Assembly: GCA_963920765.1 (NCBI GenBank) | Contig: OY987242.1 | Location: 30,714,002 to 30,778,001 of the forward strand | Reading direction: 5' to 3' | DNA length: 64,000 bases | Source: Ulota crispa | Lineage: Eukaryota > Streptophyta > Bryopsida > Orthotrichales > Orthotrichaceae | Part shown: one piece after another, positions 1 to 64,000 of the stretch | Position numbering within the stretch: position 1 is the stretch's first letter | Layout: each line of letters opens with the position of its first letter | Notes under the pieces: generated by a model | The model's input: only the letters and a program-made list of their open reading frames with translations | What the model was told of the DNA's origin: nothing | Databases searched by the model: none | Position numbers and translations under genes: made by a program

Positions 1-420
1 AACCAATTGTCTAGATCATGGTGTTTGATTGCCTATATTTTTTTACAAAATAATTTGGACTATTCGCAAGCAACCAAACGCAAAGCACCATGAAGTTTCA
101 AATTTCCTTGGCATAACATATGTGTAATCTATAAACTTGATTTTTGAGTGAAGGTGTTGTACATCTTGCTCTAAACCCCCCTCCTCCAAAAAAAAGGTCA
201 ATCTCAATCAAACTCAACCCAAAAAACGCATTGGAAGTTGTCCATGTCCTGCTTTCTCTATGTTTTGCGATCTAGAATTTATCAGAATTAGATGAATGTC
301 GTCTAGTTCCTAGCATAAAAACTTCCCAATTTTTTTACATAATCCTTGAAGACCAACGTCACCATCCATGTGGTCAAATTAATCGACTCTAAAGTTTGCT
401 AAGATAGTCACACCCAATTC

Positions 421-518
421 AAAGCGGGTCCTAAATCAAACCCTATGTACCCAGATTGTTCATTTCAGAATTGAAATGAACAATTTGGGTACATAGGGTC
501 AGATTTCTTAAACGCTTT
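421..518. repeat. 98-bp imperfect hairpin (mini-MITE)
   Basis: The two halves are reverse complements around a short centre at about 469: AAAGCGGGTCCTAAATC opens it and GATTTCTTAAACGCTTT closes it, with CCCTATGTACCC pairing with GGGTACATAGGG inside. Length and symmetry fit a very short MITE or foldback. No second copy was found in the window, so the family is unassigned. Confidence 0.6.
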
Positions 519-614
519 GTTATGGACATGTCTACTTTAATTGTAAAAATTCAATTCATAATGGCCTCTCTAACACAGCCCACACGGCTAAAAAGTTGAA
601 CAGTTGTTCTAGGG

Positions 615-682
615 TTAAGGTCCAATAGTTTTCATCGCTTTTGAACCATGTAGCCAAAAGTTATAAAAATTGTTGGACCTTA
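615..682. repeat. Short inverted repeat
   Basis: TAAGGTCCAATAGTTTT at the left pairs imperfectly with AAAATTGTTGGACCTTA at the right, with a loop of about 34 bp. It may be a tiny foldback element or a chance stem; no other copy was seen. Confidence 0.4.
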
Positions 683-1758
683 TCTCCTAAAGCGCAACAA
701 GTGTTGCAAAGAAAATAAGACAAAACTGCCATTTTTTGATGATTTATTTAAAACTCAAAATAAAACTTATTTTTGAGTTTCAATCGTATAGACGTGTAAT
801 GTACAAGGCAATGTGTGAAAAAAAAATCAGCCCATTTGGGAGTGCAGCTTGTAAGGTTATTACGTTTGAAGTGAGAAAAACAACTTTTTTTCATTTTGCC
901 AAACAAGGTCAGCAGACTTTGAGCCCTCTTAAAGTAATATTTTTGCTTTACACAAAAAAAATATATATCATTCACAAGTATATGATGTTAGGTTCACTTG
1001 TGAAAAAATTTAGAAGCAAATGTAGAGTCTAGCTTATTCCAAATCACCATGTAATGCAAGGAGGCTCTATGAGTTGGCAATACACTAGTCATTTTTTTAT
1101 GATTTCTTGTGCAATAAGGAAGTCTTATATTTGAAATTTGAATTGTCAAAACTTAGAGACAAACATCAAGAATATGCTAAAAAAATTAGGAGCTTTGGAC
1201 TTATATATTGAAAGATAATAGAGCCTAAAGTTAGAAGAAAATATCTTTTCTTGAAACGGCTCAAACATAGTTAACAAAGTTTGACTCCTCTTAGAATGTA
1301 ATGTGAGAGTTTCTTTTTGACAATTGTGTACCATATTTTATTAGTTACATACATGCCAAGCTTCAAAAGTTAATGAGAGTTTTAGCATAAGATTCTCCAA
1401 AGATGCCCAAACTGCCCAAGGTGCCTAATTTTTTTGGGTAGCATAACTTTTTACTCAAGCATCCAATTGGATTTTTGTTTTTTTCACACAAATGTATTCA
1501 TTATGTGTACCTTGTCTCCAAATTTCAAAAACATCCGCCAAAAATTGACTTCATAAGAACCTATCCAAACTTTCAACTAAGTGTTGAACAAACTTTTGTG
1601 GTTTAGAGGTTAAAGCTACTCCTTGAACACATCATGTGTGAAAATTTCAAAGAAAAAAAATCCATTTGTAGTGAGCTACCCAAAATCACTATGTTGCCAA
1701 ATAAACATTATTTGGGCCTTTAGAGGTCAAGGCACCAAATTTAATTTTTTGACCTTAA

Positions 1759-2012
1759 CACCATATTAGGTAAATTGGGAAAAATGGTACATTTTTGGGA
1801 CTTTTGCAGGTTGTAGGTGATCACCTACATTTGAGCTCAGCGTTTTTTTTTGTACACGTGCCCTCACCTGAGAGGAAGAATTTGTGAGGGAAAAAATCTT
1901 AGTGGCTCATACTGAATTTGATACCTTCAAATTTGGTTTTAGGTGACTTCTCTAGATTCAACTGACGTACAAATTGGGACCCCCCATTTTCCCAATTTAC
2001 CTAATATGTTGT
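1759..2012. repeat. MITE with CACCATATTAGG ends, copy 1
   Basis: A 254-bp element opens with CACCATATTAGGTAAATTGG and closes with the near reverse complement, CCAATTTACCTAATATG. Its interior carries a line shared by all copies: a gtacacrtgccctcacctgag segment and a 'gaggaatttgtgagggaaaaaatc' segment. Other copies lie at 8022-8282, 14785-15049, 15683-15932 and 20540-21006. There is no coding capacity. The superfamily is not decided because I cannot define a clean target duplication. Confidence 0.8.
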
Positions 2013-4688
2013 TCCTTGTCATAAACTACAATTATCAAGGCAACAAGTAAAGTAATGGCTTGCAAATCAAACATTGTACAAGTCCCTTAACCCCCAAAGG
2101 ATTAAGCTATGTTTTCACCAAAACCGCTCCAAATTGCCATTTCTAGTACAAGTACCAAATTTTAGAAGAAAAAAATATTTTATGGATACATAAGGTAGAA
2201 GCAACTAAATGCGACACTTACCTCAGATGTGGTAACTTGGAGGGTCTTTTGAGAATGGAATGGCATGTGCTTGTTAGGAAATGGGTACAAATCCAAGCAA
2301 AATTGTTTTCAAAATTTCTTGAGATCGTATGTGTAAATTATGAATTGTTGAAGGTAACTCCCTAGATTGACCTATTGTGGACACTAGACCCTTGAAAAAG
2401 TGACAACAAAAAGACCATGTCACACCCAATCATGGACCACCACCTATACAATTTTATTTCACTTATGTCAACTTGCGTGTCTAATTTGGGTGCATGCGTG
2501 TCTTGTTTGGGTGCAGGAGTGCTTACTTTTAGGTTTAATTTTAGATGTCGCTAAACAACTAGTGTTGCATTTAGGTGCTTCTACCTTATAGCTGTAAGAT
2601 CTTGTAATACACTCGTTTCAAAAGATGTACAAAAAATCAGAAATTTCTACCATGTAGATTGTAAGATAGAGTCTTGGGCATCAAGTAGTAGCATTTTTTA
2701 AACTACTTCCACACATTCAATTCTTCATCAAATTCAAAAGTGATTACAACTTTAAAAAGCTAGCTCATGGGGACAAAATTTATTAGAATTGGAAAATTAA
2801 ATTATTTTTATTCCATGCTTTTGATCCATGTTAAATACAATTTTGCACAAATAAGTGTCATGTTCATCCACTTTTATCAACATTAACAACATCTTTTTGA
2901 TTTTTGACCACCTTTTAGAACTTGAAATTGCTTCAACTCAAGCAAGCTTATTGTACATTGAGAATAGATTGAGAATATACTAGTGATAAATTGTTGAAAA
3001 TTTTGTAGTGATTTTAAAAGCATTTAAATCATAATTGGATTTTTTTTCAATTGTTTTTTTTCTAATACTTCTCTTAATTAGATTTATGTCAAACTTTAAC
3101 AAAATTTGCTCCTTCTTCTAAACTTTTCAATTATGTAATTAGTTTTAGATTTGATAAAGTATTGATTGCGTAAGAAAGGACTACGACTTACTGTCTAGGA
3201 CTATTTGATTTGAATTAACAAAAAGCCATTTTTTGTCCCTCCAAAAATCCAAGCAGCTGCACTCCAAAAGGTCACATTTGTACAATTAATATTCCAAAAT
3301 GGTTGTAACTCTTAGGATGCATTCTTTAAGGCAAGTTGGATACATACATGAAAACTTTCAAATCATTTGGAATTGTACAACATATGGGAAAAAAATTGTA
3401 AGTAAAAAGAAGTAAAGAATGATTCAAAACACTAAATTGCTAAGAATTTAATTATGAGAATAAAATTATCAATCTCAACGGTTCTAGTGTTGTAATTGAC
3501 AACTTACACTTTTTGGTTTTATTTTGTTTTCATAATATTGAAAATTGAGTAAACAAAGGACTTCAAATTTGTTTTAGAGTAAAGAACTCATAATTGCCCC
3601 CACACAAAAACTCCTCATAACTTTCATCTCATTGATCAAAATGGAATGATTCAAAGCACTCAACATATATGTAAATCTCCCAAACCAATTTTAATTTTTT
3701 GTTTTTGAAAAAAGCAATCTTCCCTAATGGACTGCTCGCCTAGAGAAAGAAGCATCATATTAGGTTATAACTTTTTACTTGTAATTTTAAATGTCCTAAA
3801 ATTTAGTGTATATAAACGGTATTACTTGATCCCACCTTTTGTTAAAATTTCAGCCCATAATATGGAAATTTCCAATCATAAGTACTTGCCCAAAATTGCT
3901 ATACTGCCAAAAAACACAATTTAGTCCTTTAGGGATTAAGAGCCTTGATTATATGGAACTCAATATAAGGCAAGGTGGCAAACAACAGCTTACAAGCTAG
4001 AAGCAATCAATGCTTGTTGCAAGCTTCCATTTGTGTACCGTGTGGTGATGGAAAATTGACCAACAAGGATTCTAGCATGTTCTAGACCTTTATCATGGCA
4101 ACCCTCACCAACTATGCTTGTCATTGTTTTTTGTGTAATAGCAATTCAAAGCCTCAAAAATTAGCATCCAAAGAAAAGTACAACCTTCAATAATTTGTAT
4201 GTGTGCACTCACATCTAATCTTGCTACTCACAAAATTTGAGGTGAAATAGAGGCTTTTTAGAATTTTCTAAAAATTAACAAATAGCAATTACTTGCTAGA
4301 AAATGACATTTTGCCATCATATGTTGTTTGATCAAATGTTGTAATTTCAAACATCTCCCACAATCAATTGTCCCTAAATTTTATAAGCCATTTTCTAAAT
4401 AGGTGTCTAGCTATTTTCAATTGTCACTATTTGTGTATCATCCAAATGACTAAGATATAATGCATTATAGTTGTAGGTCTTCTTAAACCTTAATTTTGGT
4501 GAAATTGGCTTGGACACTTAGTGTTAACTAAGTTCTATTTTTTTGATAATATCCAAATAGTTGAATTCACCATTGCAGTGACCTATATTTATTGAGAAGA
4601 TATGAAATCAATATTTTGAAACTCTTTTTAGATTGACTGTGAATGGAATAATGCAAATTTTCTATAAGGTTTTTTTAGGTATAATTTA
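2013..4688. other. AT-rich stretch with decayed TTAA-family traces
   Basis: No gene seen. TTAACCCCCAAAGG at 2087 and CCTTTAGGGATTAA ending at 3939 look like the two ends of a much-decayed TTAA-family element. The text near 3,600-3,660 (CTCCTCATAACTTTCATCTC) matches that family's interior, for example near 17,580. Whether the two ends belong to one element is uncertain. Confidence 0.4.
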
Positions 4689-4957
4689 GGGGGATGCTAT
4701 TTCATGAGCGGAGATTTGTAAGCCCAAAGCCCTGAGCAAGGGTTTTTTGTCAAAATGATAAATTTCACTTATAAATGTGTACATATATCAAGGTACATAT
4801 GGCCCTTTAATTATGCATTTTATACTAATATCTCTTGAAAAACTTGTTGTTTTTTAAGTTATTCCATTGATTTTGAGTTGAGTCTCCATTCCTGCTCATA
4901 GAATCTTGAATCCCTACTCATGGCTCACCATTTTACGCTCACCAAATAGTGTCCCTC
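4689..4957. repeat. MITE with GATGCTATTT ends, copy 1
   Basis: The left end reads GGGGGATGCTATTTCATGAG. The right end is CGCTCACCAAATAGTGTCCC, its approximate inverse. The interior has 'ctcatggctcaccattttacgctcacc' wording shared, inverted, with 10437-10687 and 10760-11038. It is non-coding. Confidence 0.65.
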
Positions 4958-5114
4958 TTGTGAGGGTGGGGCTTCGTTCCTTGTTCAATTTATATTTTAT
5001 CAAACTTGTTTTTAGGTACAAGTTTATTTCTAAAGGTTATGCATTGTATCAATAAATCTCTATATACCCAGAGCCTCATATAATTTAGGTTTATCTTTAT
5101 TACTAACAATGAAG

Positions 5115-6053
5115 TTAACCCCTAAAGGACCATTGTCCCTACGAGGGCCAAATGAGATTTCGAGCATGTGCCTATGGCTAAATTACTTTGCGTGATTTTT
5201 TGAAACTTTTACTAAAGATGGGGAATTCAAATATCTACATGGGCATCTAATTTTTCCTTTATTTTGACAATTATTGAAGAAGTTATGCATTAATTTCAAA
5301 AGACTTTTGAGATTGGCCAGCCAAAAACTTTTTTAAAAATAACTTTTTTTCAAAATAAAAATTTGAAACTGGTTCCTTAGATTTATATATATGTGGAGAG
5401 CTTTGAATCATTCAATTTTGATTTACAAGTGAAAAGTTTTAGTTTGCGGGCAGGTATGGAACTCCCATACCTCCATTCCTTTTGCCTTTGGTACTTTACT
5501 TTTTTATGCTCTTTGTGAATTTTTTTTCTTTTTTTCTTTTTTTTCCAAGTTGTAGTAGACTAAGAGTCCTTGGTTTTGATGATTTGGATCAACGTAATTC
5601 ATATTTCTCAATTTTACATAAATCCTCCAATTTTGCCTAGTGTATATGCAAATTTCATGGCCTTACGGCATTGTAGGATTTTACAAAGTATGATTCACAC
5701 CTCCAAAGAATTTGAAAATTCTCCCACACATACCTAACTTGGTCTTGTACATGCAAAAAATAAACCTCAAGTTTGTGTAGAGCAATTTTTTTTTATCAAT
5801 GGTCAAAGGCTTATGAAAATTTTGGGCAATAAGGTAAAAAACTTTTTTTTCCACTTTGGATGTCAATAACTTTCTTCTCTACATCCAAAATGACCTAATT
5901 TTTTTCCCACAAGTACCTCTAGTAGTCTAGTGCAAGATCCTACGATTGGATTTTCAAGAAAATAAATTTTTTACACCTCTCTACTCATTCCCCCAAAAGT
6001 GGCAATTTTCAGTGATTTTCACTGAAAAAAGGGCTTGGTCCTTTAGGGGTTAA
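5115..6053 (+). mobile_element. piggyBac-like TTAA MITE, copy at 5.1 kb
   Basis: This 939-bp non-coding element starts TTAACCCCTAAAGGACC and ends GGTCCTTTAGGGGTTAA, so its terminal repeats are inverted. The outermost TTAA on both sides is what a piggyBac target duplication would give. The interior shows the family's fixed landmarks: a 'cctacgaggg' block after the left end, a GATTTTTTGAAACTTTTA block, a central TTTAGTTTGCGGG motif, and AAAAGTGGCA near the right end. No transposase is present, so it must have been moved by a source elsewhere. Confidence 0.75.
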
Positions 6054-8021
6054 ATAATAAACAATCTTTGCTCACAACTTTTATTTCATTTCTACTAGGT
6101 ACAATGGGTAGTGATTTTAGTCAAAGAACAATTTAAAAATACTTGTAAGCATTGTAAATTGGTCTCAGCTTTGGAAAATTACTTAAACTTAATGTCACTT
6201 GACACATGCAGTATACAGCTATTTTAGGTACAATGACAAATTTTACTTTTATAAATAACCAAAACTAAATCAAGAAACAACATGTTACTCTATTGCTCTA
6301 TTGGTGTTGACATTGGTGCGCGTATTGTGATTAGATTTTGAGGACATTTAAAGTCTAGTTAAAAGTATATGGAGGTGAAATTGAGTTTGTGTTTAATGCA
6401 TTGAAAATGAGGATGAAGGTATCTCTTTAAGAATGGTATATATCAAATTGAACAAATTATTTAGTAAGAATTTGTCTAAATTGTTGAAAACAACCATTTT
6501 CGGTCAGTGATGATGGCTATTTGTTAGGGTGTATACTATGTAGTTGTGATTACAAAAGTGATTTATAAGTAGTTCTTGTAGTAACATCATTGTTGAGTGG
6601 AACACAATTACCAATTTAACACTTTGGTTTTGTTTTTAAATATGTTATAACAAATGTTGGTAGAATCATTACTATTTTAGCCAATAATTGCTAAATTCAG
6701 TCACATATGGCTAACATTGGAATATAGCAACATGATGGTCATCCTTGTTAAGGTAGAAAAATATTGAGTCATCTAAATTACAAGATTCAAGTTAGGATAC
6801 CAAAACATTGTAATGTGTAGATATTATAAATTCAAACAAGATATTTGACTTAACCCCTTAGACGTCTTGCAATTGCAACATGTGGATTTCAAAAGCAACT
6901 AAGCCATAATAAATGGTTGTCATAGCTCTTTTGCAATATCTGTCGACCAGAGTTTATTGTCCATTAGGTTATAATTGCCGTTTGTTGTTTCCTGATTATC
7001 ATCTGATTCAGTGCAATTGCAAATCAGTTGTTTGATTTGAGAAGGTTATTGTCTACTATTCGTTATTAGGTGCATTTTGTTTGCCATTTGCCTGATGTTT
7101 GCTTTCCAATCCACCATCATCATAGATGAATACCTAAATTCAAAGAGATAATTGTTGTTTCCTCTTTGCCGTTTGTTATTTTTTTTAACCTTTGCAAAAT
7201 CTTCCATGTCAACTCTTGTCATCCATGTATTGACTACGTATCATTTTTTTGTTTTATCCACTGGAACATTATGTCCAAATGCACATTTAGATGCGAATGT
7301 TTGGATTTTGAATGTGTTCGTGCTCTAAACGTTTAGATAAAAACAATCTAGATTCTTTATACCAGGTTAAAATAATCTTTTGGTGTCTATAAATATGAAA
7401 ATTATTAAAAATTGTTCAAAGTGTATCGATCTCTTGAAATTTTAAAATTTTGGTAATTATGTTGTTTATATCTTGAATGGTGAATTAAATACAACTACCA
7501 TATTAATACCTCAATAAGGTAGTCGCATTGTAAACTAATCTTCTAAATTTTGTGGACCCTTGAACATGTAAAATAAAATAACAAAATTTCTCATGGACCA
7601 AAATACAAGGACGTGCATGTTTTTGAGGGCCTTTTAAATTGATTATGAATATTTAAAAGTGAAAGTTATATGTAACTATAAATGAAATCTAATGAAATCC
7701 AATTGCATATGTTGTGCACGAAATAAAAACACTCATAGTATTTGAATACTTTGCTAGTCAATTTTAAATTGAGGACATTCGTACCAAAAAATTGACCCTA
7801 TACAAAGTAGCTACTTATACATTATCAAGAATAGACCTATTCACTCCCAAATATATCCTAACCCCACTTTGATAAAGAAAACAACATGTACATTTTGTAT
7901 GTTTACATCATTGATAGCTCCCAAAAAAATCATGAATGTAAACGAGAAATATGTTGTAACATACAAAAGTCAAATTACAGGTTCTAAGTTGTATTTGAAT
8001 GATGAATCCATTTTGTTGTAA
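6054..8021. other. AT-rich non-coding stretch
   Basis: No ORF of interest and no clear repeat boundary. A lone TTAACCCCTTAGACGTC near 6,850 resembles a TTAA-family end, but I found no partner end. Confidence 0.5.
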
Positions 8022-8282
8022 CGCCATATTAGGTATATTGGGAAAAACAAAGGTACCATTTTGTACTCCACCTTAATCCAAAATAGTCACCTCAAACCAG
8101 ATTCGAAAGTATCAGATTCAGTCTAAGCCACTAAGATTTTTTCCCTCACAAATTCCTCCTCTTAGGTAAGGACATGTGTACCAAAAAAAATGTTGGAGCT
8201 CGGTTTGGAGCCTGCTTTGGGGTGATCATCCCAAACCTTCAAAAGTCCCAAAATGAACATTTTGACCCAAATTAATGAATGT
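8022..8282. repeat. MITE with CACCATATTAGG ends, copy 2
   Basis: The left end is CGCCATATTAGGTATATTGG. The right end is degraded (CCCAAATTAATGAATGTG). The interior blocks 'ctcaccttagg', 'ttttttccctcacaaattcctcctc' and 'gtgatca' match 1759-2012 in inverse orientation, so the assignment rests on the interior and the left end. Confidence 0.7.
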
Positions 8283-8568
8283 GTGGATTTGTTCTATTTT
8301 GTCTCAATGAATATATTGCAATAAAAAGTCTATTAGAATGGATTTAAAATTTTCTCAGTTTCTAGTCTAAACCCTAACACTACTAAAGGAGAATATTTAC
8401 AATAAAATTTGGAAGCAAGATACATTGTAAATGTCAACAAGTTGGCAAAAATAACAAGCAAAGAATTAGAGAAGGTCAACTAGCATTACCTTGTCCAAAA
8501 TAACATAAAAGGTCCTTTTTCATTGCGTGTCAAAAAAAATGCAATAACACTTTCTAAAATAAAAAAAA

Positions 8569-8630
8569 GGGAATTGATACATATACCACCCATTCTTGAC
8601 TACTCCATCACACCCTATTATACATGGTCA
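8569..8630. repeat. Fragment of the GGGAATTGATA foldback
   Basis: GGGAATTGATACATATACCAC followed by a 'tactccatcacaccct' block matches the left end of the complete foldback at 26380-26789. No matching right end was found before the TTAA element that starts at 8736, so this is a partial copy. Confidence 0.5.
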
Positions 8631-8735
8631 GTATTTACAATACTAAAATAGGTGTGGACTATAGGAAAAACAATACTAATTTTTGGTAAGACAACTTGAC
8701 ATAGAAGATACAATTTTATTTTTATTTTTCTCCTC

Positions 8736-9664
8736 TTAACCCCTAAATCCTTGAGTGTACCCTCAAGGGACAAATGAGATTTTGGGTAGGTACCTACGGC
8801 CTCAATTTTTGTCCTGATTTTTTGAAACTTTTTTTGAAGATAGGAAAACACATTAGCTTTTGGGAAATTTAATTTTTATTCCAATCAATGCTTGGGAGAA
8901 AAAGTTATGCTCAAATAAGCACAAATTTATGGAGATTGGGCAGCAAAAAAAAATCACAAAAACTTGAATTTTTTTTAAATTTTTTTTTAATCTCACAAGT
9001 TATAGTTTTTTTTATATCAAAAGCTTTGATTCATTCCATTTGGACTAGTTATGAGAAAATTATTGACAATCTTGTTTTTTGGGCAATTCAAGCATCTTCT
9101 TAAAAAAATAACTTGTATACTTCATTTTTGAATGCAAGTTTAACATTTTTTCAAAAAAAACTATTGGAGAGGGTGAAGTTTGCTTTCTAGAACAATCTCA
9201 CCATTGGGATCATTGCATTTCAATTCCATTGCAAGGTTATTAGCAACTTAAGTTTTTGTTCAATCTCATACCTTCTTCCACCTAATGTTTTTCTTAAGAA
9301 TGAAAATTAAGTATTTTTTGTTTTAATTTTTTTTAAAGATCCTCAAATCATTTTCCCACCATAAAAAAACAAACCTCAAAACTCTAAAGTGCAAAAGTTT
9401 GAAGTTAAAAATATACAAAGTCAAATAATCTTGTCATGCAAGGTGCAAGAATGTTTTTTTTTCAATTTGAAAGCAAATATCTTGCAATATGGATGGTCAA
9501 AGTTTTTGAACTTTTTTTTCTACATTCTTATACTAATCTAGTACAAGATCCTATGGCTAGATATGAAAAAAGATCAATTTTCAAACTTTTTTACTCTTTG
9601 CAATAGAAATGGTAGTTTTGAGTGTCTTTTGACAAAATAAAGGCCCCAAGGATTTAGGGGTTAA
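8736..9664 (+). mobile_element. piggyBac-like TTAA MITE, copy at 8.7 kb
   Basis: It starts TTAACCCCTAAATCC and ends GGATTTAGGGGTTAA. Length is 929 bp. The interior is the same sub-type as the inverted copy at 12691-13610: both contain the CTTTGATTCATTCCATTTGG and 'caatctcaccattgggatcattgc' blocks. The ORFs inside are chance readings of this repeat. Confidence 0.75.
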
Positions 9665-9746
9665 TCCCGCTCATAGTATCAAATTAACAAAATATGAATT
9701 AAACTAAAAATAATTAAAAAATTTCAATTAATACTATGAGCGGGAT
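9664..9746. repeat. 83-bp hairpin with ATCCCGCTCATAGTAT arms
   Basis: A perfect 16-bp inverted pair, ATCCCGCTCATAGTAT at 9664-9679 and ATACTATGAGCGGGAT at 9731-9746, encloses an AT-only loop. It abuts the TTAA end of the preceding element, so one may have inserted at the edge of the other. No second copy was seen. Confidence 0.65.
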
Positions 9747-10079
9747 CTGAAGCTAAAAAACAAAAGTAAAGTTGCAACTTCTATGTCAAGTTGTGTTTTC
9801 AAATTAGTGATGTTTTTCTGTGGTCCATACCTATCTTTGTATTGTAAATTTTGACCATACATAGTAGGGTGTGGTAGAATAGTCAACACGGGGCGATACA
9901 TGTAACAATTCCCTAAAAAAACATTGACACTAGTGTATGATTGTATATGTTTTTTCACGCTAATTGATTTGTCTAATGTTTGTGAACAATAGATAGTTTT
10001 GCATGCCTCCAAAGAAAGTTTGCTAAAAATGTTGAATAATATTGTGTAGTTCCATAAACTACTATGGTTTAAGAGATCT

Positions 10080-10324
10080 TAAGGTAGGAGGCTCTAATTT
10101 GGTCTAGGGCTCTAATTTCGTTTAGCTTTAGGAAGGGCTGACATGTTACTTCAAATATCTATTATTGTCATTGATGAGTTAGGTGGGCATAGCATATTAG
10201 GTTAACTTACTAAGCCCACCTAACTCAGCAATGACAGTAATAGATATTTGAAGTAACATGTCAACCCTTTCCTAGAGCTAAACCAAATTAAAGCCCTAGA
10301 CCAAAGTAGAGCCTCCTATCTTAA
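10080..10324. repeat. MITE with TAAGGTAGGAGGCTC ends, copy 1
   Basis: This foldback of about 245 bp opens TAAGGTAGGAGGCTCTAATT and closes AGAGCCTCCTATCTTA. Almost the whole length pairs: the TCAAATATCTATTA and CACCTAACTC blocks occur in both arms. TTAA/TAA lies at each edge, so a 3-bp TWA duplication, as in PIF/Harbinger, is possible. Confidence 0.75.
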
Positions 10325-10436
10325 TGGTTTGTAGCCCAAAAAGCCTCTCATTACTGGAACACGTAAGATTAGCCCAAGGGCATGCAAACTACAATCAAAG
10401 CTGGAATTACTGAAAAAATTTACAATGCATAAAAGA

Positions 10437-10687
10437 GAGGATAATGCTATTTAGGGAGCATAAAATGGTGAGCCATGAGCGGTGAGCCAATATTTTGTGA
10501 GTGGGAATCAATTTTGAGCTTAAAATTAATGTACAAACATACTAGCAAATTTTTCAAGAGATGAACATTTATAATACAATGCACAATTACAAAGCCCTAT
10601 GTACACGTTTATAAGTAAAACTTAATATTTTGACAAAAATCTAGGCTCATGGCTCATGGATCTTTGCTCACAGTTTAGCATTCCTCA
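10437..10687. repeat. MITE with ATGCTATTT ends, copy 2
   Basis: GGATAATGCTATTTAGGGAG at the left and a degraded CAGTTTAGCATTCCTC at the right are inverse versions of each other. The interior has 'ggtgagccatgagcggtgagcc' and 'ggctcatggctcatgg'. It matches the neighbour at 10760 in the same orientation and 4689-4957 in the opposite one. Confidence 0.7.
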
Positions 10688-10759
10688 TTGGAGGATATTT
10701 TGATGTCATGCACATCTTTTAAGGCACAAGTCTCTAATCATGAAAATTGGTATTTTACT

Positions 10760-11038
10760 GGACAATGCTATTTGGTGAGGGTAAAACGGTGAGCATAAAA
10801 TGATGAGCCATGAGTGGTGAGCCAAGATTTTTGTGAGCTAGAACCAATTTTGAGCTTAAAATCAATGTAGAAACTAAAAATTGACAAAATTTTCAAGAGA
10901 TAAAAGTTTAAAATGCATAATTATAAGACCCTATGTACATAGGTGTCATTAGAATTTCTTATTTTGACAAAAAGTCTACGCTCACGGCTCATGGCTCATG
11001 GATCCCTGCTCACAAAATAGCATTCCCCATCATTTGAA
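10760..11038. repeat. MITE with ATGCTATTT ends, copy 3
   Basis: The left end is GGACAATGCTATTTGGTGAG and the right end is CACAAAATAGCATTCCCC. This is the best-kept copy of the family in the window; it lies about 70 bp after copy 2 in the same orientation. It is non-coding. Confidence 0.75.
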
Positions 11039-11165
11039 TAAATTTGAACCCTCCATAAGGCCCTTAAGAATTGACACCCTTGACATTTATTGAGCCTAGG
11101 TTGGATACATTAGAAGCATGTGAGAACTTGTGTGAAGTGTCTCTACCTTGTATGACTTTCCTATT

Positions 11166-12044
11166 GTACAATACCAAGCAAGCATGAATTGTCTGCTTCC
11201 TTGCTACTGTTCAAAGAACTTTGCATAATACATAGTAAAATTGGGATTTTGTTGTTTTGAATCATAGATATTGATTCTTATGCAATCCCAACCAAGCATA
11301 CCAAATTTTGATTCCAAAAAACCAAAACTCTATTTTTGGTGAGTTGATTTGTATTATTTCCATGATTTTACATGTAAATTGATTGAAGAAAATTGGTGAT
11401 GATTTTTTGAGATTCAATTGCATGGATGTGTAGGAAACATCTATATGCGCCTTTTTCATGTTAAAACAAATACCTCTAAGTAACAAAATTATGATTAAAA
11501 AGGAGTTCAATGTGGGTTGTGGTAGGACCAAAATTTGTAAAAATAGATATTTTTGTTTCTTAAGTAGCTTTTGGCTAAGTAAACATATTTTTATGTTCAA
11601 AAATACAAATTCAGTCATAGTGTATGAGTCAAGTAACAAAATTTGATTATCATAAAGAAATATTCTATTTATAAAATTTGAAGATGTTCATCTCAACATT
11701 GAAATCATTATAAAAGGATTTTAGGAGCATTTTTTGGAAATACGTATTAGAAGGAAATATGTCCATATGGATGCCTACACATTCATATAATAAAATCTCA
11801 AAAAGTCATCATCAATTTTCTTCAATTAGTTTTCATGTAAAATCATGAATTTAATACAAAATAATTCACCAAAAATAGAGTTTTGGTTTTTTGGAACCAA
11901 GATTTGGTATACTTGGTTGAGATTGCATAAGAATCAATACCTATGATTCAAAACAACAAAATCCCAATTTTACTATGTATTATGGGAGGTTCTTTGAACA
12001 ACAGCAAGGGAGCAGACTATTCATGCTTGCCTGGTAGTGTACAT
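11166..12044. repeat. Long-arm foldback element
   Basis: Two arms of about 290 bp (11166-11455 and 11755-12044) are near-perfect reverse complements around a loop of about 300 bp. Matching blocks include AAGCATGAATTGTCTGC with GCAGACTATTCATGCTT, and TAAAATTGGGATTTTGTTG on both strands. A transcript through it would fold into a long duplex, so it could feed small-RNA production. No protein is credible inside. Confidence 0.8.
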
Positions 12045-12380
12045 CACAAAAACTATGAATAGAAAATGGCAATCTAGTACTATGTCACAATTTTTTAATT
12101 ATTCTTCTACTATTGTATACAATCATAACTAAATGTTACCCTCACAAGTACTAGGCTGAAGATTTTAATATAGAGAAAAAGGACCATGGTAATATGTACA
12201 TGTAATTGTGACACCCAATGAAAATTGGACATGCCAATGTGAGCCATGATTGTACTCAAAAGCATAGTAGGGTGTAAGAAAATTTTGTTATCCCAAAGTA
12301 CAAATTAAAACAATTAAGGAGATCCCTTGAAAAGGGTTCTTAGGGGCCTTGTGGAGGGCTCATACTATTTCTAATGTACT
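12045..12380. other. Non-coding spacer
   Basis: No gene or bounded repeat is visible between the foldback and the TTAA-family fragment. Confidence 0.5.
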
Positions 12381-12690
12381 ATACCCCTAAATGCCCAAGA
12401 CCATACATTTTGAAAAGTATTTGAAAATTGTCATTCAATCATTTGATTCCAAAAACAATATTTTTTTGTACAAATCTAACCGTAGGATCTTACATTGGAC
12501 TTATATGAGGAGCCATCATGAAATTTTCATGAGGTTTGACTTAATGGACTAAGAGATATGAGCATTTGAATTTAGTATGAGAAGTTTTTTTTACCTCTGC
12601 CTAAAATATTTAGGTTGCTTGATTGCATATTGTGAACATTTTTTGCATTCTAGATGAAAGAGAGATTTATTCAGCATGCTCTAAATCATG
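12381..12690. repeat. TTAA-family fragment
   Basis: ATACCCCTAAATGCCCAAG looks like a family end. The following AACCGTAGGATCTTAC block and a GACTTAATGGAC block match the family's right-hand interior in inverse orientation. It is cut short by the intact-ended copy starting at 12691. Confidence 0.5.
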
Positions 12691-13610
12691 TTAATCCCTA
12701 AAGGACCATGGCCTTTATTTTGTCAAAAGACACTCAAAACTGCCACTTCTATGGCAAAGCATAAAAAAGTTTGAAAATTGGTCTTTTGCATATCTGACCA
12801 TAGGATCTTGTACTAAACTAGTATGAGAATGTGTCATACAAAACTCAAGAACTTTGACTGAACATTTTGGAAGATATTTGCATTCAAAGTGTAAAAAACA
12901 AGGTTTTTTGCACCTTGCATGACTAGATTATTTACTATGAACTTTTTTAACTTCAAATTTTTGCACTACAGAGTTTGGAACTTTATTTTTTTGTGGTGGG
13001 AAGTTGAGTTGGGAATCTTGGGAAAAAAATTAAAACAAAAAATAATGAATTTTCATTGAAAAACATTAGGTAGAAGAACATATGAAATTGAAAAAAAAAA
13101 AAAATTGTTAATAACCCTGCAATAGAATTGAAAAGCAACAATCCAAATGTTGAGATTGTTCTAGATAGCAAACTTCACCCTTTCCAACATTTTTTTTGAA
13201 GAAATGTTAAACTTGCACTCAAAAATGAAGTTTATAAGTTATTTTTTCAAGAAGATTCTTGAATTGCCCAGAAAACAAGATTGTCCATGACTTTCTCATA
13301 ACTAGTCCAAATGGAATGAATCAAAGCTTCAAATGTAGACAAAGATATAATCTATGAGAAGAAAAACATTTAAAAATATTTCAAGTTTTAGTAAAAACAA
13401 TTTGTTGCCTAGACTCCCCAAATTTGTGCTTATTTGGGCATAATTTTGCTCCTTGGCATCAATTGAAATAAAAACTAGATTCCTCAAAAGCTAATGTGTT
13501 TTCTTATCTTCAAAAAAAGTTTCAAAAAATCAAGACAAAAATTAAGGCGGTAGGTACCTGCTCAAAATTCCATTTGTCCCTTGTAGGGACAATGGTCCTT
13601 TTGGAGTTAA
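12691..13610 (-). mobile_element. piggyBac-like TTAA MITE, copy at 12.7 kb
   Basis: It begins TTAATCCCTAAAGGACC and ends GGTCCTTTTGGAGTTAA; 920 bp. It is the reverse orientation of the copy at 8736-9664 and belongs to the same sub-type, sharing the CTAGTCCAAATGGAATGAAT block. It has no coding capacity. Confidence 0.75.
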
Positions 13611-13897
13611 GCATATTTTCACAAATTTTCATGGTCAACAAAGGCTTGGAACATTCCCTCATGGGATTGAAGTGCAAACATGTGCTTGAAATTCAAACTG
13701 CACATAATGTAGTATGCTCTTAAACCGTCCATTTAAAGGCTGAAACTAAATTCTAGGGAGGTGAAACTTCTTGACTAATTTCAGTAAATTTTTCTTGAAA
13801 GACAAGAAGAATTGGCATCTAACCGCAATTATTTCATATTTTTTGGAGCTTTGTGGAGTTAGTTATGATATTTTGAATTGGAAAGGCCATAGGTCTC
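13611..13897. other. Non-coding spacer
   Basis: No gene or bounded repeat seen. Confidence 0.4.
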
Positions 13898-14000
13898 TAA
13901 AACCGCCCACCTTTTCAAATGTACACTACTTGTACATTTTGAAAAGCTATGGAAAAAAGCATGTACAGCAAGGGTACATTTGAGAAGGTGGGCGGTTTTA
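13898..14000. repeat. 103-bp MITE with TAAAACCGCCCACC ends
   Basis: TAAAACCGCCCACCTTTTC at the left and GAAGGTGGGCGGTTTTA at the right form inverted arms that run on to a shared CAAATGTACA/TGTACATTTG. With TA outermost it could be Stowaway-like (Tc1/mariner), but the arms might instead belong to another superfamily. Confidence 0.7.
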
Positions 14001-14076
14001 ATGCCTAGACAGCGTATGAGCAGACTACCTTAGCTTTTTTGAAAAACTAATATCCCATCTGTGGATTGGAAGGTAT

Positions 14077-14395
14077 CATAACATTTAGTAGCCTGAAGAG
14101 AGGCTACCTTTCCCTTTCTTCAAGTATCATCCACAAACTTTGTCCTGACACACACAAAAGAAAAAAAAGAGTTTTTTTATTTTATTTTTTTTTTATTTTA
14201 TTTTAAGTTTTTCTGACATGGCTGGCCCCCACATTGACGTATGTGCACTAAACTGAGCCTCTCTTTCATAAATTCTCTACTAATGGGTGTGGAATATTTC
14301 ACACTCTTTCATCCGGTTGGATGAAAGAGTGTGGAATATTCCACACTCTTCAATTGGAGGGAGGGCAGGCCTGCTGAGTGCTATTGAATGTTATG
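14077..14395. repeat. MITE with CATAACATTYAGTAGC ends, copy 1
   Basis: The left end CATAACATTTAGTAGCCTG and right end GAGTGCTATTGAATGTTATG are inverse. The interior is closely shared with 58836-59128, including the GACATGGCTGGCCCCCACAT and GGAGGGAGGGCAGGCC blocks. This copy also carries a local duplication of the GTGTGGAATATT segment that makes an inner hairpin at 14289-14345. Confidence 0.8.
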
Positions 14396-14784
14396 ATTAT
14401 CTTTATTCACAACCATACTTTTTTTTTTGAAAGAAAACCAAATCTTTAGCATCTATTGCATTTCAAAAGCTATGGTATTTATCTAATACTAGAATAGATT
14501 TAGCTAGTACACTATTACCATGGAGATATTCCAATGAAGGATATTGCCTTCATTGGTTGCACTTGAAAGAAGTCAACAAAAAATAGTATGCATGGCCTAC
14601 CATTTGAACAAAAATTATTTAAAACACTAGTGATTTTTGAACCATAAATTCAATTGCAATAAAAATTACATCCCCTTGTAATCCTTGCAAAAATCCATTT
14701 AAAAAATAAACTTCAAAATAAATGATCAAAAATCCCAATAGAACAAGCTTGCCTAAAATCCATTTTGTCCCACACTGGGACAAA
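14396..14784. other. Non-coding spacer
   Basis: AT-rich, with no gene or bounded repeat seen. Confidence 0.4.
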
Positions 14785-15049
14785 CACCATATTTGTTAAC
14801 TTGGGAAAAATAGGTGTCCCACTTTGTACTCCACCTTAAACCCAAAAAGTTACCTTGAACTTAGTTTGAAGGTATCAAATTTAGTTGGAGCCACTAAGAT
14901 TTTTTCCCTCATGAATTCCTCCTCTCAAGTGAAGACACATGTACAAAAAAAAAACTCTAAGCTTGGTTTTAGGTGGCCACCTAAAACTTTCACCTCAAAA
15001 TTTGAAAGTCCCAAAATGTACCTTTTTTCCCAAATTAACGAATATGGTG
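14785..15049. repeat. MITE with CACCATATT ends, copy 3
   Basis: It opens CACCATATTTGTTAACTTGG and closes CCAAATTAACGAATATGGTG. It is 265 bp, with the 'ccctcatgaattcctcctctcaagtg' interior of the family. An ORF across it (14824-15150) is a reading of the repeat and not a gene. Confidence 0.8.
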
Positions 15050-15682
15050 TTGACAATGAACCTTTAGAAGTTAACAAAGAATCTCCCTATGCAATTTGTA
15101 TGGATCATAAACCAACAAATTCTCTAATTCTTCTTTTCTATGTGCCATAGTTTTTACTTTTGAACTTAACCCTTAAAGGACCAAGCTACTATAATACATA
15201 GTATGTACGCTATTGTATAACTAGCATTTGCTACCAACAAAAAGTTTGAATTTGGGATCTTGACTACCTCACTAGAACATCATTGATCTATATTCTAACT
15301 TCTTTGTTGATCTCGTATGTAATAAAGGTGTGGATGCACTCCAAATACAAGAAAAATACTCCATATTGTATTAGTTGCAAAGGGCTGCTTGGTCATTCAA
15401 GCATTAAGACTATGCAAAACATAAATAGGAGATAACTTGCTAGCAATACAAAGCCAATTAGTAGAAATGGAAAGCAAAGTAGTTAAAATTTGAAATAACC
15501 ATATGTAAACTGGTCATTTTTTCCAAAAGTCTAATTATGGTACATTATGGTATATATAAATGTAGGAACTTTCAAATGCATGCCTATAAAAAAATGGGAA
15601 ATTTACGATTTTAGGGCTAAAGCTCAAAAATCTCTTCAAATTTGGTTCAAAAAGTGATTGAACATGGCATGAGTGCTGAAAA
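15050..15682. other. Non-coding stretch with a lone TTAA end
   Basis: TTAACCCTTAAAGGACCAAGC at 15166 is a TTAA-family left end whose continuation does not match the family, so it is probably a truncated copy. Nothing else is seen. Confidence 0.45.
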
Positions 15683-15932
15683 CACCATATTAGGTAAATT
15701 GGGAAAAACAGAGGTATCATTTTTTATTCCACCTTGAACTCAAAAAGTTACCTTAAATCAAATTTGAAGGTATCAAATTCAATCTGAGGCACCAAGATTT
15801 TTTTTCTTGCAAATTCCTCCTCTTAGGTGAGGGCATGTGTACCAAAACAAAGTGGAACTCAGTTTGAGGTGATCACCTTAAACCTTCAGAAGTCCCAAAA
15901 TGTACTCTTTTTCCAATTTACTTAATATGGTG
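15683..15932. repeat. MITE with CACCATATTAGG ends, copy 4
   Basis: CACCATATTAGGTAAATTGG at the left and CCAATTTACTTAATATGGTG at the right, 250 bp. It is the best-preserved pair of ends in the family and lies 630 bp after copy 3 in the same orientation. Confidence 0.85.
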
Positions 15933-16810
15933 TGCAAAAAACTTTCCTTGATATTGAAATTGTGATTGAAATTGTTCCAAATTTTGACGACATCAACCAA
16001 CATTCAAGGAGAAAATTGAGTTTCACCTACTAAAATTTGGCATTTCTCATTTTCAATTGGTTTTCATGGGCATGCACTTATTATTTCTTATAAGTTCTAT
16101 TTATATTTATAATCTAATATACTATGATTAGTTTTTTAGAATTAATTGGCCTCTTTTTTATCCAATTATTTCAAGTTTCTATAGTAGAAGACATCATAAA
16201 CCAACAAATCATTGGCCAAAAATGTCAAAAATTTGCTAGTTTTGAATATCCATATGTTTTTTTTTGGCAAACAATAGTTCCAATTTTGTTTTTGTAACTT
16301 TTATCTGAAGACTTTCTTTCTTATAAATATGAAGAGTTTCAATTTATGGAAGGGTGTTATGAACACATATTGTTGTTACATTTGGATGTTAGGTCATTAT
16401 TGGTTTCTGTTCTCTTGCACATTACCAAGTCTTTTGCAATTTCAACCAGTTGACAATTCAATAAATGCAAATTCTTTCTAAATCCTAGCCTCAATTCTTA
16501 GAGTTGATTGGCTATAAGAGCCACTCCAATCTATGGCCAAAGGTTGAGAGACTGTCAATTTCCACCAATGAGAATGAGATTGCAAGAAATCAAGATTTTG
16601 GGTTTGGCCTTTGGAGGATGGCCGTGCAAGTCAAGAGCCATGGAAGTTCATTGTTAAGAATTTGGACTTTGGACTTGGTCTTTGGAAGCTTCACACAAAG
16701 GCTGGCCAAATTTTCACAAACAATATCTATCACTTGTTTTCAACCCATTTTTTAATCCTATCAACAAAGTTTAGCCACTAACTTCCATGGCCTCTTAACT
16801 TGGTTAGCTA
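15933..16810. other. Non-coding stretch
   Basis: No gene is recognised. The 83-codon ORF near 16,504-16,755 has no motif and no codon-like signal I can support. Confidence 0.45.
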
Positions 16811-18124
16811 TAAGGTAGGAGGCTCAAATTCCAATTGGGCATTTGGAACTACTCATATAGAACTACCATAAATAGTGCAAAGAGCTTTTTAAATGGATCA
16901 AACATTCTATGGTGAGAAATTGTCCTTGTACATGCACAATCTTTGGGATTTAACAAAGTGACAAGGGCTACTACTTAGTGTGCTTATTGGTCATGATTGT
17001 GTTGAGAATTGTCTATGAGTAAAATATAGATATATATTATACTAAAATAAATGAAAATGGATTTTCAATTGTAGTTTGAATATTAGAATATAGAATGTGT
17101 GCTTGCACGCTTTAAAAGGCTTACTTAAGCATCCTCCATTTTGCACTAGTTGCTTTTTGGACTCATGTGCTCTATTTACAAGTTGCTTTTAACCCCTAAA
17201 GGCCCAAGGGCCCTTTTGGGGGACAAATGGAATTTTGGGCATGCACCTATGGCTAAACTACTTTGCGTGATTTTTTGAAACTTTTATTGAAGGTGAGGAT
17301 AGATCTACGTGGAAACGTAATTTTTTCTTCATTCCGACATTTATTGAAGAAGTTAAAAATGAATAACTGAAAAACAAGGGACTTTGGGCAGTACAAAAAC
17401 TTCTTTAAAAACTGTGTATTTTTCAAATAAAAATCTGAAATAGGTTCTTTAGACTTATATTGACATGGGGAGCTTTGAATCATTCAATTTTGATAAATGA
17501 GATGAAAGTTATGAGAAGTTTTAGTTTGCGGGTAGGTGTGGTTTCTCTCAAAATCACACCTACCCGCAAACTAAAACTTCTCATAACTTTCATCTCATTT
17601 ATCAAAATTGAATGATTCAAAGCTCCCCATGTCTATATAAGTCTAAAGAACCTATTTCAGATTTTTATTTGAAAAATACACAGTTTTTAAAGAAGTTTTT
17701 GTACTGCCCAAAGTCCCTTGTTTTTCAGTTATTCATTTTTAACTTCTTCAATAAATGTCGGAATGAAGAAAAAATTACATTCCCATGTAGATCTATGAAT
17801 TCCTCACCTTCAATAAAAGTTTCAGAAAATCATGCAAAGTAGTTTTGCCATAGGTGCATGCCCAAAATTCCATTTGTCCCCCAAAGGGACAATAGTCCTT
17901 TAGGGGTTAAATTGTGAATGCTATACCCTATGATCAAGAATAGCTACCTATGCTCCTTTTGCTTTGATAAGTCATAGTTAATTCATACCAACTGAAAAAT
18001 TTCCAATTTAAATGGCCATAGAATTGTTTCTTCTTTGACTCTCTACAAAAATTGTTTCCAATTTGCTAAATTGACTTGATTTTCCCACACATGTAGACAA
18101 TTGATTCATGAGCCTCCTACCTTA
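16811..18124. mobile_element. TAAGGTAGGAGGCTCA element, split by a TTAA foldback
   Basis: TAAGGTAGGAGGCTCAAATT at 16811 and ATGAGCCTCCTACCTTA ending at 18124 are inverse ends matching the MITE at 10080-10324. Subtracting the nested TTAA element at 17189-17910 leaves about 590 bp. TAA/TTA at the edges fits a 3-bp Harbinger-type duplication. No transposase is present. Confidence 0.65.
17189..17910. mobile_element. Foldback form of the TTAA family
   Basis: A 722-bp near-perfect palindrome about position 17,545. It starts TTAACCCCTAAAGGCCC and ends GGTCCTTTAGGGGTTAA, and both arms carry the family's left half (TGATTTTTTGAAACTTTTA and GTTTGCGGGTAGGTGTG) in opposite directions. The right half of the family is absent. 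The two mirror ORFs at 17253-17483 and 17612-17842 are the same sequence read from each arm. Confidence 0.85.
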
Positions 18125-18484
18125 AGATATGTTTACACTTGATGTTAGGAGAGCTGTTAGCAATATGAATGCAGTCTAAAAGTGTGTTCAAATGCATCTA
18201 ATTTTTCTTTTGCTACTACCACTCTCAACACCAAGTGTGAACATACCTTTCAAATGTGAAGCGGCCCTGAGTGAGAGAAAACACCGGGAGTGATTGTCCT
18301 GCATGTAATCCAAGTGCACTGAGAGACACTCCAAACTTCCAACAGGATCAATTTCGGTTTTTCCAGCATTGCAGAGAAAGTGCATAGAATCCGTGATAAC
18401 TTACCTCTGAAGTCTGCAGACTAAGCTTACCCTGCGGACTCTGCACCATGTCGTCCAAGGTTCCAAGCTAACTAGTACTCTGCA
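18125..18484. other. Less AT-rich unassigned segment, left part
   Basis: This stretch is more GC-rich than its surroundings and free of the repeat families. It contains a minus-strand 65-codon ORF (18385-18188) without a recognisable motif. The two TTAA elements after it interrupt a segment that resumes at 19704; the joined 1.2 kb could be host gene sequence or another transposon. I cannot tell which. Confidence 0.35.
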
Positions 18485-18729
18485 TTAACCCCTAAAGGAT
18501 GTTGCCTACCAAAAGTGTTGTATGCGTTTGTAGGAGAACCATTTAATACTTGAAAAAAAAACTTTACAACAAATGTTAAAAATTCCCCAAAAAATTCTAG
18601 TTGACCAATATTATGTTTCTGACGGCTTGAAATTTACAATTTCAATGGGATTCACGCGCTATCCAAATACCCCATCTGTATACAACACGGGAGTCCGTAT
18701 ACAAAACAGCAACATCCTTTAGGGGTTAA
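18485..18729. mobile_element. Short TTAA MITE with perfect ends
   Basis: A 245-bp element with perfectly inverted ends: TTAACCCCTAAAGGATGTTG at the left and CAACATCCTTTAGGGGTTAA at the right. The interior shares nothing obvious with the 900-bp members, so this is a distinct sub-family using the same outermost ends. It shares its right TTAA with the next element. Confidence 0.85.
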
Positions 18730-19703
18730 CCCCTAAAGACCCATTGTCCCCTCGGAGGACAAATGAGATTTTGGGCAGGTACCTATGGCTAAACTACTTT
18801 GTGGGATTTTTTGAAACTTTTATTCAAGGTGGGGAATGTAAAGACCTACATGGGGGTATAATTTTTTCTCCATTCTGACAATTATTGAAGAAGTTATGCA
18901 TGAATAACTGAAAAACAAGGGAGAATTGGGTAGAAAAACAAAAAAAATAAAAATAAAAATAAAATAAAAAATTGCAACTTATTTAAATAAAATTTTGAAA
19001 TTGGTTCTTTAAGTTTTTATGTATTTGGAAAGCTTTGAATCATTCAATTTTGATAGATGAGATGAAAGTTATGAGAAGTTTTAGTTTGCAGGTAGGTATG
19101 CGACTCCCAAACCTCCATTCTTTTTCTCCCTTGTAAAACTTGTTACTTTACTTTTATTGAGCTCTTTGTGTATTTTTTTTTTGATTTTTTTTTGCAAGTT
19201 GTAGTAGACTAAGATTCCTTGGTTTTCACCATTTGGATCAAAGTAATTTGGGTTTTTGAATTTTATATAAATCCTCCAATTTGCCTAGTTTATATGCAAA
19301 TTTCATGACCTTACGGCATTGCAAGATTTTACAAAGTATGATCCACATCTCTATTTCATTTGAAAATCCTCTCAAATTTACCTAACTTGGTCTTCTACAT
19401 GAGAAAATAAACCTCAACTTTGCGTAAAGCAATTTTTTTGATATAAGAGCCGTCAAAGGCTTTTGAAATTTCTGGGCAGTAGTGAAAAAAACTTTTTTTG
19501 TCACTTCTTATGTAAATATCTCACTCCTCACCTTCTAGAATGAGCTATTTTTTTGTGCGTAAGTACCTTCCATAGTATAGGGCAAGATCTTACAGTTAGA
19601 TTTCCAAAAAAAAAAAAAAAAATTATATTTCTCCTCGTTCCCCCAAAAGTGGCAGTTTTGAGTGATTTTCACAAATAAATGGGCTTGGGCCTTTAGGGGT
19701 TAA
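18726..19703 (+). mobile_element. piggyBac-like TTAA MITE, copy at 18.7 kb
   Basis: 978 bp, starting TTAACCCCTAAAGACCC and ending GGCCTTTAGGGGTTAA. It has all the landmarks of the 5115 copy, including the TTTAGTTTGCAGGTAGG centre and AAAAGTGGCAG near the right end. The left TTAA is the same four bases that end the 245-bp element, so one inserted at the target duplication of the other. Confidence 0.8.
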
Positions 19704-20539
19704 GCTAAGCTTAGCTTTGTCGGGAGGGAGTGAAGGACCGAGGCTTTTTATCTTTTTATCATCTCGTACTTGAAGAGACACACATTTCTATGAGCAGAAG
19801 TGCAGAACCCACTGCGGTGGTCCTGGACTCTGGACTCCGGCACTTGTACTTGCAAGCTCCCAGTTCCTTGAGCACGAGACAACAGTTTTTATTATACTAC
19901 TTTGCAAGGCTCAGGTACTGATTTTGCATATCCTTTTGGGGATGATCGGAGGTACTTCTGGGTCAGTCCTGTTTATTTTGGGCAAATTGGTACCAGATTG
20001 CATCCGTTACATATTATCTAGCTGCATAACAAATGAACCAAACACTTAGAAAAAACGGAGAATCATGTGGCCAGTTGAACTCCCAGCTCTGATAAACTCA
20101 TACAATGGCAAGTTGCCAGATTTTATATGAAAGTAGCTTAGTACGTACGATTCATACATGAACCTCTGATTTCTATCACAAACATGTGTCTTTGCTTTTT
20201 GTGGAAAAATAAAAGGGGCTGCTTCGGGTGTTGTAACTTAGCAGCAAAAAGACCTTTGATCTGGTGCACTCCTTCAAGTCCTGTCTCTGCAGCTTCTGAC
20301 TGTCTCCTGCCTCATGCACAACATTTAAATGACACCTAAAACAACACTAAAAACTAGCCAATACTCACACAACAAGAAATGTCATTTAAATGGAGTTGGG
20401 ATTTAAAACTTATAAGTAAATCCTACAAGCTGGTTGGATAGACCAAGAGATGGGAAAAGCTATTCATTGCTTTTTTGGCTTTCTCAAAGTCTGTGAAGCT
20501 TGGGGACTGTCAGAGTGTCAGTGGGTCCCATAATTTGTA
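19704..20539. other. Less AT-rich unassigned segment, right part
   Basis: It continues the segment broken at 18485. The composition is again richer in GC, and I see no bounded repeat or protein motif. The 63-codon ORF at 19730-19921 could be an exon, but nothing in it is recognisable. Confidence 0.35.
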
Positions 20540-21006
20540 CAATATTGTGGTTAGTAAATTGGGAAAAATTATAATTTTGGGACTTTTGGATTTTATGGTT
20601 TTTTGGAGAAGATTCATTAAGGTAGGAACACTCATAAGCGTTAGTGTCCCCATAACCGTCACCTTTGAAATCTTGGAAAATCTATGGAAGTGAATAGATG
20701 TAATGACAAGGATGTACATCATGTGAACATGAAATCTTAAAAGTGGTTATGGGTACAATGGTAGTTTGCTTTTTAAAAATTCACAGCTTATTCTCATAAT
20801 ATCCAAATAATACATTCGAAAGTGCAAACTCATTATTTTTTTGTTCCTAATAGGATCCTATAATTTTCTTGTTGTTTATTGATACTCATCATGTTCAAAA
20901 CCCTTAATGTGACGCTTATGGGTGCTCCTACCTTACATGCACTTTGAATATTATAAAATCCAAAAGTCCCAAAATTGCATTTTATTCCAATTTACTTAAT
21001 ATGGTG
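20540..21006. repeat. CACCATATT-type MITE carrying an insertion, copy 5
   Basis: The left end is degraded (AATATTGTGGTTAGTAAATTGG); the right end is good (CCAATTTACTTAATATGGTG). Both have the 'tttgggacttttgga'/'ccaaaagtcccaaaa' block just inside. The middle is occupied by the element at 20618-20935, which replaces most of the usual interior. Confidence 0.65.
20618..20935. repeat. MITE with TAAGGTAGGARCACYCAT ends
   Basis: TAAGGTAGGAACACTCATAA at the left is matched by TTATGGGTGCTCCTACCTTA at the right (inverse). The outermost TAAGGTAGGA is shared with the elements at 10080 and 16811, but the sequence beyond differs, so this is a related sub-family. It is nested in a CACCATATT MITE, and edges of TAA/TTA fit a 3-bp duplication. 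Confidence 0.7.
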
Positions 21007-21380
21007 TTGGGTACTATATTGATCAATAGTATTTGGTTGCTAGGGGTGAAAAAGCTCAATTTTTTTTTATGTACAAGGACAAAAGTAAAAAATTGCCTCT
21101 ATTTTGGAGTTTGTCAATTATGTCTACTCCAATGGTGTTAGACTAAAGCAAGGTCTTCCAATCCAAATCTAAATTTGAAATCCCATAATTCAATCTTCTG
21201 GTGGAAATTTCCCAAAATTTGGTGGGTTGTGCCAAGTGAAAATGTGAGCTTTTCCACCAAGTCTAGCAATTATGTTTGAGCAATATACCAAGTGCAATAT
21301 TTTAATCATAATGCAATTATTCTAATAAGAATGAACAATATTCAACAAGATATGGAGTTTGATCATGAGTTTGCACTATC
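21007..21380. other. Non-coding spacer
   Basis: No gene or bounded repeat seen. Confidence 0.4.
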
Positions 21381-22480
21381 TTAACCTTTTAGGGCCGAGG
21401 GCGCCCCTAGGTTAGGGTCCCTATGAGCAATGCAATTCTTAAACTGACTAAATTAGCAATATTGCCACCAAAAAAAAATGTTACTAATTTTTTTTGAAAC
21501 TTTACAATGTTAAATTTGTAAATTTTTACTTTTTAGTAGTACTTTTAGCCACGTAAGGTAAAAGTGAAAATTGTATTTGAGATCACTAGTACAAGTAAAA
21601 AACAACGTCCTATATGATTGCATGTTTTATGACTGGACGTCCTAAATGACTGTAAAATGACTATGATGTGATTAAAAAATGAGTGACATTGAAACAATTG
21701 TTCTTTAGTCATTCTTTTGAACGGTTCATCTGAAACTCTCCACAGAATCGTGTTCTTCTAAATTTGTAAGTACATTCTCATCCACAAGTGGATGAGGTTG
21801 TTGTTATATCTGACATCTTTTAGCTGGAGTAGTGGTTTAGTCATATGCCCAAAACATGACTTTATAGTATTACTAAGGTGTTACTAATGAACTACTAAAG
21901 AGTTACAACTTTCATTCCACATCATTTTCATGCAAAAACACATCTTTCACGGTTTTCTTTCAAAATTTTGGGATTGCCCGGTAGCATTATTTTTAGCTCT
22001 TTCTTGTTTTCTTGAGACTATGTGAATGCACACTATTGCAACAATCATTTTTTAGTTGTTTAGCACGTTTTGTGGCACTACTAGTTTACTACTAGGATAT
22101 GACTTCTGTAATTAAATTGGTTTTGAGTAAGTAGGTTAATGAAGTTGTTAGGGGAATAAGCGGCGTAGGGTTGGATGTTGCTAGGTACTAGTTCTTTACT
22201 TACTAATGTGTGACTAATCCATGACTAACAAATGACTTTCATGTGATTTTTATGTGCAACTAATTGAAGATTAATAAATGACTTCTACATGGTTTTGCTT
22301 CTCTTGTTAAGTGAATATTGTTCTTTCCATCACATTAATTTAATGATTAGGATTTGATCTTATTTCATGGGTCATGGGTGATGAGCAAAGAATGTTTTAG
22401 GATTTGGAATTTAGGGGTTTAGGATTTAATGGGAGTTAAAAAAAAGTGGTCATAGATAATATGTCACCACATTAGTTAAA

Positions 22481-22735
22481 TGAATACAAAATGACTACAA
22501 AATGACTACAAAATGACTACAAAATGACTACAAAATGACTACAAAATGACTACAAAATGACTACATGATGCCTACAAAATGACTACAAAATGACTACATA
22601 ATGCCTACATAAGGCTTACATAATGACTACATAATGACTACATAATGACTACATAATGACTACATAATGACTACATAATGATTACAAAATGACAACATAA
22701 TGACTATATAATGACTATGAGACGACTATGGAAGA
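22481..22735. repeat. 11-bp minisatellite of TGACTACAAAA
   Basis: About twenty tandem units of ATGACTACAAA or ATGACTACATA, with later units drifting. It lies within the 3.8-kb TIR element and is built from the same TGACTA word that is scattered through the element. Confidence 0.9.
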
Positions 22736-23016
22736 ACCCAATTATAATCATGCATTTGTTGTCACTTAGAAGTTCATGAGTTTTTTTTTCTTCTACTATT
22801 ATTATTAGAATATAACTTGAGCAAATTATTTTGGGATTTATGGTGCAATTTTCTTTTTGGGCTTACATATTGTGGCTTTCAAAACAAGAAATGTCTTGCT
22901 CTACCTATTCCAATTTCAACCAACTATTTGAAAGGGGTGTACTTTGGCTAAGTCACTATAATCTTCTCCAAGCATGTGCTAGTCGTACATTAGTTGTATT
23001 TGAGTCATACATTCAA

Positions 23017-23096
23017 TACATTATTATTATTAATGTTATTGTTATTATTATTACTATTATTATTGTTATTATGATTATTATCATAATAATTAACAA
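23017..23096. repeat. ATT microsatellite
   Basis: Imperfect ATT/GTT triplet repeat. A second, pure AAT run lies at about 23,229-23,256. Confidence 0.85.
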
Positions 23097-23564
23097 TTTA
23101 AAAGCTATAATTAAAGCTCTTTGAAATCTTAAAAAATATTGTTTCATAAATACTCACATAATTTTTATTATGATTTTTATTATTTTTTAAAGATAGAAGT
23201 AAAAAAAATTAAAAAAGAAATCATTTAAATAATAATAATAATAATAATAATAATACATTCAAATATTAGAAGTTAAAACTTCAAAATTTGCAAAAAAAAT
23301 TGTTTTGAATGCTTTACAATAATTTTAGCTTGTAAATAGTTCATTTTGATGCAAATTTATGCTTTACACATTTTTGATGTTAAATTTGCCAAAAAAAATA
23401 TTATCTAAGTTTTAATAGAAATCACCCCAAAAATCAAGTTGTAGTTTTTGAGTTGGTTTGAACCATTCATTGAGATTAGGGTTGGTAGTTTGTAAGGTGA
23501 AGATGTAGCCACCACCTTTAAGTTTAGGATTTAGCTCTGTAGACTTGATTTGTTGGATCTATGC

Positions 23565-23865
23565 TCTTTAGAGAGTTTGTCGGCTCTGTGCACTTGTTAA
23601 GGTTTGTTGGCTCTGCGTTCTTTTTTTGTTTGCTTGCTCCTCACTTTTTTTAGGTTTGTTTGCTTTGCGCTCTTCAATCTCAGATTTGTTTGCTCCTCAC
23701 TTTTCTTAGGTTTGTTTGCTCCACGCTTTTCTCAAGTTTGTTTGCTTTGCGCACTTCTCAAAGTTTGTTGGCTCTGTGCACTTCTCTGGTTTTGTTGACT
23801 CTATGTTCTTTGCACGTTTGTTTGCTTTGCGCACTTGTCAATGTTTGTTGGCTTTATGCACTACA
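23565..23865. repeat. Degenerate minisatellite with GTTTGTTTGCT units
   Basis: Seven or more units of about 35-45 bp containing TTTGTTTGCT or TTTGTTGGCT followed by 'ttgcgcacttctcaa'-like text. Open frames across it (23604-23798, 23660-23950) follow from the repetition and encode leucine/cysteine-rich low complexity, not a protein. Confidence 0.75.
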
Positions 23866-24040
23866 ACATTGTAACTCATTTTTAGGCTGTGCTTTCATTG
23901 TTTATATGAAATTGCTGAAATTGCAAGCGTGTGCAAATGATGTTGACTAGGTTTAGAAAGCAGTGTGTGGGATAATTTGTGAGTGCTAAATGAACAGTGG
24001 ATATGCTTTGAGGTTTTGAAAACCTTGAACCGTATATTTA

Positions 24041-24284
24041 AATTTTACATAGAGTCTGCATCGAATTGTGACTGAAAAGCAACCGTAAATTGACCGGATC
24101 GTGATTGCATGGCGGCTACTTCTTAATTGCATTGCAACTGAATTGTGATTGTATTGTGACTAAATTTTACATAGAGTCTGCATTGAATTGTGACTGAAAA
24201 GCAACCGTAAATTGACCGAATCGTGATTGCATGGGGACTACTTCTTAACTGCATTGCAATTGAATTGTGATTGTATTGTGATTG
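24041..24284. repeat. Tandem duplication of 122 bp
   Basis: The block from AATTTTACATAGAGTCTGC recurs at 24163 with few changes, then continues into looser ATTGTGATTG repeats. It is part of the nested 3.8-kb element. Confidence 0.9.
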
Positions 24285-25952
24285 TAATGGGACTTCATAT
24301 AGAATGTATAATGACTGTATTGTGACTGTAACATAACATGACTACATTGTAATGTTGTTATATCTAAATGATGTCTGCATTTGTGATTAGTTTGTGACTA
24401 GTTTGTGACTCTAGTTTGTGACTAAATTTTGTATGCTTGTGTGAATGGTTGGTGATTGTATTTTGTTTTAGGAGTTACTGCATTGTGAACCTCAAATCTC
24501 ATGTGAGTGTATGACAACTATGTCGTCACTTCAAGTTTGCTTCAACCACTCTATAGTGACCGAGTTGAGACTACTTTATAATAATTAAACCGCCAACGTT
24601 GGAACTAAAAATGACGACTATGTGGTGACTAATATAGAACTACCCGCTACCATTACTAGTAAACCACACTATTTCTACACAACAAGCAGTTATCCCAAAT
24701 CCTAAACGCCCAAAACCAAACAGCAATCAACTTAAGAACAACTAAAATATGACTAAGTGGAATGTACAAATGATTAGAAAATGACTAACCAAGCACTACA
24801 AAATCAATGTAAGTGCTTGTTGGAGCACCGTGGCATCTTGATTCAAAACTAACAAACAACTAATATGTGACTAATAAAAACTATGGGCTCACTTATCCGT
24901 TATTGATACATGACTAAATGAGAATTATGTGACCACTTATCTGTTACTGATATATGACTAAATGATAATTGTGTTGTCACTTATCCGTTACTAAATGTAG
25001 ATTAGCGTTTTGATAACAAATGTGGATTTTACAAAGCAGTTATTGAGATCAAGACATGTTGCCACATGATAGTTTGATTCTGTCAGTGGAAACGTAATGA
25101 CACCATTGGGAATTGAGAAAATTTAAATGCCTTCAAGAAAAAAGGGGTAGTTGGGTTCAAGAAAGAGAGAACAATTCTTTCTTCCCAATAAAGACAAAGC
25201 CAGCATGACGTAAAGGATGAGATATTGTAATGTCCTAAATGACTAAATGACAAAAACTACTAAACAACTAAAAAATGACTAAAACGTGACCAAATGAGAC
25301 TAGTCATGATACAATCATTCAGCGGGAAATGACTCTTTTTTTAGTCATTTGTAGCAGTCATATAGGACGTTGTTTTTTACCTGTATAGGTAGCATCTTCT
25401 TTTCATGTTTTCTCAATAAACGCTTGGATCTTGTTGAGATCTACCCATATAGATGGAATACATACTATTGAATCTATTACTTGGTCAAATCTTGTGAGCA
25501 TAGTTTGAATAACCAGAAAGATTAAAACACATCCATACCAAGTTGAGGGCGTCATTAGTCATTACTTCCAAAATCATATACGGTGTTGTGAGGTCAAATT
25601 TGTGTCTTTTTAGAGCCCAAACGTGAATTTGAGAAATTGCGATGTGGTAGGTGGCCTTCATACCAAGCATATGAAAATCATTTCAGTTGAATTTGAGTTT
25701 GGATAAGAATTTCAAGCATCACAAAACTTTGTACAATTTTTACTCACAATTCATGAGCTTGACTCACTTCAATCCAAGCTTCTGGATTCAATATAAATCC
25801 AATAACAATGTACATAGGCTTGCTTGATCAAAAATTCTTGTGCCCTCCAACTTTGTTCACATGTCAATTGCAATTGCGTCATTCTTCAAAAGTTATTTTA
25901 AAAAAATGACTTTAAACAACCAAAATTGACATTCCCGGCCCTAAAGGGTTAA

Positions 25953-26379
25953 CCAATTGTGGCATCAATCATTAAGTTTAAGTTCTTTGTTGTTCCAAGC
26001 TGCCACTTCAAATTCTAGCCAATTTCGAAGAAAAATAGTTGAGCATTTAGCTTTGCTTTAGCTCTTGAGTGGTGAAGACGTCGTATAGCATAAAATTCCC
26101 ATTAATTGGTCACAAAGTCATTTCCCTTTTACTGCAAAAGAAATACCTAAATGTTTATTTTTGAGGGAATGGCCACTGTTTTTTGTGCTCAAAAGCCAAA
26201 CAAACCATATGCTCATATATATATTTTTTTAAATTGGCCAAAAATCGAAGTGACAAAAGAAGCACACACTTATTGTCTAACATTGGCCTATCAAGCCTGT
26301 AGTAGAAACTTTCACTATTTACAACATTGAAAAACATGGCAAGTTGTTCAGCAAACTATTTGGAAAGACACTTAAAAAA
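25953..26379. other. Non-coding spacer
   Basis: AT-rich; no gene or bounded repeat is supported. Confidence 0.4.
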
Positions 26380-26789
26380 GGGAATTGATATGTGAACCAC
26401 ACCCTTTGAGCTACTATATCACACCCCGGGGTAAATTTTAGATTTTTACCATAAATGGCTAAATTTGAAAATTTAGAATTCAGATTTGGACTTAGAGACC
26501 ATGATTTAGTTTAGAACCACAAAAAAAGTTGCAATTCAACAACACCCAATGAAAAAATCTAGCTAGGGAGAAACGTGTTACTTTTATTTTTGTTTGTAAA
26601 CAAAGATAAGCTTTTTCATTGGGTGTTGTTGAATTGCAACTTTTTTTTGTAGTTCTAAACTAAATCATGGTCTCAAAGTCCAAATCTCAATTCCAAATTT
26701 TCAAATTCAGCTTTATGATGGTAGAAATCTAAAATTTACCCGGGATGTGGTACAGTAGTTCAAAGAGTGTGGTACACATATCTATTCCC
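26380..26789. repeat. GGGAATTGATA foldback
   Basis: A 410-bp foldback opening GGGAATTGATATGTGAACC and closing GGTACACATATCTATTCCC. The arms pair over most of their length: GGGTAAATTTTAGATTT with AAATCTAAAATTTACCC, and AACACCCAATGAAAAA with TTTTTCATTGGGTGTT. The left end recurs alone at 8569. Confidence 0.85.
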
Positions 26790-27427
26790 AATGCATAATT
26801 GTACTTACATGTTCAAATAATCATAATTATTCTGAATAAAGAAAGACAAAACCTTGAATATTTGCCAAACTTAAAAGTAGTTTTAAAGTAAAACTCCAGT
26901 TTTTAGATGTAGCTGCACGTCAAAAAAAATGGTTTCATACAAAAGCTCACAAAAAATCACATGTTGCTTGTAAAAGGAAGGTTTTTATATTCAAATCATA
27001 CAAACTTAAATTTGTTACTTTCAAACAGAGCACAATAAATTATAAGAAAATTCCATGCTTTTAAAGTAATTTGATAGTATGACTAAGTTGGGTATTTGAT
27101 TTAGGCCGTATGAGACTGTGGCATCTAATTATGGCAAAAATCTCAAAACAATGATCTTTACATATGATGTTCCTTTTTAAAGATAAATGCGTATTTGTCA
27201 CAGATTATGAATTATTATTGAGAAATCTTTAATGTAATATTCTTATCTCGAGTCTTATCTCAACCCTTTTCATCCACGCAACAAAAGTAAATAAACACAA
27301 ATTAAAATTTAGTGAGGTTGTTTGATGTTATTAATCCAAGTACAATTCTAGCTAAAACCTCGTATTCCATAGAACGTACGAAGGGGAAAGTCATTTGACA
27401 TAGAAATCTAGAATTCTCCAAAATACC
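26790..27427. other. Non-coding spacer
   Basis: AT-rich, nothing supported. Confidence 0.4.
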
Positions 27428-28366
27428 GTAACTCGTAAAGGACCATTGTCCCTACGAGGGCTAAATGAGATTTCGGGAATGTCCCTATGGTTAAACTACT
27501 TTGCGTAATTTTTTGAAACTTTTATTAAAAATAGGGAATGCAAAGATTTGGGTGGGCATATAATTTCTTCTTCATTCTGACAATTATTGAAGAAGTTATG
27601 CATGAATTTATGAAAACATGCAAGTTTGAGCAGCCAATTTTTTTTTTTAAATAACTTTTTTTCAAAATAAAAATCTGAAATTGGTTTTTTAGATTTATAC
27701 ACACATGGGGAGCTTTGAATCATTCAATTCTGATTGATGAGTGAAAAGTTTTAGTTTGCGGGCAAGTACGCGACTCCCATACCTCCACTCCTTTTGCCTT
27801 GAGTACTTTACTTTTTTGTGCTCTTTGTGAATTTGTTTTTTGACTTCTTTTTTTTCCAAGTTGTAGTAGACTAAGATTCCTTGGTTTTCACCATTTGGAT
27901 CAACATAATTCATATTTCTCAATTTTACATAAATCCTCCAATTTTGCCTAGTGTATTTGCAAATTTGGTGGCCTCACGGCATTGCAAGATTTTACAAAGT
28001 ATGATTCAAACCTCCATTTCATTTGAAAATTCTCCCACACTTACCTAACTTGGTCTTCTACATGGGAAAAATAAACCTCAACTTTGCGTAGAGCAATTTT
28101 TTTTGATTTAGGGGCAATCAAAGGCTTCTAAAATTTTTGGGCAATAGGGAAAAAAACTTTTTTTTCACTTCAAATGTCAATATCTCACTCCTCTATATTT
28201 AGAATGAGCTAATTTTTTTTCCACAAGTACCTTCCATAGTTAAGAGCAAGATCTTACGGTTGGATTCCAAGAATAGTTGTTTTTCCTACCTTTCTACTCA
28301 TTCCCCCAAAAGTGGCAGTTTTCAGTAACTTTCACTCAATAAAAGACTTGGTCCTTTAGGGGTTAA
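27428..28366 (+). mobile_element. piggyBac-like TTAA MITE, copy at 27.4 kb
   Basis: The right end is intact (GGTCCTTTAGGGGTTAA). The left end is mutated (GTAACTCGTAAAGGACC), so its TTAA reads GTAA. It is 939 bp, the same length as the copy at 5115 and very close to it in sequence ('cctacgagggctaaatgagatttcggg'). Non-coding. Confidence 0.75.
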
Positions 28367-29920
28367 CTTATGCAAATAAGATGTCTTCTTTGAAGAGTGA
28401 ACTCAAATCCATTAATTTGGAAGTCTCCATTTGCTTAATTGTGAGAGGCTCTTGCATCCAAACCTATATGCATTTGAGGTTAAACTCAAACATGACTTCT
28501 AACTGGTCAATTTATTTTTATTTGATGTGAATATTGAAAAAGAGGCTAAATAATTTCAACTTCTCCTGTTTCATTATTACAAATTATTTTCTTTTGAATA
28601 CTTAATAATTCCTACAACCACAAGATACATGTAATATAAAATCCAAGTTACACAATGTTGTGTCCTTTTAATTATTATTTTCATATTTTATTGCTTAAAA
28701 TTTGCAAATTCTTCTTGCTCTAACAATCGTGTTTGCAAATTATTCTAGGTTATTCTAAGACATATCGTGAAATTTAAAAATGATCATAGTTTCATTCTTG
28801 AACCGACATTCTTGGTTGAAAAACAAAATCATTGTAGAATTGTTTACTCACATATGGGAAATTTCAAATTATTATTGTCTTTATTTTATTACAAAGAATT
28901 TTTTTAACTTGATACTTGTGGTAATATGACTCTTAGGCCATAGCTAAGGGTGTCTAAATTGTAATAAAAAAGAAGCTTGAACATGTTGGCAAGGTTTTTT
29001 CATTGCTAAATGTTCATTAAGTATAAATATTAATACCAAAACTAAATAAATTATTATCATCTCTTTCCCATATTTTTTTTTCAAAAATTATAGATTTCAC
29101 AATTTTTAGACAAAGTAGTTGAAGTTGTTTGCATTGAAAGAAGACATGCATATTTTTATTGTAAACATGCAAACTTGGAACTTATATTTGATTTGAAAGG
29201 CCAAAATGAGTTTGGAAACAACCTATAACTATGTGATCATATATAGATAGTCTTCTAAAGGCTAGGATAAATAATCTAACACTTTGTAGTGTTTGGTTTC
29301 ACATCATTTTTTGAAGAGAACGTTTTGATTTATTATAACCCTAAATGACTAAGAAGCATAGTTGCAATTTTTAGATTATTATTCTTTAATTTAATTCCAC
29401 GGTAGGGTCTTCAATCTTAAGGTTGAAGATTATCATGTAGATGCATATAAGATCTATTTCAAAAATGTAAGCCACAATTCATAGAATTAGAATTAATGGG
29501 TACAAAGTCGTTTCAACCTCAATTTTGTTTGTTCCAAAGTGTGACTTGGGTAACTCAAACATGTTTCATTCAGAAAAAAATCTATTGATAGGCCTCTTGA
29601 AGATAACCAACTACATTTCAAAACATAGCACTACCTTGAGCAAGATCTAATTGCACTAAATTTACTATACAAATTAAACAAAGCATGTTTTGAATTATTA
29701 TTATTCATACAAAAAATGAAGTGACTGCTACGATGGCCAATACATGTCCCACGTGGATTTGTGTTGGACTTGCATTTGGCTATGTTTTTCGAATGCATCA
29801 GATTGATAGGGAGACTTGCAAATCATGATGATTTCTGCATGTATTGGCTGGAGTGTGTTTGTGTAGTGAAGGTTTGGCACTCTTCCCTAACCATTTTGAC
29901 TAAAGTTTTGTTTTAAATGA
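28367..29920. other. AT-rich non-coding stretch
   Basis: About 1.5 kb without a credible gene or a bounded repeat. Confidence 0.5.
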
Positions 29921-29993
29921 ATAAATGGGTGGGTGGGTGGCTGGATGGATGGCTGGATGGATGGCTGGATGGATGGCTGGATGGATGGCTGGC
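29921..29993. repeat. 12-bp microsatellite GGATGGATGGCT
   Basis: GGGT repeats grade into five copies of GGATGGATGGCT. Confidence 0.95.
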
Positions 29994-30295
29994 ATTTGGA
30001 TGAAAATGGTGTGGACAAACAATCGTTTTTGTGCAAATGTTTCTGTAACCGAATTGGATATGGAGCATGGCTAGCTTAGGGTTTTTTTTCTAGCAATTTA
30101 TTGACGAATTTGCAATAGTGAGATTCAATATTCACAAAAGCAGTGCTGTCCTTTAAGAAATCCACCTCACCTGAGAGGGCATGTATGTATTTATTGTGTA
30201 GCGTACCAAAAAAAACATTGGGCTAGCTAGGATCGGGGCCATGGCTGGGATTGAGGGTTAGGGCTGGGATCTAGGCCATGCTTAGGTGAGATCAA

Positions 30296-30478
30296 GGGCA
30301 TTGAAGCCCATGGGGGCATTTGGAGCCATGGGGCATCGAGTCCCATGGGGGCATCAAGACCCATGGGGGCATCGAGTCCCATGGGGGCATCGAGTCCCAT
30401 GGGGGCATCAAGACCCATGGGGGCATCGAGACCCATGGGGTATTAGGGGCCATGGGGCATCAAGTCCCATGGGGATCA
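30296..30478. repeat. 18-bp minisatellite CCATGGGGGCATCGAGTC
   Basis: Around nine units, alternating GAGTCC and AAGACC variants. Because 18 is divisible by three, frames on both strands stay open, which explains ORFs of repeated MGLDAP-like text (minus) and GIESHG-like text (plus). They have no sign of being genes. GC-rich against an AT-rich setting. Confidence 0.9.
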
Positions 30479-31495
30479 TGGGTATTATTTTGTCAAGATA
30501 GAGCACCTTGCACCTCAAAATGTATGCAAGTAGGGAAATTTTTGTTAATATTGAAATGAATGAACATTACGTATTTGTTAATGCAATTAGTTTATTTACA
30601 TAAGCTACTTTCTTTCAAAATCTAGCAGATTGGATGTGTACGTGAGGAGGGAGTTGACAATTTCATCCATGTTTTTACCCAAATTTTGTAGTGTAATGAT
30701 GAGAAAAGATTTAGGCAAAAATTTGTCAAGGAAAAAACACTAGCTATGGAGCCATGGAGGTCATGGAAGGCATAAATCCGTCTGTATGACAAGTAAGAAA
30801 AACTGTCATAGAATCCAGATTGGTTTTGTACCTTGTGCACTCCACCTTGGTTGCTAGAAAAATCATTGGACCCTTTGCTTATGCCCAACCCAAGGACAAT
30901 GGTTTTGATAAACTTTTGTTACAATCTTACCTCAATTTGAAACTGTCAAATCTCTCTCAAAGAAACATTAATTTTGCCAAATGCTAGATAAAGTGCACAA
31001 GTATTGGCTAATTCTCGTACACAAATGAATGACTGTATTCATTTTTCCTTTCTTGCATGCCATTCTATGGTGTATGTTGCTTACCAATGAAAACCAAACA
31101 AAGAGCCCTATGCCAACACTTGGTAAGATCAAATGCAAATCTTATACCAAAAATTGAGCATGGAGTTCAACATATATAATAATTAAGTCATCCATGAAAC
31201 TGCTATAGGTTGAATAATCTCCTCAAAAAAATGCCACATGTGCACAAGTGCAATGCTACGGCGCCCACCAGATCTTCTGGGATTCCAAGTCACAAGTACA
31301 CTTAAAAAAAGAAATCAAATCAAATTTAGTGTTTGCCATCCTAATTATAAATTCTAAAACTAAAAACAGCTTCAATGGTAAGACTACATATGAGAGTAGA
31401 AAAAGGGTTTTGGGGTTGGTTTACTTTGCTCCTATGTGTATGATGTTATATTCAAGGTGGAGGGACCCAACATCCCATCTGCCTTGTAAAATATG
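30479..31495. other. Non-coding stretch
   Basis: Several short ORFs but no motif; nothing supported. Confidence 0.45.
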
Positions 31496-31795
31496 TGTTG
31501 GCACAAGGCTAACACATGAAGTTGGCACTAAGGGCTAACACATCAAGTTGGCATTGAGGGTTAACACATCAAGTTGGCACTGAGGGCTAACACATCAAGC
31601 TAGCATTGAGGGGTGACATAGCAAGTTGGCACAAAGTTGGCATCCAAGGTTAACAAAGAAAATTGACATCAAGGGCTAACAAAGCAAGTTGGCACAAAGT
31701 TGGCATCCAAGGTTAACAAAGAAAATTGACATCAAGGGCTAACAAAGCAAGTTGGCGTTGGAGACTGACAAAGCAAGTTTGGACATCAAGTTGGC
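31496..31795. repeat. Minisatellite with AAGTTGGCA units
   Basis: Units of about 26-30 bp built on 'gctaacacatcaagttggcattgagg', drifting towards 'ggttaacaaagaaaattgacatcaagg' in the second half. A larger unit of about 66 bp (tggcacaaagttggcatccaagg onward) is itself duplicated at about 31,627 and 31,693. Confidence 0.85.
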
Positions 31796-33270
31796 ATTGG
31801 GGCATAAGGCAATAACACAAAAATCTAGCACTAGAGAGCTAATACAAAAAATAAACTCACATCCTAACACAAAGATGAAGCTAACCTAAGTTAATGTGTG
31901 AGGTTTGAGGGAGTTTCAAAAGAGACTCCAAGTTCTTCCCTTTTCTTTCTCACATAAGTTTGGTCATTGCTATATATGATGTTGTTGACCATACAATTTT
32001 TCTTCACTTAACATGTGCGGTGACCAATTGCAAAACATTGCTTTAGAGCTCTCTTTTTGCTTGTACTCCAACTAGATGCATTGGTTACCATTTCCATTGA
32101 GTCCCTTTTCTTTTTGTCACCTCCATCTTATTGATACAAATCTGACACAACAAGGCCATTGAGGTTGCTCTAAATGTTAACTACAATGCTAATGAATAAC
32201 AATGGTCAATTATATTTATACCAATAACATCTAAATCAATACTACAGATGGTTCACAAGTCACTAAAATAATATTTAACTTAAATACTAATAGTCAACCA
32301 AACAAGAATCAGAGTGAGTTTCACAATAGCATATATAATGCTAGTGCCACAAAACCAACAGAAGTCTCATTGTCAGCTAAGTAGAAGACACAAGTGGTGC
32401 ATAACTAGCACTCCAACAAACTGTTTTGACATTTCATTCTATACTAAATTAAATATATTACAGGTAGAGCAACTTTGGTAAATGTGTATCATATGCACTA
32501 ATACGATAAACGTGGATACTCATAATGCATGTGGACAAATTATTCAAGGGATTGATGCCTGTTGACAAAATTTTGGTTTATGGTTATTCTTGACCACACA
32601 CCTTCTTTCGCATTAAACACTAGAACATTGCTCTCATTGGATGTCCGGATAGCCATCAATGATGGGAAATTGGGAACATGGGCAACCGTAGGGTCTGGGA
32701 AATACTTGAGATTTTTTGGTAAATTTCCTTCAATTCCTGTATTGAATCGGTTTATCAAGGACCTTTTTGGTTATTTTCTCTATTTCATACTGTAAGTAAA
32801 TTTTTAAAAAAGTTTGATTAATTTTTAACCAAAGTTTATAAATTGCAAAGGGTTTTTTCTCATTTCAATCGACTAACATTGAACTAGCGATTGGTTCTTC
32901 CCAGACCTTTGGTGCAACCAATTAGATTAGGATCTAAACAAATTGCAAATCTTCTTCTCTTGTTGCTTGTAAATTCAAACCCTTCAAATTTTATTCTGGG
33001 TAAGTTTGTTGAGCAAGTTTTAGTCAGAATCTTATCTCATTTTCACACCGACCATCTTAAGACTGAAAAAGTTGGGTGAGAAAATGGATGGACTAGCCAA
33101 ACCCCTTCAAAGAACCATCCCATATTGGATGCATGATATGCGTGGATGATTCTATTTATGTATCCTTTATTTGCATGCATTACATGGTGCTTATTGTTCT
33201 TATTATGGGAAAAGAAAAGAAAAAGACAAAAAAACAAGGACTCTCCTCTATAGCCCGTAAACTTGATATA
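31796..33270. other. Non-coding stretch with a possible relic exon
   Basis: Mostly featureless. The segment 32,540-32,795 stays open on both strands (72 codons minus, 77 plus) and has a slightly higher GC content. I recognise no domain in either reading. Confidence 0.35.
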
Positions 33271-33998
33271 GGTAGCTGCAAGAAACACTTCATTGTTTTG
33301 TCTCAAACATCTTTAGTACTTATAGTACTAATAGTACTACCGAGCTTTTGGAATAATTTTTAAAAAATAAAATAAAATATGGACAATTTGTAAAGCACTT
33401 AAAGTAGCATACTCGTGAAAATTCAAACCTAGAAAATTTTTATTCTAAAAGTTATGCACAAATTAAAATCACCAACAAATTGCCAGTTTCTTTCTTGCTA
33501 TTTAGAAATTAGTAAAATCATTCAAACAAATAAAATAAAAACTAACCATTTGAGAACCCATTAAATACATTCACATGGTACAATTGCTTTGCTAAGGAAT
33601 TTCTTTGTATTTTGCCAATGAAGGGAGATAGGATGCCTTCTTTGAGACAATGTAGATGCCATGGAATTTATAATTTTGCAAAACCCTTTTACAAATGCAT
33701 GTAAGCATGCTCCATAAACAACATCCTTGATACATAGCCCTAGAAAAGCTTTTTTGGACCCAAAATAGTACTAAAACCTCCAAAATGGCCAAGGTAGACA
33801 CCTATTTGGGGGCTGTTCAAAAATAGTAAAATAATTTTTAAAAAACTGCAAAAATAACGGAAGGTTTGTAATTATGACATGTACCATCTTCTGAAATTTC
33901 AGTTCAAAAGAACTTGTTGCGCAAAAGTTACAAGCCAAAAAGCACTTGCAAGAGGTGAAGGGGACACCAAATAGGATAGGTGTTTCTTGCAATCACCC
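33271..33998 (+). mobile_element. GGTAGCTGCAAG element, copy 1
   Basis: The left end GGTAGCTGCAAGAAACAC is the inverse of the right end GTGTTTCTTGCAATCACCC. ATA flanks both sides (33268-33270, 33999-34001), consistent with a 3-bp target duplication. The 728-bp non-coding interior matches copy 2 at 62133 in the same direction and copy 3 at 63378 in reverse. Confidence 0.75.
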
Positions 33999-34001
33999 AT
34001 A

Positions 34002-34433
34002 TGGCTTTGGTTTTATTTGATTTTTTTTTGTCATTTGAGTTCTTTTGTTGGATGACACCCAAGGAATAATGAAAGTGACTCAAATGAAATTCAAAAATCA
34101 TTGAAAATGTCATTTTGACCCTTCAAATAGAATCTTTGCTACTTCTTAGCTTTTCTTCCTAGATGGCATGTTGGAATATCTTATATTGTAGCTGGAATCA
34201 CCAAAGTAGGGATAGTAGGGTTGTTGGCGGTGCTTGTCAAACAATTAGTACATACTTGTTAAATAAATATGACTCATACTTGTTAAATAATAATTACTAT
34301 AGTAACACCTATGAGGTAAGCGTTATGGGAGGTAAGGTTGCAAGAACATGTGCATGATAAGAGCTTTGTATAGAGCTGCAAGATTATATTAACAAGTGAC
34401 TTGTATGAACAATGAGATTCTTAGGGCATTCCC
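34002..34433. other. Non-coding spacer
   Basis: No gene or bounded repeat seen. Confidence 0.4.
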
Positions 34434-34841
34434 AATCTAACCAAGAAAATAGCACTTGGAACTGTATTAGACTGTGTTTGACTCTATGGCAATTGCAGAG
34501 CAGGGGCATTTCTCCAATCCAATAGTCCCAATGCAAACAAGGTTTGACACTCACTAATCACAATTTTTTAATAGTTTATATCTTTTTTAAGTGCTTATGT
34601 GAGGAGATTCATGTCAAAAATATTTGAAATTGCCTAAAATTGCGTCAAAGTCAAAGCTGGAGTGGTATGCAAGACTCTCTAAATAGTGAAAATATGCAGG
34701 GGAGGGGCTCTTATGTGGGAAGCCTTGAAAAATGCAGTTGCAATTACCTGCTGCATTGGAGCCCATGTTTTTGTTCAAGCTTTGTTTAACACACTCCATA
34801 AGCTTTTGCCTCCTTGTGTTGGGGTTGGATTGGGGGTGCTC
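34434..34841 (+). mobile_element. Tourist-like (PIF/Harbinger) MITE, copy 1
   Basis: GGGCATTCCCAATCTAACC at the left and GGTTGGATTGGGGGTGCTC at the right are inverse ends. TTA sits directly outside both (34431-34433 and 34842-34844). A 3-bp TWA duplication with GGGC-type ends is characteristic of PIF/Harbinger MITEs. The interior GAGGAGATTCATGTC and AGGGGAGGGGCTCTTA segments match copy 2 at 59191 in reverse. Non-coding. Confidence 0.8.
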
Positions 34842-35552
34842 TTAGTTTCTTCAAACCAAAGGCCTAGCAACTTGTATTTAGAATATTAAGGCCTTGGAAA
34901 GTCATGCCTCAAGTTTGTCACATCACTAAGATGATCATAAACTTACAAACTTGTAGAATTGCAACAAAGAATTGCTCAATCACCAAAGAAATGGGCATTT
35001 TTTGGACTAAAATTGCCAAAAATTGTGACCATTTACAAAAACACTTGATTCTAATTTTTGAGGTGTGTTTGTTGTACTCTTAACCTTATGATTCCAAAGC
35101 TAGTTTAATTTTGTACTTAGAGAATTTTTTTCAAACCCTAGTTCTTCACCATTGACATGATCATAGCAATTGGAAATGGGATTTTTAGATTTGAGGCCCT
35201 AAAAAAAGAAGAGATGTGATTTCAAGGGTTTGCAACTTCAAATCTTGTGCTCTTGTACTTAGTTATTCTTAGAATTGTGTTCACAAGTGTATTGAAGTAT
35301 GAGTTAAAAAAAAAATCAATTAGGCATATCTATCATGGTGAAATGAATTATTTGTAAAGCAAAATTGGCAATTTCATCGTATAAAGGATAGATTTTGAAG
35401 AAAGCAAAAAAACAATAGTCTAATGTTTTTGCAAAATCAAAACAAGAAGCACCAAGCTTACATTGTCATCTTTGACAATGGTGAAAATTAGTAAAAATTA
35501 AAACTTGGTACCTTTGGACTTTGAAGCCTTTAAAGTTGAGCTCTCTCATTTT
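34842..35552. other. Non-coding spacer
   Basis: AT-rich; nothing supported. Confidence 0.4.
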
Positions 35553-36428
35553 TTAACCCCTAAAGGACCAAGCCTTTTTTTCTTTGAAAATCACTAAAAA
35601 CTGCCATTTTTGGGGAAATGAGTAGAAAGGTAGGAAAAAAAGTTTTTTTGGAAATTCAACCATAAGATCTTGCCCTAGACTATGGGAGGTACTTGTGGGA
35701 AAAATTTCAGCTCATTCTAGATGTGGAGGAGTGAGATATTAACATCTAAAGTGAAAAAAAAAGGTCGTTCTCCCTATTGCCCAAAATTTTCAAGAGCCTT
35801 TGACCTCTCCTATAACAAAAAATTGCTCTGCACAAAGTTGAGGTTTATTTTTTCCATGTAGAAGACCAAATTATGTAAGTGTGGGAGAATTTTCAAAGGA
35901 ATTGGAGGTGTGAATCATATTTTGTAAAATCTTGCAATGTTGTAAGGTCATGAAATTTGCATATACACTAGGCAAAATTGGAGGATTTATGTATAATTTA
36001 GAAATTTGAATTACTTTTATCCAAATGGTGAAAACCAAGGAATATTAATCTACTACAACTTGGAAAAAACAAAGTCAAAAAGCAAATACACAAAGAGCTC
36101 AAAAAAACAAAGCACCAAATTTTACAAGAGGCAAAAGGAATGGAGGTTTGGGAGTCCCATACCTACCCGCAAACTAAAAATTCTCATAACTTTTGTCTCA
36201 TCAATCAAAATTGAACAATTCCAAGATTTCCACATTAGAGAAAATCTAAAGAACCAATTTCAAATTTTAATTAATGCCAAGATGAAGAAAAAGTTAGATG
36301 CCCACGTAGATCTTTGAATTCCTCACCTTCAATGAAAGTTTCAAAAAATCCCAAAAAATAGATTAGGTATAGGTACATGCCCAAAATCCATTTGTCCCTC
36401 AAAGGGACAATTGATCCTTTGGGGTTAA
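35553..36428 (-). mobile_element. piggyBac-like TTAA MITE, copy at 35.6 kb
   Basis: 876 bp, starting TTAACCCCTAAAGGACC and ending near GATCCTTTGGGGTTAA, in the inverse orientation to the 5115 copy. The family's CTACCCGCAAACTAAAA centre and GTTTCAAAAAATC block are present. The 103-codon ORF at 36006-36317 is repeat interior. Confidence 0.75.
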
Positions 36429-36875
36429 AACCTCCCTAAAAGTTGTAAACCTATTATTTAAGGCTCAAAAGTCCACTTCATGTGCTTGTTGTCATTGTAA
36501 CTTTTTGGAATATGTTACATGGGTGTGTTGAGAGTATGTATGAACATTTTCAAACACATTGGACCTTTTTTTGTGATTGCCCAAATTGCTCAATTTTTAG
36601 AAAGGGATGCATGCATTCTTTTTTGACTTTTTGTCATTTTGTTTAATAGTTTAAAAAAAAAAAATGCACTAAAAAGGTACCATTGTGCACAAATTCTATC
36701 AAAATTTGGAAGAAGATTTGTTCTTATTTTGGCTTACATTTTTATGCACGAAAGAATTATGCTGCCAAAAAATGTTGATTGGGTCCTTTAGGGGTTAAAG
36801 TGCGGAACATTAGTTTGAGCTATAAATATTATCATCTAAAGCATGTAGCATTTGTGTGTGTATCTAATATAAAAT
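36429..36875. repeat. Probable decayed TTAA-family copy
   Basis: A good right end, GGGTCCTTTAGGGGTTAA, finishes at 36798. The left end would coincide with the TTAA that ends the previous element (36425) but is degraded (TTAAAACCTCCCTAAAAG). If real, two elements again share one TTAA. Confidence 0.45.
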
Positions 36876-37287
36876 GGGAATTGCTAAAGCCACACCCAAA
36901 ATTGCTAACGCCACACCCCCTAGGTGTGCGTTGAGCATGAAATGTAAGAACTTAATGCAGGTTTTATTTGATTTAGGTTAAAACATTTGCTTCATTTTTA
37001 TCATTCTAAGGTTGTATTCAAAAAATAAGGGGGTGTTTGAATTTGAAATTTGAAATAAAGGACACTTGAATTACTTAAAGCAAAATTACATTAAAAACAA
37101 CAACAATAATGCAATAAAATTTAAACAAAAATATGTATTTTTTCTTCTTTCATTCAAGGAGGTGGTAATGACAGGATTGAATGAATGATGGACCACTTGA
37201 ATATATTTTTTAAAGCACTAAGCTCTCAAATTATGTGCTAACATGGGTGTGGCGTTAGCAATTTTGGGTATGGCTTTAGCAATTCCC
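36876..37287. repeat. MITE with GGGAATTGCTAAAGCCACAC ends, copy 1
   Basis: GGGAATTGCTAAAGCCACAC at the left and GGTATGGCTTTAGCAATTCCC at the right are inverse. Just inside, the motif is repeated (CACCCAAAATTGCTAACGCC and GGCGTTAGCAATTTTGGGT). A second copy lies at 58346-58748. Non-coding. Confidence 0.85.
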
Positions 37288-38059
37288 TATAAAATTCTAG
37301 AGGGTTATATGTAAACTAGATATTTTGGTGAATATCAATATTGTACTTGCAAGTAAATTTGGTTTCTCCAAGTTTATTTGACTATCACATTTCCTTTCTT
37401 TAATTTCTTGAAAGTCCACGTTTCAAAGCATAATTTCTAATACATTTTTTTGATTAATTTCTCAAAAGATCATGAAATGAACTAGAAGAACACAAATAAT
37501 CTGAATGGTGGCTTCTACATGCACTAAGCTTGGATTATGTATTCTTTCATAGTAACTATTTTGGAAAACATTCTCATATGGCCATATTGTAGCAAGTTGT
37601 GTTTGTAGTTCTTTGGAACGCCACTCCTTGTGAGATAGGTTTTTCTATTCAAATTTGCGTTTATTCATTGTACAGCATAGTTTGACTCTTGAAATGTTGA
37701 AGCACTAATGAGAGTTGCAATGGCAAAGTATCAAATTAAACCCAACATCTTCAAAATTTAGTGGAAAAAAGAGTTGTGTCACAAAGGGGTGTTACTTTTA
37801 GAATATATTTTGTGTTCAGTGGTTTTTGTTGATTCCATATGTAAGGCAAATCTAAAATCCATTTATAAATGTTATTTATGCAAGCTATGTTAGTTGATGT
37901 GTTTTTTGTTTGAATTTAAAAATTACAAGTGCAATTAAAATATTTATAGAAGAAAAAGACCTACTAGCAAAGTTTGTTGAAGTTGACAACTGAAAACATC
38001 CTAATATGAAGAAGGTAGCCAGCACAAATGTTTCAATAACTTCATCCGTGCCACATCAA
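37288..38059. other. AT-rich non-coding stretch
   Basis: No gene or bounded repeat is seen up to the left TIR at 38060. Confidence 0.45.
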
Positions 38060-38771
38060 TAGTGGGTGTCAAACCTGGCTATTTCCTGCCGAACAAGTTT
38101 GGGTGGGTCCACTCCACAACTCAAAAACTTTTTGAAGTTATAAGGCATGATAACTTCATCACCCACCTGTAGAGGTGGTTGAAAACTTAAACTAATTATG
38201 GCCTCTCTTTATAAAAGTTATCAAGTGCTCTTGTAGCTCTCTTCTATAGGGAGATTGACAAATTGTGATACTAAAGAGGGAGACTGTGATACTAAATAGG
38301 GAGATTGTGATACTAAAGAGGGAGGGTGTGATACTAAAGAGGGAATGTGTGACATTAAAGAGGTTAGGGTGTGATATTACAAAGGTAATTGAGATTTTAG
38401 TAGTATGATTAGTAATAGCACTAACCTCTTTAATGTCACACCCTCCTTCTTTAATATGACACCCTCCCTCTTTAATATGACACCCTCCCTCTTTAATATG
38501 ACACCCTCCCTCTTTAATATGACACCCTCCCTCTTTAATATGACACCCTCCCTCTTTAATATCACACCCTCCCTCTTTAGTATCACACATCAATATTTGT
38601 AACATTATCCCATATTTAAGTTATGAAGACTTATTCAAAATTTTATCAAGTAGTTTGTGAAGCTTTGCAAGGGCCATAACTTTGGAGAATTCAGTTTAGC
38701 CACCACCCCATAACTTTATTAAAAAATTGGGAAAAAATTATCCTAAAACCTTGAAAAATGCCAGGTTTGAC
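38060..38771. mobile_element. hAT-like short element with inverted minisatellite
   Basis: TAGTGGGTGTCAAACCTGGC begins at 38060 and GCCAGGTTTGACAC ends at 38771; the 14-bp GTGTCAAACCTGGC pairs perfectly. Ends of the form TAGxGGGTGTCAAAC resemble those of many hAT elements. Inside lie the inverted arrays at 38262-38590. It abuts the left CCGTC array of the large composite. No clean 8-bp duplication was found, so either this is a solo MITE or its left end is the end of the larger element. Confidence 0.55.
38262..38590. repeat. Inverted arrays of a 15- to 21-bp minisatellite
   Basis: Left arm: units of TGTGATACTAAAGAGGGAG at about 38,262-38,360. Right arm: about eight units of CACCCTCCCTCTTTAATATGA at about 38,438-38,590, the reverse complement of the left motif. 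The two can form a large hairpin. The 137- and 69-codon minus-strand ORFs (HIKEGGC and ILKREGV repeats) and the plus-strand one are products of 21-bp periodicity. Confidence 0.9.
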
Positions 38772-38779
38772 ACTAGGAT

Positions 38780-39075
38780 TGTCTAAACCGATGTGACATT
38801 GGGTTTTCACGTCTGGATGTCATGACGCATCCGTCCTGACATGTCCGGATGCGGCAGGATCCGTTTGCAATGCTAACGGGCTGTCCAGGCCGTGGATGAA
38901 GTCCGTCAACGAGATCATCGACTAGACAACGAGACTGTCTATTGGGCGCACGATTTGTTGACTAGACGCACGGCCCGTCGACTGGGTGCTGAGTCCGTTG
39001 ACTGAACGCATAGTCCGTTGATTGGAGGCACGAGCCGTCAACTGGATGGCCCGTTGACATTTCCAGTCCATTGGA
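38780..39075. repeat. Left CCGT-rich subterminal array
   Basis: A GC-rich tract with repeated GTCCGT, CCGTCAAC and CCGTTGACTG words. It lies just outside the transposase gene. By analogy with hAT elements, where the transposase BED finger binds short motifs repeated near the ends (AAACGG in maize Ac), this may be a transposase-binding region. Similar arrays lie at 46040, 48610 and 56870. Confidence 0.6.
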
Positions 39076-39339
39076 CAAGACTGGCTGTCCACAAAAGTTT
39101 TAAGGCTTAGGGACCATAAGAAGGACTTTCTTGTATTGAAGGTCACTTGTCCTTGTTCATCTTTGCTCCTATGACTTGGTTGGGTTACAACTAGTGCACT
39201 AGAGGGAAGTCCAAGGAGGGTGTGTGTGGGGAGCACTTGTTGTGAGAGCAACAAGTGTTGTTTTTTTATCACATTTCATTTAGAATACCAATCTTGCTCT
39301 CTCCTTTGCAAAGTTAGGTAGAAGAACAAGTAGTGGCAA

Positions 39340-42300
39340 TGGGAGGGAGGAGGACTCAGTGGGATCCATGGTACACGCAATGACCAAATGGGAAAAGTGC
39401 ATGCAATTATTGCAGGACTTTGATAAATTATTGAAAAGATTGCTTGCTTTTCCATTTGGGGTACAAAGGAAATAATAACTTCCTTGGCGTGAGGTCTTGC
39501 AACAAAGTTGCTGCAACTGTGAAGGCCATGTTTTTCAATTGTGGAGGAAATGTACTTGTTGTCTCTTTGGGCGAAACTGAAAATAATGTGGAAGTGACAT
39601 CGCCGTCAACAACTCCAGCAAGTGCGGTACAAGGGGAGCGGCAGCATACTACTTCAGTCTCAGCAAATGACGGTGCGGAACCATACGAGGGACAATGCTC
39701 CTAAGTACAATCGTCAGAGGCATCTGGCCCTAGTTTAGCTCCCAGTTGACCTTTGAGGCAATTTTCTGTACAAAAAGGAATGAACTCTTCAAAGAAGCAG
39801 TTGCTAGACAAGAAATGGGCTAAGTTTTTTTTATGAAGCTCACATATCATTCAATGTAGCAAAGCACCCTGCTTTTGTCAATGCAGTGAGATCAACATCA
39901 GAGGTGAAAGTTTTGTACAAACCTCTAGCTTACCATGCACTTTGTACAAAGCTCCTGGAATCTGCAAAGGACAAAGTGGTAGCAACGGTGGTAGAGAAGA
40001 CAAGGGGACCAATCCATAAGTATGGTGTGACAATATGCTCTGATGGATGGGACAATGTCTCACATTGGCCATTGATCAATATCATGTTTGCATGTACAAG
40101 CGGAGAGGTATTTTTTGGATTGGTAGATACCACAGGTGAAAGCAAAGATGCTACCTATGTGGCTAATTGTATGCTTGATTTCATCAAAGAGGTGGAGGGT
40201 CAGAACGTAGTACAGGTTTGTACAGACAATGCAGGGAGCATGCGTGCTGCCTCTGCTCAAATAATTGGATGATTTCCATACATTTACTTCTAAGGTTGTG
40301 CAGCGCATGTGCTGGACCTTTTACTTGAGGATTGGGGAAAACAAGATTGGATAACTAGCATTGTGGGAAAAGCAAGGGTAATTGTGAATTACATTTGCAG
40401 GCATCACATGCCACTCACAATCTTTCGTCGGCATTCTCCCAATCATATGCTAAAAAATCCAAATGAGACTCGCTTTGCAACCATGTTCTTCATAATTGAG
40501 CGGCTGGTAGAAGTAAAGGAGGCTATGGAATTGACTATCCATGATCCGCAATGGAATGAGTACATGAGGAAATTGACAATAGACAAAACGCGAAAAAATG
40601 CAGACTTTATTCGACGACGTGTGCAATGAGCTGCCTTTTGGAGGTCATGTTTGAACTTTGTGCGCATGGTGGAGCCTGTCATGGTTGCCCTTTGAGAGTT
40701 TGATGGCAAGCGTTCGTGTATGGGGAAGGCATGGCTTGTGATGAAGAATGGGAGAAGACGGTTTTATCTTTCAAGGATCCACCATTTTCTTTACCAGCTC
40801 ATTACGCAAATTGCACTGAAGACAAATTTTACGCAAGGTGGGATATGATGAGAACAGATCTGCATTACGCAAGTGCTCTATTGAATCCCTTTTTACTTGA
40901 TGAAGTCATGCTAATGGACCACAATGAAGCAAAATATGCCATATTGAGAGTATTACGCAGAATGTCAGTTGGAGATCGAGCGTTTGCCTCAGCTTTGTCT
41001 GAGTTCCAAGCTTTCTAAGAGGGGTGAGGCCAATTGGCTGGACTCCCAGGGTTCACACTTTAAATTTGGAGCCCCATGAATGGTGGGATCTTCTTGGAGC
41101 GGGTGCTCATACTCTTGCACCGATTGCCAAAAGGATCCTTGCACAAGTATGCTCTGCATCATCATGCAAACGCAATTGGAGCTTGTACTCCTTAGTTCAC
41201 AACAAGGCCCACAATAGATTGACATCAGAACGTGCAAAGCAATTGGTTTATATTTATACAAATTCCAGGACTCTGAAGAACAGGGCTGCAGCTGATCCAA
41301 CAAGGTGGTACACTGAAAATATGATATCAAAAGACTCCATGACAGAAGAATCTGATGGTTTGGACCGTGGATCTGTTCTCTCTAATCCCGATGATGACAA
41401 CTCCAATGAAGGCGATGACCCATTTTGTACCTACAGTGGGGGGCAGGAAAGGCATACCCTAATTGACGAGTCTGTATTTGACTTCAATGAAGGGGATATT
41501 ATTGGCAATGGCCATGAGGGACTCAAACAAAGACCACCGCATATTCCACATGCATGGGCTGCTGTACCAAGCAAGAGAAATACAGAGGATGACATTGTGG
41601 CAGAAACTCAACTAATTCTAGTCACTCATGACAACGAGTGGCCACTTTAACATTACCAGGTGGTATTCAAGTTCAAAGAGAATGCAAACATGATGAGTTT
41701 GTACCACCAGCATTGCCTACTAAAAATGCTCATACAGAAGGGCCCTTTTGTATCCATGCGGTGGATATGCCCCCTCCACACAAAGTCTCAATTGGAGTGT
41801 GATACAAAACGCCCATATTGGACAATCCACCAATTCAAAATTTGTCAAGGCCGTCTTCTTCCGAGGTTCATCCTGTTGCACTGTCTTTGTCAATAGGCAC
41901 ACGGTTGACTAATCTCTTTCCAACTCTAAATATGCCAAAACGTAGGACTTCAAACCGGGCTTCATCACGCCTAGCTGTACGTCTAAACAATCCATCTAAG
42001 CATCCTCATCAACAAGGTACTACTAATGAACATGTGAGTAAAAGAGGATGGCAAAGGTTGCAAAGAGAACATGCGGCAGTCCAACCATTTGACTTTGTAG
42101 GGATGCCCAATACAGACGAAAAGATGGATGCAACCAAGCAAAGACCTATTCGGACAGTGTTCTCCATTGTTTGTCCTTCTCCTTTTACTAACCCCGTCTC
42201 CCTTCCTGACGCATCAAGTCCAAGTGGCAGTGCTAGATCCAATGATGATGATGATTCCAAATCCGTTGGGGCTATATCTAGTGACTTGGGCGAGGTTCCA

Positions 42301-42375
42301 GGAGATAGTGATTATAGAGTGCCGCGACAAATTCCAATACTTGGACTTGGCAAAAATCAAACTACTACCACATAG
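39340..42375 (+). pseudogene. hAT-type transposase, decayed
   Basis: A cut-and-paste transposase spread over all three frames. In order: a BED-finger remnant (about 39,360-39,540: WEKC, then NYC, HLGYKG, C in VRSCNKV); a DUF659-like catalytic region (39,840-40,272; motif TICSDGWDNVSHWPLI; then VCTDNAGSMRAA); a GCAAHVLDLLLEDWGK segment (40,294-40,629) and the TRFATMFF block; a 40,716-41,013 part; then the hATC dimerisation region (41,024-41,290: EWWDLLGAGAHTLAPIAKRI, SASSCKRNWSLY, NRLTSERAKQLVY). An acidic then basic tail runs on to 42,375. In-frame stops include 40,270, 40,291, 40,627 and 41,800, with frameshifts near 39,700-39,830, 40,690, 41,020 and 41,650. Non-functional as it stands; the family call is firm. 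Confidence 0.9.
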
Positions 42376-42800
42376 GATAATGTAGTTATTTCTAGGCGCA
42401 ACCTTAGACACGGAAATTGTTGAGTGATTCTATGCGGAAGAGAACAACGTCTTCATGTTCTCAAGTGCAAGGGTTTAGGGTGCTCATTGTTCATCACTCT
42501 ACATGCCAATTTTGGCATCATTATGAATAATTATTCTTGCTTCTTTCACTCTCATAGTCTCATGAAGTGACAAAGGATGTGCGTAATTATCTTTTACATC
42601 CTTTTGCACATTATGTCCATGTGTTTTTATACTAGTCCATAATAGATCTTTTTCCCTAAAATTTAGAACAAACATTGCTTCTGCAATATTTCATTCTTTG
42701 CATAAGGGACAGTGGGTTGAAATTTGTAGTGCTTCATTTCATTTGGGCTTGTGGGGTACTCATAAAATGTAGAGGCAGTTTTGGATTTAGGGTTTAGGGT
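42376..42800. other. Spacer with telomere-like heptamers
   Basis: Two or three copies of TTTAGGG at 42,785-42,803, with more at 42,868-42,890 and 43,080-43,250. These are too short and scattered to be a telomere; at least some coincide with TTAA-element ends (CCCTAAA). Confidence 0.5.
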
Positions 42801-43848
42801 TTAACCCTCTAAAGGACCATACTTTTCTCCACGTCAACATCAATGCAAAATGCCACTTCTAGAAGGTTTAGGGTTTAGGGTTTAGGGATTAGGAAAATGC
42901 GGCTAAAAGGTCTTTGCCCAAGGTTTAGGGTCTACAACAATTCATTGTGGGGATGAGCTCTTTCCAAATGGTACAGAGTGACACATTTTAATTTAAAGTA
43001 ACAAAGAATATAATCTGTGATGACCACATAATTCATGCACTCATACGCCTTTTACCTTGATTTTTTAAGGTTCAGGGGTTGCAATATGATCTCTCCATGT
43101 ACGACATCAATTTAGGGTATAGGGATTTAGGGTCTATGTACTTTACAGTACTCAGATTCATGGATTTTAAAACAATTGAAAATTTGTAACCATACATACG
43201 ACAGTCGACAAATGGGAAAATTAGTGAGTAGATACAGGTTTAGGGTTTATGAAATCACTAAATGGATAAGCATTTAATTATTGAAATGAAATATACTAAT
43301 CCAAAATTCCGGACAATTACAAATTTGTGATACTCAATCTACTTAATTTGATTTAATTGATTTCCCAAAATACATAAAACCAAATTAAACCAAATGGCTT
43401 CTATGATTATTTTAGAGTGTACAACCCCTCATTGACCATAAACAAAAACTACCAAAAATGCTAAAACCTTCACCTCATCAATTGAAATTTAATAACTCTA
43501 AGTTTTTCTTTTACAGATCACTTTGAATGCCAGATTAAAATTCTAATATTGGAACAATATACATTACAAAGAATTTGACCAATTGGATTCAAGGTTTAGG
43601 ATACACTTGTACACGCAATCTTAAGCAAATGTCCCTAAGTAACTAAGATCATACATAACTTTATTATTAAATGACGGAAATAACATATAACTGCATGCCC
43701 ACATAGGTCTTTGCTTCCCCAACCTTTAGTAAAGCTCTCAAAAAATCATAGGTAATAGTTCACAAATACATACATTTCCAAAGGCCAAAGCAATAAAGTC
43801 CAGCCTTTCCCCCAAATAGACAACTGTCTTTCAAGAGTTTAGGGTTAG
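42801..43848 (-). mobile_element. Decayed TTAA MITE inside the composite
   Basis: It starts TTAACCCTCTAAAGGACC. The right part (GCATGCCCACATAGGTC, GCTCTCAAAAAATCAT, then GACAACTGTCTTTCAAG) matches the family in the inverse orientation of the 5115 copy. It lies between the transposase and the kinase-like gene, so it is a later insertion. Strongly diverged from other copies. Confidence 0.55.
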
Positions 43849-44219
43849 TTTGAAAAAGATCAAAGCACATGTTGTACTTCTAATAATTTTGTTGAATCTT
43901 GCATATTACCATACAAACTTCAATCCTTTGAGGTACACTTTACAGTTGGAATAAATTGAATGACATGCCACAAAACAGTTAATTACAAACATCTTGAAAA
44001 GGATCAACAAAACATTTATTTATTTATATAAAAAGAAACATAGAGAATGTTACATTCCTAGAAGAATGCAAGCATTGTTACACATCTATTTTGCCACTAT
44101 TATAATGGAGTAATAGATCCTAGTGCTACGTAGTGCAACCCAAAATTTGCACTTGAATTGTAATATACTAATACCTAGCCTTCATTCCTTGCTTCTTTGT
44201 CCTTTAATTCTTGTTCTTT
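43849..44219. other. 3' flank of the kinase-like gene
   Basis: No gene seen. On the minus strand this is the downstream flank of the kinase-like gene; on the plus strand it is AT-rich spacer. Confidence 0.4.
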
Positions 44220-45839
44220 TCAGGTTTTGCAGTAGGAACCCACAGGTGGTGTCCAATTTGTTGGAGCCCTACTAAGTTGTTGCACGACATGTGTCACTAA
44301 GCGTTGTTGCAGTGGATCCTCCTTGCACAATTCCCCCAATATTTTGTGGAACATCGTAAATGCAGTATTATCAAGAATCATCTCTTCATTTCCTCTGTCT
44401 TCCTTCCATACCTTTGCTGCAATTTTTCCTACGGCATATCCATTTGTGTGTATACCTAAACATGGTGGCTTCACCACCCTAGTGGGAGATACAAAAGGCT
44501 CTGCCCCTCCGGTCAAGTACATCAATTCCAATGCCACCCACCAACATTTTTTTCTTGTTGCCTGCAACTGTCTAAGGTCTTGGAATTGGTACAACAAAGG
44601 GGTTATTTCATTCAGGCAACTTCCCATTCCCCAATTGCATAGCCCAATCCACACAGTTCTTCCATCATTGTTTGGAAAGTGTAGCATGATGTTATCTGGC
44701 GTGATGTCGTTGTATAGTACCAAATGTTGCTGCACTGCCTCGACGATGCAAATCAACGTCCACGCAAGCACAGTGCGGTTGCGTCTGTATGCCATGATTC
44801 ATTTGGCTTCTTCCATCACTTGTGGAGTTGCGTGATATGCAAGCTCTCCAATTTCTTCATAATCTTTGTTCATGCGATCCAAATGAAACATGGCACCCAG
44901 GGTACCTCTGTTCCACCACTGTGAATAACATTCCATAGTTGTGTCATTCACAGCAAAGAATTTGATGACTCTTGGATGCTTGCAAGGACAAACCAATGCC
45001 TCAATGGACAACTTCTCCCTAGCCTTTTTCAAATCATCAACATGCAAAGATGTCTTTCTCACTAATTCCATTGTACCAGGAATATGTTTACAAATTTGGA
45101 GGGTGACTCTAAACACCCATCCATGCCCCCCTTGTTTGTTTTTGCTAGAATAGGCATTCACCACCACCCTTTGCTCAAGGAACACCACCCCTCTTGCTAC
45201 CCCTTGACCTATGGCCAAGTTTTGACTCTTTTGAAACCATGGAGCATAGCAAATATTGCTTGAGGAGAATGCATGGATTGCATCGGGCCACTAGTGTACC
45301 TTCTTGTGCAGCAGCTTCAACGCTCTTGCCTTTGGCTCATCATCCCGTTTGAAGCCCTTTGTGTTGTCGGCGACTTGGGCCAGGTTGAAGATACAAGTCT
45401 GCACTTGATCATCTAGCCATTTCTGGAAGTTCACCTTTGTCCGGTCCTCCAGCCGCTCGTCCTTGTTCATCGCTAGCCAGAACAAGTGGTGGAGTTTTTT
45501 CTTGACAATATCCATTCCTTGCATTTTGTGCAAGATGTATGCCATATTCAATTGCAAGGTGGAATACTGCTCAAAAAAATTCATTGCCACTTCTTGCAAC
45601 CTCCTTGTTGCAATCTTCCTTGGATGCTCTTTGAGGTTTGTAGCTTTGTGCCTCTTTTGTTGCTTTTGTTTCTTCCCCTTCAAAGATTCCCTAGCACCCA
45701 CAGGATTGACCCTATTTGGTCCTCCAACCACGGCCTCTAAAACGCCATCTATTGACTTTGGAGATATTTGCACACCTAGATCCCTAATGCCTATGAACCA
45801 AGCATCCACCTTCTCCTTTGAAAAATCATGCCCTACCAT
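44220..45839 (-). pseudogene. Protein-kinase-like protein with two in-frame stops
   Basis: One frame runs 540 codons from ATG at 45,839 to the end at 44,220, interrupted by TAG at codon 183 and TGA at codon 347, with no frameshift. The N-terminal 180 residues are basic and unrecognised (KKQKQQKRHK). A kinase-like fold follows: GGHGWVFRV (about residue 237) as glycine loop, lysine in ELVRK (262), glutamate in LSIEAL (280), WWNRGTL hinge, YNDITPDNIMLHF (D378, N383) in place of HRD-x4-N, and LCNWG (402) in place of DFG. The missing metal-binding Asp points to a pseudokinase or a highly diverged kinase. It lies tail to tail with the transposase between CCGTC arrays, so it is probably transposon cargo. 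The family has no name I can give. Confidence 0.75.
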
Positions 45840-46039
45840 CGAAATATAAATGAAGTATAAAGAAGAAAGGATTTAGGGTTTAGGGTTTGCAGAATTTGCG
45901 AAACTCCCCCTCCCTCCTTCACCCAAGCCCCTACTCAGTACCCAAGCACCTACGCTCCCAAGCAAAGAGTGAAGACAATCCAGGACAAGGAAGCATTGTC
46001 AAAGCAAGAGGGACTCATGCAAATTGAACCAAAAGGAAC

Positions 46040-46510
46040 GTATAAGTACGCAATTCTTGTGGACAGGCAGGATGTCGAGGGGACAGGTAGTCCATCGAAG
46101 GGACAGGCAGTCCGTCAAGGAGACGAGTAGTCCGTCAAAGGGATGGGCAGTACGTCGAGGGGACAAGCACTTCGTCTTCATGAGATGGCTAGCCGTCAAA
46201 GGGACGAGCAGTCCGTCCTAAGGAGACGGATGGCCATCAAAGGGACAGGCAGTCTGTCCTCAAGAAACGGTTGGCCGTCCAGGCGACGGGCAAGCAAATA
46301 AGGCAATGGGCGGGCCATCTTTGAGACGTGCATGCCAACAAGGCAATTGGAGGGGGGTGTCTAGGTGATGGGCTGTTTGTCCAAACAATGGGCTCGCCGT
46401 CCAAGCGACGGACAGGCTGTCCAGACGACGGTTCAGTCCGTCGTGGAGGCCGTCCGGGGAATGGATGTGGAAGCAGTCCAATGAGTGGGCAGGCCGTCCA
46501 TTAGATACCC
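46040..46510. repeat. GACGG/CCGTC-rich array, second
   Basis: About 470 bp with more than twenty GTCCGTC, GGGACAGGCAG, GGCCGTCC and related words, upstream of the kinase-like gene. It is GC-rich against the surroundings. It may be the right subterminal region of a transposase-plus-kinase element starting near 38.06 kb, or an internal array of a larger one. Confidence 0.6.
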
Positions 46511-46704
46511 TGCAAAGACGGTTGGAGCGACCAGGGGTCAGAGTATCCGTGGAAATTCCCTCTAGATTGCAACTCTAAAGGAATTTGTACACGCGTTGCC
46601 CTGGCTGCAAGAATTGGCTAGAATTGGGTGAAAACTAACATTTAGTCATTTAATCCCAAGAATATTTCTACAGAACTGACACGCTCATGGAACCCTATGC
46701 TCCA

Positions 46705-47285
46705 CTAACCCCTAAATGCCCAAGGCACCCTATTTGGGTGTTTACAAAACTTTGAAGATGAATAAATCCTTACCAAATCACTTTTTTTAGTAATATCTTT
46801 CGAGCAGAAGTTGGTTCTGAAGTCTACTTTCAACATCAAAAATTTGATTTAAATAATCAATATTGCTGATTTTTCTACTCAAGATGTTGTACAAAGGTAT
46901 CCAATGCAATGTTTAGTTTTTTAGTGTTGGAACAACTTGGAAATGAGCCAAAAATACTCTAGAGCTTGGAGAAAAATCCGCATTAGAAATCCATTCAAAA
47001 AAGATACAAGAGTATATTTTGAACACTGTAAATTAACTAAAGTTAAACATGTAATAATCTTGAACTTCATATTGTATTGATGATAGTTTGTTTAGATTTG
47101 ACAAGTGAAATGAGGATTAGGAAAATTCAAGCATCTTTTGCAGAATTGCAGCTTTAACACCCTCACGTTGAAACCTTCTAATCTTTCGAACGACAAGTGA
47201 TACTGTTGAGTGAAGCTTGGTTGGTTGTTCAATTCCTTGAAAACGTAAAGAAATTAAAAAAGGGCTTGGGCATTTAAGGGGTTAA
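46705..47285. mobile_element. Short TTAA-family copy
   Basis: CTAACCCCTAAATGCCCAAGG at the left (TTAA changed to CTAA) and GGGCATTTAAGGGGTTAA at the right are inverse; 581 bp. The interior differs from the 900-bp sub-type. The ends match the ATGCCCAAG variant seen at 12381. Confidence 0.65.
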
Positions 47286-47796
47286 GGGTTTAAACAACCC
47301 AAAGCATCACACTTCTTAGTTAGGGTTCATCATTGACTCCAATTAACCATCTCTAGCGCAAGTTTGAGAAAACCCTAAATTGCAAAGGGAGTCACAATCA
47401 TGACCCTAAACCCTTACGCTTCTAAATAAAGTTAAAGTGTCGCCGTATTGTAATAACTAATAAGTACATGTAGTTCAAGTTTAAGCCATGTAGCATGTGT
47501 TTTTGCTACAAACATATACTTGCCTTCCCATCTTTGAGCATATATGAAATTTTGAACCCTAAGGAGGTCACCAAGGAATTAGGGTCAATTAATTCCACAA
47601 AAAGTTGTTTCCTCACTTGTCAGGTCATTCCCCTAGAAGTAGATGTTTCCAATGAGTTTCAAATAACAAAAAGGGCTTGGTCCTCTTGTTGTTGAAGAGT
47701 ACAAAGTTAGAATTAAATACAAACCCTAAACTATACTAGTAGGGTCTTATCACTTGGAGGCTTGGAGCTTTGAGTGGCAATTTATGTTGGTTGAGG
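47286..47796. other. Spacer between two TTAA insertions
   Basis: Non-repetitive sequence with no recognised gene; it may be original transposon or host DNA between the second and third CCGTC arrays. Confidence 0.4.
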
Positions 47797-48589
47797 GAAC
47801 CCGTATGGGACCATTGTCTCTTTGGGGACATGTTGGACTTTGGGCATGTACATATGGCTGAACTATTATGTGTGATTTTTTGAAACATTTGTGGAAGGTG
47901 GGAAATTCAAAGATCTATGTGGGAATCTACCTTTTTCTTCAATCTGACATTTCATGAAGAAGATATGCATGAATTTATGAGAATTTAGGGAGGACTTCCC
48001 GTCCAGCACTCCGGGCAACCCAAAAACTTCTTTAATTTGTATTTTTATTTAAACTGAAATTTGAAACTTGTTCTTCACATTTTTGTAATAGGTTAGCCGT
48101 GAGAAGCTTTGAATCATTCAATTTAAATCAATGACATGGTAGTTATGAGGAGTTTTTGATTGCGGGCCATTCTAGATTCTACACTCTAAAAAAACTTTGA
48201 ATTTTGAAGTCATTTGTTTTACTAAATTTTCCCTATTTTGGAATAAAAATTAAACCAAAGGAAATAGAATTTTTATTACAACATTACAACCTTCAGGATT
48301 TGCATTTTTCATTTCAATAATTAAATGCTAAACAATTTAGTGTTTTTGCTCATTCTCTAATTCTTTTTATTTACTAATTTTTCCCACTTGCTTGTGCTGT
48401 ATAGTTCAAATTGATTTGAAAATTCTCCCACATATACCTAGATTGATCTCCTACATGGAAAAAAAGAGCGGAACTTGGGATACATCATCTTTTTTGTTAT
48501 AAGAGTGCATAAAGGCTTGTGATATTTTTGGGTTTAGGGTTTCATATTTTTTTCTTGAAAACAAAAGGGTGTGGTCCTTTAGGGGTTAA
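47797..48589 (+). mobile_element. Decayed TTAA MITE at 47.8 kb
   Basis: The right end GGTCCTTTAGGGGTTAA is intact. The left is degraded (ACCCGTATGGGACCATTG), but the interior follows the 5115 copy: GTGATTTTTTGAAACATTTG, GAATCATTCAATTTAAATC and TTTTGATTGCGGG. About 790 bp. Confidence 0.65.
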
Positions 48590-48609
48590 CATACCCTTTT
48601 TATGTATAG

Positions 48610-49560
48610 TTGTACACGCCGTCCATGAGAACTCAAGACCATCAAAATAGACGGGCCAATGTCCAATGGAGATCAGGGTTTTTTTTTCCTTTTTTAAACA
48701 GTGCCAAAGTGGCAATTAAAATGTTATAGTGCTGCTCCATATTTCAACATTCATCCACATATTGGATAGAAAATATCACATTAGCACATGTTACATATCT
48801 ATAATTTGGTTTTCATTCATTATTTGGCAATTTCATCCAAGTTTTTTTAAATTCTGAATTTTTTCGACGATTTCATCCAAATATTACTGTTTTTCTTCTA
48901 TAGGATTGGTGCTACTAAAAAAAATAAGTGCAATTTTGCCCCGAATTGCTAAAAAAAGAAACCTTGCTGCGAACAAAGTGAAGGATGGGAGGTTCAGAGG
49001 TTGTTGCACTAAAACAATAGGCCGTCAACATTCAATTGTAGCCGTCCAACTGGACAGACCATCCGTCCACCAAGGCTGTCGACAGGTGGCGTAGGTCGTC
49101 CAAGCCTTCAATGGTCGTCAAGGAGCAATGGTGGCCGTCAATGATGCTGGCCGGTCCGTCCATGTAGGCCGTCCATGGGCCTGGACGGACTTTGAATTCT
49201 GATAATGAAAACACAAGACTAAAGACGGCAGCTCGACCATGTGGACGGAAAACCGACCCTCTAGACGGACTACCAAACCTTTGGACGGACTACCAAGCCT
49301 TTGGACGGACTACCAAACCTCTGGACGGAATGCCAAACCTCTGGACGGACCACTGAGGCGACCAACATTCCGCTGAGCCTATCGATGGACTCCCTGTCGA
49401 TGCGCAGCCTGTTGATTAATGCGGACGGCGTTATGATGGTGGTATGAGGCTGGGGACGGCCCCTCAAACCTATCAACGGGCTGCCGAACCTCTTTGGACG
49501 CTCCTTGGAAGCCCTGGCCGTCCATAGAGGGGCGCGTCCGTCCACATGGATGGTCCAGGA
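48610..49560. repeat. CCGTCC/GGACGG array, third
   Basis: A short part at 48,610-48,670 and the main part at 49,020-49,560. It contains an 18-bp tandem, TTGGACGGACTACCAAACC, at about 49,275-49,350 and many GGCCGTCC words. It immediately precedes the coiled-coil/RING gene. An AT-rich segment (48,680-48,960) separates the two parts. Confidence 0.65.
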
Positions 49561-49831
49561 GTTTTAATGTTGATTTGACCCCAATTACCAACCTAATTAG
49601 CTTGGGTAATTGGAGTGTATAAACTTCCTAAATCCCCTCATAATCGTGCTTCCTCTCTTGAGTTGCTTTGTCTTTGCTTGAGAAAGCTTTGCATTGCAAT
49701 TCGAGGGGAAGTGTTATACATGTGGCATATGCTTTGCCAAATTTCAGTTGCCTCCATGCAATAGAAGGTAGAGCAATTTGCCATTTGTATCCTCCTATAG
49801 ACTGTGGTTTTTTACTATGCAGGTAAATAGT

Positions 49832-52126
49832 ATGGCTACCCCAGGCTCCCCAATTCACTCAGGGAATGAAGGTGAATCCCCTAGGAAAAAGAGGGAAAAT
49901 AGGTCAGAAGTGGATTGGGCTACACTTAGCAATGAGAGGGTTCTGGCAAAGCCAGGCTACAAACAAGAGGTTGAATCCTGGACTAGAATGACATGTCAAG
50001 CCTACATTGACTGGGCCCACATAAACTGCCATTGGGATTTTACTAGGAACAAGACACATGTGAAGTCGGGCATGGCTTTAATCAAAAAATGCAAGCACCA
50101 TGCATTCAAGAAGAGGTTGACTAAGGTTTCATTGGCACTTTGGAGGGAGGTCACAAAGAAGGATGCGACGCTTTCATAATGTCAACTGGCGTACGCAGAA
50201 GTTTTCTTGGGAAAGATGTAGATTGGACTACTTACCAAGCCAAGAAACAAAACAACAAGTTTCCAAACAGACTTCGCCACATTCCTACAAATACAGACGT
50301 GATATTGGAAAAGGTGGCACATGACATGGAAGACATTCAGCCAATCGTGCAAGAGATCCCAGCACAAGTTTTGGTCCAGAATGTAGCAGATCTACATGAA
50401 GCGCAAGATCTGGACGTGGAAGTGGATATTGAGCAACTAGAAGAACATGGAGTTGATGGAGCAAACAACGTAGCAAATGAGGTTGCCATGCCAATAGCAG
50501 TGCAACAAAATTTGAACGCAAATGTTTTGTTGCAACAAGAGAATATCATCTTCAATCTAATTCATGGAGCAACAGCTAATGATGAGGAACTCCAACACTT
50601 GCACGACTTAGTGTTGACGCTGCGAGCGGAGAAGGACAAAGTAATAAGAGCACATGCAGCGGATGTGGAAGTCCATAGAGTAAGGGTGCAGCGCCTCATG
50701 GTTGAGAATGACAGGCTAGCTAGAAGCCACACCACCTTTCTAGCTTGCGGAAGACAATCGAGCATGGACAACATTCCATCGCTAGACGGTGTTGTGGCAA
50801 GCGCCACATATGCTGCACATGATAGCCTGGTAACCGCCACTCATGCAAATGAATTTGTGGTGTGGCCTCGTTTATCATTCCCGCCTCAAACTTTTAGGGG
50901 TGAAAGTTCAAATGCGGCCGGGGCTGAAGCAATCCAAGCAGTGCAAAATCATAGGGGGCCCATATTTGATGTCAACGCCATGCGTGCACATGCAAAGCAA
51001 GTAGAAGTAGAGGTGGCAAGTACAAAGGCAAACATGGAAGAACTAACGAACTTCGTGCGTGCTCTTGAATTTCACTCCGTGGCAATTGAGGATAATGTTG
51101 TGGTTTTCACCACATCGAATACAAAGCTGCAACAAAGATTGGACATCTTGAAGCCTCAATTACAAGATTGGTCCAAAGCCCTGAAAGGAAGGGAATGCTG
51201 CTATTGTTGCTAAACATTAAGCTTGCATGCAACATTTCAGAGAACAAGGTTTTGCAAATGCAACCGAAGTGAAGAGAGTAGCTGCAAAATTCAATGATGG
51301 AGGTCATTGTTATTTTGGCTTGACCTATTGGCCTCGCATTGAAGAGATGTTCTCCAACACATTGCCAACAAACCGCCCAAACACAAGCATTAATTAGAAC
51401 GTGGATCCGACTTTGCAATTTGAATACAACACTGCACGATGTAGGTATTTGCGCAAAGGCCAAGTATGTGAGCCTTCATTATTGTGGCTTGAAGTTCAAG
51501 ATTTTGTAAAGGACAGCACGGTATGCATTATGTGTCAAGAGCCTTTTGGCCCCGAGGGCGGATGGAGCCTCAGTACGTGCCTGCACATGTACCATCCTGG
51601 GTGTCTCATTGCTCCCATGGTGACGAGAAAGAGATGCGTTACTTGCAGGGCCCCGTTTCATGTCCGGCTCTACAAAATGTTTAGCCTCCAAAACCACATG
51701 CCAATTCGCTACAAGCATAACGAAGACAATTTACCAGGGCCAGGCAACATGGTTCATTGGAAGAAAGATTTGTCATGGCTGTGGAAGTGGTCCTTTGACT
51801 TCCATCATCTATCAACACAAACTGTGGACGAGGCTATGCGGTTTGAAAGTGTGGAGAGCATCACCAACATCATCACGGGGGTAATTAGAGATGGCGATCG
51901 TGAGCGTCGATTGTATGCAGGTCAGCTTGCTGGTGGACATTGGGACACAGTTTGCGACGTCTTTTCACGTGGATCCCACCCACATGGCATACTATATGAC
52001 AACGAAGGTCACAGTGTGAGATTGATTGCCGTCATGACTTTCAAAGAACAATCAACCTTTGTTGAAGACAATACATTTCACGAGGCTCAATTGTTGAGTT
52101 CCATATACAACTACATCCATAATTAG
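49832..52126 (+). pseudogene. Coiled-coil and RING-H2 protein, decayed
   Basis: Coding-like sequence in three blocks. 49,832-50,179 (ATG in good context at 49,832; basic, tryptophan-bearing segment). 50,140-51,213 (another frame; long, acidic then heptad-rich stretch suggesting coiled coil, for example around ENIIFNLIH and VRVQRLMVEND). 51,221-52,126 (frame of the first block) with a RING-H2 finger at 51,524-51,646: C-x2-C-x14-C-x1-H-x2-H-x2-C-x10-C-x2-C. The conserved C-terminal tail (about 50 residues from GHWDTVCDVF) is unrecognised. Frameshifts near 50,165 and 51,200 and stops at 51,218 and 51,395 interrupt it. RING-H2 proteins usually act as E3 ubiquitin ligases; that role here is inference. 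Lying between CCGTC arrays, it looks like transposon cargo. Confidence 0.75.
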
Positions 52127-53400
52127 TACGATAGGCTAGTAGTGGCTCTGTTGACCACTTTGCAATCTTAGAATGAGTTGCAAAGGTTTTTGAGAAATGG
52201 CGTAGATTTAGCACCAAACTTTATAGATCTAGGAGATGCCTAGATATTATATTTTTAAAGTATTTTTGATATATACTATAGCACAAGGCATTGTAATACA
52301 AGGAGATGAGTGATTTTTTTTTGGGAAATGTGTGCAAGTACTCTACATGGATGTAAATATATACAGGAAATTATTCAAATCAAAGATCCAGGAAGGCTTA
52401 GCAATTGTTGTTGCACTTGCAACATTAGATATGAAATGAAGCATTTACATTTCACTATGTCTTCTCTACATATTGTACTGTGCATTTGTATTATGGTCAC
52501 TTGCAAAATATAAGTAAAGTATATTCCTAAACCACAAATCAAAACCCTAAAACCATTCAAATAAATTTTTTTGTGAAAGAACCGCATGATGCGTTTTGGA
52601 ATGACTACGTGTATTAGAAGCATTTTTCTACATCACCTAGTGACCAAACTAGTTTTTGTACTTTCTTTGTAATTGAATAAAATATAACATGGTGAACCAC
52701 ACCTTTTTCACCCTTATTTACAGATGCAACTAATAGAATATGGTGAAGGACACAGTTTTTCCTACGTTACAAGAAATGCATCATGTGATTATTTGCATAC
52801 TGAAATAGGGGCCAACATATAGAGACTTTGGTTTCACATTCATGTACATGTGCACAGAGCATAATATTTGTTGTCAAAATGTAAAATCCTAGAATTTAAC
52901 ATTGAATTGTACATTACATATTTACATAAGATAGGACTTGAAACCTCTAAGTTTCAAACTCTATATCACGATACCCAAGTAAATTGTCTAGGGTATGGAA
53001 ATGCTTACACTCCTAAAATCCTAATGACATTGTGCTAAACCCCCTAAATCAAAACATCTAAAACAATTCAAAGTACATAAAACATATTGGTAATTTTTGT
53101 TCGTAATATTTTTTTTAATGGCAAAGTTTACAATTTGGTTTTTTGTAGACACTAGCGAGGCTTGAACCCACATCTAAGTTTTGACCATAACAAGAGTTTT
53201 AAATAGAAGGAGAAGTTAGAAGTTATAACTAAAAGAGATTTAGATATAAAGCAAAACTTGAGTTGCAACAATATATGTTATATATAGAGAATTGAGATTG
53301 TTATAATCCAAGTAGAATATGTATGTAGAGGTCAAAGCCAATTTTTTTTACTACATATGGTTTATGTAAACCGTATTTGCTTTTCTCTTGTAAATTCTAA
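52127..53400. other. 3' flank of the RING gene
   Basis: AT-rich and without credible genes. AATAAAAT near 52,676 could serve as a polyadenylation signal. Confidence 0.4.
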
Positions 53401-53604
53401 GTGATGAAATGAAGTTTAGAAAAATTAGTTGGAGGCCTAAACAAACTACAGTAGTCAATAGCCATGTTCTTTTGGTTTATTGTTCCTTCAAAAGAAATAC
53501 TTAAGTATGCTGGAATGGCCTCCACACTTGGAAAAAAATGACAAGAATACAACAGTGACATTTAAAACACAAATGCAATTTTAAATCTCCCTTAGACATC
53601 TATG

Positions 53605-53695
53605 CTAAAATGTGGTATGTTGGTGAAGGCTTAACGGCCCTCAGCCTGGTAACGAGGAGGTCATTGGTTTAGACCCTTGACGTTGCAATTATTTA
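53605..53695 (+). repeat. tRNA-related SINE-like unit 1
   Basis: TTGGTGAAGGCTTAACGGCC, then GGTAACGAGGAGGTCATTGG and GGTTTAGACCC recall the later half of a tRNA. It is weaker than units 2 and 3, but preceded by text similar to that before them. Confidence 0.45.
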
Positions 53696-53818
53696 GAACT
53701 TGTTATTCATGCCTATAACTTTTAATTAAAGCAGAGTAATATGGAAAAAAATGGTGACGGTGAAATTCAACTGCAATGGCAAACTTTTCTTTATTTTGTG
53801 TTTCTTCAAAAAAAATAA

Positions 53819-54791
53819 TGTAGCCCCTAAAGGACCATTGTCCCGTTAGGAAACAAATGGGATTTTGGGCATGTTCCTAACTTCCTATGGCTAAAGCACT
53901 TTGCATGATTTTATGAAACTTTTACTGAAGGTCAAAAAGTCAAAGATCTACGTGGAATTCCCATTTTTCCTTCATTCCAATTGTTATTCAAGATGTTAAA
54001 AATTAAAACCTATGAAATGTTGCTCCTTGGGCAACCAAAAACTTCTTTTAATTTTTTTCTTTTTCAAATAAAAATCTGAAATAGGTTCTTTAGACTTATA
54101 TAGATTTGGGGAGCTTTGAATCATTCAATTTTGATTGATTACATTAAAATTGTAGAAGTTTTAGTTTGCGGGTAGGTGTGGTTGTGCTTTGAAAAAATAA
54201 CTTATGAACTATTGAATTTCATTTTTGAATGCAAATTTAATATTAAACCCTAAAAAATATATTGGAAAATGGAAAGGGACCAAAGGGTGAAGATTGCTTG
54301 GTACTTGCTAGGACAACCTCACCATTGGGATTATTGTGATTCAATTCCATTGCTAGGTAATAAATAATATAACATTTTATTCAATCTAAAACCGTCTTCT
54401 ATTTAATTTATTTTCAATAATAAAAATTAAGTATTTTTTGTTTTGGTTTTTTTCCAAAGACTCTCAACTCAAATCCCCACCGTAAAAAAATAAACCTCAA
54501 AACCCCATGGTGCAAAAATTTGATGTTAAAAAAACTCAAAGTCAAATAATCTTGTTGTGCAAGGTGCAAAAAAGCTTGTTTTTTTATCCTTTAAATGTTA
54601 AAATCTTGCAATTTGTGCGGTCAAAGTTTTTAAGTTTTGAGTGACACATTTTTATACAAGTCTAGGACAAGATCCTACGGTCAGATATGCCTAAACACTA
54701 ATCTTCAAACTTTTTTACCCTTTCTTGTAGAAGTGACAGGTTTGAGTATCTTTTGAAAAATTAAAGGCCATAGTCCTTCAAGGCTTAGTCA
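53819..54791 (+). mobile_element. Decayed TTAA MITE at 53.8 kb
   Basis: Left: GTAGCCCCTAAAGGACCATTG. Right: about TAGTCCTTCAAGGCTTAG. Both TTAA have decayed. The interior is a mix of the two large sub-types: its left half has GTTTGCGGGTAGGTGTGG as in the foldback at 17189, and its right half has CAACCTCACCATTGGGATTA as in 8736-9664. Possibly a recombinant. Confidence 0.65.
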
Positions 54792-55190
54792 TTGAAATAG
54801 CCTTCAAACTTGCAAAATAAAGATAGTATTGTGATTTACAATACAAGTACAGTATTAATTTGCTATTGGACATTTGGCCTAGCACGTGGTGTGTTGCTGA
54901 AGGCCCATGGGCTGGTATCCAGGGGATCTGGGGTTCAAGTCCTCTGGGCAACAAATGACCACGATTGTGGGTGAGGTCTTGTCAAGATATACTGGTCCTT
55001 GGTTTCAACGCATGGTTCTCATGCAGACCTATCCAAATGTGGTTGAATTTCACAACCACATCTGGATAAGCTTGCATGTGGACCATTTGTTGATATTGAG
55101 GAGCTATATATGCCGATAAGATTTTGGCCCCAACCAAGGTCATCCATCCATTGACTGCAACTGCAAAGAACTGTTACATTAGCACTAGCC
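54790..55190 (+). repeat. SINE-like unit 2 with flanks
   Basis: TGGCCTAGCACGTGGTG (54,876 on) resembles a pol III A box and GGGTTCAAGTCC (54,931-54,942) a B box. The 85 bp before it (ATAGTATTGTGATTTAC and onward) and a block after it (CATTAGCACTAGCCAACACA) recur in unit 3, so the copied unit is about 400 bp. Confidence 0.6.
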
Positions 55191-55349
55191 AACACAGTCT
55201 GATGTGCAAACTTTTTGCATTTTCTACCCTTTCATTAGTATAACTTTTTACTTAAGAATTGAATCTAAAAAAAATTGTCGGAGGCAATACTAAACTACAT
55301 TAGCCAGCTTTTCTCCATTCAAAGATTCTTGAAAACAAATACTTTAGTT

Positions 55350-55760
55350 TATTGAAATAGCCTCAAAACTTCAAAACTTGCAAAATAAAGGTAGTATTGT
55401 GATTTACAATACAAGTACAGTATTAATTCTCTATTGGACATCTAGCCTAGCACATAGTGGGTTGGTGAAGGCCCATGGGCTGATAACCAGGAGGTCTTGG
55501 GTTCAACTCCTTGCCCTTGCAATTCCTTGCAAGGGGGAGGACTAGAGGAGGTTCCGGTGTGGCAAAATCGTGTCAACATGTGCATCATGCAAGTACAGCC
55601 CGTTCAAGGTCCGCATTCACATGCTTGTAGTACGTTGATGCATACCTTGAAGAGGTTGTACTTTCAAGTTTCCTATGTCTTTGCAATCCGGCCCTAAACC
55701 CTAAACCATCCAGTAATTGCAGCTCCTCACATTAGCACCGGCCAACACAATCTTTTATAT
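55350..55760 (+). repeat. SINE-like unit 3 with flanks
   Basis: TAGCCTAGCACATAGTGGG (A-box like) and GGGTTCAACTCC (55,499-55,510, B-box like) with CTGATAACCAGGAGGTC between, close to the anticodon-to-T arm of a Met- or Ile-type tRNA. It shares head and tail with unit 2 about 565 bp upstream. I infer a tRNA-derived SINE family; a local duplication of one decayed tRNA locus is the alternative. Confidence 0.6.
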
Positions 55761-56868
55761 TTTCTTGGATTTCATGATCTCAAGTGCAAAGTAACTCGTA
55801 GGCAATAGCATATTGATTTCTTGCGTGAACTTACCCGCGAACTTGTTCGTCTTTTAATTGTAGCTATCAAATCACTCACAAAAGCTGTTGGCCTTGATGG
55901 ATAGACTTGGTCGATTGTAGTTAACATGCAATCATGGTTGTAGGCAAAAGATTGCACATATCAGCAATAATAGGTCTGCATTCACATACTAGCAATTCTA
56001 GCTGGCTTTTGCATGTTGGGGTGGATTTAGAATTTGTAGCATTGTGCCCCATGTAATTGAGCTGGGACTTGGGAGGATCATGTGGTTGAATCGCCTAGTG
56101 GAAGGAGTCTCCTAAAACCTCTTTCATGTCCCCTCAAGACTTTGCAAATTTACCCTAAACCATCATATTTTACCCTATTTCTTAGGCCTATTTCTCTAGG
56201 AGGAGAGGTGATTTGGGTTTTCATTTTATTCCTAAGTCGTCATTGTAAATCGGTTTATCCCTTTTGTTCAGTGTGTTTGGTTGCTGACCCCACAGCACGC
56301 GATTAGTTGCCAGATTGCCTACCCGCAACTTGATTGACAACCACTTCAAACATCCAACAATGAATCAACATACTACTATAATGAGAAAAGCTTCCCTCAC
56401 AAACCACACCTCCTGCACTAGTTGTTGTGGATCATTGTAGAGGAAACGCAAACTCGATGCAACCAATAACAATTGCAAATTTGAAATAACGTGGCCTCTA
56501 TGGCGCTCTAAATTTGCCGGATCTACTTCTTTGTGTTCTTCTCCGTGCCTGGCGTCAGCAAACAACAAATTGCCAGAGGCGTGTTGACTGCAAATTTAGT
56601 TGGAAGCGCGCTTGTATTCCCACCATTCTACCCAACACTACACTTATATTGTCAAATATTGTTGGCAACACTAATTACAAACCTTGAAACTAAATGTCAA
56701 CAAAATGTTGCCAACACTAAATGTGAACGTATATACTAATTGTTAATTTTTGTAAACTTTGGGAGTAATTTTTATGTACAAGGTTACATTTAGTGTTTGA
56801 ATTTGATTTTGGTAAAGATTTAGTCAACAATTTTATTCAAGAAGTTATGCATGAATTTTATAAGGTGT
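55761..56868. other. Non-coding stretch before the last array
   Basis: No gene is recognised. A GAGCTGGGACTTGGGAGGAT-type block near 56,060 followed by GTGGTTGAATCGCC could be another SINE fragment. Confidence 0.35.
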
Positions 56869-57445
56869 TGAAGCAGGCCGTCCACTTGGCCGTCCGTCTG
56901 GCCGTCCAACCAGGTCGTCCACTAGGATGTCAAACAAGGCCGTCTACTAGGGCGTCAAACGAGGCCGTCCATGAGGGCATCAGACGAGGCCGTCCACGAG
57001 GGCATCAAACGAGGCCGTCCATGTGGCCGTCCACGTGGCTGTCCCCTAAACCGTCAAACTAGGCCGTCCATCTGGCCGTCTAAGAATGTCATCACACTAG
57101 GCCCTCCATCTCGCCGTCTAACCAAGATGTCCATCTGGCCATCAGACCAAGCCGTCCATTTGGCCGTCCATCTAGGCATCCATATCAACAGTCAACGTGG
57201 AGTCTCAGATTGTAAACCTGTCCGTCTAACGAGGTTTATGGATGACTGAAGCCATCCAACGCGTGCATTGCAAAGTCTGTCCAATGGATTTCGCAACCGT
57301 TGTCAACCGTTCTGTCGATAGATTCATCTGTCCATTGCTATTTTTCTTCCACTTTTGAAAGTCTGTTGACAAATTTCATCCTGACAGCACCGGGGTTGGA
57401 TCTTGACGCCTAGACGGACATCCAGTCGTCCGGACGTGACGTGAC
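56869..57445. repeat. Right GGCCGTCC subterminal array
   Basis: About thirty CCGTCC, CCGTCTA or CCGTCAA words in 570 bp, mainly GGCCGTCCA-type units of about 16-24 bp. GC-rich. Frames here (56793-57062, 56971-57249) read out repeats of RPRGHQTRPS-like text and are not genes. Ends within 15 bp of the right TIR. Confidence 0.8.
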
Positions 57446-57457
57446 GGGGACAACCTT

Positions 57458-57469
57458 GTTTGACACCCA
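57458..57469. repeat. Right TIR of the large composite (candidate)
   Basis: GTTTGACACCCA here is the exact reverse complement of TGGGTGTCAAAC at 38063-38074. Just inside both ends there are further weak matches: AGGATTGTC near 38,773 against GACAACCTT at 57,450, and CTGGATGTC in both subterminal regions. The flanking bases do not show an 8-bp duplication, so the pairing is suggestive only. Confidence 0.5.
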
Positions 57470-57472
57470 GTA

Positions 57473-58345
57473 ATGAGGTGATCAGCAACAATGTTGAGGA
57501 AGATTTTGATTTTCCTTAACAAAAATTCCTAAACTTCTCAATTTCAACCAATTTTTCAATGCATGCACTAAATATTGTCTATGTCCATACATTATAAATA
57601 GAAGGTTTTTTACAAATTTAGCCAATTTTTAATTAGTTGATTCAAGTTTCAACCAATTTATTTGACATTTTATTCAATCGACTTCAGTGTTCAAGAATTG
57701 TTTTGGACTTTACTAGCTAAAAATTGGCATTTTTTGTAATCAATTAGTTTCTTGCCAAACTATGCCGGATATTTTTCTAAAATTACATAGTAATATACCA
57801 TGTTGAGAATTTTTAGTAAAATTTAACTGGCTTTTTTGCCAGCAATTTCGAAATGTAACCAATTTTTTTCCCAATTCCATTGACTAACAATGAACTAGCA
57901 GCTAGTTTTTCTCGCACATTGATCAACTTTCTACTTATTTTTGAATCTCCTTGCTCAGTAGTCATGAGTTCAAATTTGAATATTGTTTGTGCTTATCACC
58001 ATTGCACATCATACTATTAGGGGGTTTCAAATATGCCATTCAGCACCAAAATCATTCACGTGAATAAGATTTGTGAAAAACGTGGGCAAGTCACTCCGTG
58101 AACGAGGCATGACGACCTCCTGGAGATTGTCATAGCGTATTCACTAGTAAACAAAAACTTGTTCACGACCATTTGTTCATTTTTTTTGAGAGAGATATGA
58201 AACCTCCTATTGTATAATGGGATAACATTTAACCTTTATAGTTTAGGAAGGAAGAAAAATTACCTAATAGTTTGATAAAGTATTATTTTGATATCCTCAA
58301 ATAAAGAGAATGACCTCCAATAATTGCAATAAAATGTTAAATTTA
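57473..58345. other. AT-rich non-coding stretch
   Basis: Nothing supported outside the right end of the composite. Confidence 0.45.
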
Positions 58346-58748
58346 GGGAATAACTAAGTCACACCCAAAATTGCTAAAGCCACACCTTGTGAGCACACAA
58401 TTTGAGGATTTGATGTTAAGATTCTTGATCCAAGCAATTCATCATTCCTTTAATTATAGCATTACTACCTACTTGAAAGAAAGAAGGACAATTACAAGGT
58501 TTTATTAAACCTTAAGTGCACCACTGCTGTTTTTGTTTATGTATTCTTGCTTTACGTAATTCAAAAGTCCAATATTCTCAATTCCAAATTCAAGCACCTC
58601 CAAATTTTGGGATTTAGCCATAGGATGATAAAAGTAAAACAAAATTTTTAATCCAATAAATAAATAAAACTCATGATTCATGCTCAAAGCACACCTTGGG
58701 GTGTGGCTTTAGTAGTTTTGGGTGTGGCTTTAGTAAGATTAATTTCCT
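58346..58748. repeat. MITE with GGGAATxxCTAA ends, copy 2
   Basis: GGGAATAACTAAGTCACACC at the left and GGGTGTGGCTTTAGTAAG near the right. Inner repeats (AAAATTGCTAAAGCCACACC and GGTGTGGCTTTAGTAGTTTT) match copy 1 at 36876. The ends are slightly worn. Confidence 0.75.
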
Positions 58749-58835
58749 AAATTTATGCAGTGAATGCTTCAAACCATTAAATAATAATTGCACCAGGTTG
58801 CTCTGCTTTCATTGCAATAAACTTTGCACAGTTTA

Positions 58836-59128
58836 CGTAACATTCAGTAGCCTGAACAGAGGCCGCCTTTCCCTCTCTTCAAGTATCATCCATGAACTTC
58901 TTCCTGACACAAAAAAATTTAAAAAAATTTAAATTAAATTGACTTAAATTAAATTTTTTTGACATGGCTGGCCCCCACATTGATGTCTGTGCACTGAACT
59001 GAGCTTCTCTTTCATAGACTCTCTGACAAATTCAGCCAAGTGTCTTCTTAGCTATTGATGGGTATGGAATATTCCACACTCTTCAGCTGGAGGGAGGGCA
59101 GGCCTGCTGAGTGCTACTGAATGTTATG
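58836..59128. repeat. MITE with CATAACATTCAGTAGC ends, copy 2
   Basis: CGTAACATTCAGTAGCCTG and GAGTGCTACTGAATGTTATG are inverse ends. It is 293 bp, closely similar to 14077-14395 and in the same orientation. An ORF at 58696-58932 overlaps its left half and is spurious. Confidence 0.85.
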
Positions 59129-59190
59129 TATCATGTCATGTAGAAATCCCAAATATAACGGGGCTGAAAATTTGCTGCTGAATGTGCTAA

Positions 59191-59582
59191 GGGCATCCCC
59201 AATCCAACTATCGAGAGTTAATCAGGCTTAACTAAAAATTAGGACTTCAATGCAACAGGTATTTGCAATTGTATTTTTTAGGCCTCCCTGCGTAAGAGCC
59301 CCTCCTCTGCATATTTGGCCATTTGGGAGAGTCCTGCATATCACTCCAGCTCTAACTCTGACGCAATTTTAAGCAATTTCATATATTTCTGACATGAATC
59401 TCCTCACATGAGCACTTAACAAAGGCATAAACAATTAAAATACTATGTTTAGCGAGTGCAGTAAAGTATGTGCATTGGGAGGTGGTGGATAGGAAAATGG
59501 CCTTGCTTTGTAAGAGAGCCGCATTTAAACCCAATCTGACAGCTTTTGTGAAACTTGTATTACGACTAGATTGGGAATGCCC
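59191..59582 (-). mobile_element. Tourist-like (PIF/Harbinger) MITE, copy 2
   Basis: GGGCATCCCCAATCCAACTA and CTAGATTGGGAATGCCC are inverse ends, with TAA directly outside both (59188-59190 and 59583-59585). It matches copy 1 at 34434 in reverse orientation. Confidence 0.85.
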
Positions 59583-59585
59583 TAA

Positions 59586-60199
59586 ATATTAAAAACCAAA
59601 CACATTGGTAATCACAAATTTTTTGTTTGGGTAGCAACAAAATCATACTAGACATTGTGATAGAGAAGTTTCAGCCAAATTTAGATACGTTTTGGCAGCT
59701 CCAATGCCACATATCATATTGGACCTTCTAACAAGTGGGGATTATATTTGGTAGCTTTATGATTCAATTGGGGTGGGGGGGACATTGGTGGAGTAGGTGT
59801 AGACTATACGGTGATTCATGCCGCCATATGAGAATCCACTGTCCCCTGGCTCCGGGATTCCTAGGGTTCGTTCCAAGAGTCGGTTCACTGTTCACACTAC
59901 GTCCCATGTCTCACCAATCAGATTCGAATCTGATTGGTAAAAGTAGAAGACCAAAAGTTAGGATTTGGTGTTTCACATAATGTCTCAAGTTTCACACTAT
60001 GTCCCAAGTCTCATGTTTCAATTCTCTATTCTTTTTTTGCTTACATGACAAAAAAAATTTGAAAGTTTTGCTGTCAAAAATAGTGGGATTATAGTGAGGG
60101 TTTGGGTCAACCACCATGCTAAACCCAATTTCTAACCCAAGCCCTATCTATATTTTTGCATATAATATTTATGGTTTTCTTTAGTACTTGATTTTGCCC
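59586..60199. other. Non-coding spacer with a perfect palindrome
   Basis: No gene is supported. A perfect 26-bp palindrome, ACCAATCAGATT followed by CGAATCTGATTGGT, lies at 59913-59938, near repeated CACACTAYGTCCCA words. Confidence 0.5.
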
Positions 60200-61111
60200 T
60201 TAACGCCTAAAAGCCCAAGTGGGCCCTTGGGTGCCAAGTGGGGGGTTGGGCATGTACCTATAGCTAAACTAGTTTGTCTGATTTTCTAAAACTTTTATTG
60301 AAGATGGGTAATTCCAAGACCTACATGGAAATCTAATTTTTTCTTCATTTCATCATTTGACAAAGAAGTTATGCAAGAATTTATCAAAACTAGAGGAGGA
60401 GGGGCAATTTGGACAAGGTCTCTCCTTTGTAGGTGGGTGTTGACTTCAAAGATAGTGAGCTCTTATGGACACAAGGTGTGGACACTTGTGCAAAGGGAAA
60501 TGAGTGGAAGGAGCCTATCTTGGGGGACTCTCAACCCTCTGTTAGTAAAATTTGGTACTTTAGTTTTTTGAGTAGTTTGTGTATTTTATTTTTATTGTTT
60601 ATTTTTTTTCCAAGTTGTAGTGAGCTCAGGTTCCCTTGTTTTCACTATTTGGATTAGTGTAATTCAAGTTTTTGAATTTTGTATAAATCCTCCAATTTCG
60701 CCTAGTGTAATTGCAAATTTCATGACCTTCCAGCATTCAAAGTTTTTTTGAAGTATGTTTCACACCTCCAATTGATCTAAAAATTCTTTAGCATATACCT
60801 AACTTGGTCTTCTATATGGAGCAATTAAACCTCCACTTTGTGTAGAACAACTTTTTTGCTATAAGAGTAGTCAAAGGCTTCTGAAAATTTTGGGCAAGAA
60901 GGAAAAAAAAAATCTCTTCACTTCAAATGTCAATATCTCACTCCTCTCTATTTCAAATGAGTTGAAAACTTCCCCACAAATACCTCTAATAGCAAGATCC
61001 TATGGGTAGATTTTCAAAAAAGTACCTTTTTTTTTACCTTTCTACTCATTCCCCTAAAGTGGCAGTTTTTAGTGACTTAAAAAAAAAAAGGCTTGGACCT
61101 TTAGGGGTTAA
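60200..61111 (+). mobile_element. piggyBac-like TTAA MITE, copy at 60.2 kb
   Basis: It starts TTAACGCCTAAAAGCCC and ends GGACCTTTAGGGGTTAA, 912 bp. The family landmarks are present in the right half (AAGTGGCAGTTTTTAGTGAC, AAATCCTCCAATTTCGCC). The centre is rearranged: in place of TTTAGTTTGCGGG it has GTAGGTGGGTGTTGAC-type text. Confidence 0.7.
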
Positions 61112-62132
61112 TACCCCAATGAACTTGGGACCTTGCATTAAGGTGGAACTTGCAAAAATGCAAAATAGGACCTGGGGCATATCGTGAACCACCCTAAATC
61201 TCTCAATTTCCAGAGAACTTGAAACAATCATATAAGGATTCCAGAAGAATTTGGGCTCAACCAACTCCCAAATCTCAACTTCCCTCTGTAAATAAAATCG
61301 ACTGTGACTACAAAAATTGGCCGCTTGTATTCATCTCCTCTCTTTTCAACTTTTTCCTTCTATTACAACAAAGCTCAACCATTCAGAACTGATTTGGCTA
61401 GCGTCTTAATTGTTTATCCCACTACTAGACTCACGTTTCACAAGAATAAACTAAAGAATATAAAATTGTAGCAAATTTTAAAATATTCACAACAAGACTA
61501 ACATGTGGTAAGAAAGTTTAGTACAAGTTTTGACAATTTGAAACTCAATCACGGCAGCTCTAGATTAGGCTCATGCTATTGTTGTTGATTGAGCCATGTT
61601 AGTCTCGTATCTTCTACATGTTCTTCCATCCACCCAAAAATCTTTCACACCTTTGAAAAAATGAAGAGGAAAAAAATTATTTTAGCTAATATCCGCATAA
61701 AAAAGGTTTACTTAGGAGATTTTTTTTCCTAAATACTGCGAATGTTGTTTAATTTCTTTGCTTTTTGTTTACTTGTTGATTGCAAAGATTGATTTGCGAA
61801 CACTAAGGTATAGACTAATTTGCTCCAAACATTGAAAAAAGTGGTCTTGGCAAGGAATTAGGCACAATGCAATTTGCACAAACTTATTAATTTACAAAGG
61901 CATAGCAAGAAACCTTTCCTATTGGCATTCAAAACGTTTTTGTTGAGACTTCATTAAATTTGGTATACTAGTAATGTGTTCAATCCATTAGTTGCAACAG
62001 GTAACGACAAAGGATGCAAAAAGCTCATGAAAAAAGATGTTATAGGGACCAAGATGCTAACGTAGGTTAGGATTAGGGGGTTTTAAGCTTAAAAGGTTTG
62101 AGAGTATAATTATTATATTTTTCAATACCATA
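61112..62132. other. AT-rich non-coding stretch
   Basis: No gene or bounded repeat seen. Confidence 0.45.
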
Positions 62133-62973
62133 GGATAGTTGCAAGAAATACTTCACAGTTTTGTCTCAAAATGCCTCTTTTTGGGTGTAATACTAGTAGT
62201 GCTACCAGTACTGTAAGTATTACTTAGCATCCTTGCATTGGAAATCTGAATTGTCCCTCCCATCCCAAATCTATTGGGAACAAGGCATGTGGCATGTCAT
62301 TTAGGAAAGCCAACAATTAATAATGGCAATTCAATGAATGGATGAGAGAAAAAATTCAAATTCTCAAAAGATGTTAGTGATCAGTGGTACTACGTAGTGC
62401 CAATAAATGGAGGGGAGTACTACATAGACATGTGGAGCAGAAATTACCAGAAATTCTAGGCTGCAATGTTTTAATTCTTAGTAATTACAAAAAAACCAAA
62501 AAAAAATAAAACAAAAATTGGCCACTTGTGGCCTTGTTGATTGGCTTGAAATGATGAAAGTACTTTTTCTAAGAAGATTTTTGTCAGTCACCTAGGCAGG
62601 GAGATAGGATGCCCACTTTGAGAGAACGTGCAAGGCATAAAATTTTGAGATTTGCAAATCCAGTCTACAAATTTGTGTAATGATGCCTCTTGAATCACTA
62701 CCTTGATTTGTGGCCAAAAATTTACATTTTTGACCCAATGCAATACTAAAAACCCCTAGAACCATTTAGTTAGACATGCAATTGATATTCAATTATAAAT
62801 AGTAAAATAATTTTTAAAAATATCAAAAAATTATTGAATGTTAGTAACTTTGAAGTTTTCCTTACCTTAAAATTTCATGTCAAAAGGACTTGTTCAGCAA
62901 AAGATACAATCCTAATATCACCCGCCCGAAGAAGGGGACGCAATGTAGTACTAGTGTTTCTTGCAATCACCCC
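62133..62973 (+). mobile_element. GGTAGCTGCAAG element, copy 2
   Basis: GGATAGTTGCAAGAAATAC at the left and GTGTTTCTTGCAATCACCCC at the right are inverse, with ATA on both sides (62130-62132, 62974-62976). The interior follows copy 1 (AGGGAGATAGGATGCC, AATAGTAAAATAATTTTTAAA), with an insertion of about 100 bp. It contains a run of near-palindromic AGTACTAC words. Confidence 0.75.
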
Positions 62974-63377
62974 ATAACAATAATGTCAATTAAACCCCTT
63001 TAAATTTTATTAGCCCACTTGGTAATAAAGGGTTTCCCTAGACTACAAGATTTCACTTTAGGGATTTTCTTTATGGAAAACCCTTATAATTTATAAATAC
63101 CAAATTGTAAACTTCACTAAAATTTTGTAAGTATTATTAAGACACATTCTTAGCCATATAGGAATATTGGCTCAAACGCAATAATTCTAAAATTGTAACA
63201 GAATTTTGTAAAACATCCAAATGATGTATACCTAATGGTCTAAACCTCTAACTCCAAAATTACAAGCAATCGCGTCACGAGTGGCATCAGTATTGTAGTT
63301 TTTGATCACTTCTTGAATAAGACAGTGCTTGCAAATGTCATTTGTATTGATATAAAAATTCCTGTCTTTTTACTCAA
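62974..63377. other. Non-coding spacer
   Basis: No gene or bounded repeat seen. Confidence 0.4.
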
Positions 63378-64000
63378 GGGTGTTTGCAAGAATGATATGT
63401 ACTACATTGTGTCACCCTCACCTATTGCAGCTTGTTTTTTGTTTGTAACTTTTGCAAAAGAAATCATATTGACTTGTCTTTTTAGAGTAATGTGAACATG
63501 CAAGTTATTGATGTTCAATGATTTTTAGGTGTTTCTTAACATTATTTTGCTATTTTTAAGCAACCTCAAAAATAGGTGTCTACCTTGGCCATTTTAGGGG
63601 TTTTTAGTACTATTTTGGGTCCAAAAAAGCTTTTCTAGGGCTATAAATCAAGGATGTTGTTTATGGAACAAGCTTACATGCATTTGTAAAAGGATTTTGC
63701 AAAATTATAAATTCCATGGCATCTACATTGTCTCAACGTGGGCATCCTATCTCCCTTCATTGGCAAAATACAAAGAAATTCCTTAGCAAAGCAATTGTAA
63801 TAGGTGAATGTGTTTAATGGGTTCTCAAATGGGGATTTTTTATTTTATTTTTTTGAATTTTTTTACTATTTTCTAAAAAGCAAGAAAGAAATTGGCTTTT
63901 TGTTGGTAATTTTTGTCCCTCTATTTTTGTGCATAACTTTTAGAATAAATTTTGCTAGATCTGAATTTTCACAAGTATGCTATTTTAAGTGCTTTACACA
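63378..64000 (-). mobile_element. GGTAGCTGCAAG element, copy 3, cut by the window end
   Basis: It opens GGGTGTTTGCAAGAATGAT, matching the right end of copy 1 in reverse. From 63,560 to the window end it follows 33,812-33,383 in reverse with high identity (CCTTGGCCATTTTAGGGG, GGGTCCAAAAAAGCTTTT). The other end lies outside the window. Confidence 0.8.

Follow-up and report, generated by a model that had tools for sequence, protein, structure and literature searches.

A single hAT-type insertion that carries three decayed genes between positions 38774 and 57458 probably accounts for the organisation of this part of the window, i.e. of the whole 64,000-nt stretch of DNA that was analysed. The span comprises 18,685 bp, with nested MITEs and SINE-like repeats counted in (Table 1). 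In support of this reading, three features coincide at these edges, namely a target-site duplication of 8 bp, short ends that align and a restored empty site; the evidence comes from one copy at one locus.

The direct word common to both edges is 9 bp long (GTTTGACAC) and two adjacent 8-bp registers match exactly. Of these, TTTGACAC was preferred because it aligns the ends of the element. The 10-bp ends, TAGGATTGTC and CAAGGTTGTC, are alike at 7 of 10 positions and every difference is a transition. The terminal repeats of hAT elements follow the general consensus YARNG, which is matched by the right end (CAAGG), while the left end (TAGGA) deviates at the fifth base. A comparable fit of duplication plus ends was obtained in 4 of 4000 dinucleotide shuffles, in which both end regions were shuffled; several border pairs were tried. 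Two exact matches to YARGRTTGTC are also located beyond the element, at 9065 and 13276, and matches with 1 mismatch occur at chance level (26 seen vs 30.6 expected).

A preliminary description of this DNA had placed the outer limits of the transposon at a 12-bp inverted pair at 38060 and 57472. An inverted pair is indeed present and even longer (38052-38074 and 57458-57480, 23 nt, 87% identical; a score as high was reached by 7 of 3937 random piece pairs), but it is probably not the boundary of the hAT element. The pair was dropped as a hAT terminal repeat, as the terminal repeat of an older and smaller MITE, designated S, fits better. The pair is most likely the split terminal repeat of S; the terminal repeat stretch 38066-38084 is matched to 38755-38773 and to the far right flank. 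Rejoining the flanks lets the inverted match of S grow from 23 to 33 nt with 28 matches. However, 34 of 2896 random 8-mer pairs gave a score as high as the rejoined flanks, which counts against the edges. An exact duplication of at least 5 bp around the rejoined S was not found. The hAT element appears to have landed within the right terminal repeat of S, thereby splitting it.

Table 1 Features of the hAT-type element and its flanks (positions in the window)
Feature	Position	Strand	Remarks
MITE S, left part, with TGTGATACTAAAGAGGG-type tandem repeats	38052-38773		right terminal repeat cut at 38773
Target-site duplication, left copy TTTGACAC	38766-38773	+	exact 8-bp match to 57459-57466
Left terminal repeat TAGGATTGTC	38774-38783	+
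Array A1, left terminal, upstream of transposase	38774-39110		weakest; 4 CCGTC sites, 1/200 stretch shuffles reach 4
Decayed hAT transposase gene, putative start codon	39339-42372	+	DUF659 and Dimer_Tnp_hAT
Nested TTAA-type MITE c10	42801-43826	-	nhmmer 1.1e-22 over 42802-43783; end near 43826 extrapolated
Kinase-like gene, 539 codons, one frame	44223-45839	-	stops at 45293 (TAG) and 44801 (TGA)
Array A2, upstream of kinase-like gene	46040-46560		CCGTC enriched, 0/200 own shuffles
Probable nested MITE c11, ends CTAACCCCTAAATGCCC / GGGCATTTAAGGGGTTAA	46704-47286		weak end matches and inspection
Nested MITE fragment c12	47593-47693	+	nhmmer 1.1e-9 over 47593-47685
Nested MITE c8	47796-48596	+	nhmmer 6.5e-72 over 47798-48532
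Array A3, upstream of RING gene	48597-49575		CCGTC enriched, 0/200 own shuffles
RING-H2 gene, 762 codons	49832-52126	+	2 frame switches, 2 stops; frames picked by eye
Nested MITE c9	53817-54789	+	nhmmer 6.7e-129 over 53822-54786
Array A4, right terminal	56865-57458		CCGTC enriched, 0/200 own shuffles
Right terminal repeat CAAGGTTGTC	57449-57458	-
Target-site duplication, right copy TTTGACAC	57459-57466	+	exact match to left copy
Displaced end of S right terminal repeat, CCAGTAATGAGGTG	57467-57480

The preliminary description had also claimed a hAT transposase between the arrays, and the domain searches bear this out. The pieces with domain matches lie at 39808-42375 on the plus strand and contain a DUF659 region (Pfam, 5.9e-21), which continues into the next piece at 0.0012, and the C-terminal dimerisation domain Dimer_Tnp_hAT (1.6e-7, 31.5 bits vs a cut-off of 21.4). 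DUF659 regions are common in plant hAT transposases. A search of the PDB by sequence yielded no meaningful match for the dimerisation domain, and a comparison of 39435-39701 with Pfam, made for the N-terminal BED zinc finger, gave no match; a Cys/His pattern surrounding a stop codon can be recognised by eye. With frames picked by eye, the gene shows 8 stops and 4 frame switches over about 1011 codons.

For the proposed kinase-like gene, the long minus-strand frame with its 2 stops was recovered, whereas the assignment to the kinase family in Pfam is weak and below the cut-off (Pkinase, 0.051, 13.4 bits vs 31.7). Chains of casein kinase 1 match at 1.3-1.5. All of these weak matches coincide at the catalytic loop, of which the D and N are kept by eye (YNDITPDN), and the position of the DFG motif reads NWG. 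The label was limited to "kinase-like" because the Pkinase match is below the cut-off and the casein kinase 1 matches are weak. The third gene, termed coiled-coil/RING-H2 in the preliminary description, could be identified as a RING-H2 gene by a zf-RING_2 match (1.2e-4, 22.7 bits) that is below the Pfam cut-off of 27.3, and by its best match in the PDB, RING finger protein 24 (1.3e-4). The ligand pattern of RING-H2 E3 ligases is C3H2C3, and the arrangement Cx2C-x14-CxHx2Hx2C-x10-Cx2C, seen by eye in 51398-52123, fits this pattern. The decayed state ascribed to the element is evident from stops and/or frame breaks in all three genes. The lesion load is unequal (12 in about 1011 codons of the transposase vs 6 in 1301 codons of the kinase-like and RING genes), which argues against reading the genes as one unit, since a single cohort need not show such a gap.

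The motif CCGTC occurs 72 times in the window vs 15.8 expected sites and none of 100 shuffles contained as many; 67 sites are located within the element and 5 in the remaining 45,315 bp. All four arrays are enriched, and the earlier statement that the three genes lie between CCGTC-rich arrays holds. Furthermore, 55 7-mers are common to at least three of the four arrays (shuffles, n = 50: mean 12, maximum 19), 38 of which occur in A1. There is one array at each end of the element and two are situated beside the divergent kinase-like and RING genes. The putative start codons are separated from the closest CCGTC site of an array by about 300 bp (transposase gene), 273 bp (kinase-like gene) and 290 bp (RING gene).

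With DUF659 and dimerisation domains, an 8-bp duplication, short terminal repeats and arrays near its ends, the element resembles members of the hAT superfamily such as Ac, Tam3, Tag1 and Hatvine. In the sections available of a study on grapevine hATs, terminal inverted repeats of 8-23 bp and 8-bp duplications are described (PMC2528002). In contrast to these elements, the present one is about 18.7 kb in size, contains two more long genes and has arrays in its middle. It has already been published that plant hATs can carry captured gene sequence; an instance is grapevine Hatvine-6, which likewise combines a transposase with additional genic sequence. According to the same sections, this sequence is often copy-specific and includes introns and exons (PMC2528002), whereas two long reading frames, each adjoining an array, are present here. 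Pack-hAT and other Pack-TYPE elements also have gene-derived cargo between hAT ends; they are non-autonomous and lack a transposase, as stated in an excerpt of PMC8903248, while a decayed transposase is still in this element. Among titles and abstract openings of the literature on hAT cargo and on TTAA MITEs, a coverage outside of which most subscription papers fall, no hAT with a kinase plus a RING gene was encountered, and a term search of the text available for PMC12062965 returned no passage on the hAT superfamily. Scans of a viral (viral_contigs) and a prokaryote (genome_contigs) collection yielded no relatives, a result that is neutral for an element of eukaryotic origin.

We propose that, in a genome which is probably that of a land plant, one hAT-superfamily DNA transposon would have moved with all three genes aboard, its size before the nested insertions perhaps being 14-15 kb. 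In a cut-and-paste reaction, its own or a related transposase may have bound the CCGTC arrays and the short ends and excised the unit, and integration within the right terminal repeat of the MITE would have duplicated the 8 bp TTTGACAC. A1 probably served as promoter and binding region for the transposase gene, and A2 and A3, before MITEs separated them, probably did so for the kinase-like and the RING-H2 gene, which are divergently oriented. The two gene products would most likely be accessory, phosphorylating or ubiquitin-tagging the transposase or host silencing factors. Going further, there might be a lineage of large plant hATs in which a kinase and a RING-H2 ligase are regularly encoded and are expressed from transposase-binding arrays as a built-in regulatory or anti-silencing module, a tentative idea to which we assign somewhat less than an even chance. 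Such signalling-type cargo on multi-gene hATs would broaden the known gene content of plant cut-and-paste transposons and point to element-encoded control over the transposase or host silencing. The mapped edges provide exact search strings for sister copies.

It is rather unlikely that the hAT captured two host genes only once by transduplication, the kinase-like and RING genes having no role in transposition. Evidence from a single copy is compatible with such an event and precedents exist: the available part of the grapevine study reports that Hatvine-6 has a common transposase and ends with varied genic sequence (PMC2528002), and Pack-hAT elements are known from the excerpt cited above (PMC8903248). 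However, both cargo genes are of considerable length (kinase-like, 539 codons and 2 lesions; RING, 762 codons and 4 lesions), and similar array-to-start distances for both would be unexpected if random gene pieces had been captured. The confidence expressed for the single insertion covers one hAT-type insertion with these edges, which a one-time capture shares, the difference being confined to the role of the cargo, so the probabilities of the two overlap.

A slightly smaller probability is given to related elements that form a composite or a nest, such as A1-hAT-kinase-A2 facing A3-RING-A4 in a head-to-head arrangement, the whole having been mobilised by the outer ends. The four arrays are paired around two blocks and the MITEs between A2 and A3 may mask former inner ends. 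Moreover, a scan without the YARNG filter gave 30 inner edge candidates (11-25 in 20 shuffles), three of which enclose the RING gene, starting in A3 and ending in A4 (49050-56901, 49523-57023 and 49525-56900). However, these three can be explained by array repetition because their 8-bp words, CCGTCCAA, TGGCCGTC and GCCGTCCA, are words of the array motif. The YARNG-filtered scan detected no inner pair, although this filter would also miss the element's own left end. Finally, unrelated decayed elements could lie adjacent to each other, the 8-bp repeat and the short ends matching by chance. There is one locus, two genes have weak protein matches and several border pairs were tried; nevertheless, the outcome of the 4000 shuffles, the restored MITE repeat and the concentration of CCGTC sites within the interval make this very improbable.

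The spacers at 42.8-43.8, 47.8-48.6 and 53.8-54.8 kb were dropped as modules of the element, being copies of one MITE family. This family matches 16 places in the window at E <=1.1e-9, of which 12 are outside the element, 7 of these 12 being copies used for training. Strong MITE matches cover about 0.9 kb of the 2.1-kb gap between A2 and A3 and weak ones about 0.6 kb more; the ends of c11 match at E 0.3 and 0.007, the former falling in the range of the control. A fourth gene at 52.2-56.9 kb was rejected on ORF length (21 ORFs of at least 55 aa, the longest of at most 97 aa). The Rfam and tRNA scans gave 0 matches. A comparison of four pieces with NCBIfam gave one weak match (LanL, 0.015) and AlphaFold models of two pieces, computed without an alignment, had mean pLDDT values of 34.5 and 33.6. 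The motif TTGTACACGC has three exact sites.

A scan of border pairs recovered the exact direct repeat TTTGACAC, one register of a 9-bp word present at both borders, at 38766-38773 and 57459-57466. The DNA between the copies, the proposed hAT-type element (38774-57458, 18,685 bp), starts with TAGGATTGTC on the left and, when read from the opposite side, with CAAGGTTGTC; the ends are alike at 7/10 positions and all three differences are transitions. When 38720-38830 and 57400-57510 were shuffled, 4/4000 shuffles produced an exact duplication of 8 bp together with ends that agree at seven or more of ten positions; this control excluded the borders 38045-38084, which the first scan also covered. 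The left flank of the insertion terminates within the inverted repeat of S, an older 0.7-kb MITE with the left repeat CACATCAATAGTGGGTGTCAAACCTGGCTATTT. Joining 38773 to 57467 yields, as reverse complement, CACCTCATTACTGGGTGTCAAACCTGGCATTTT, which matches the repeat of S at 28 of 33 nt; this score was reached by 34/2896 random 8-mer pairs and is less specific alone. No exact duplication of at least 5 bp was found around the rejoined S. The outer 12-bp inverted pair (38060/57472), which the preliminary description proposed as the hAT termini, does exist, as part of a 23-nt pair with 87% identity (7/3937 random piece pairs scored as high). However, since the rejoined flanks match the repeat of S, the pair is best read from the sequence as the two ends of S, which would have been driven 18.7 kb apart by insertion into its right repeat. 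A repeat of about 400 bp flanks the element on either side in two mutually inverted copies (36876-37289 and 58344-58736), of which the left one terminates in a 43-bp inverted repeat (97.7%).

The CCGTC-rich arrays described previously are real: 67 CCGTC/GACGG sites lie within the element, compared with 5 in the other 45,315 bp of the window. A1, the left terminal array, is the weakest because its site count was reached by shuffling, in contrast to those of A2, A3 and A4, and it lacks their commonest words (CCGTCCA, GCCGTCC). At least three arrays have 55 7-mers in common (shuffle mean 12.0, maximum 19, n=50), and A1 contains 38 of them (null mean 7.3, maximum 13). The distance from the putative start codon to the nearest array CCGTC is about 300 bp for the hAT gene, 273 bp for the kinase-like gene and 290 bp for the RING gene. 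TTGTACACGC has exactly three exact sites in the window (43607, 46585, 48610), all within the element, and ten matches with at most one mismatch (1.6 expected).

Features of the element and MITE copies in the window
Feature	Position	Strand	Details
A1	38.8-39.1 kb		4 CCGTC sites; count reached in 1/200 shuffles of the stretch
A2	46.0-46.6 kb		14 sites; 0/200
A3	48.6-49.6 kb		20 sites; 0/200
A4	56.87-57.46 kb		18 sites; 0/200
hAT transposase pieces	39.3-42.4 kb	+	DUF659 5.9e-21; Dimer_Tnp_hAT 1.6e-7
Kinase-like gene	45839-44223	-	single frame, 539 codons, one TAG and one TGA
RING-H2 gene	49832-52126	+	zf-RING_2 1.2e-4 (under cut-off); 2 frame switches and 2 stops, 762 codons
MITE copies	5115-6053, 8736-9664, 12691-13610, 18726-19703, 27429-28366, 35553-36428, 60200-61111		plus nested copies

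We read A2 and A3 as one central divergent array. A MITE family of about 940 bp with the ends TTAACCCCTAAAGG...CCTTTAGGGGTTAA matches at 16 places in the 64 kb (E <=1.1e-9). TTAA borders both edges in 6/7 of the longest copies, and we take the family to be piggyBac-like. piggyBac is absent from the plant superfamilies that the 2008 grapevine paper gives as known at the time (PMC2528002). The profile, built solely from seven copies outside the element, matches within it at 42802-43783, 47593-47685, 47798-48532 and 53822-54786 (E <=1.1e-9) and weakly at 47176-47285 (0.007) and 46706-46726 (0.3). The last match is not significant alone because the control on the reversed window, with nothing under 0.18, reaches that level. 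The matches between A2 and A3 imply that about 0.9-1.5 kb of the 2.1 kb separating these arrays was inserted later.

The three genes of the preliminary description were recovered as DUF659 and Dimer_Tnp_hAT matches, a weak Pkinase match and a sub-cut-off zf-RING_2 match. The DUF659 match runs on into the following transposase piece (0.0012). The putative likeness of the kinase-like gene to kinases depends on weak matches, to Pkinase (0.051) and casein kinase 1 chains (1.3-1.5), both spanning the catalytic loop, close to which the LanL model also matches (0.015). The best PDB match of the RING-H2 gene is RING finger protein 24 (1.3e-4). The remaining parts of both proteins gave no Pfam match over the cut-off (top match IMD, 0.0021). 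The transposase carries 12 lesions in about 1011 codons and the two cargo genes 6 in 1301, with frames picked by eye and uncertain in the transposase N-terminus, which hints that the cargo may be less decayed.

The genes could also belong to separate units nested within the element. A scan for nested pairs with an exact 8-bp duplication and YARNG ends found none, and a relaxed search gave one pair (48338-52549), which is at shuffle level (0, 0, 0, 0 and 1 in five shuffles). However, the YARNG filter would miss the element's own left end, and 30 candidates were found without it, compared with 11-25 in 20 shuffles; therefore, judged from sequence alone, nested units may be present. Three of these candidates span A3 to A4, and each of them duplicates an 8-bp word of the array motif.

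Most likely, the element is a hAT that moved by cut-and-paste; its arrays would have bound the transposase and driven expression of the genes, and the two further proteins, kinase-like and RING, would have been accessory factors. Among known neighbours, grapevine Hatvine-6 has captured genic sequence together with a transposase (PMC2528002), and Pack-hAT elements have cargo but no transposase (PMC8903248). The words 'hAT', 'kinase' and 'accessory' are absent from the searched text of a 2026 review on plant gene capture (PMC13317346), and, judged by title or start of abstract, none of the papers listed by the literature searches describes a hAT with kinase and RING genes.

Repeats resembling tRNA-derived SINEs lie at 53486-53690, 54791-54943 and 55351-55511; they gave no match with ARAGORN or Rfam. 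They carry GGTTCAA, which is B-box-like. The window is AT-rich eukaryotic DNA, with a GC content of mostly 0.30-0.34 upstream of 38 kb, and contains TTTAGGG-like tracts. Together with the DUF659-type transposase, these tracts suggest a plant as host. GC-rich tandem arrays with the units GGGCATCGAGGCCCATGG and GTTGGCACTAAGGGCTAACACATCAA at 30296-31756 possibly belong to another element. A repeat family of about 260 bp, 74-80% alike, occupies 1757-2013, 8020-8283, 14783-15051 and 15681-15933.
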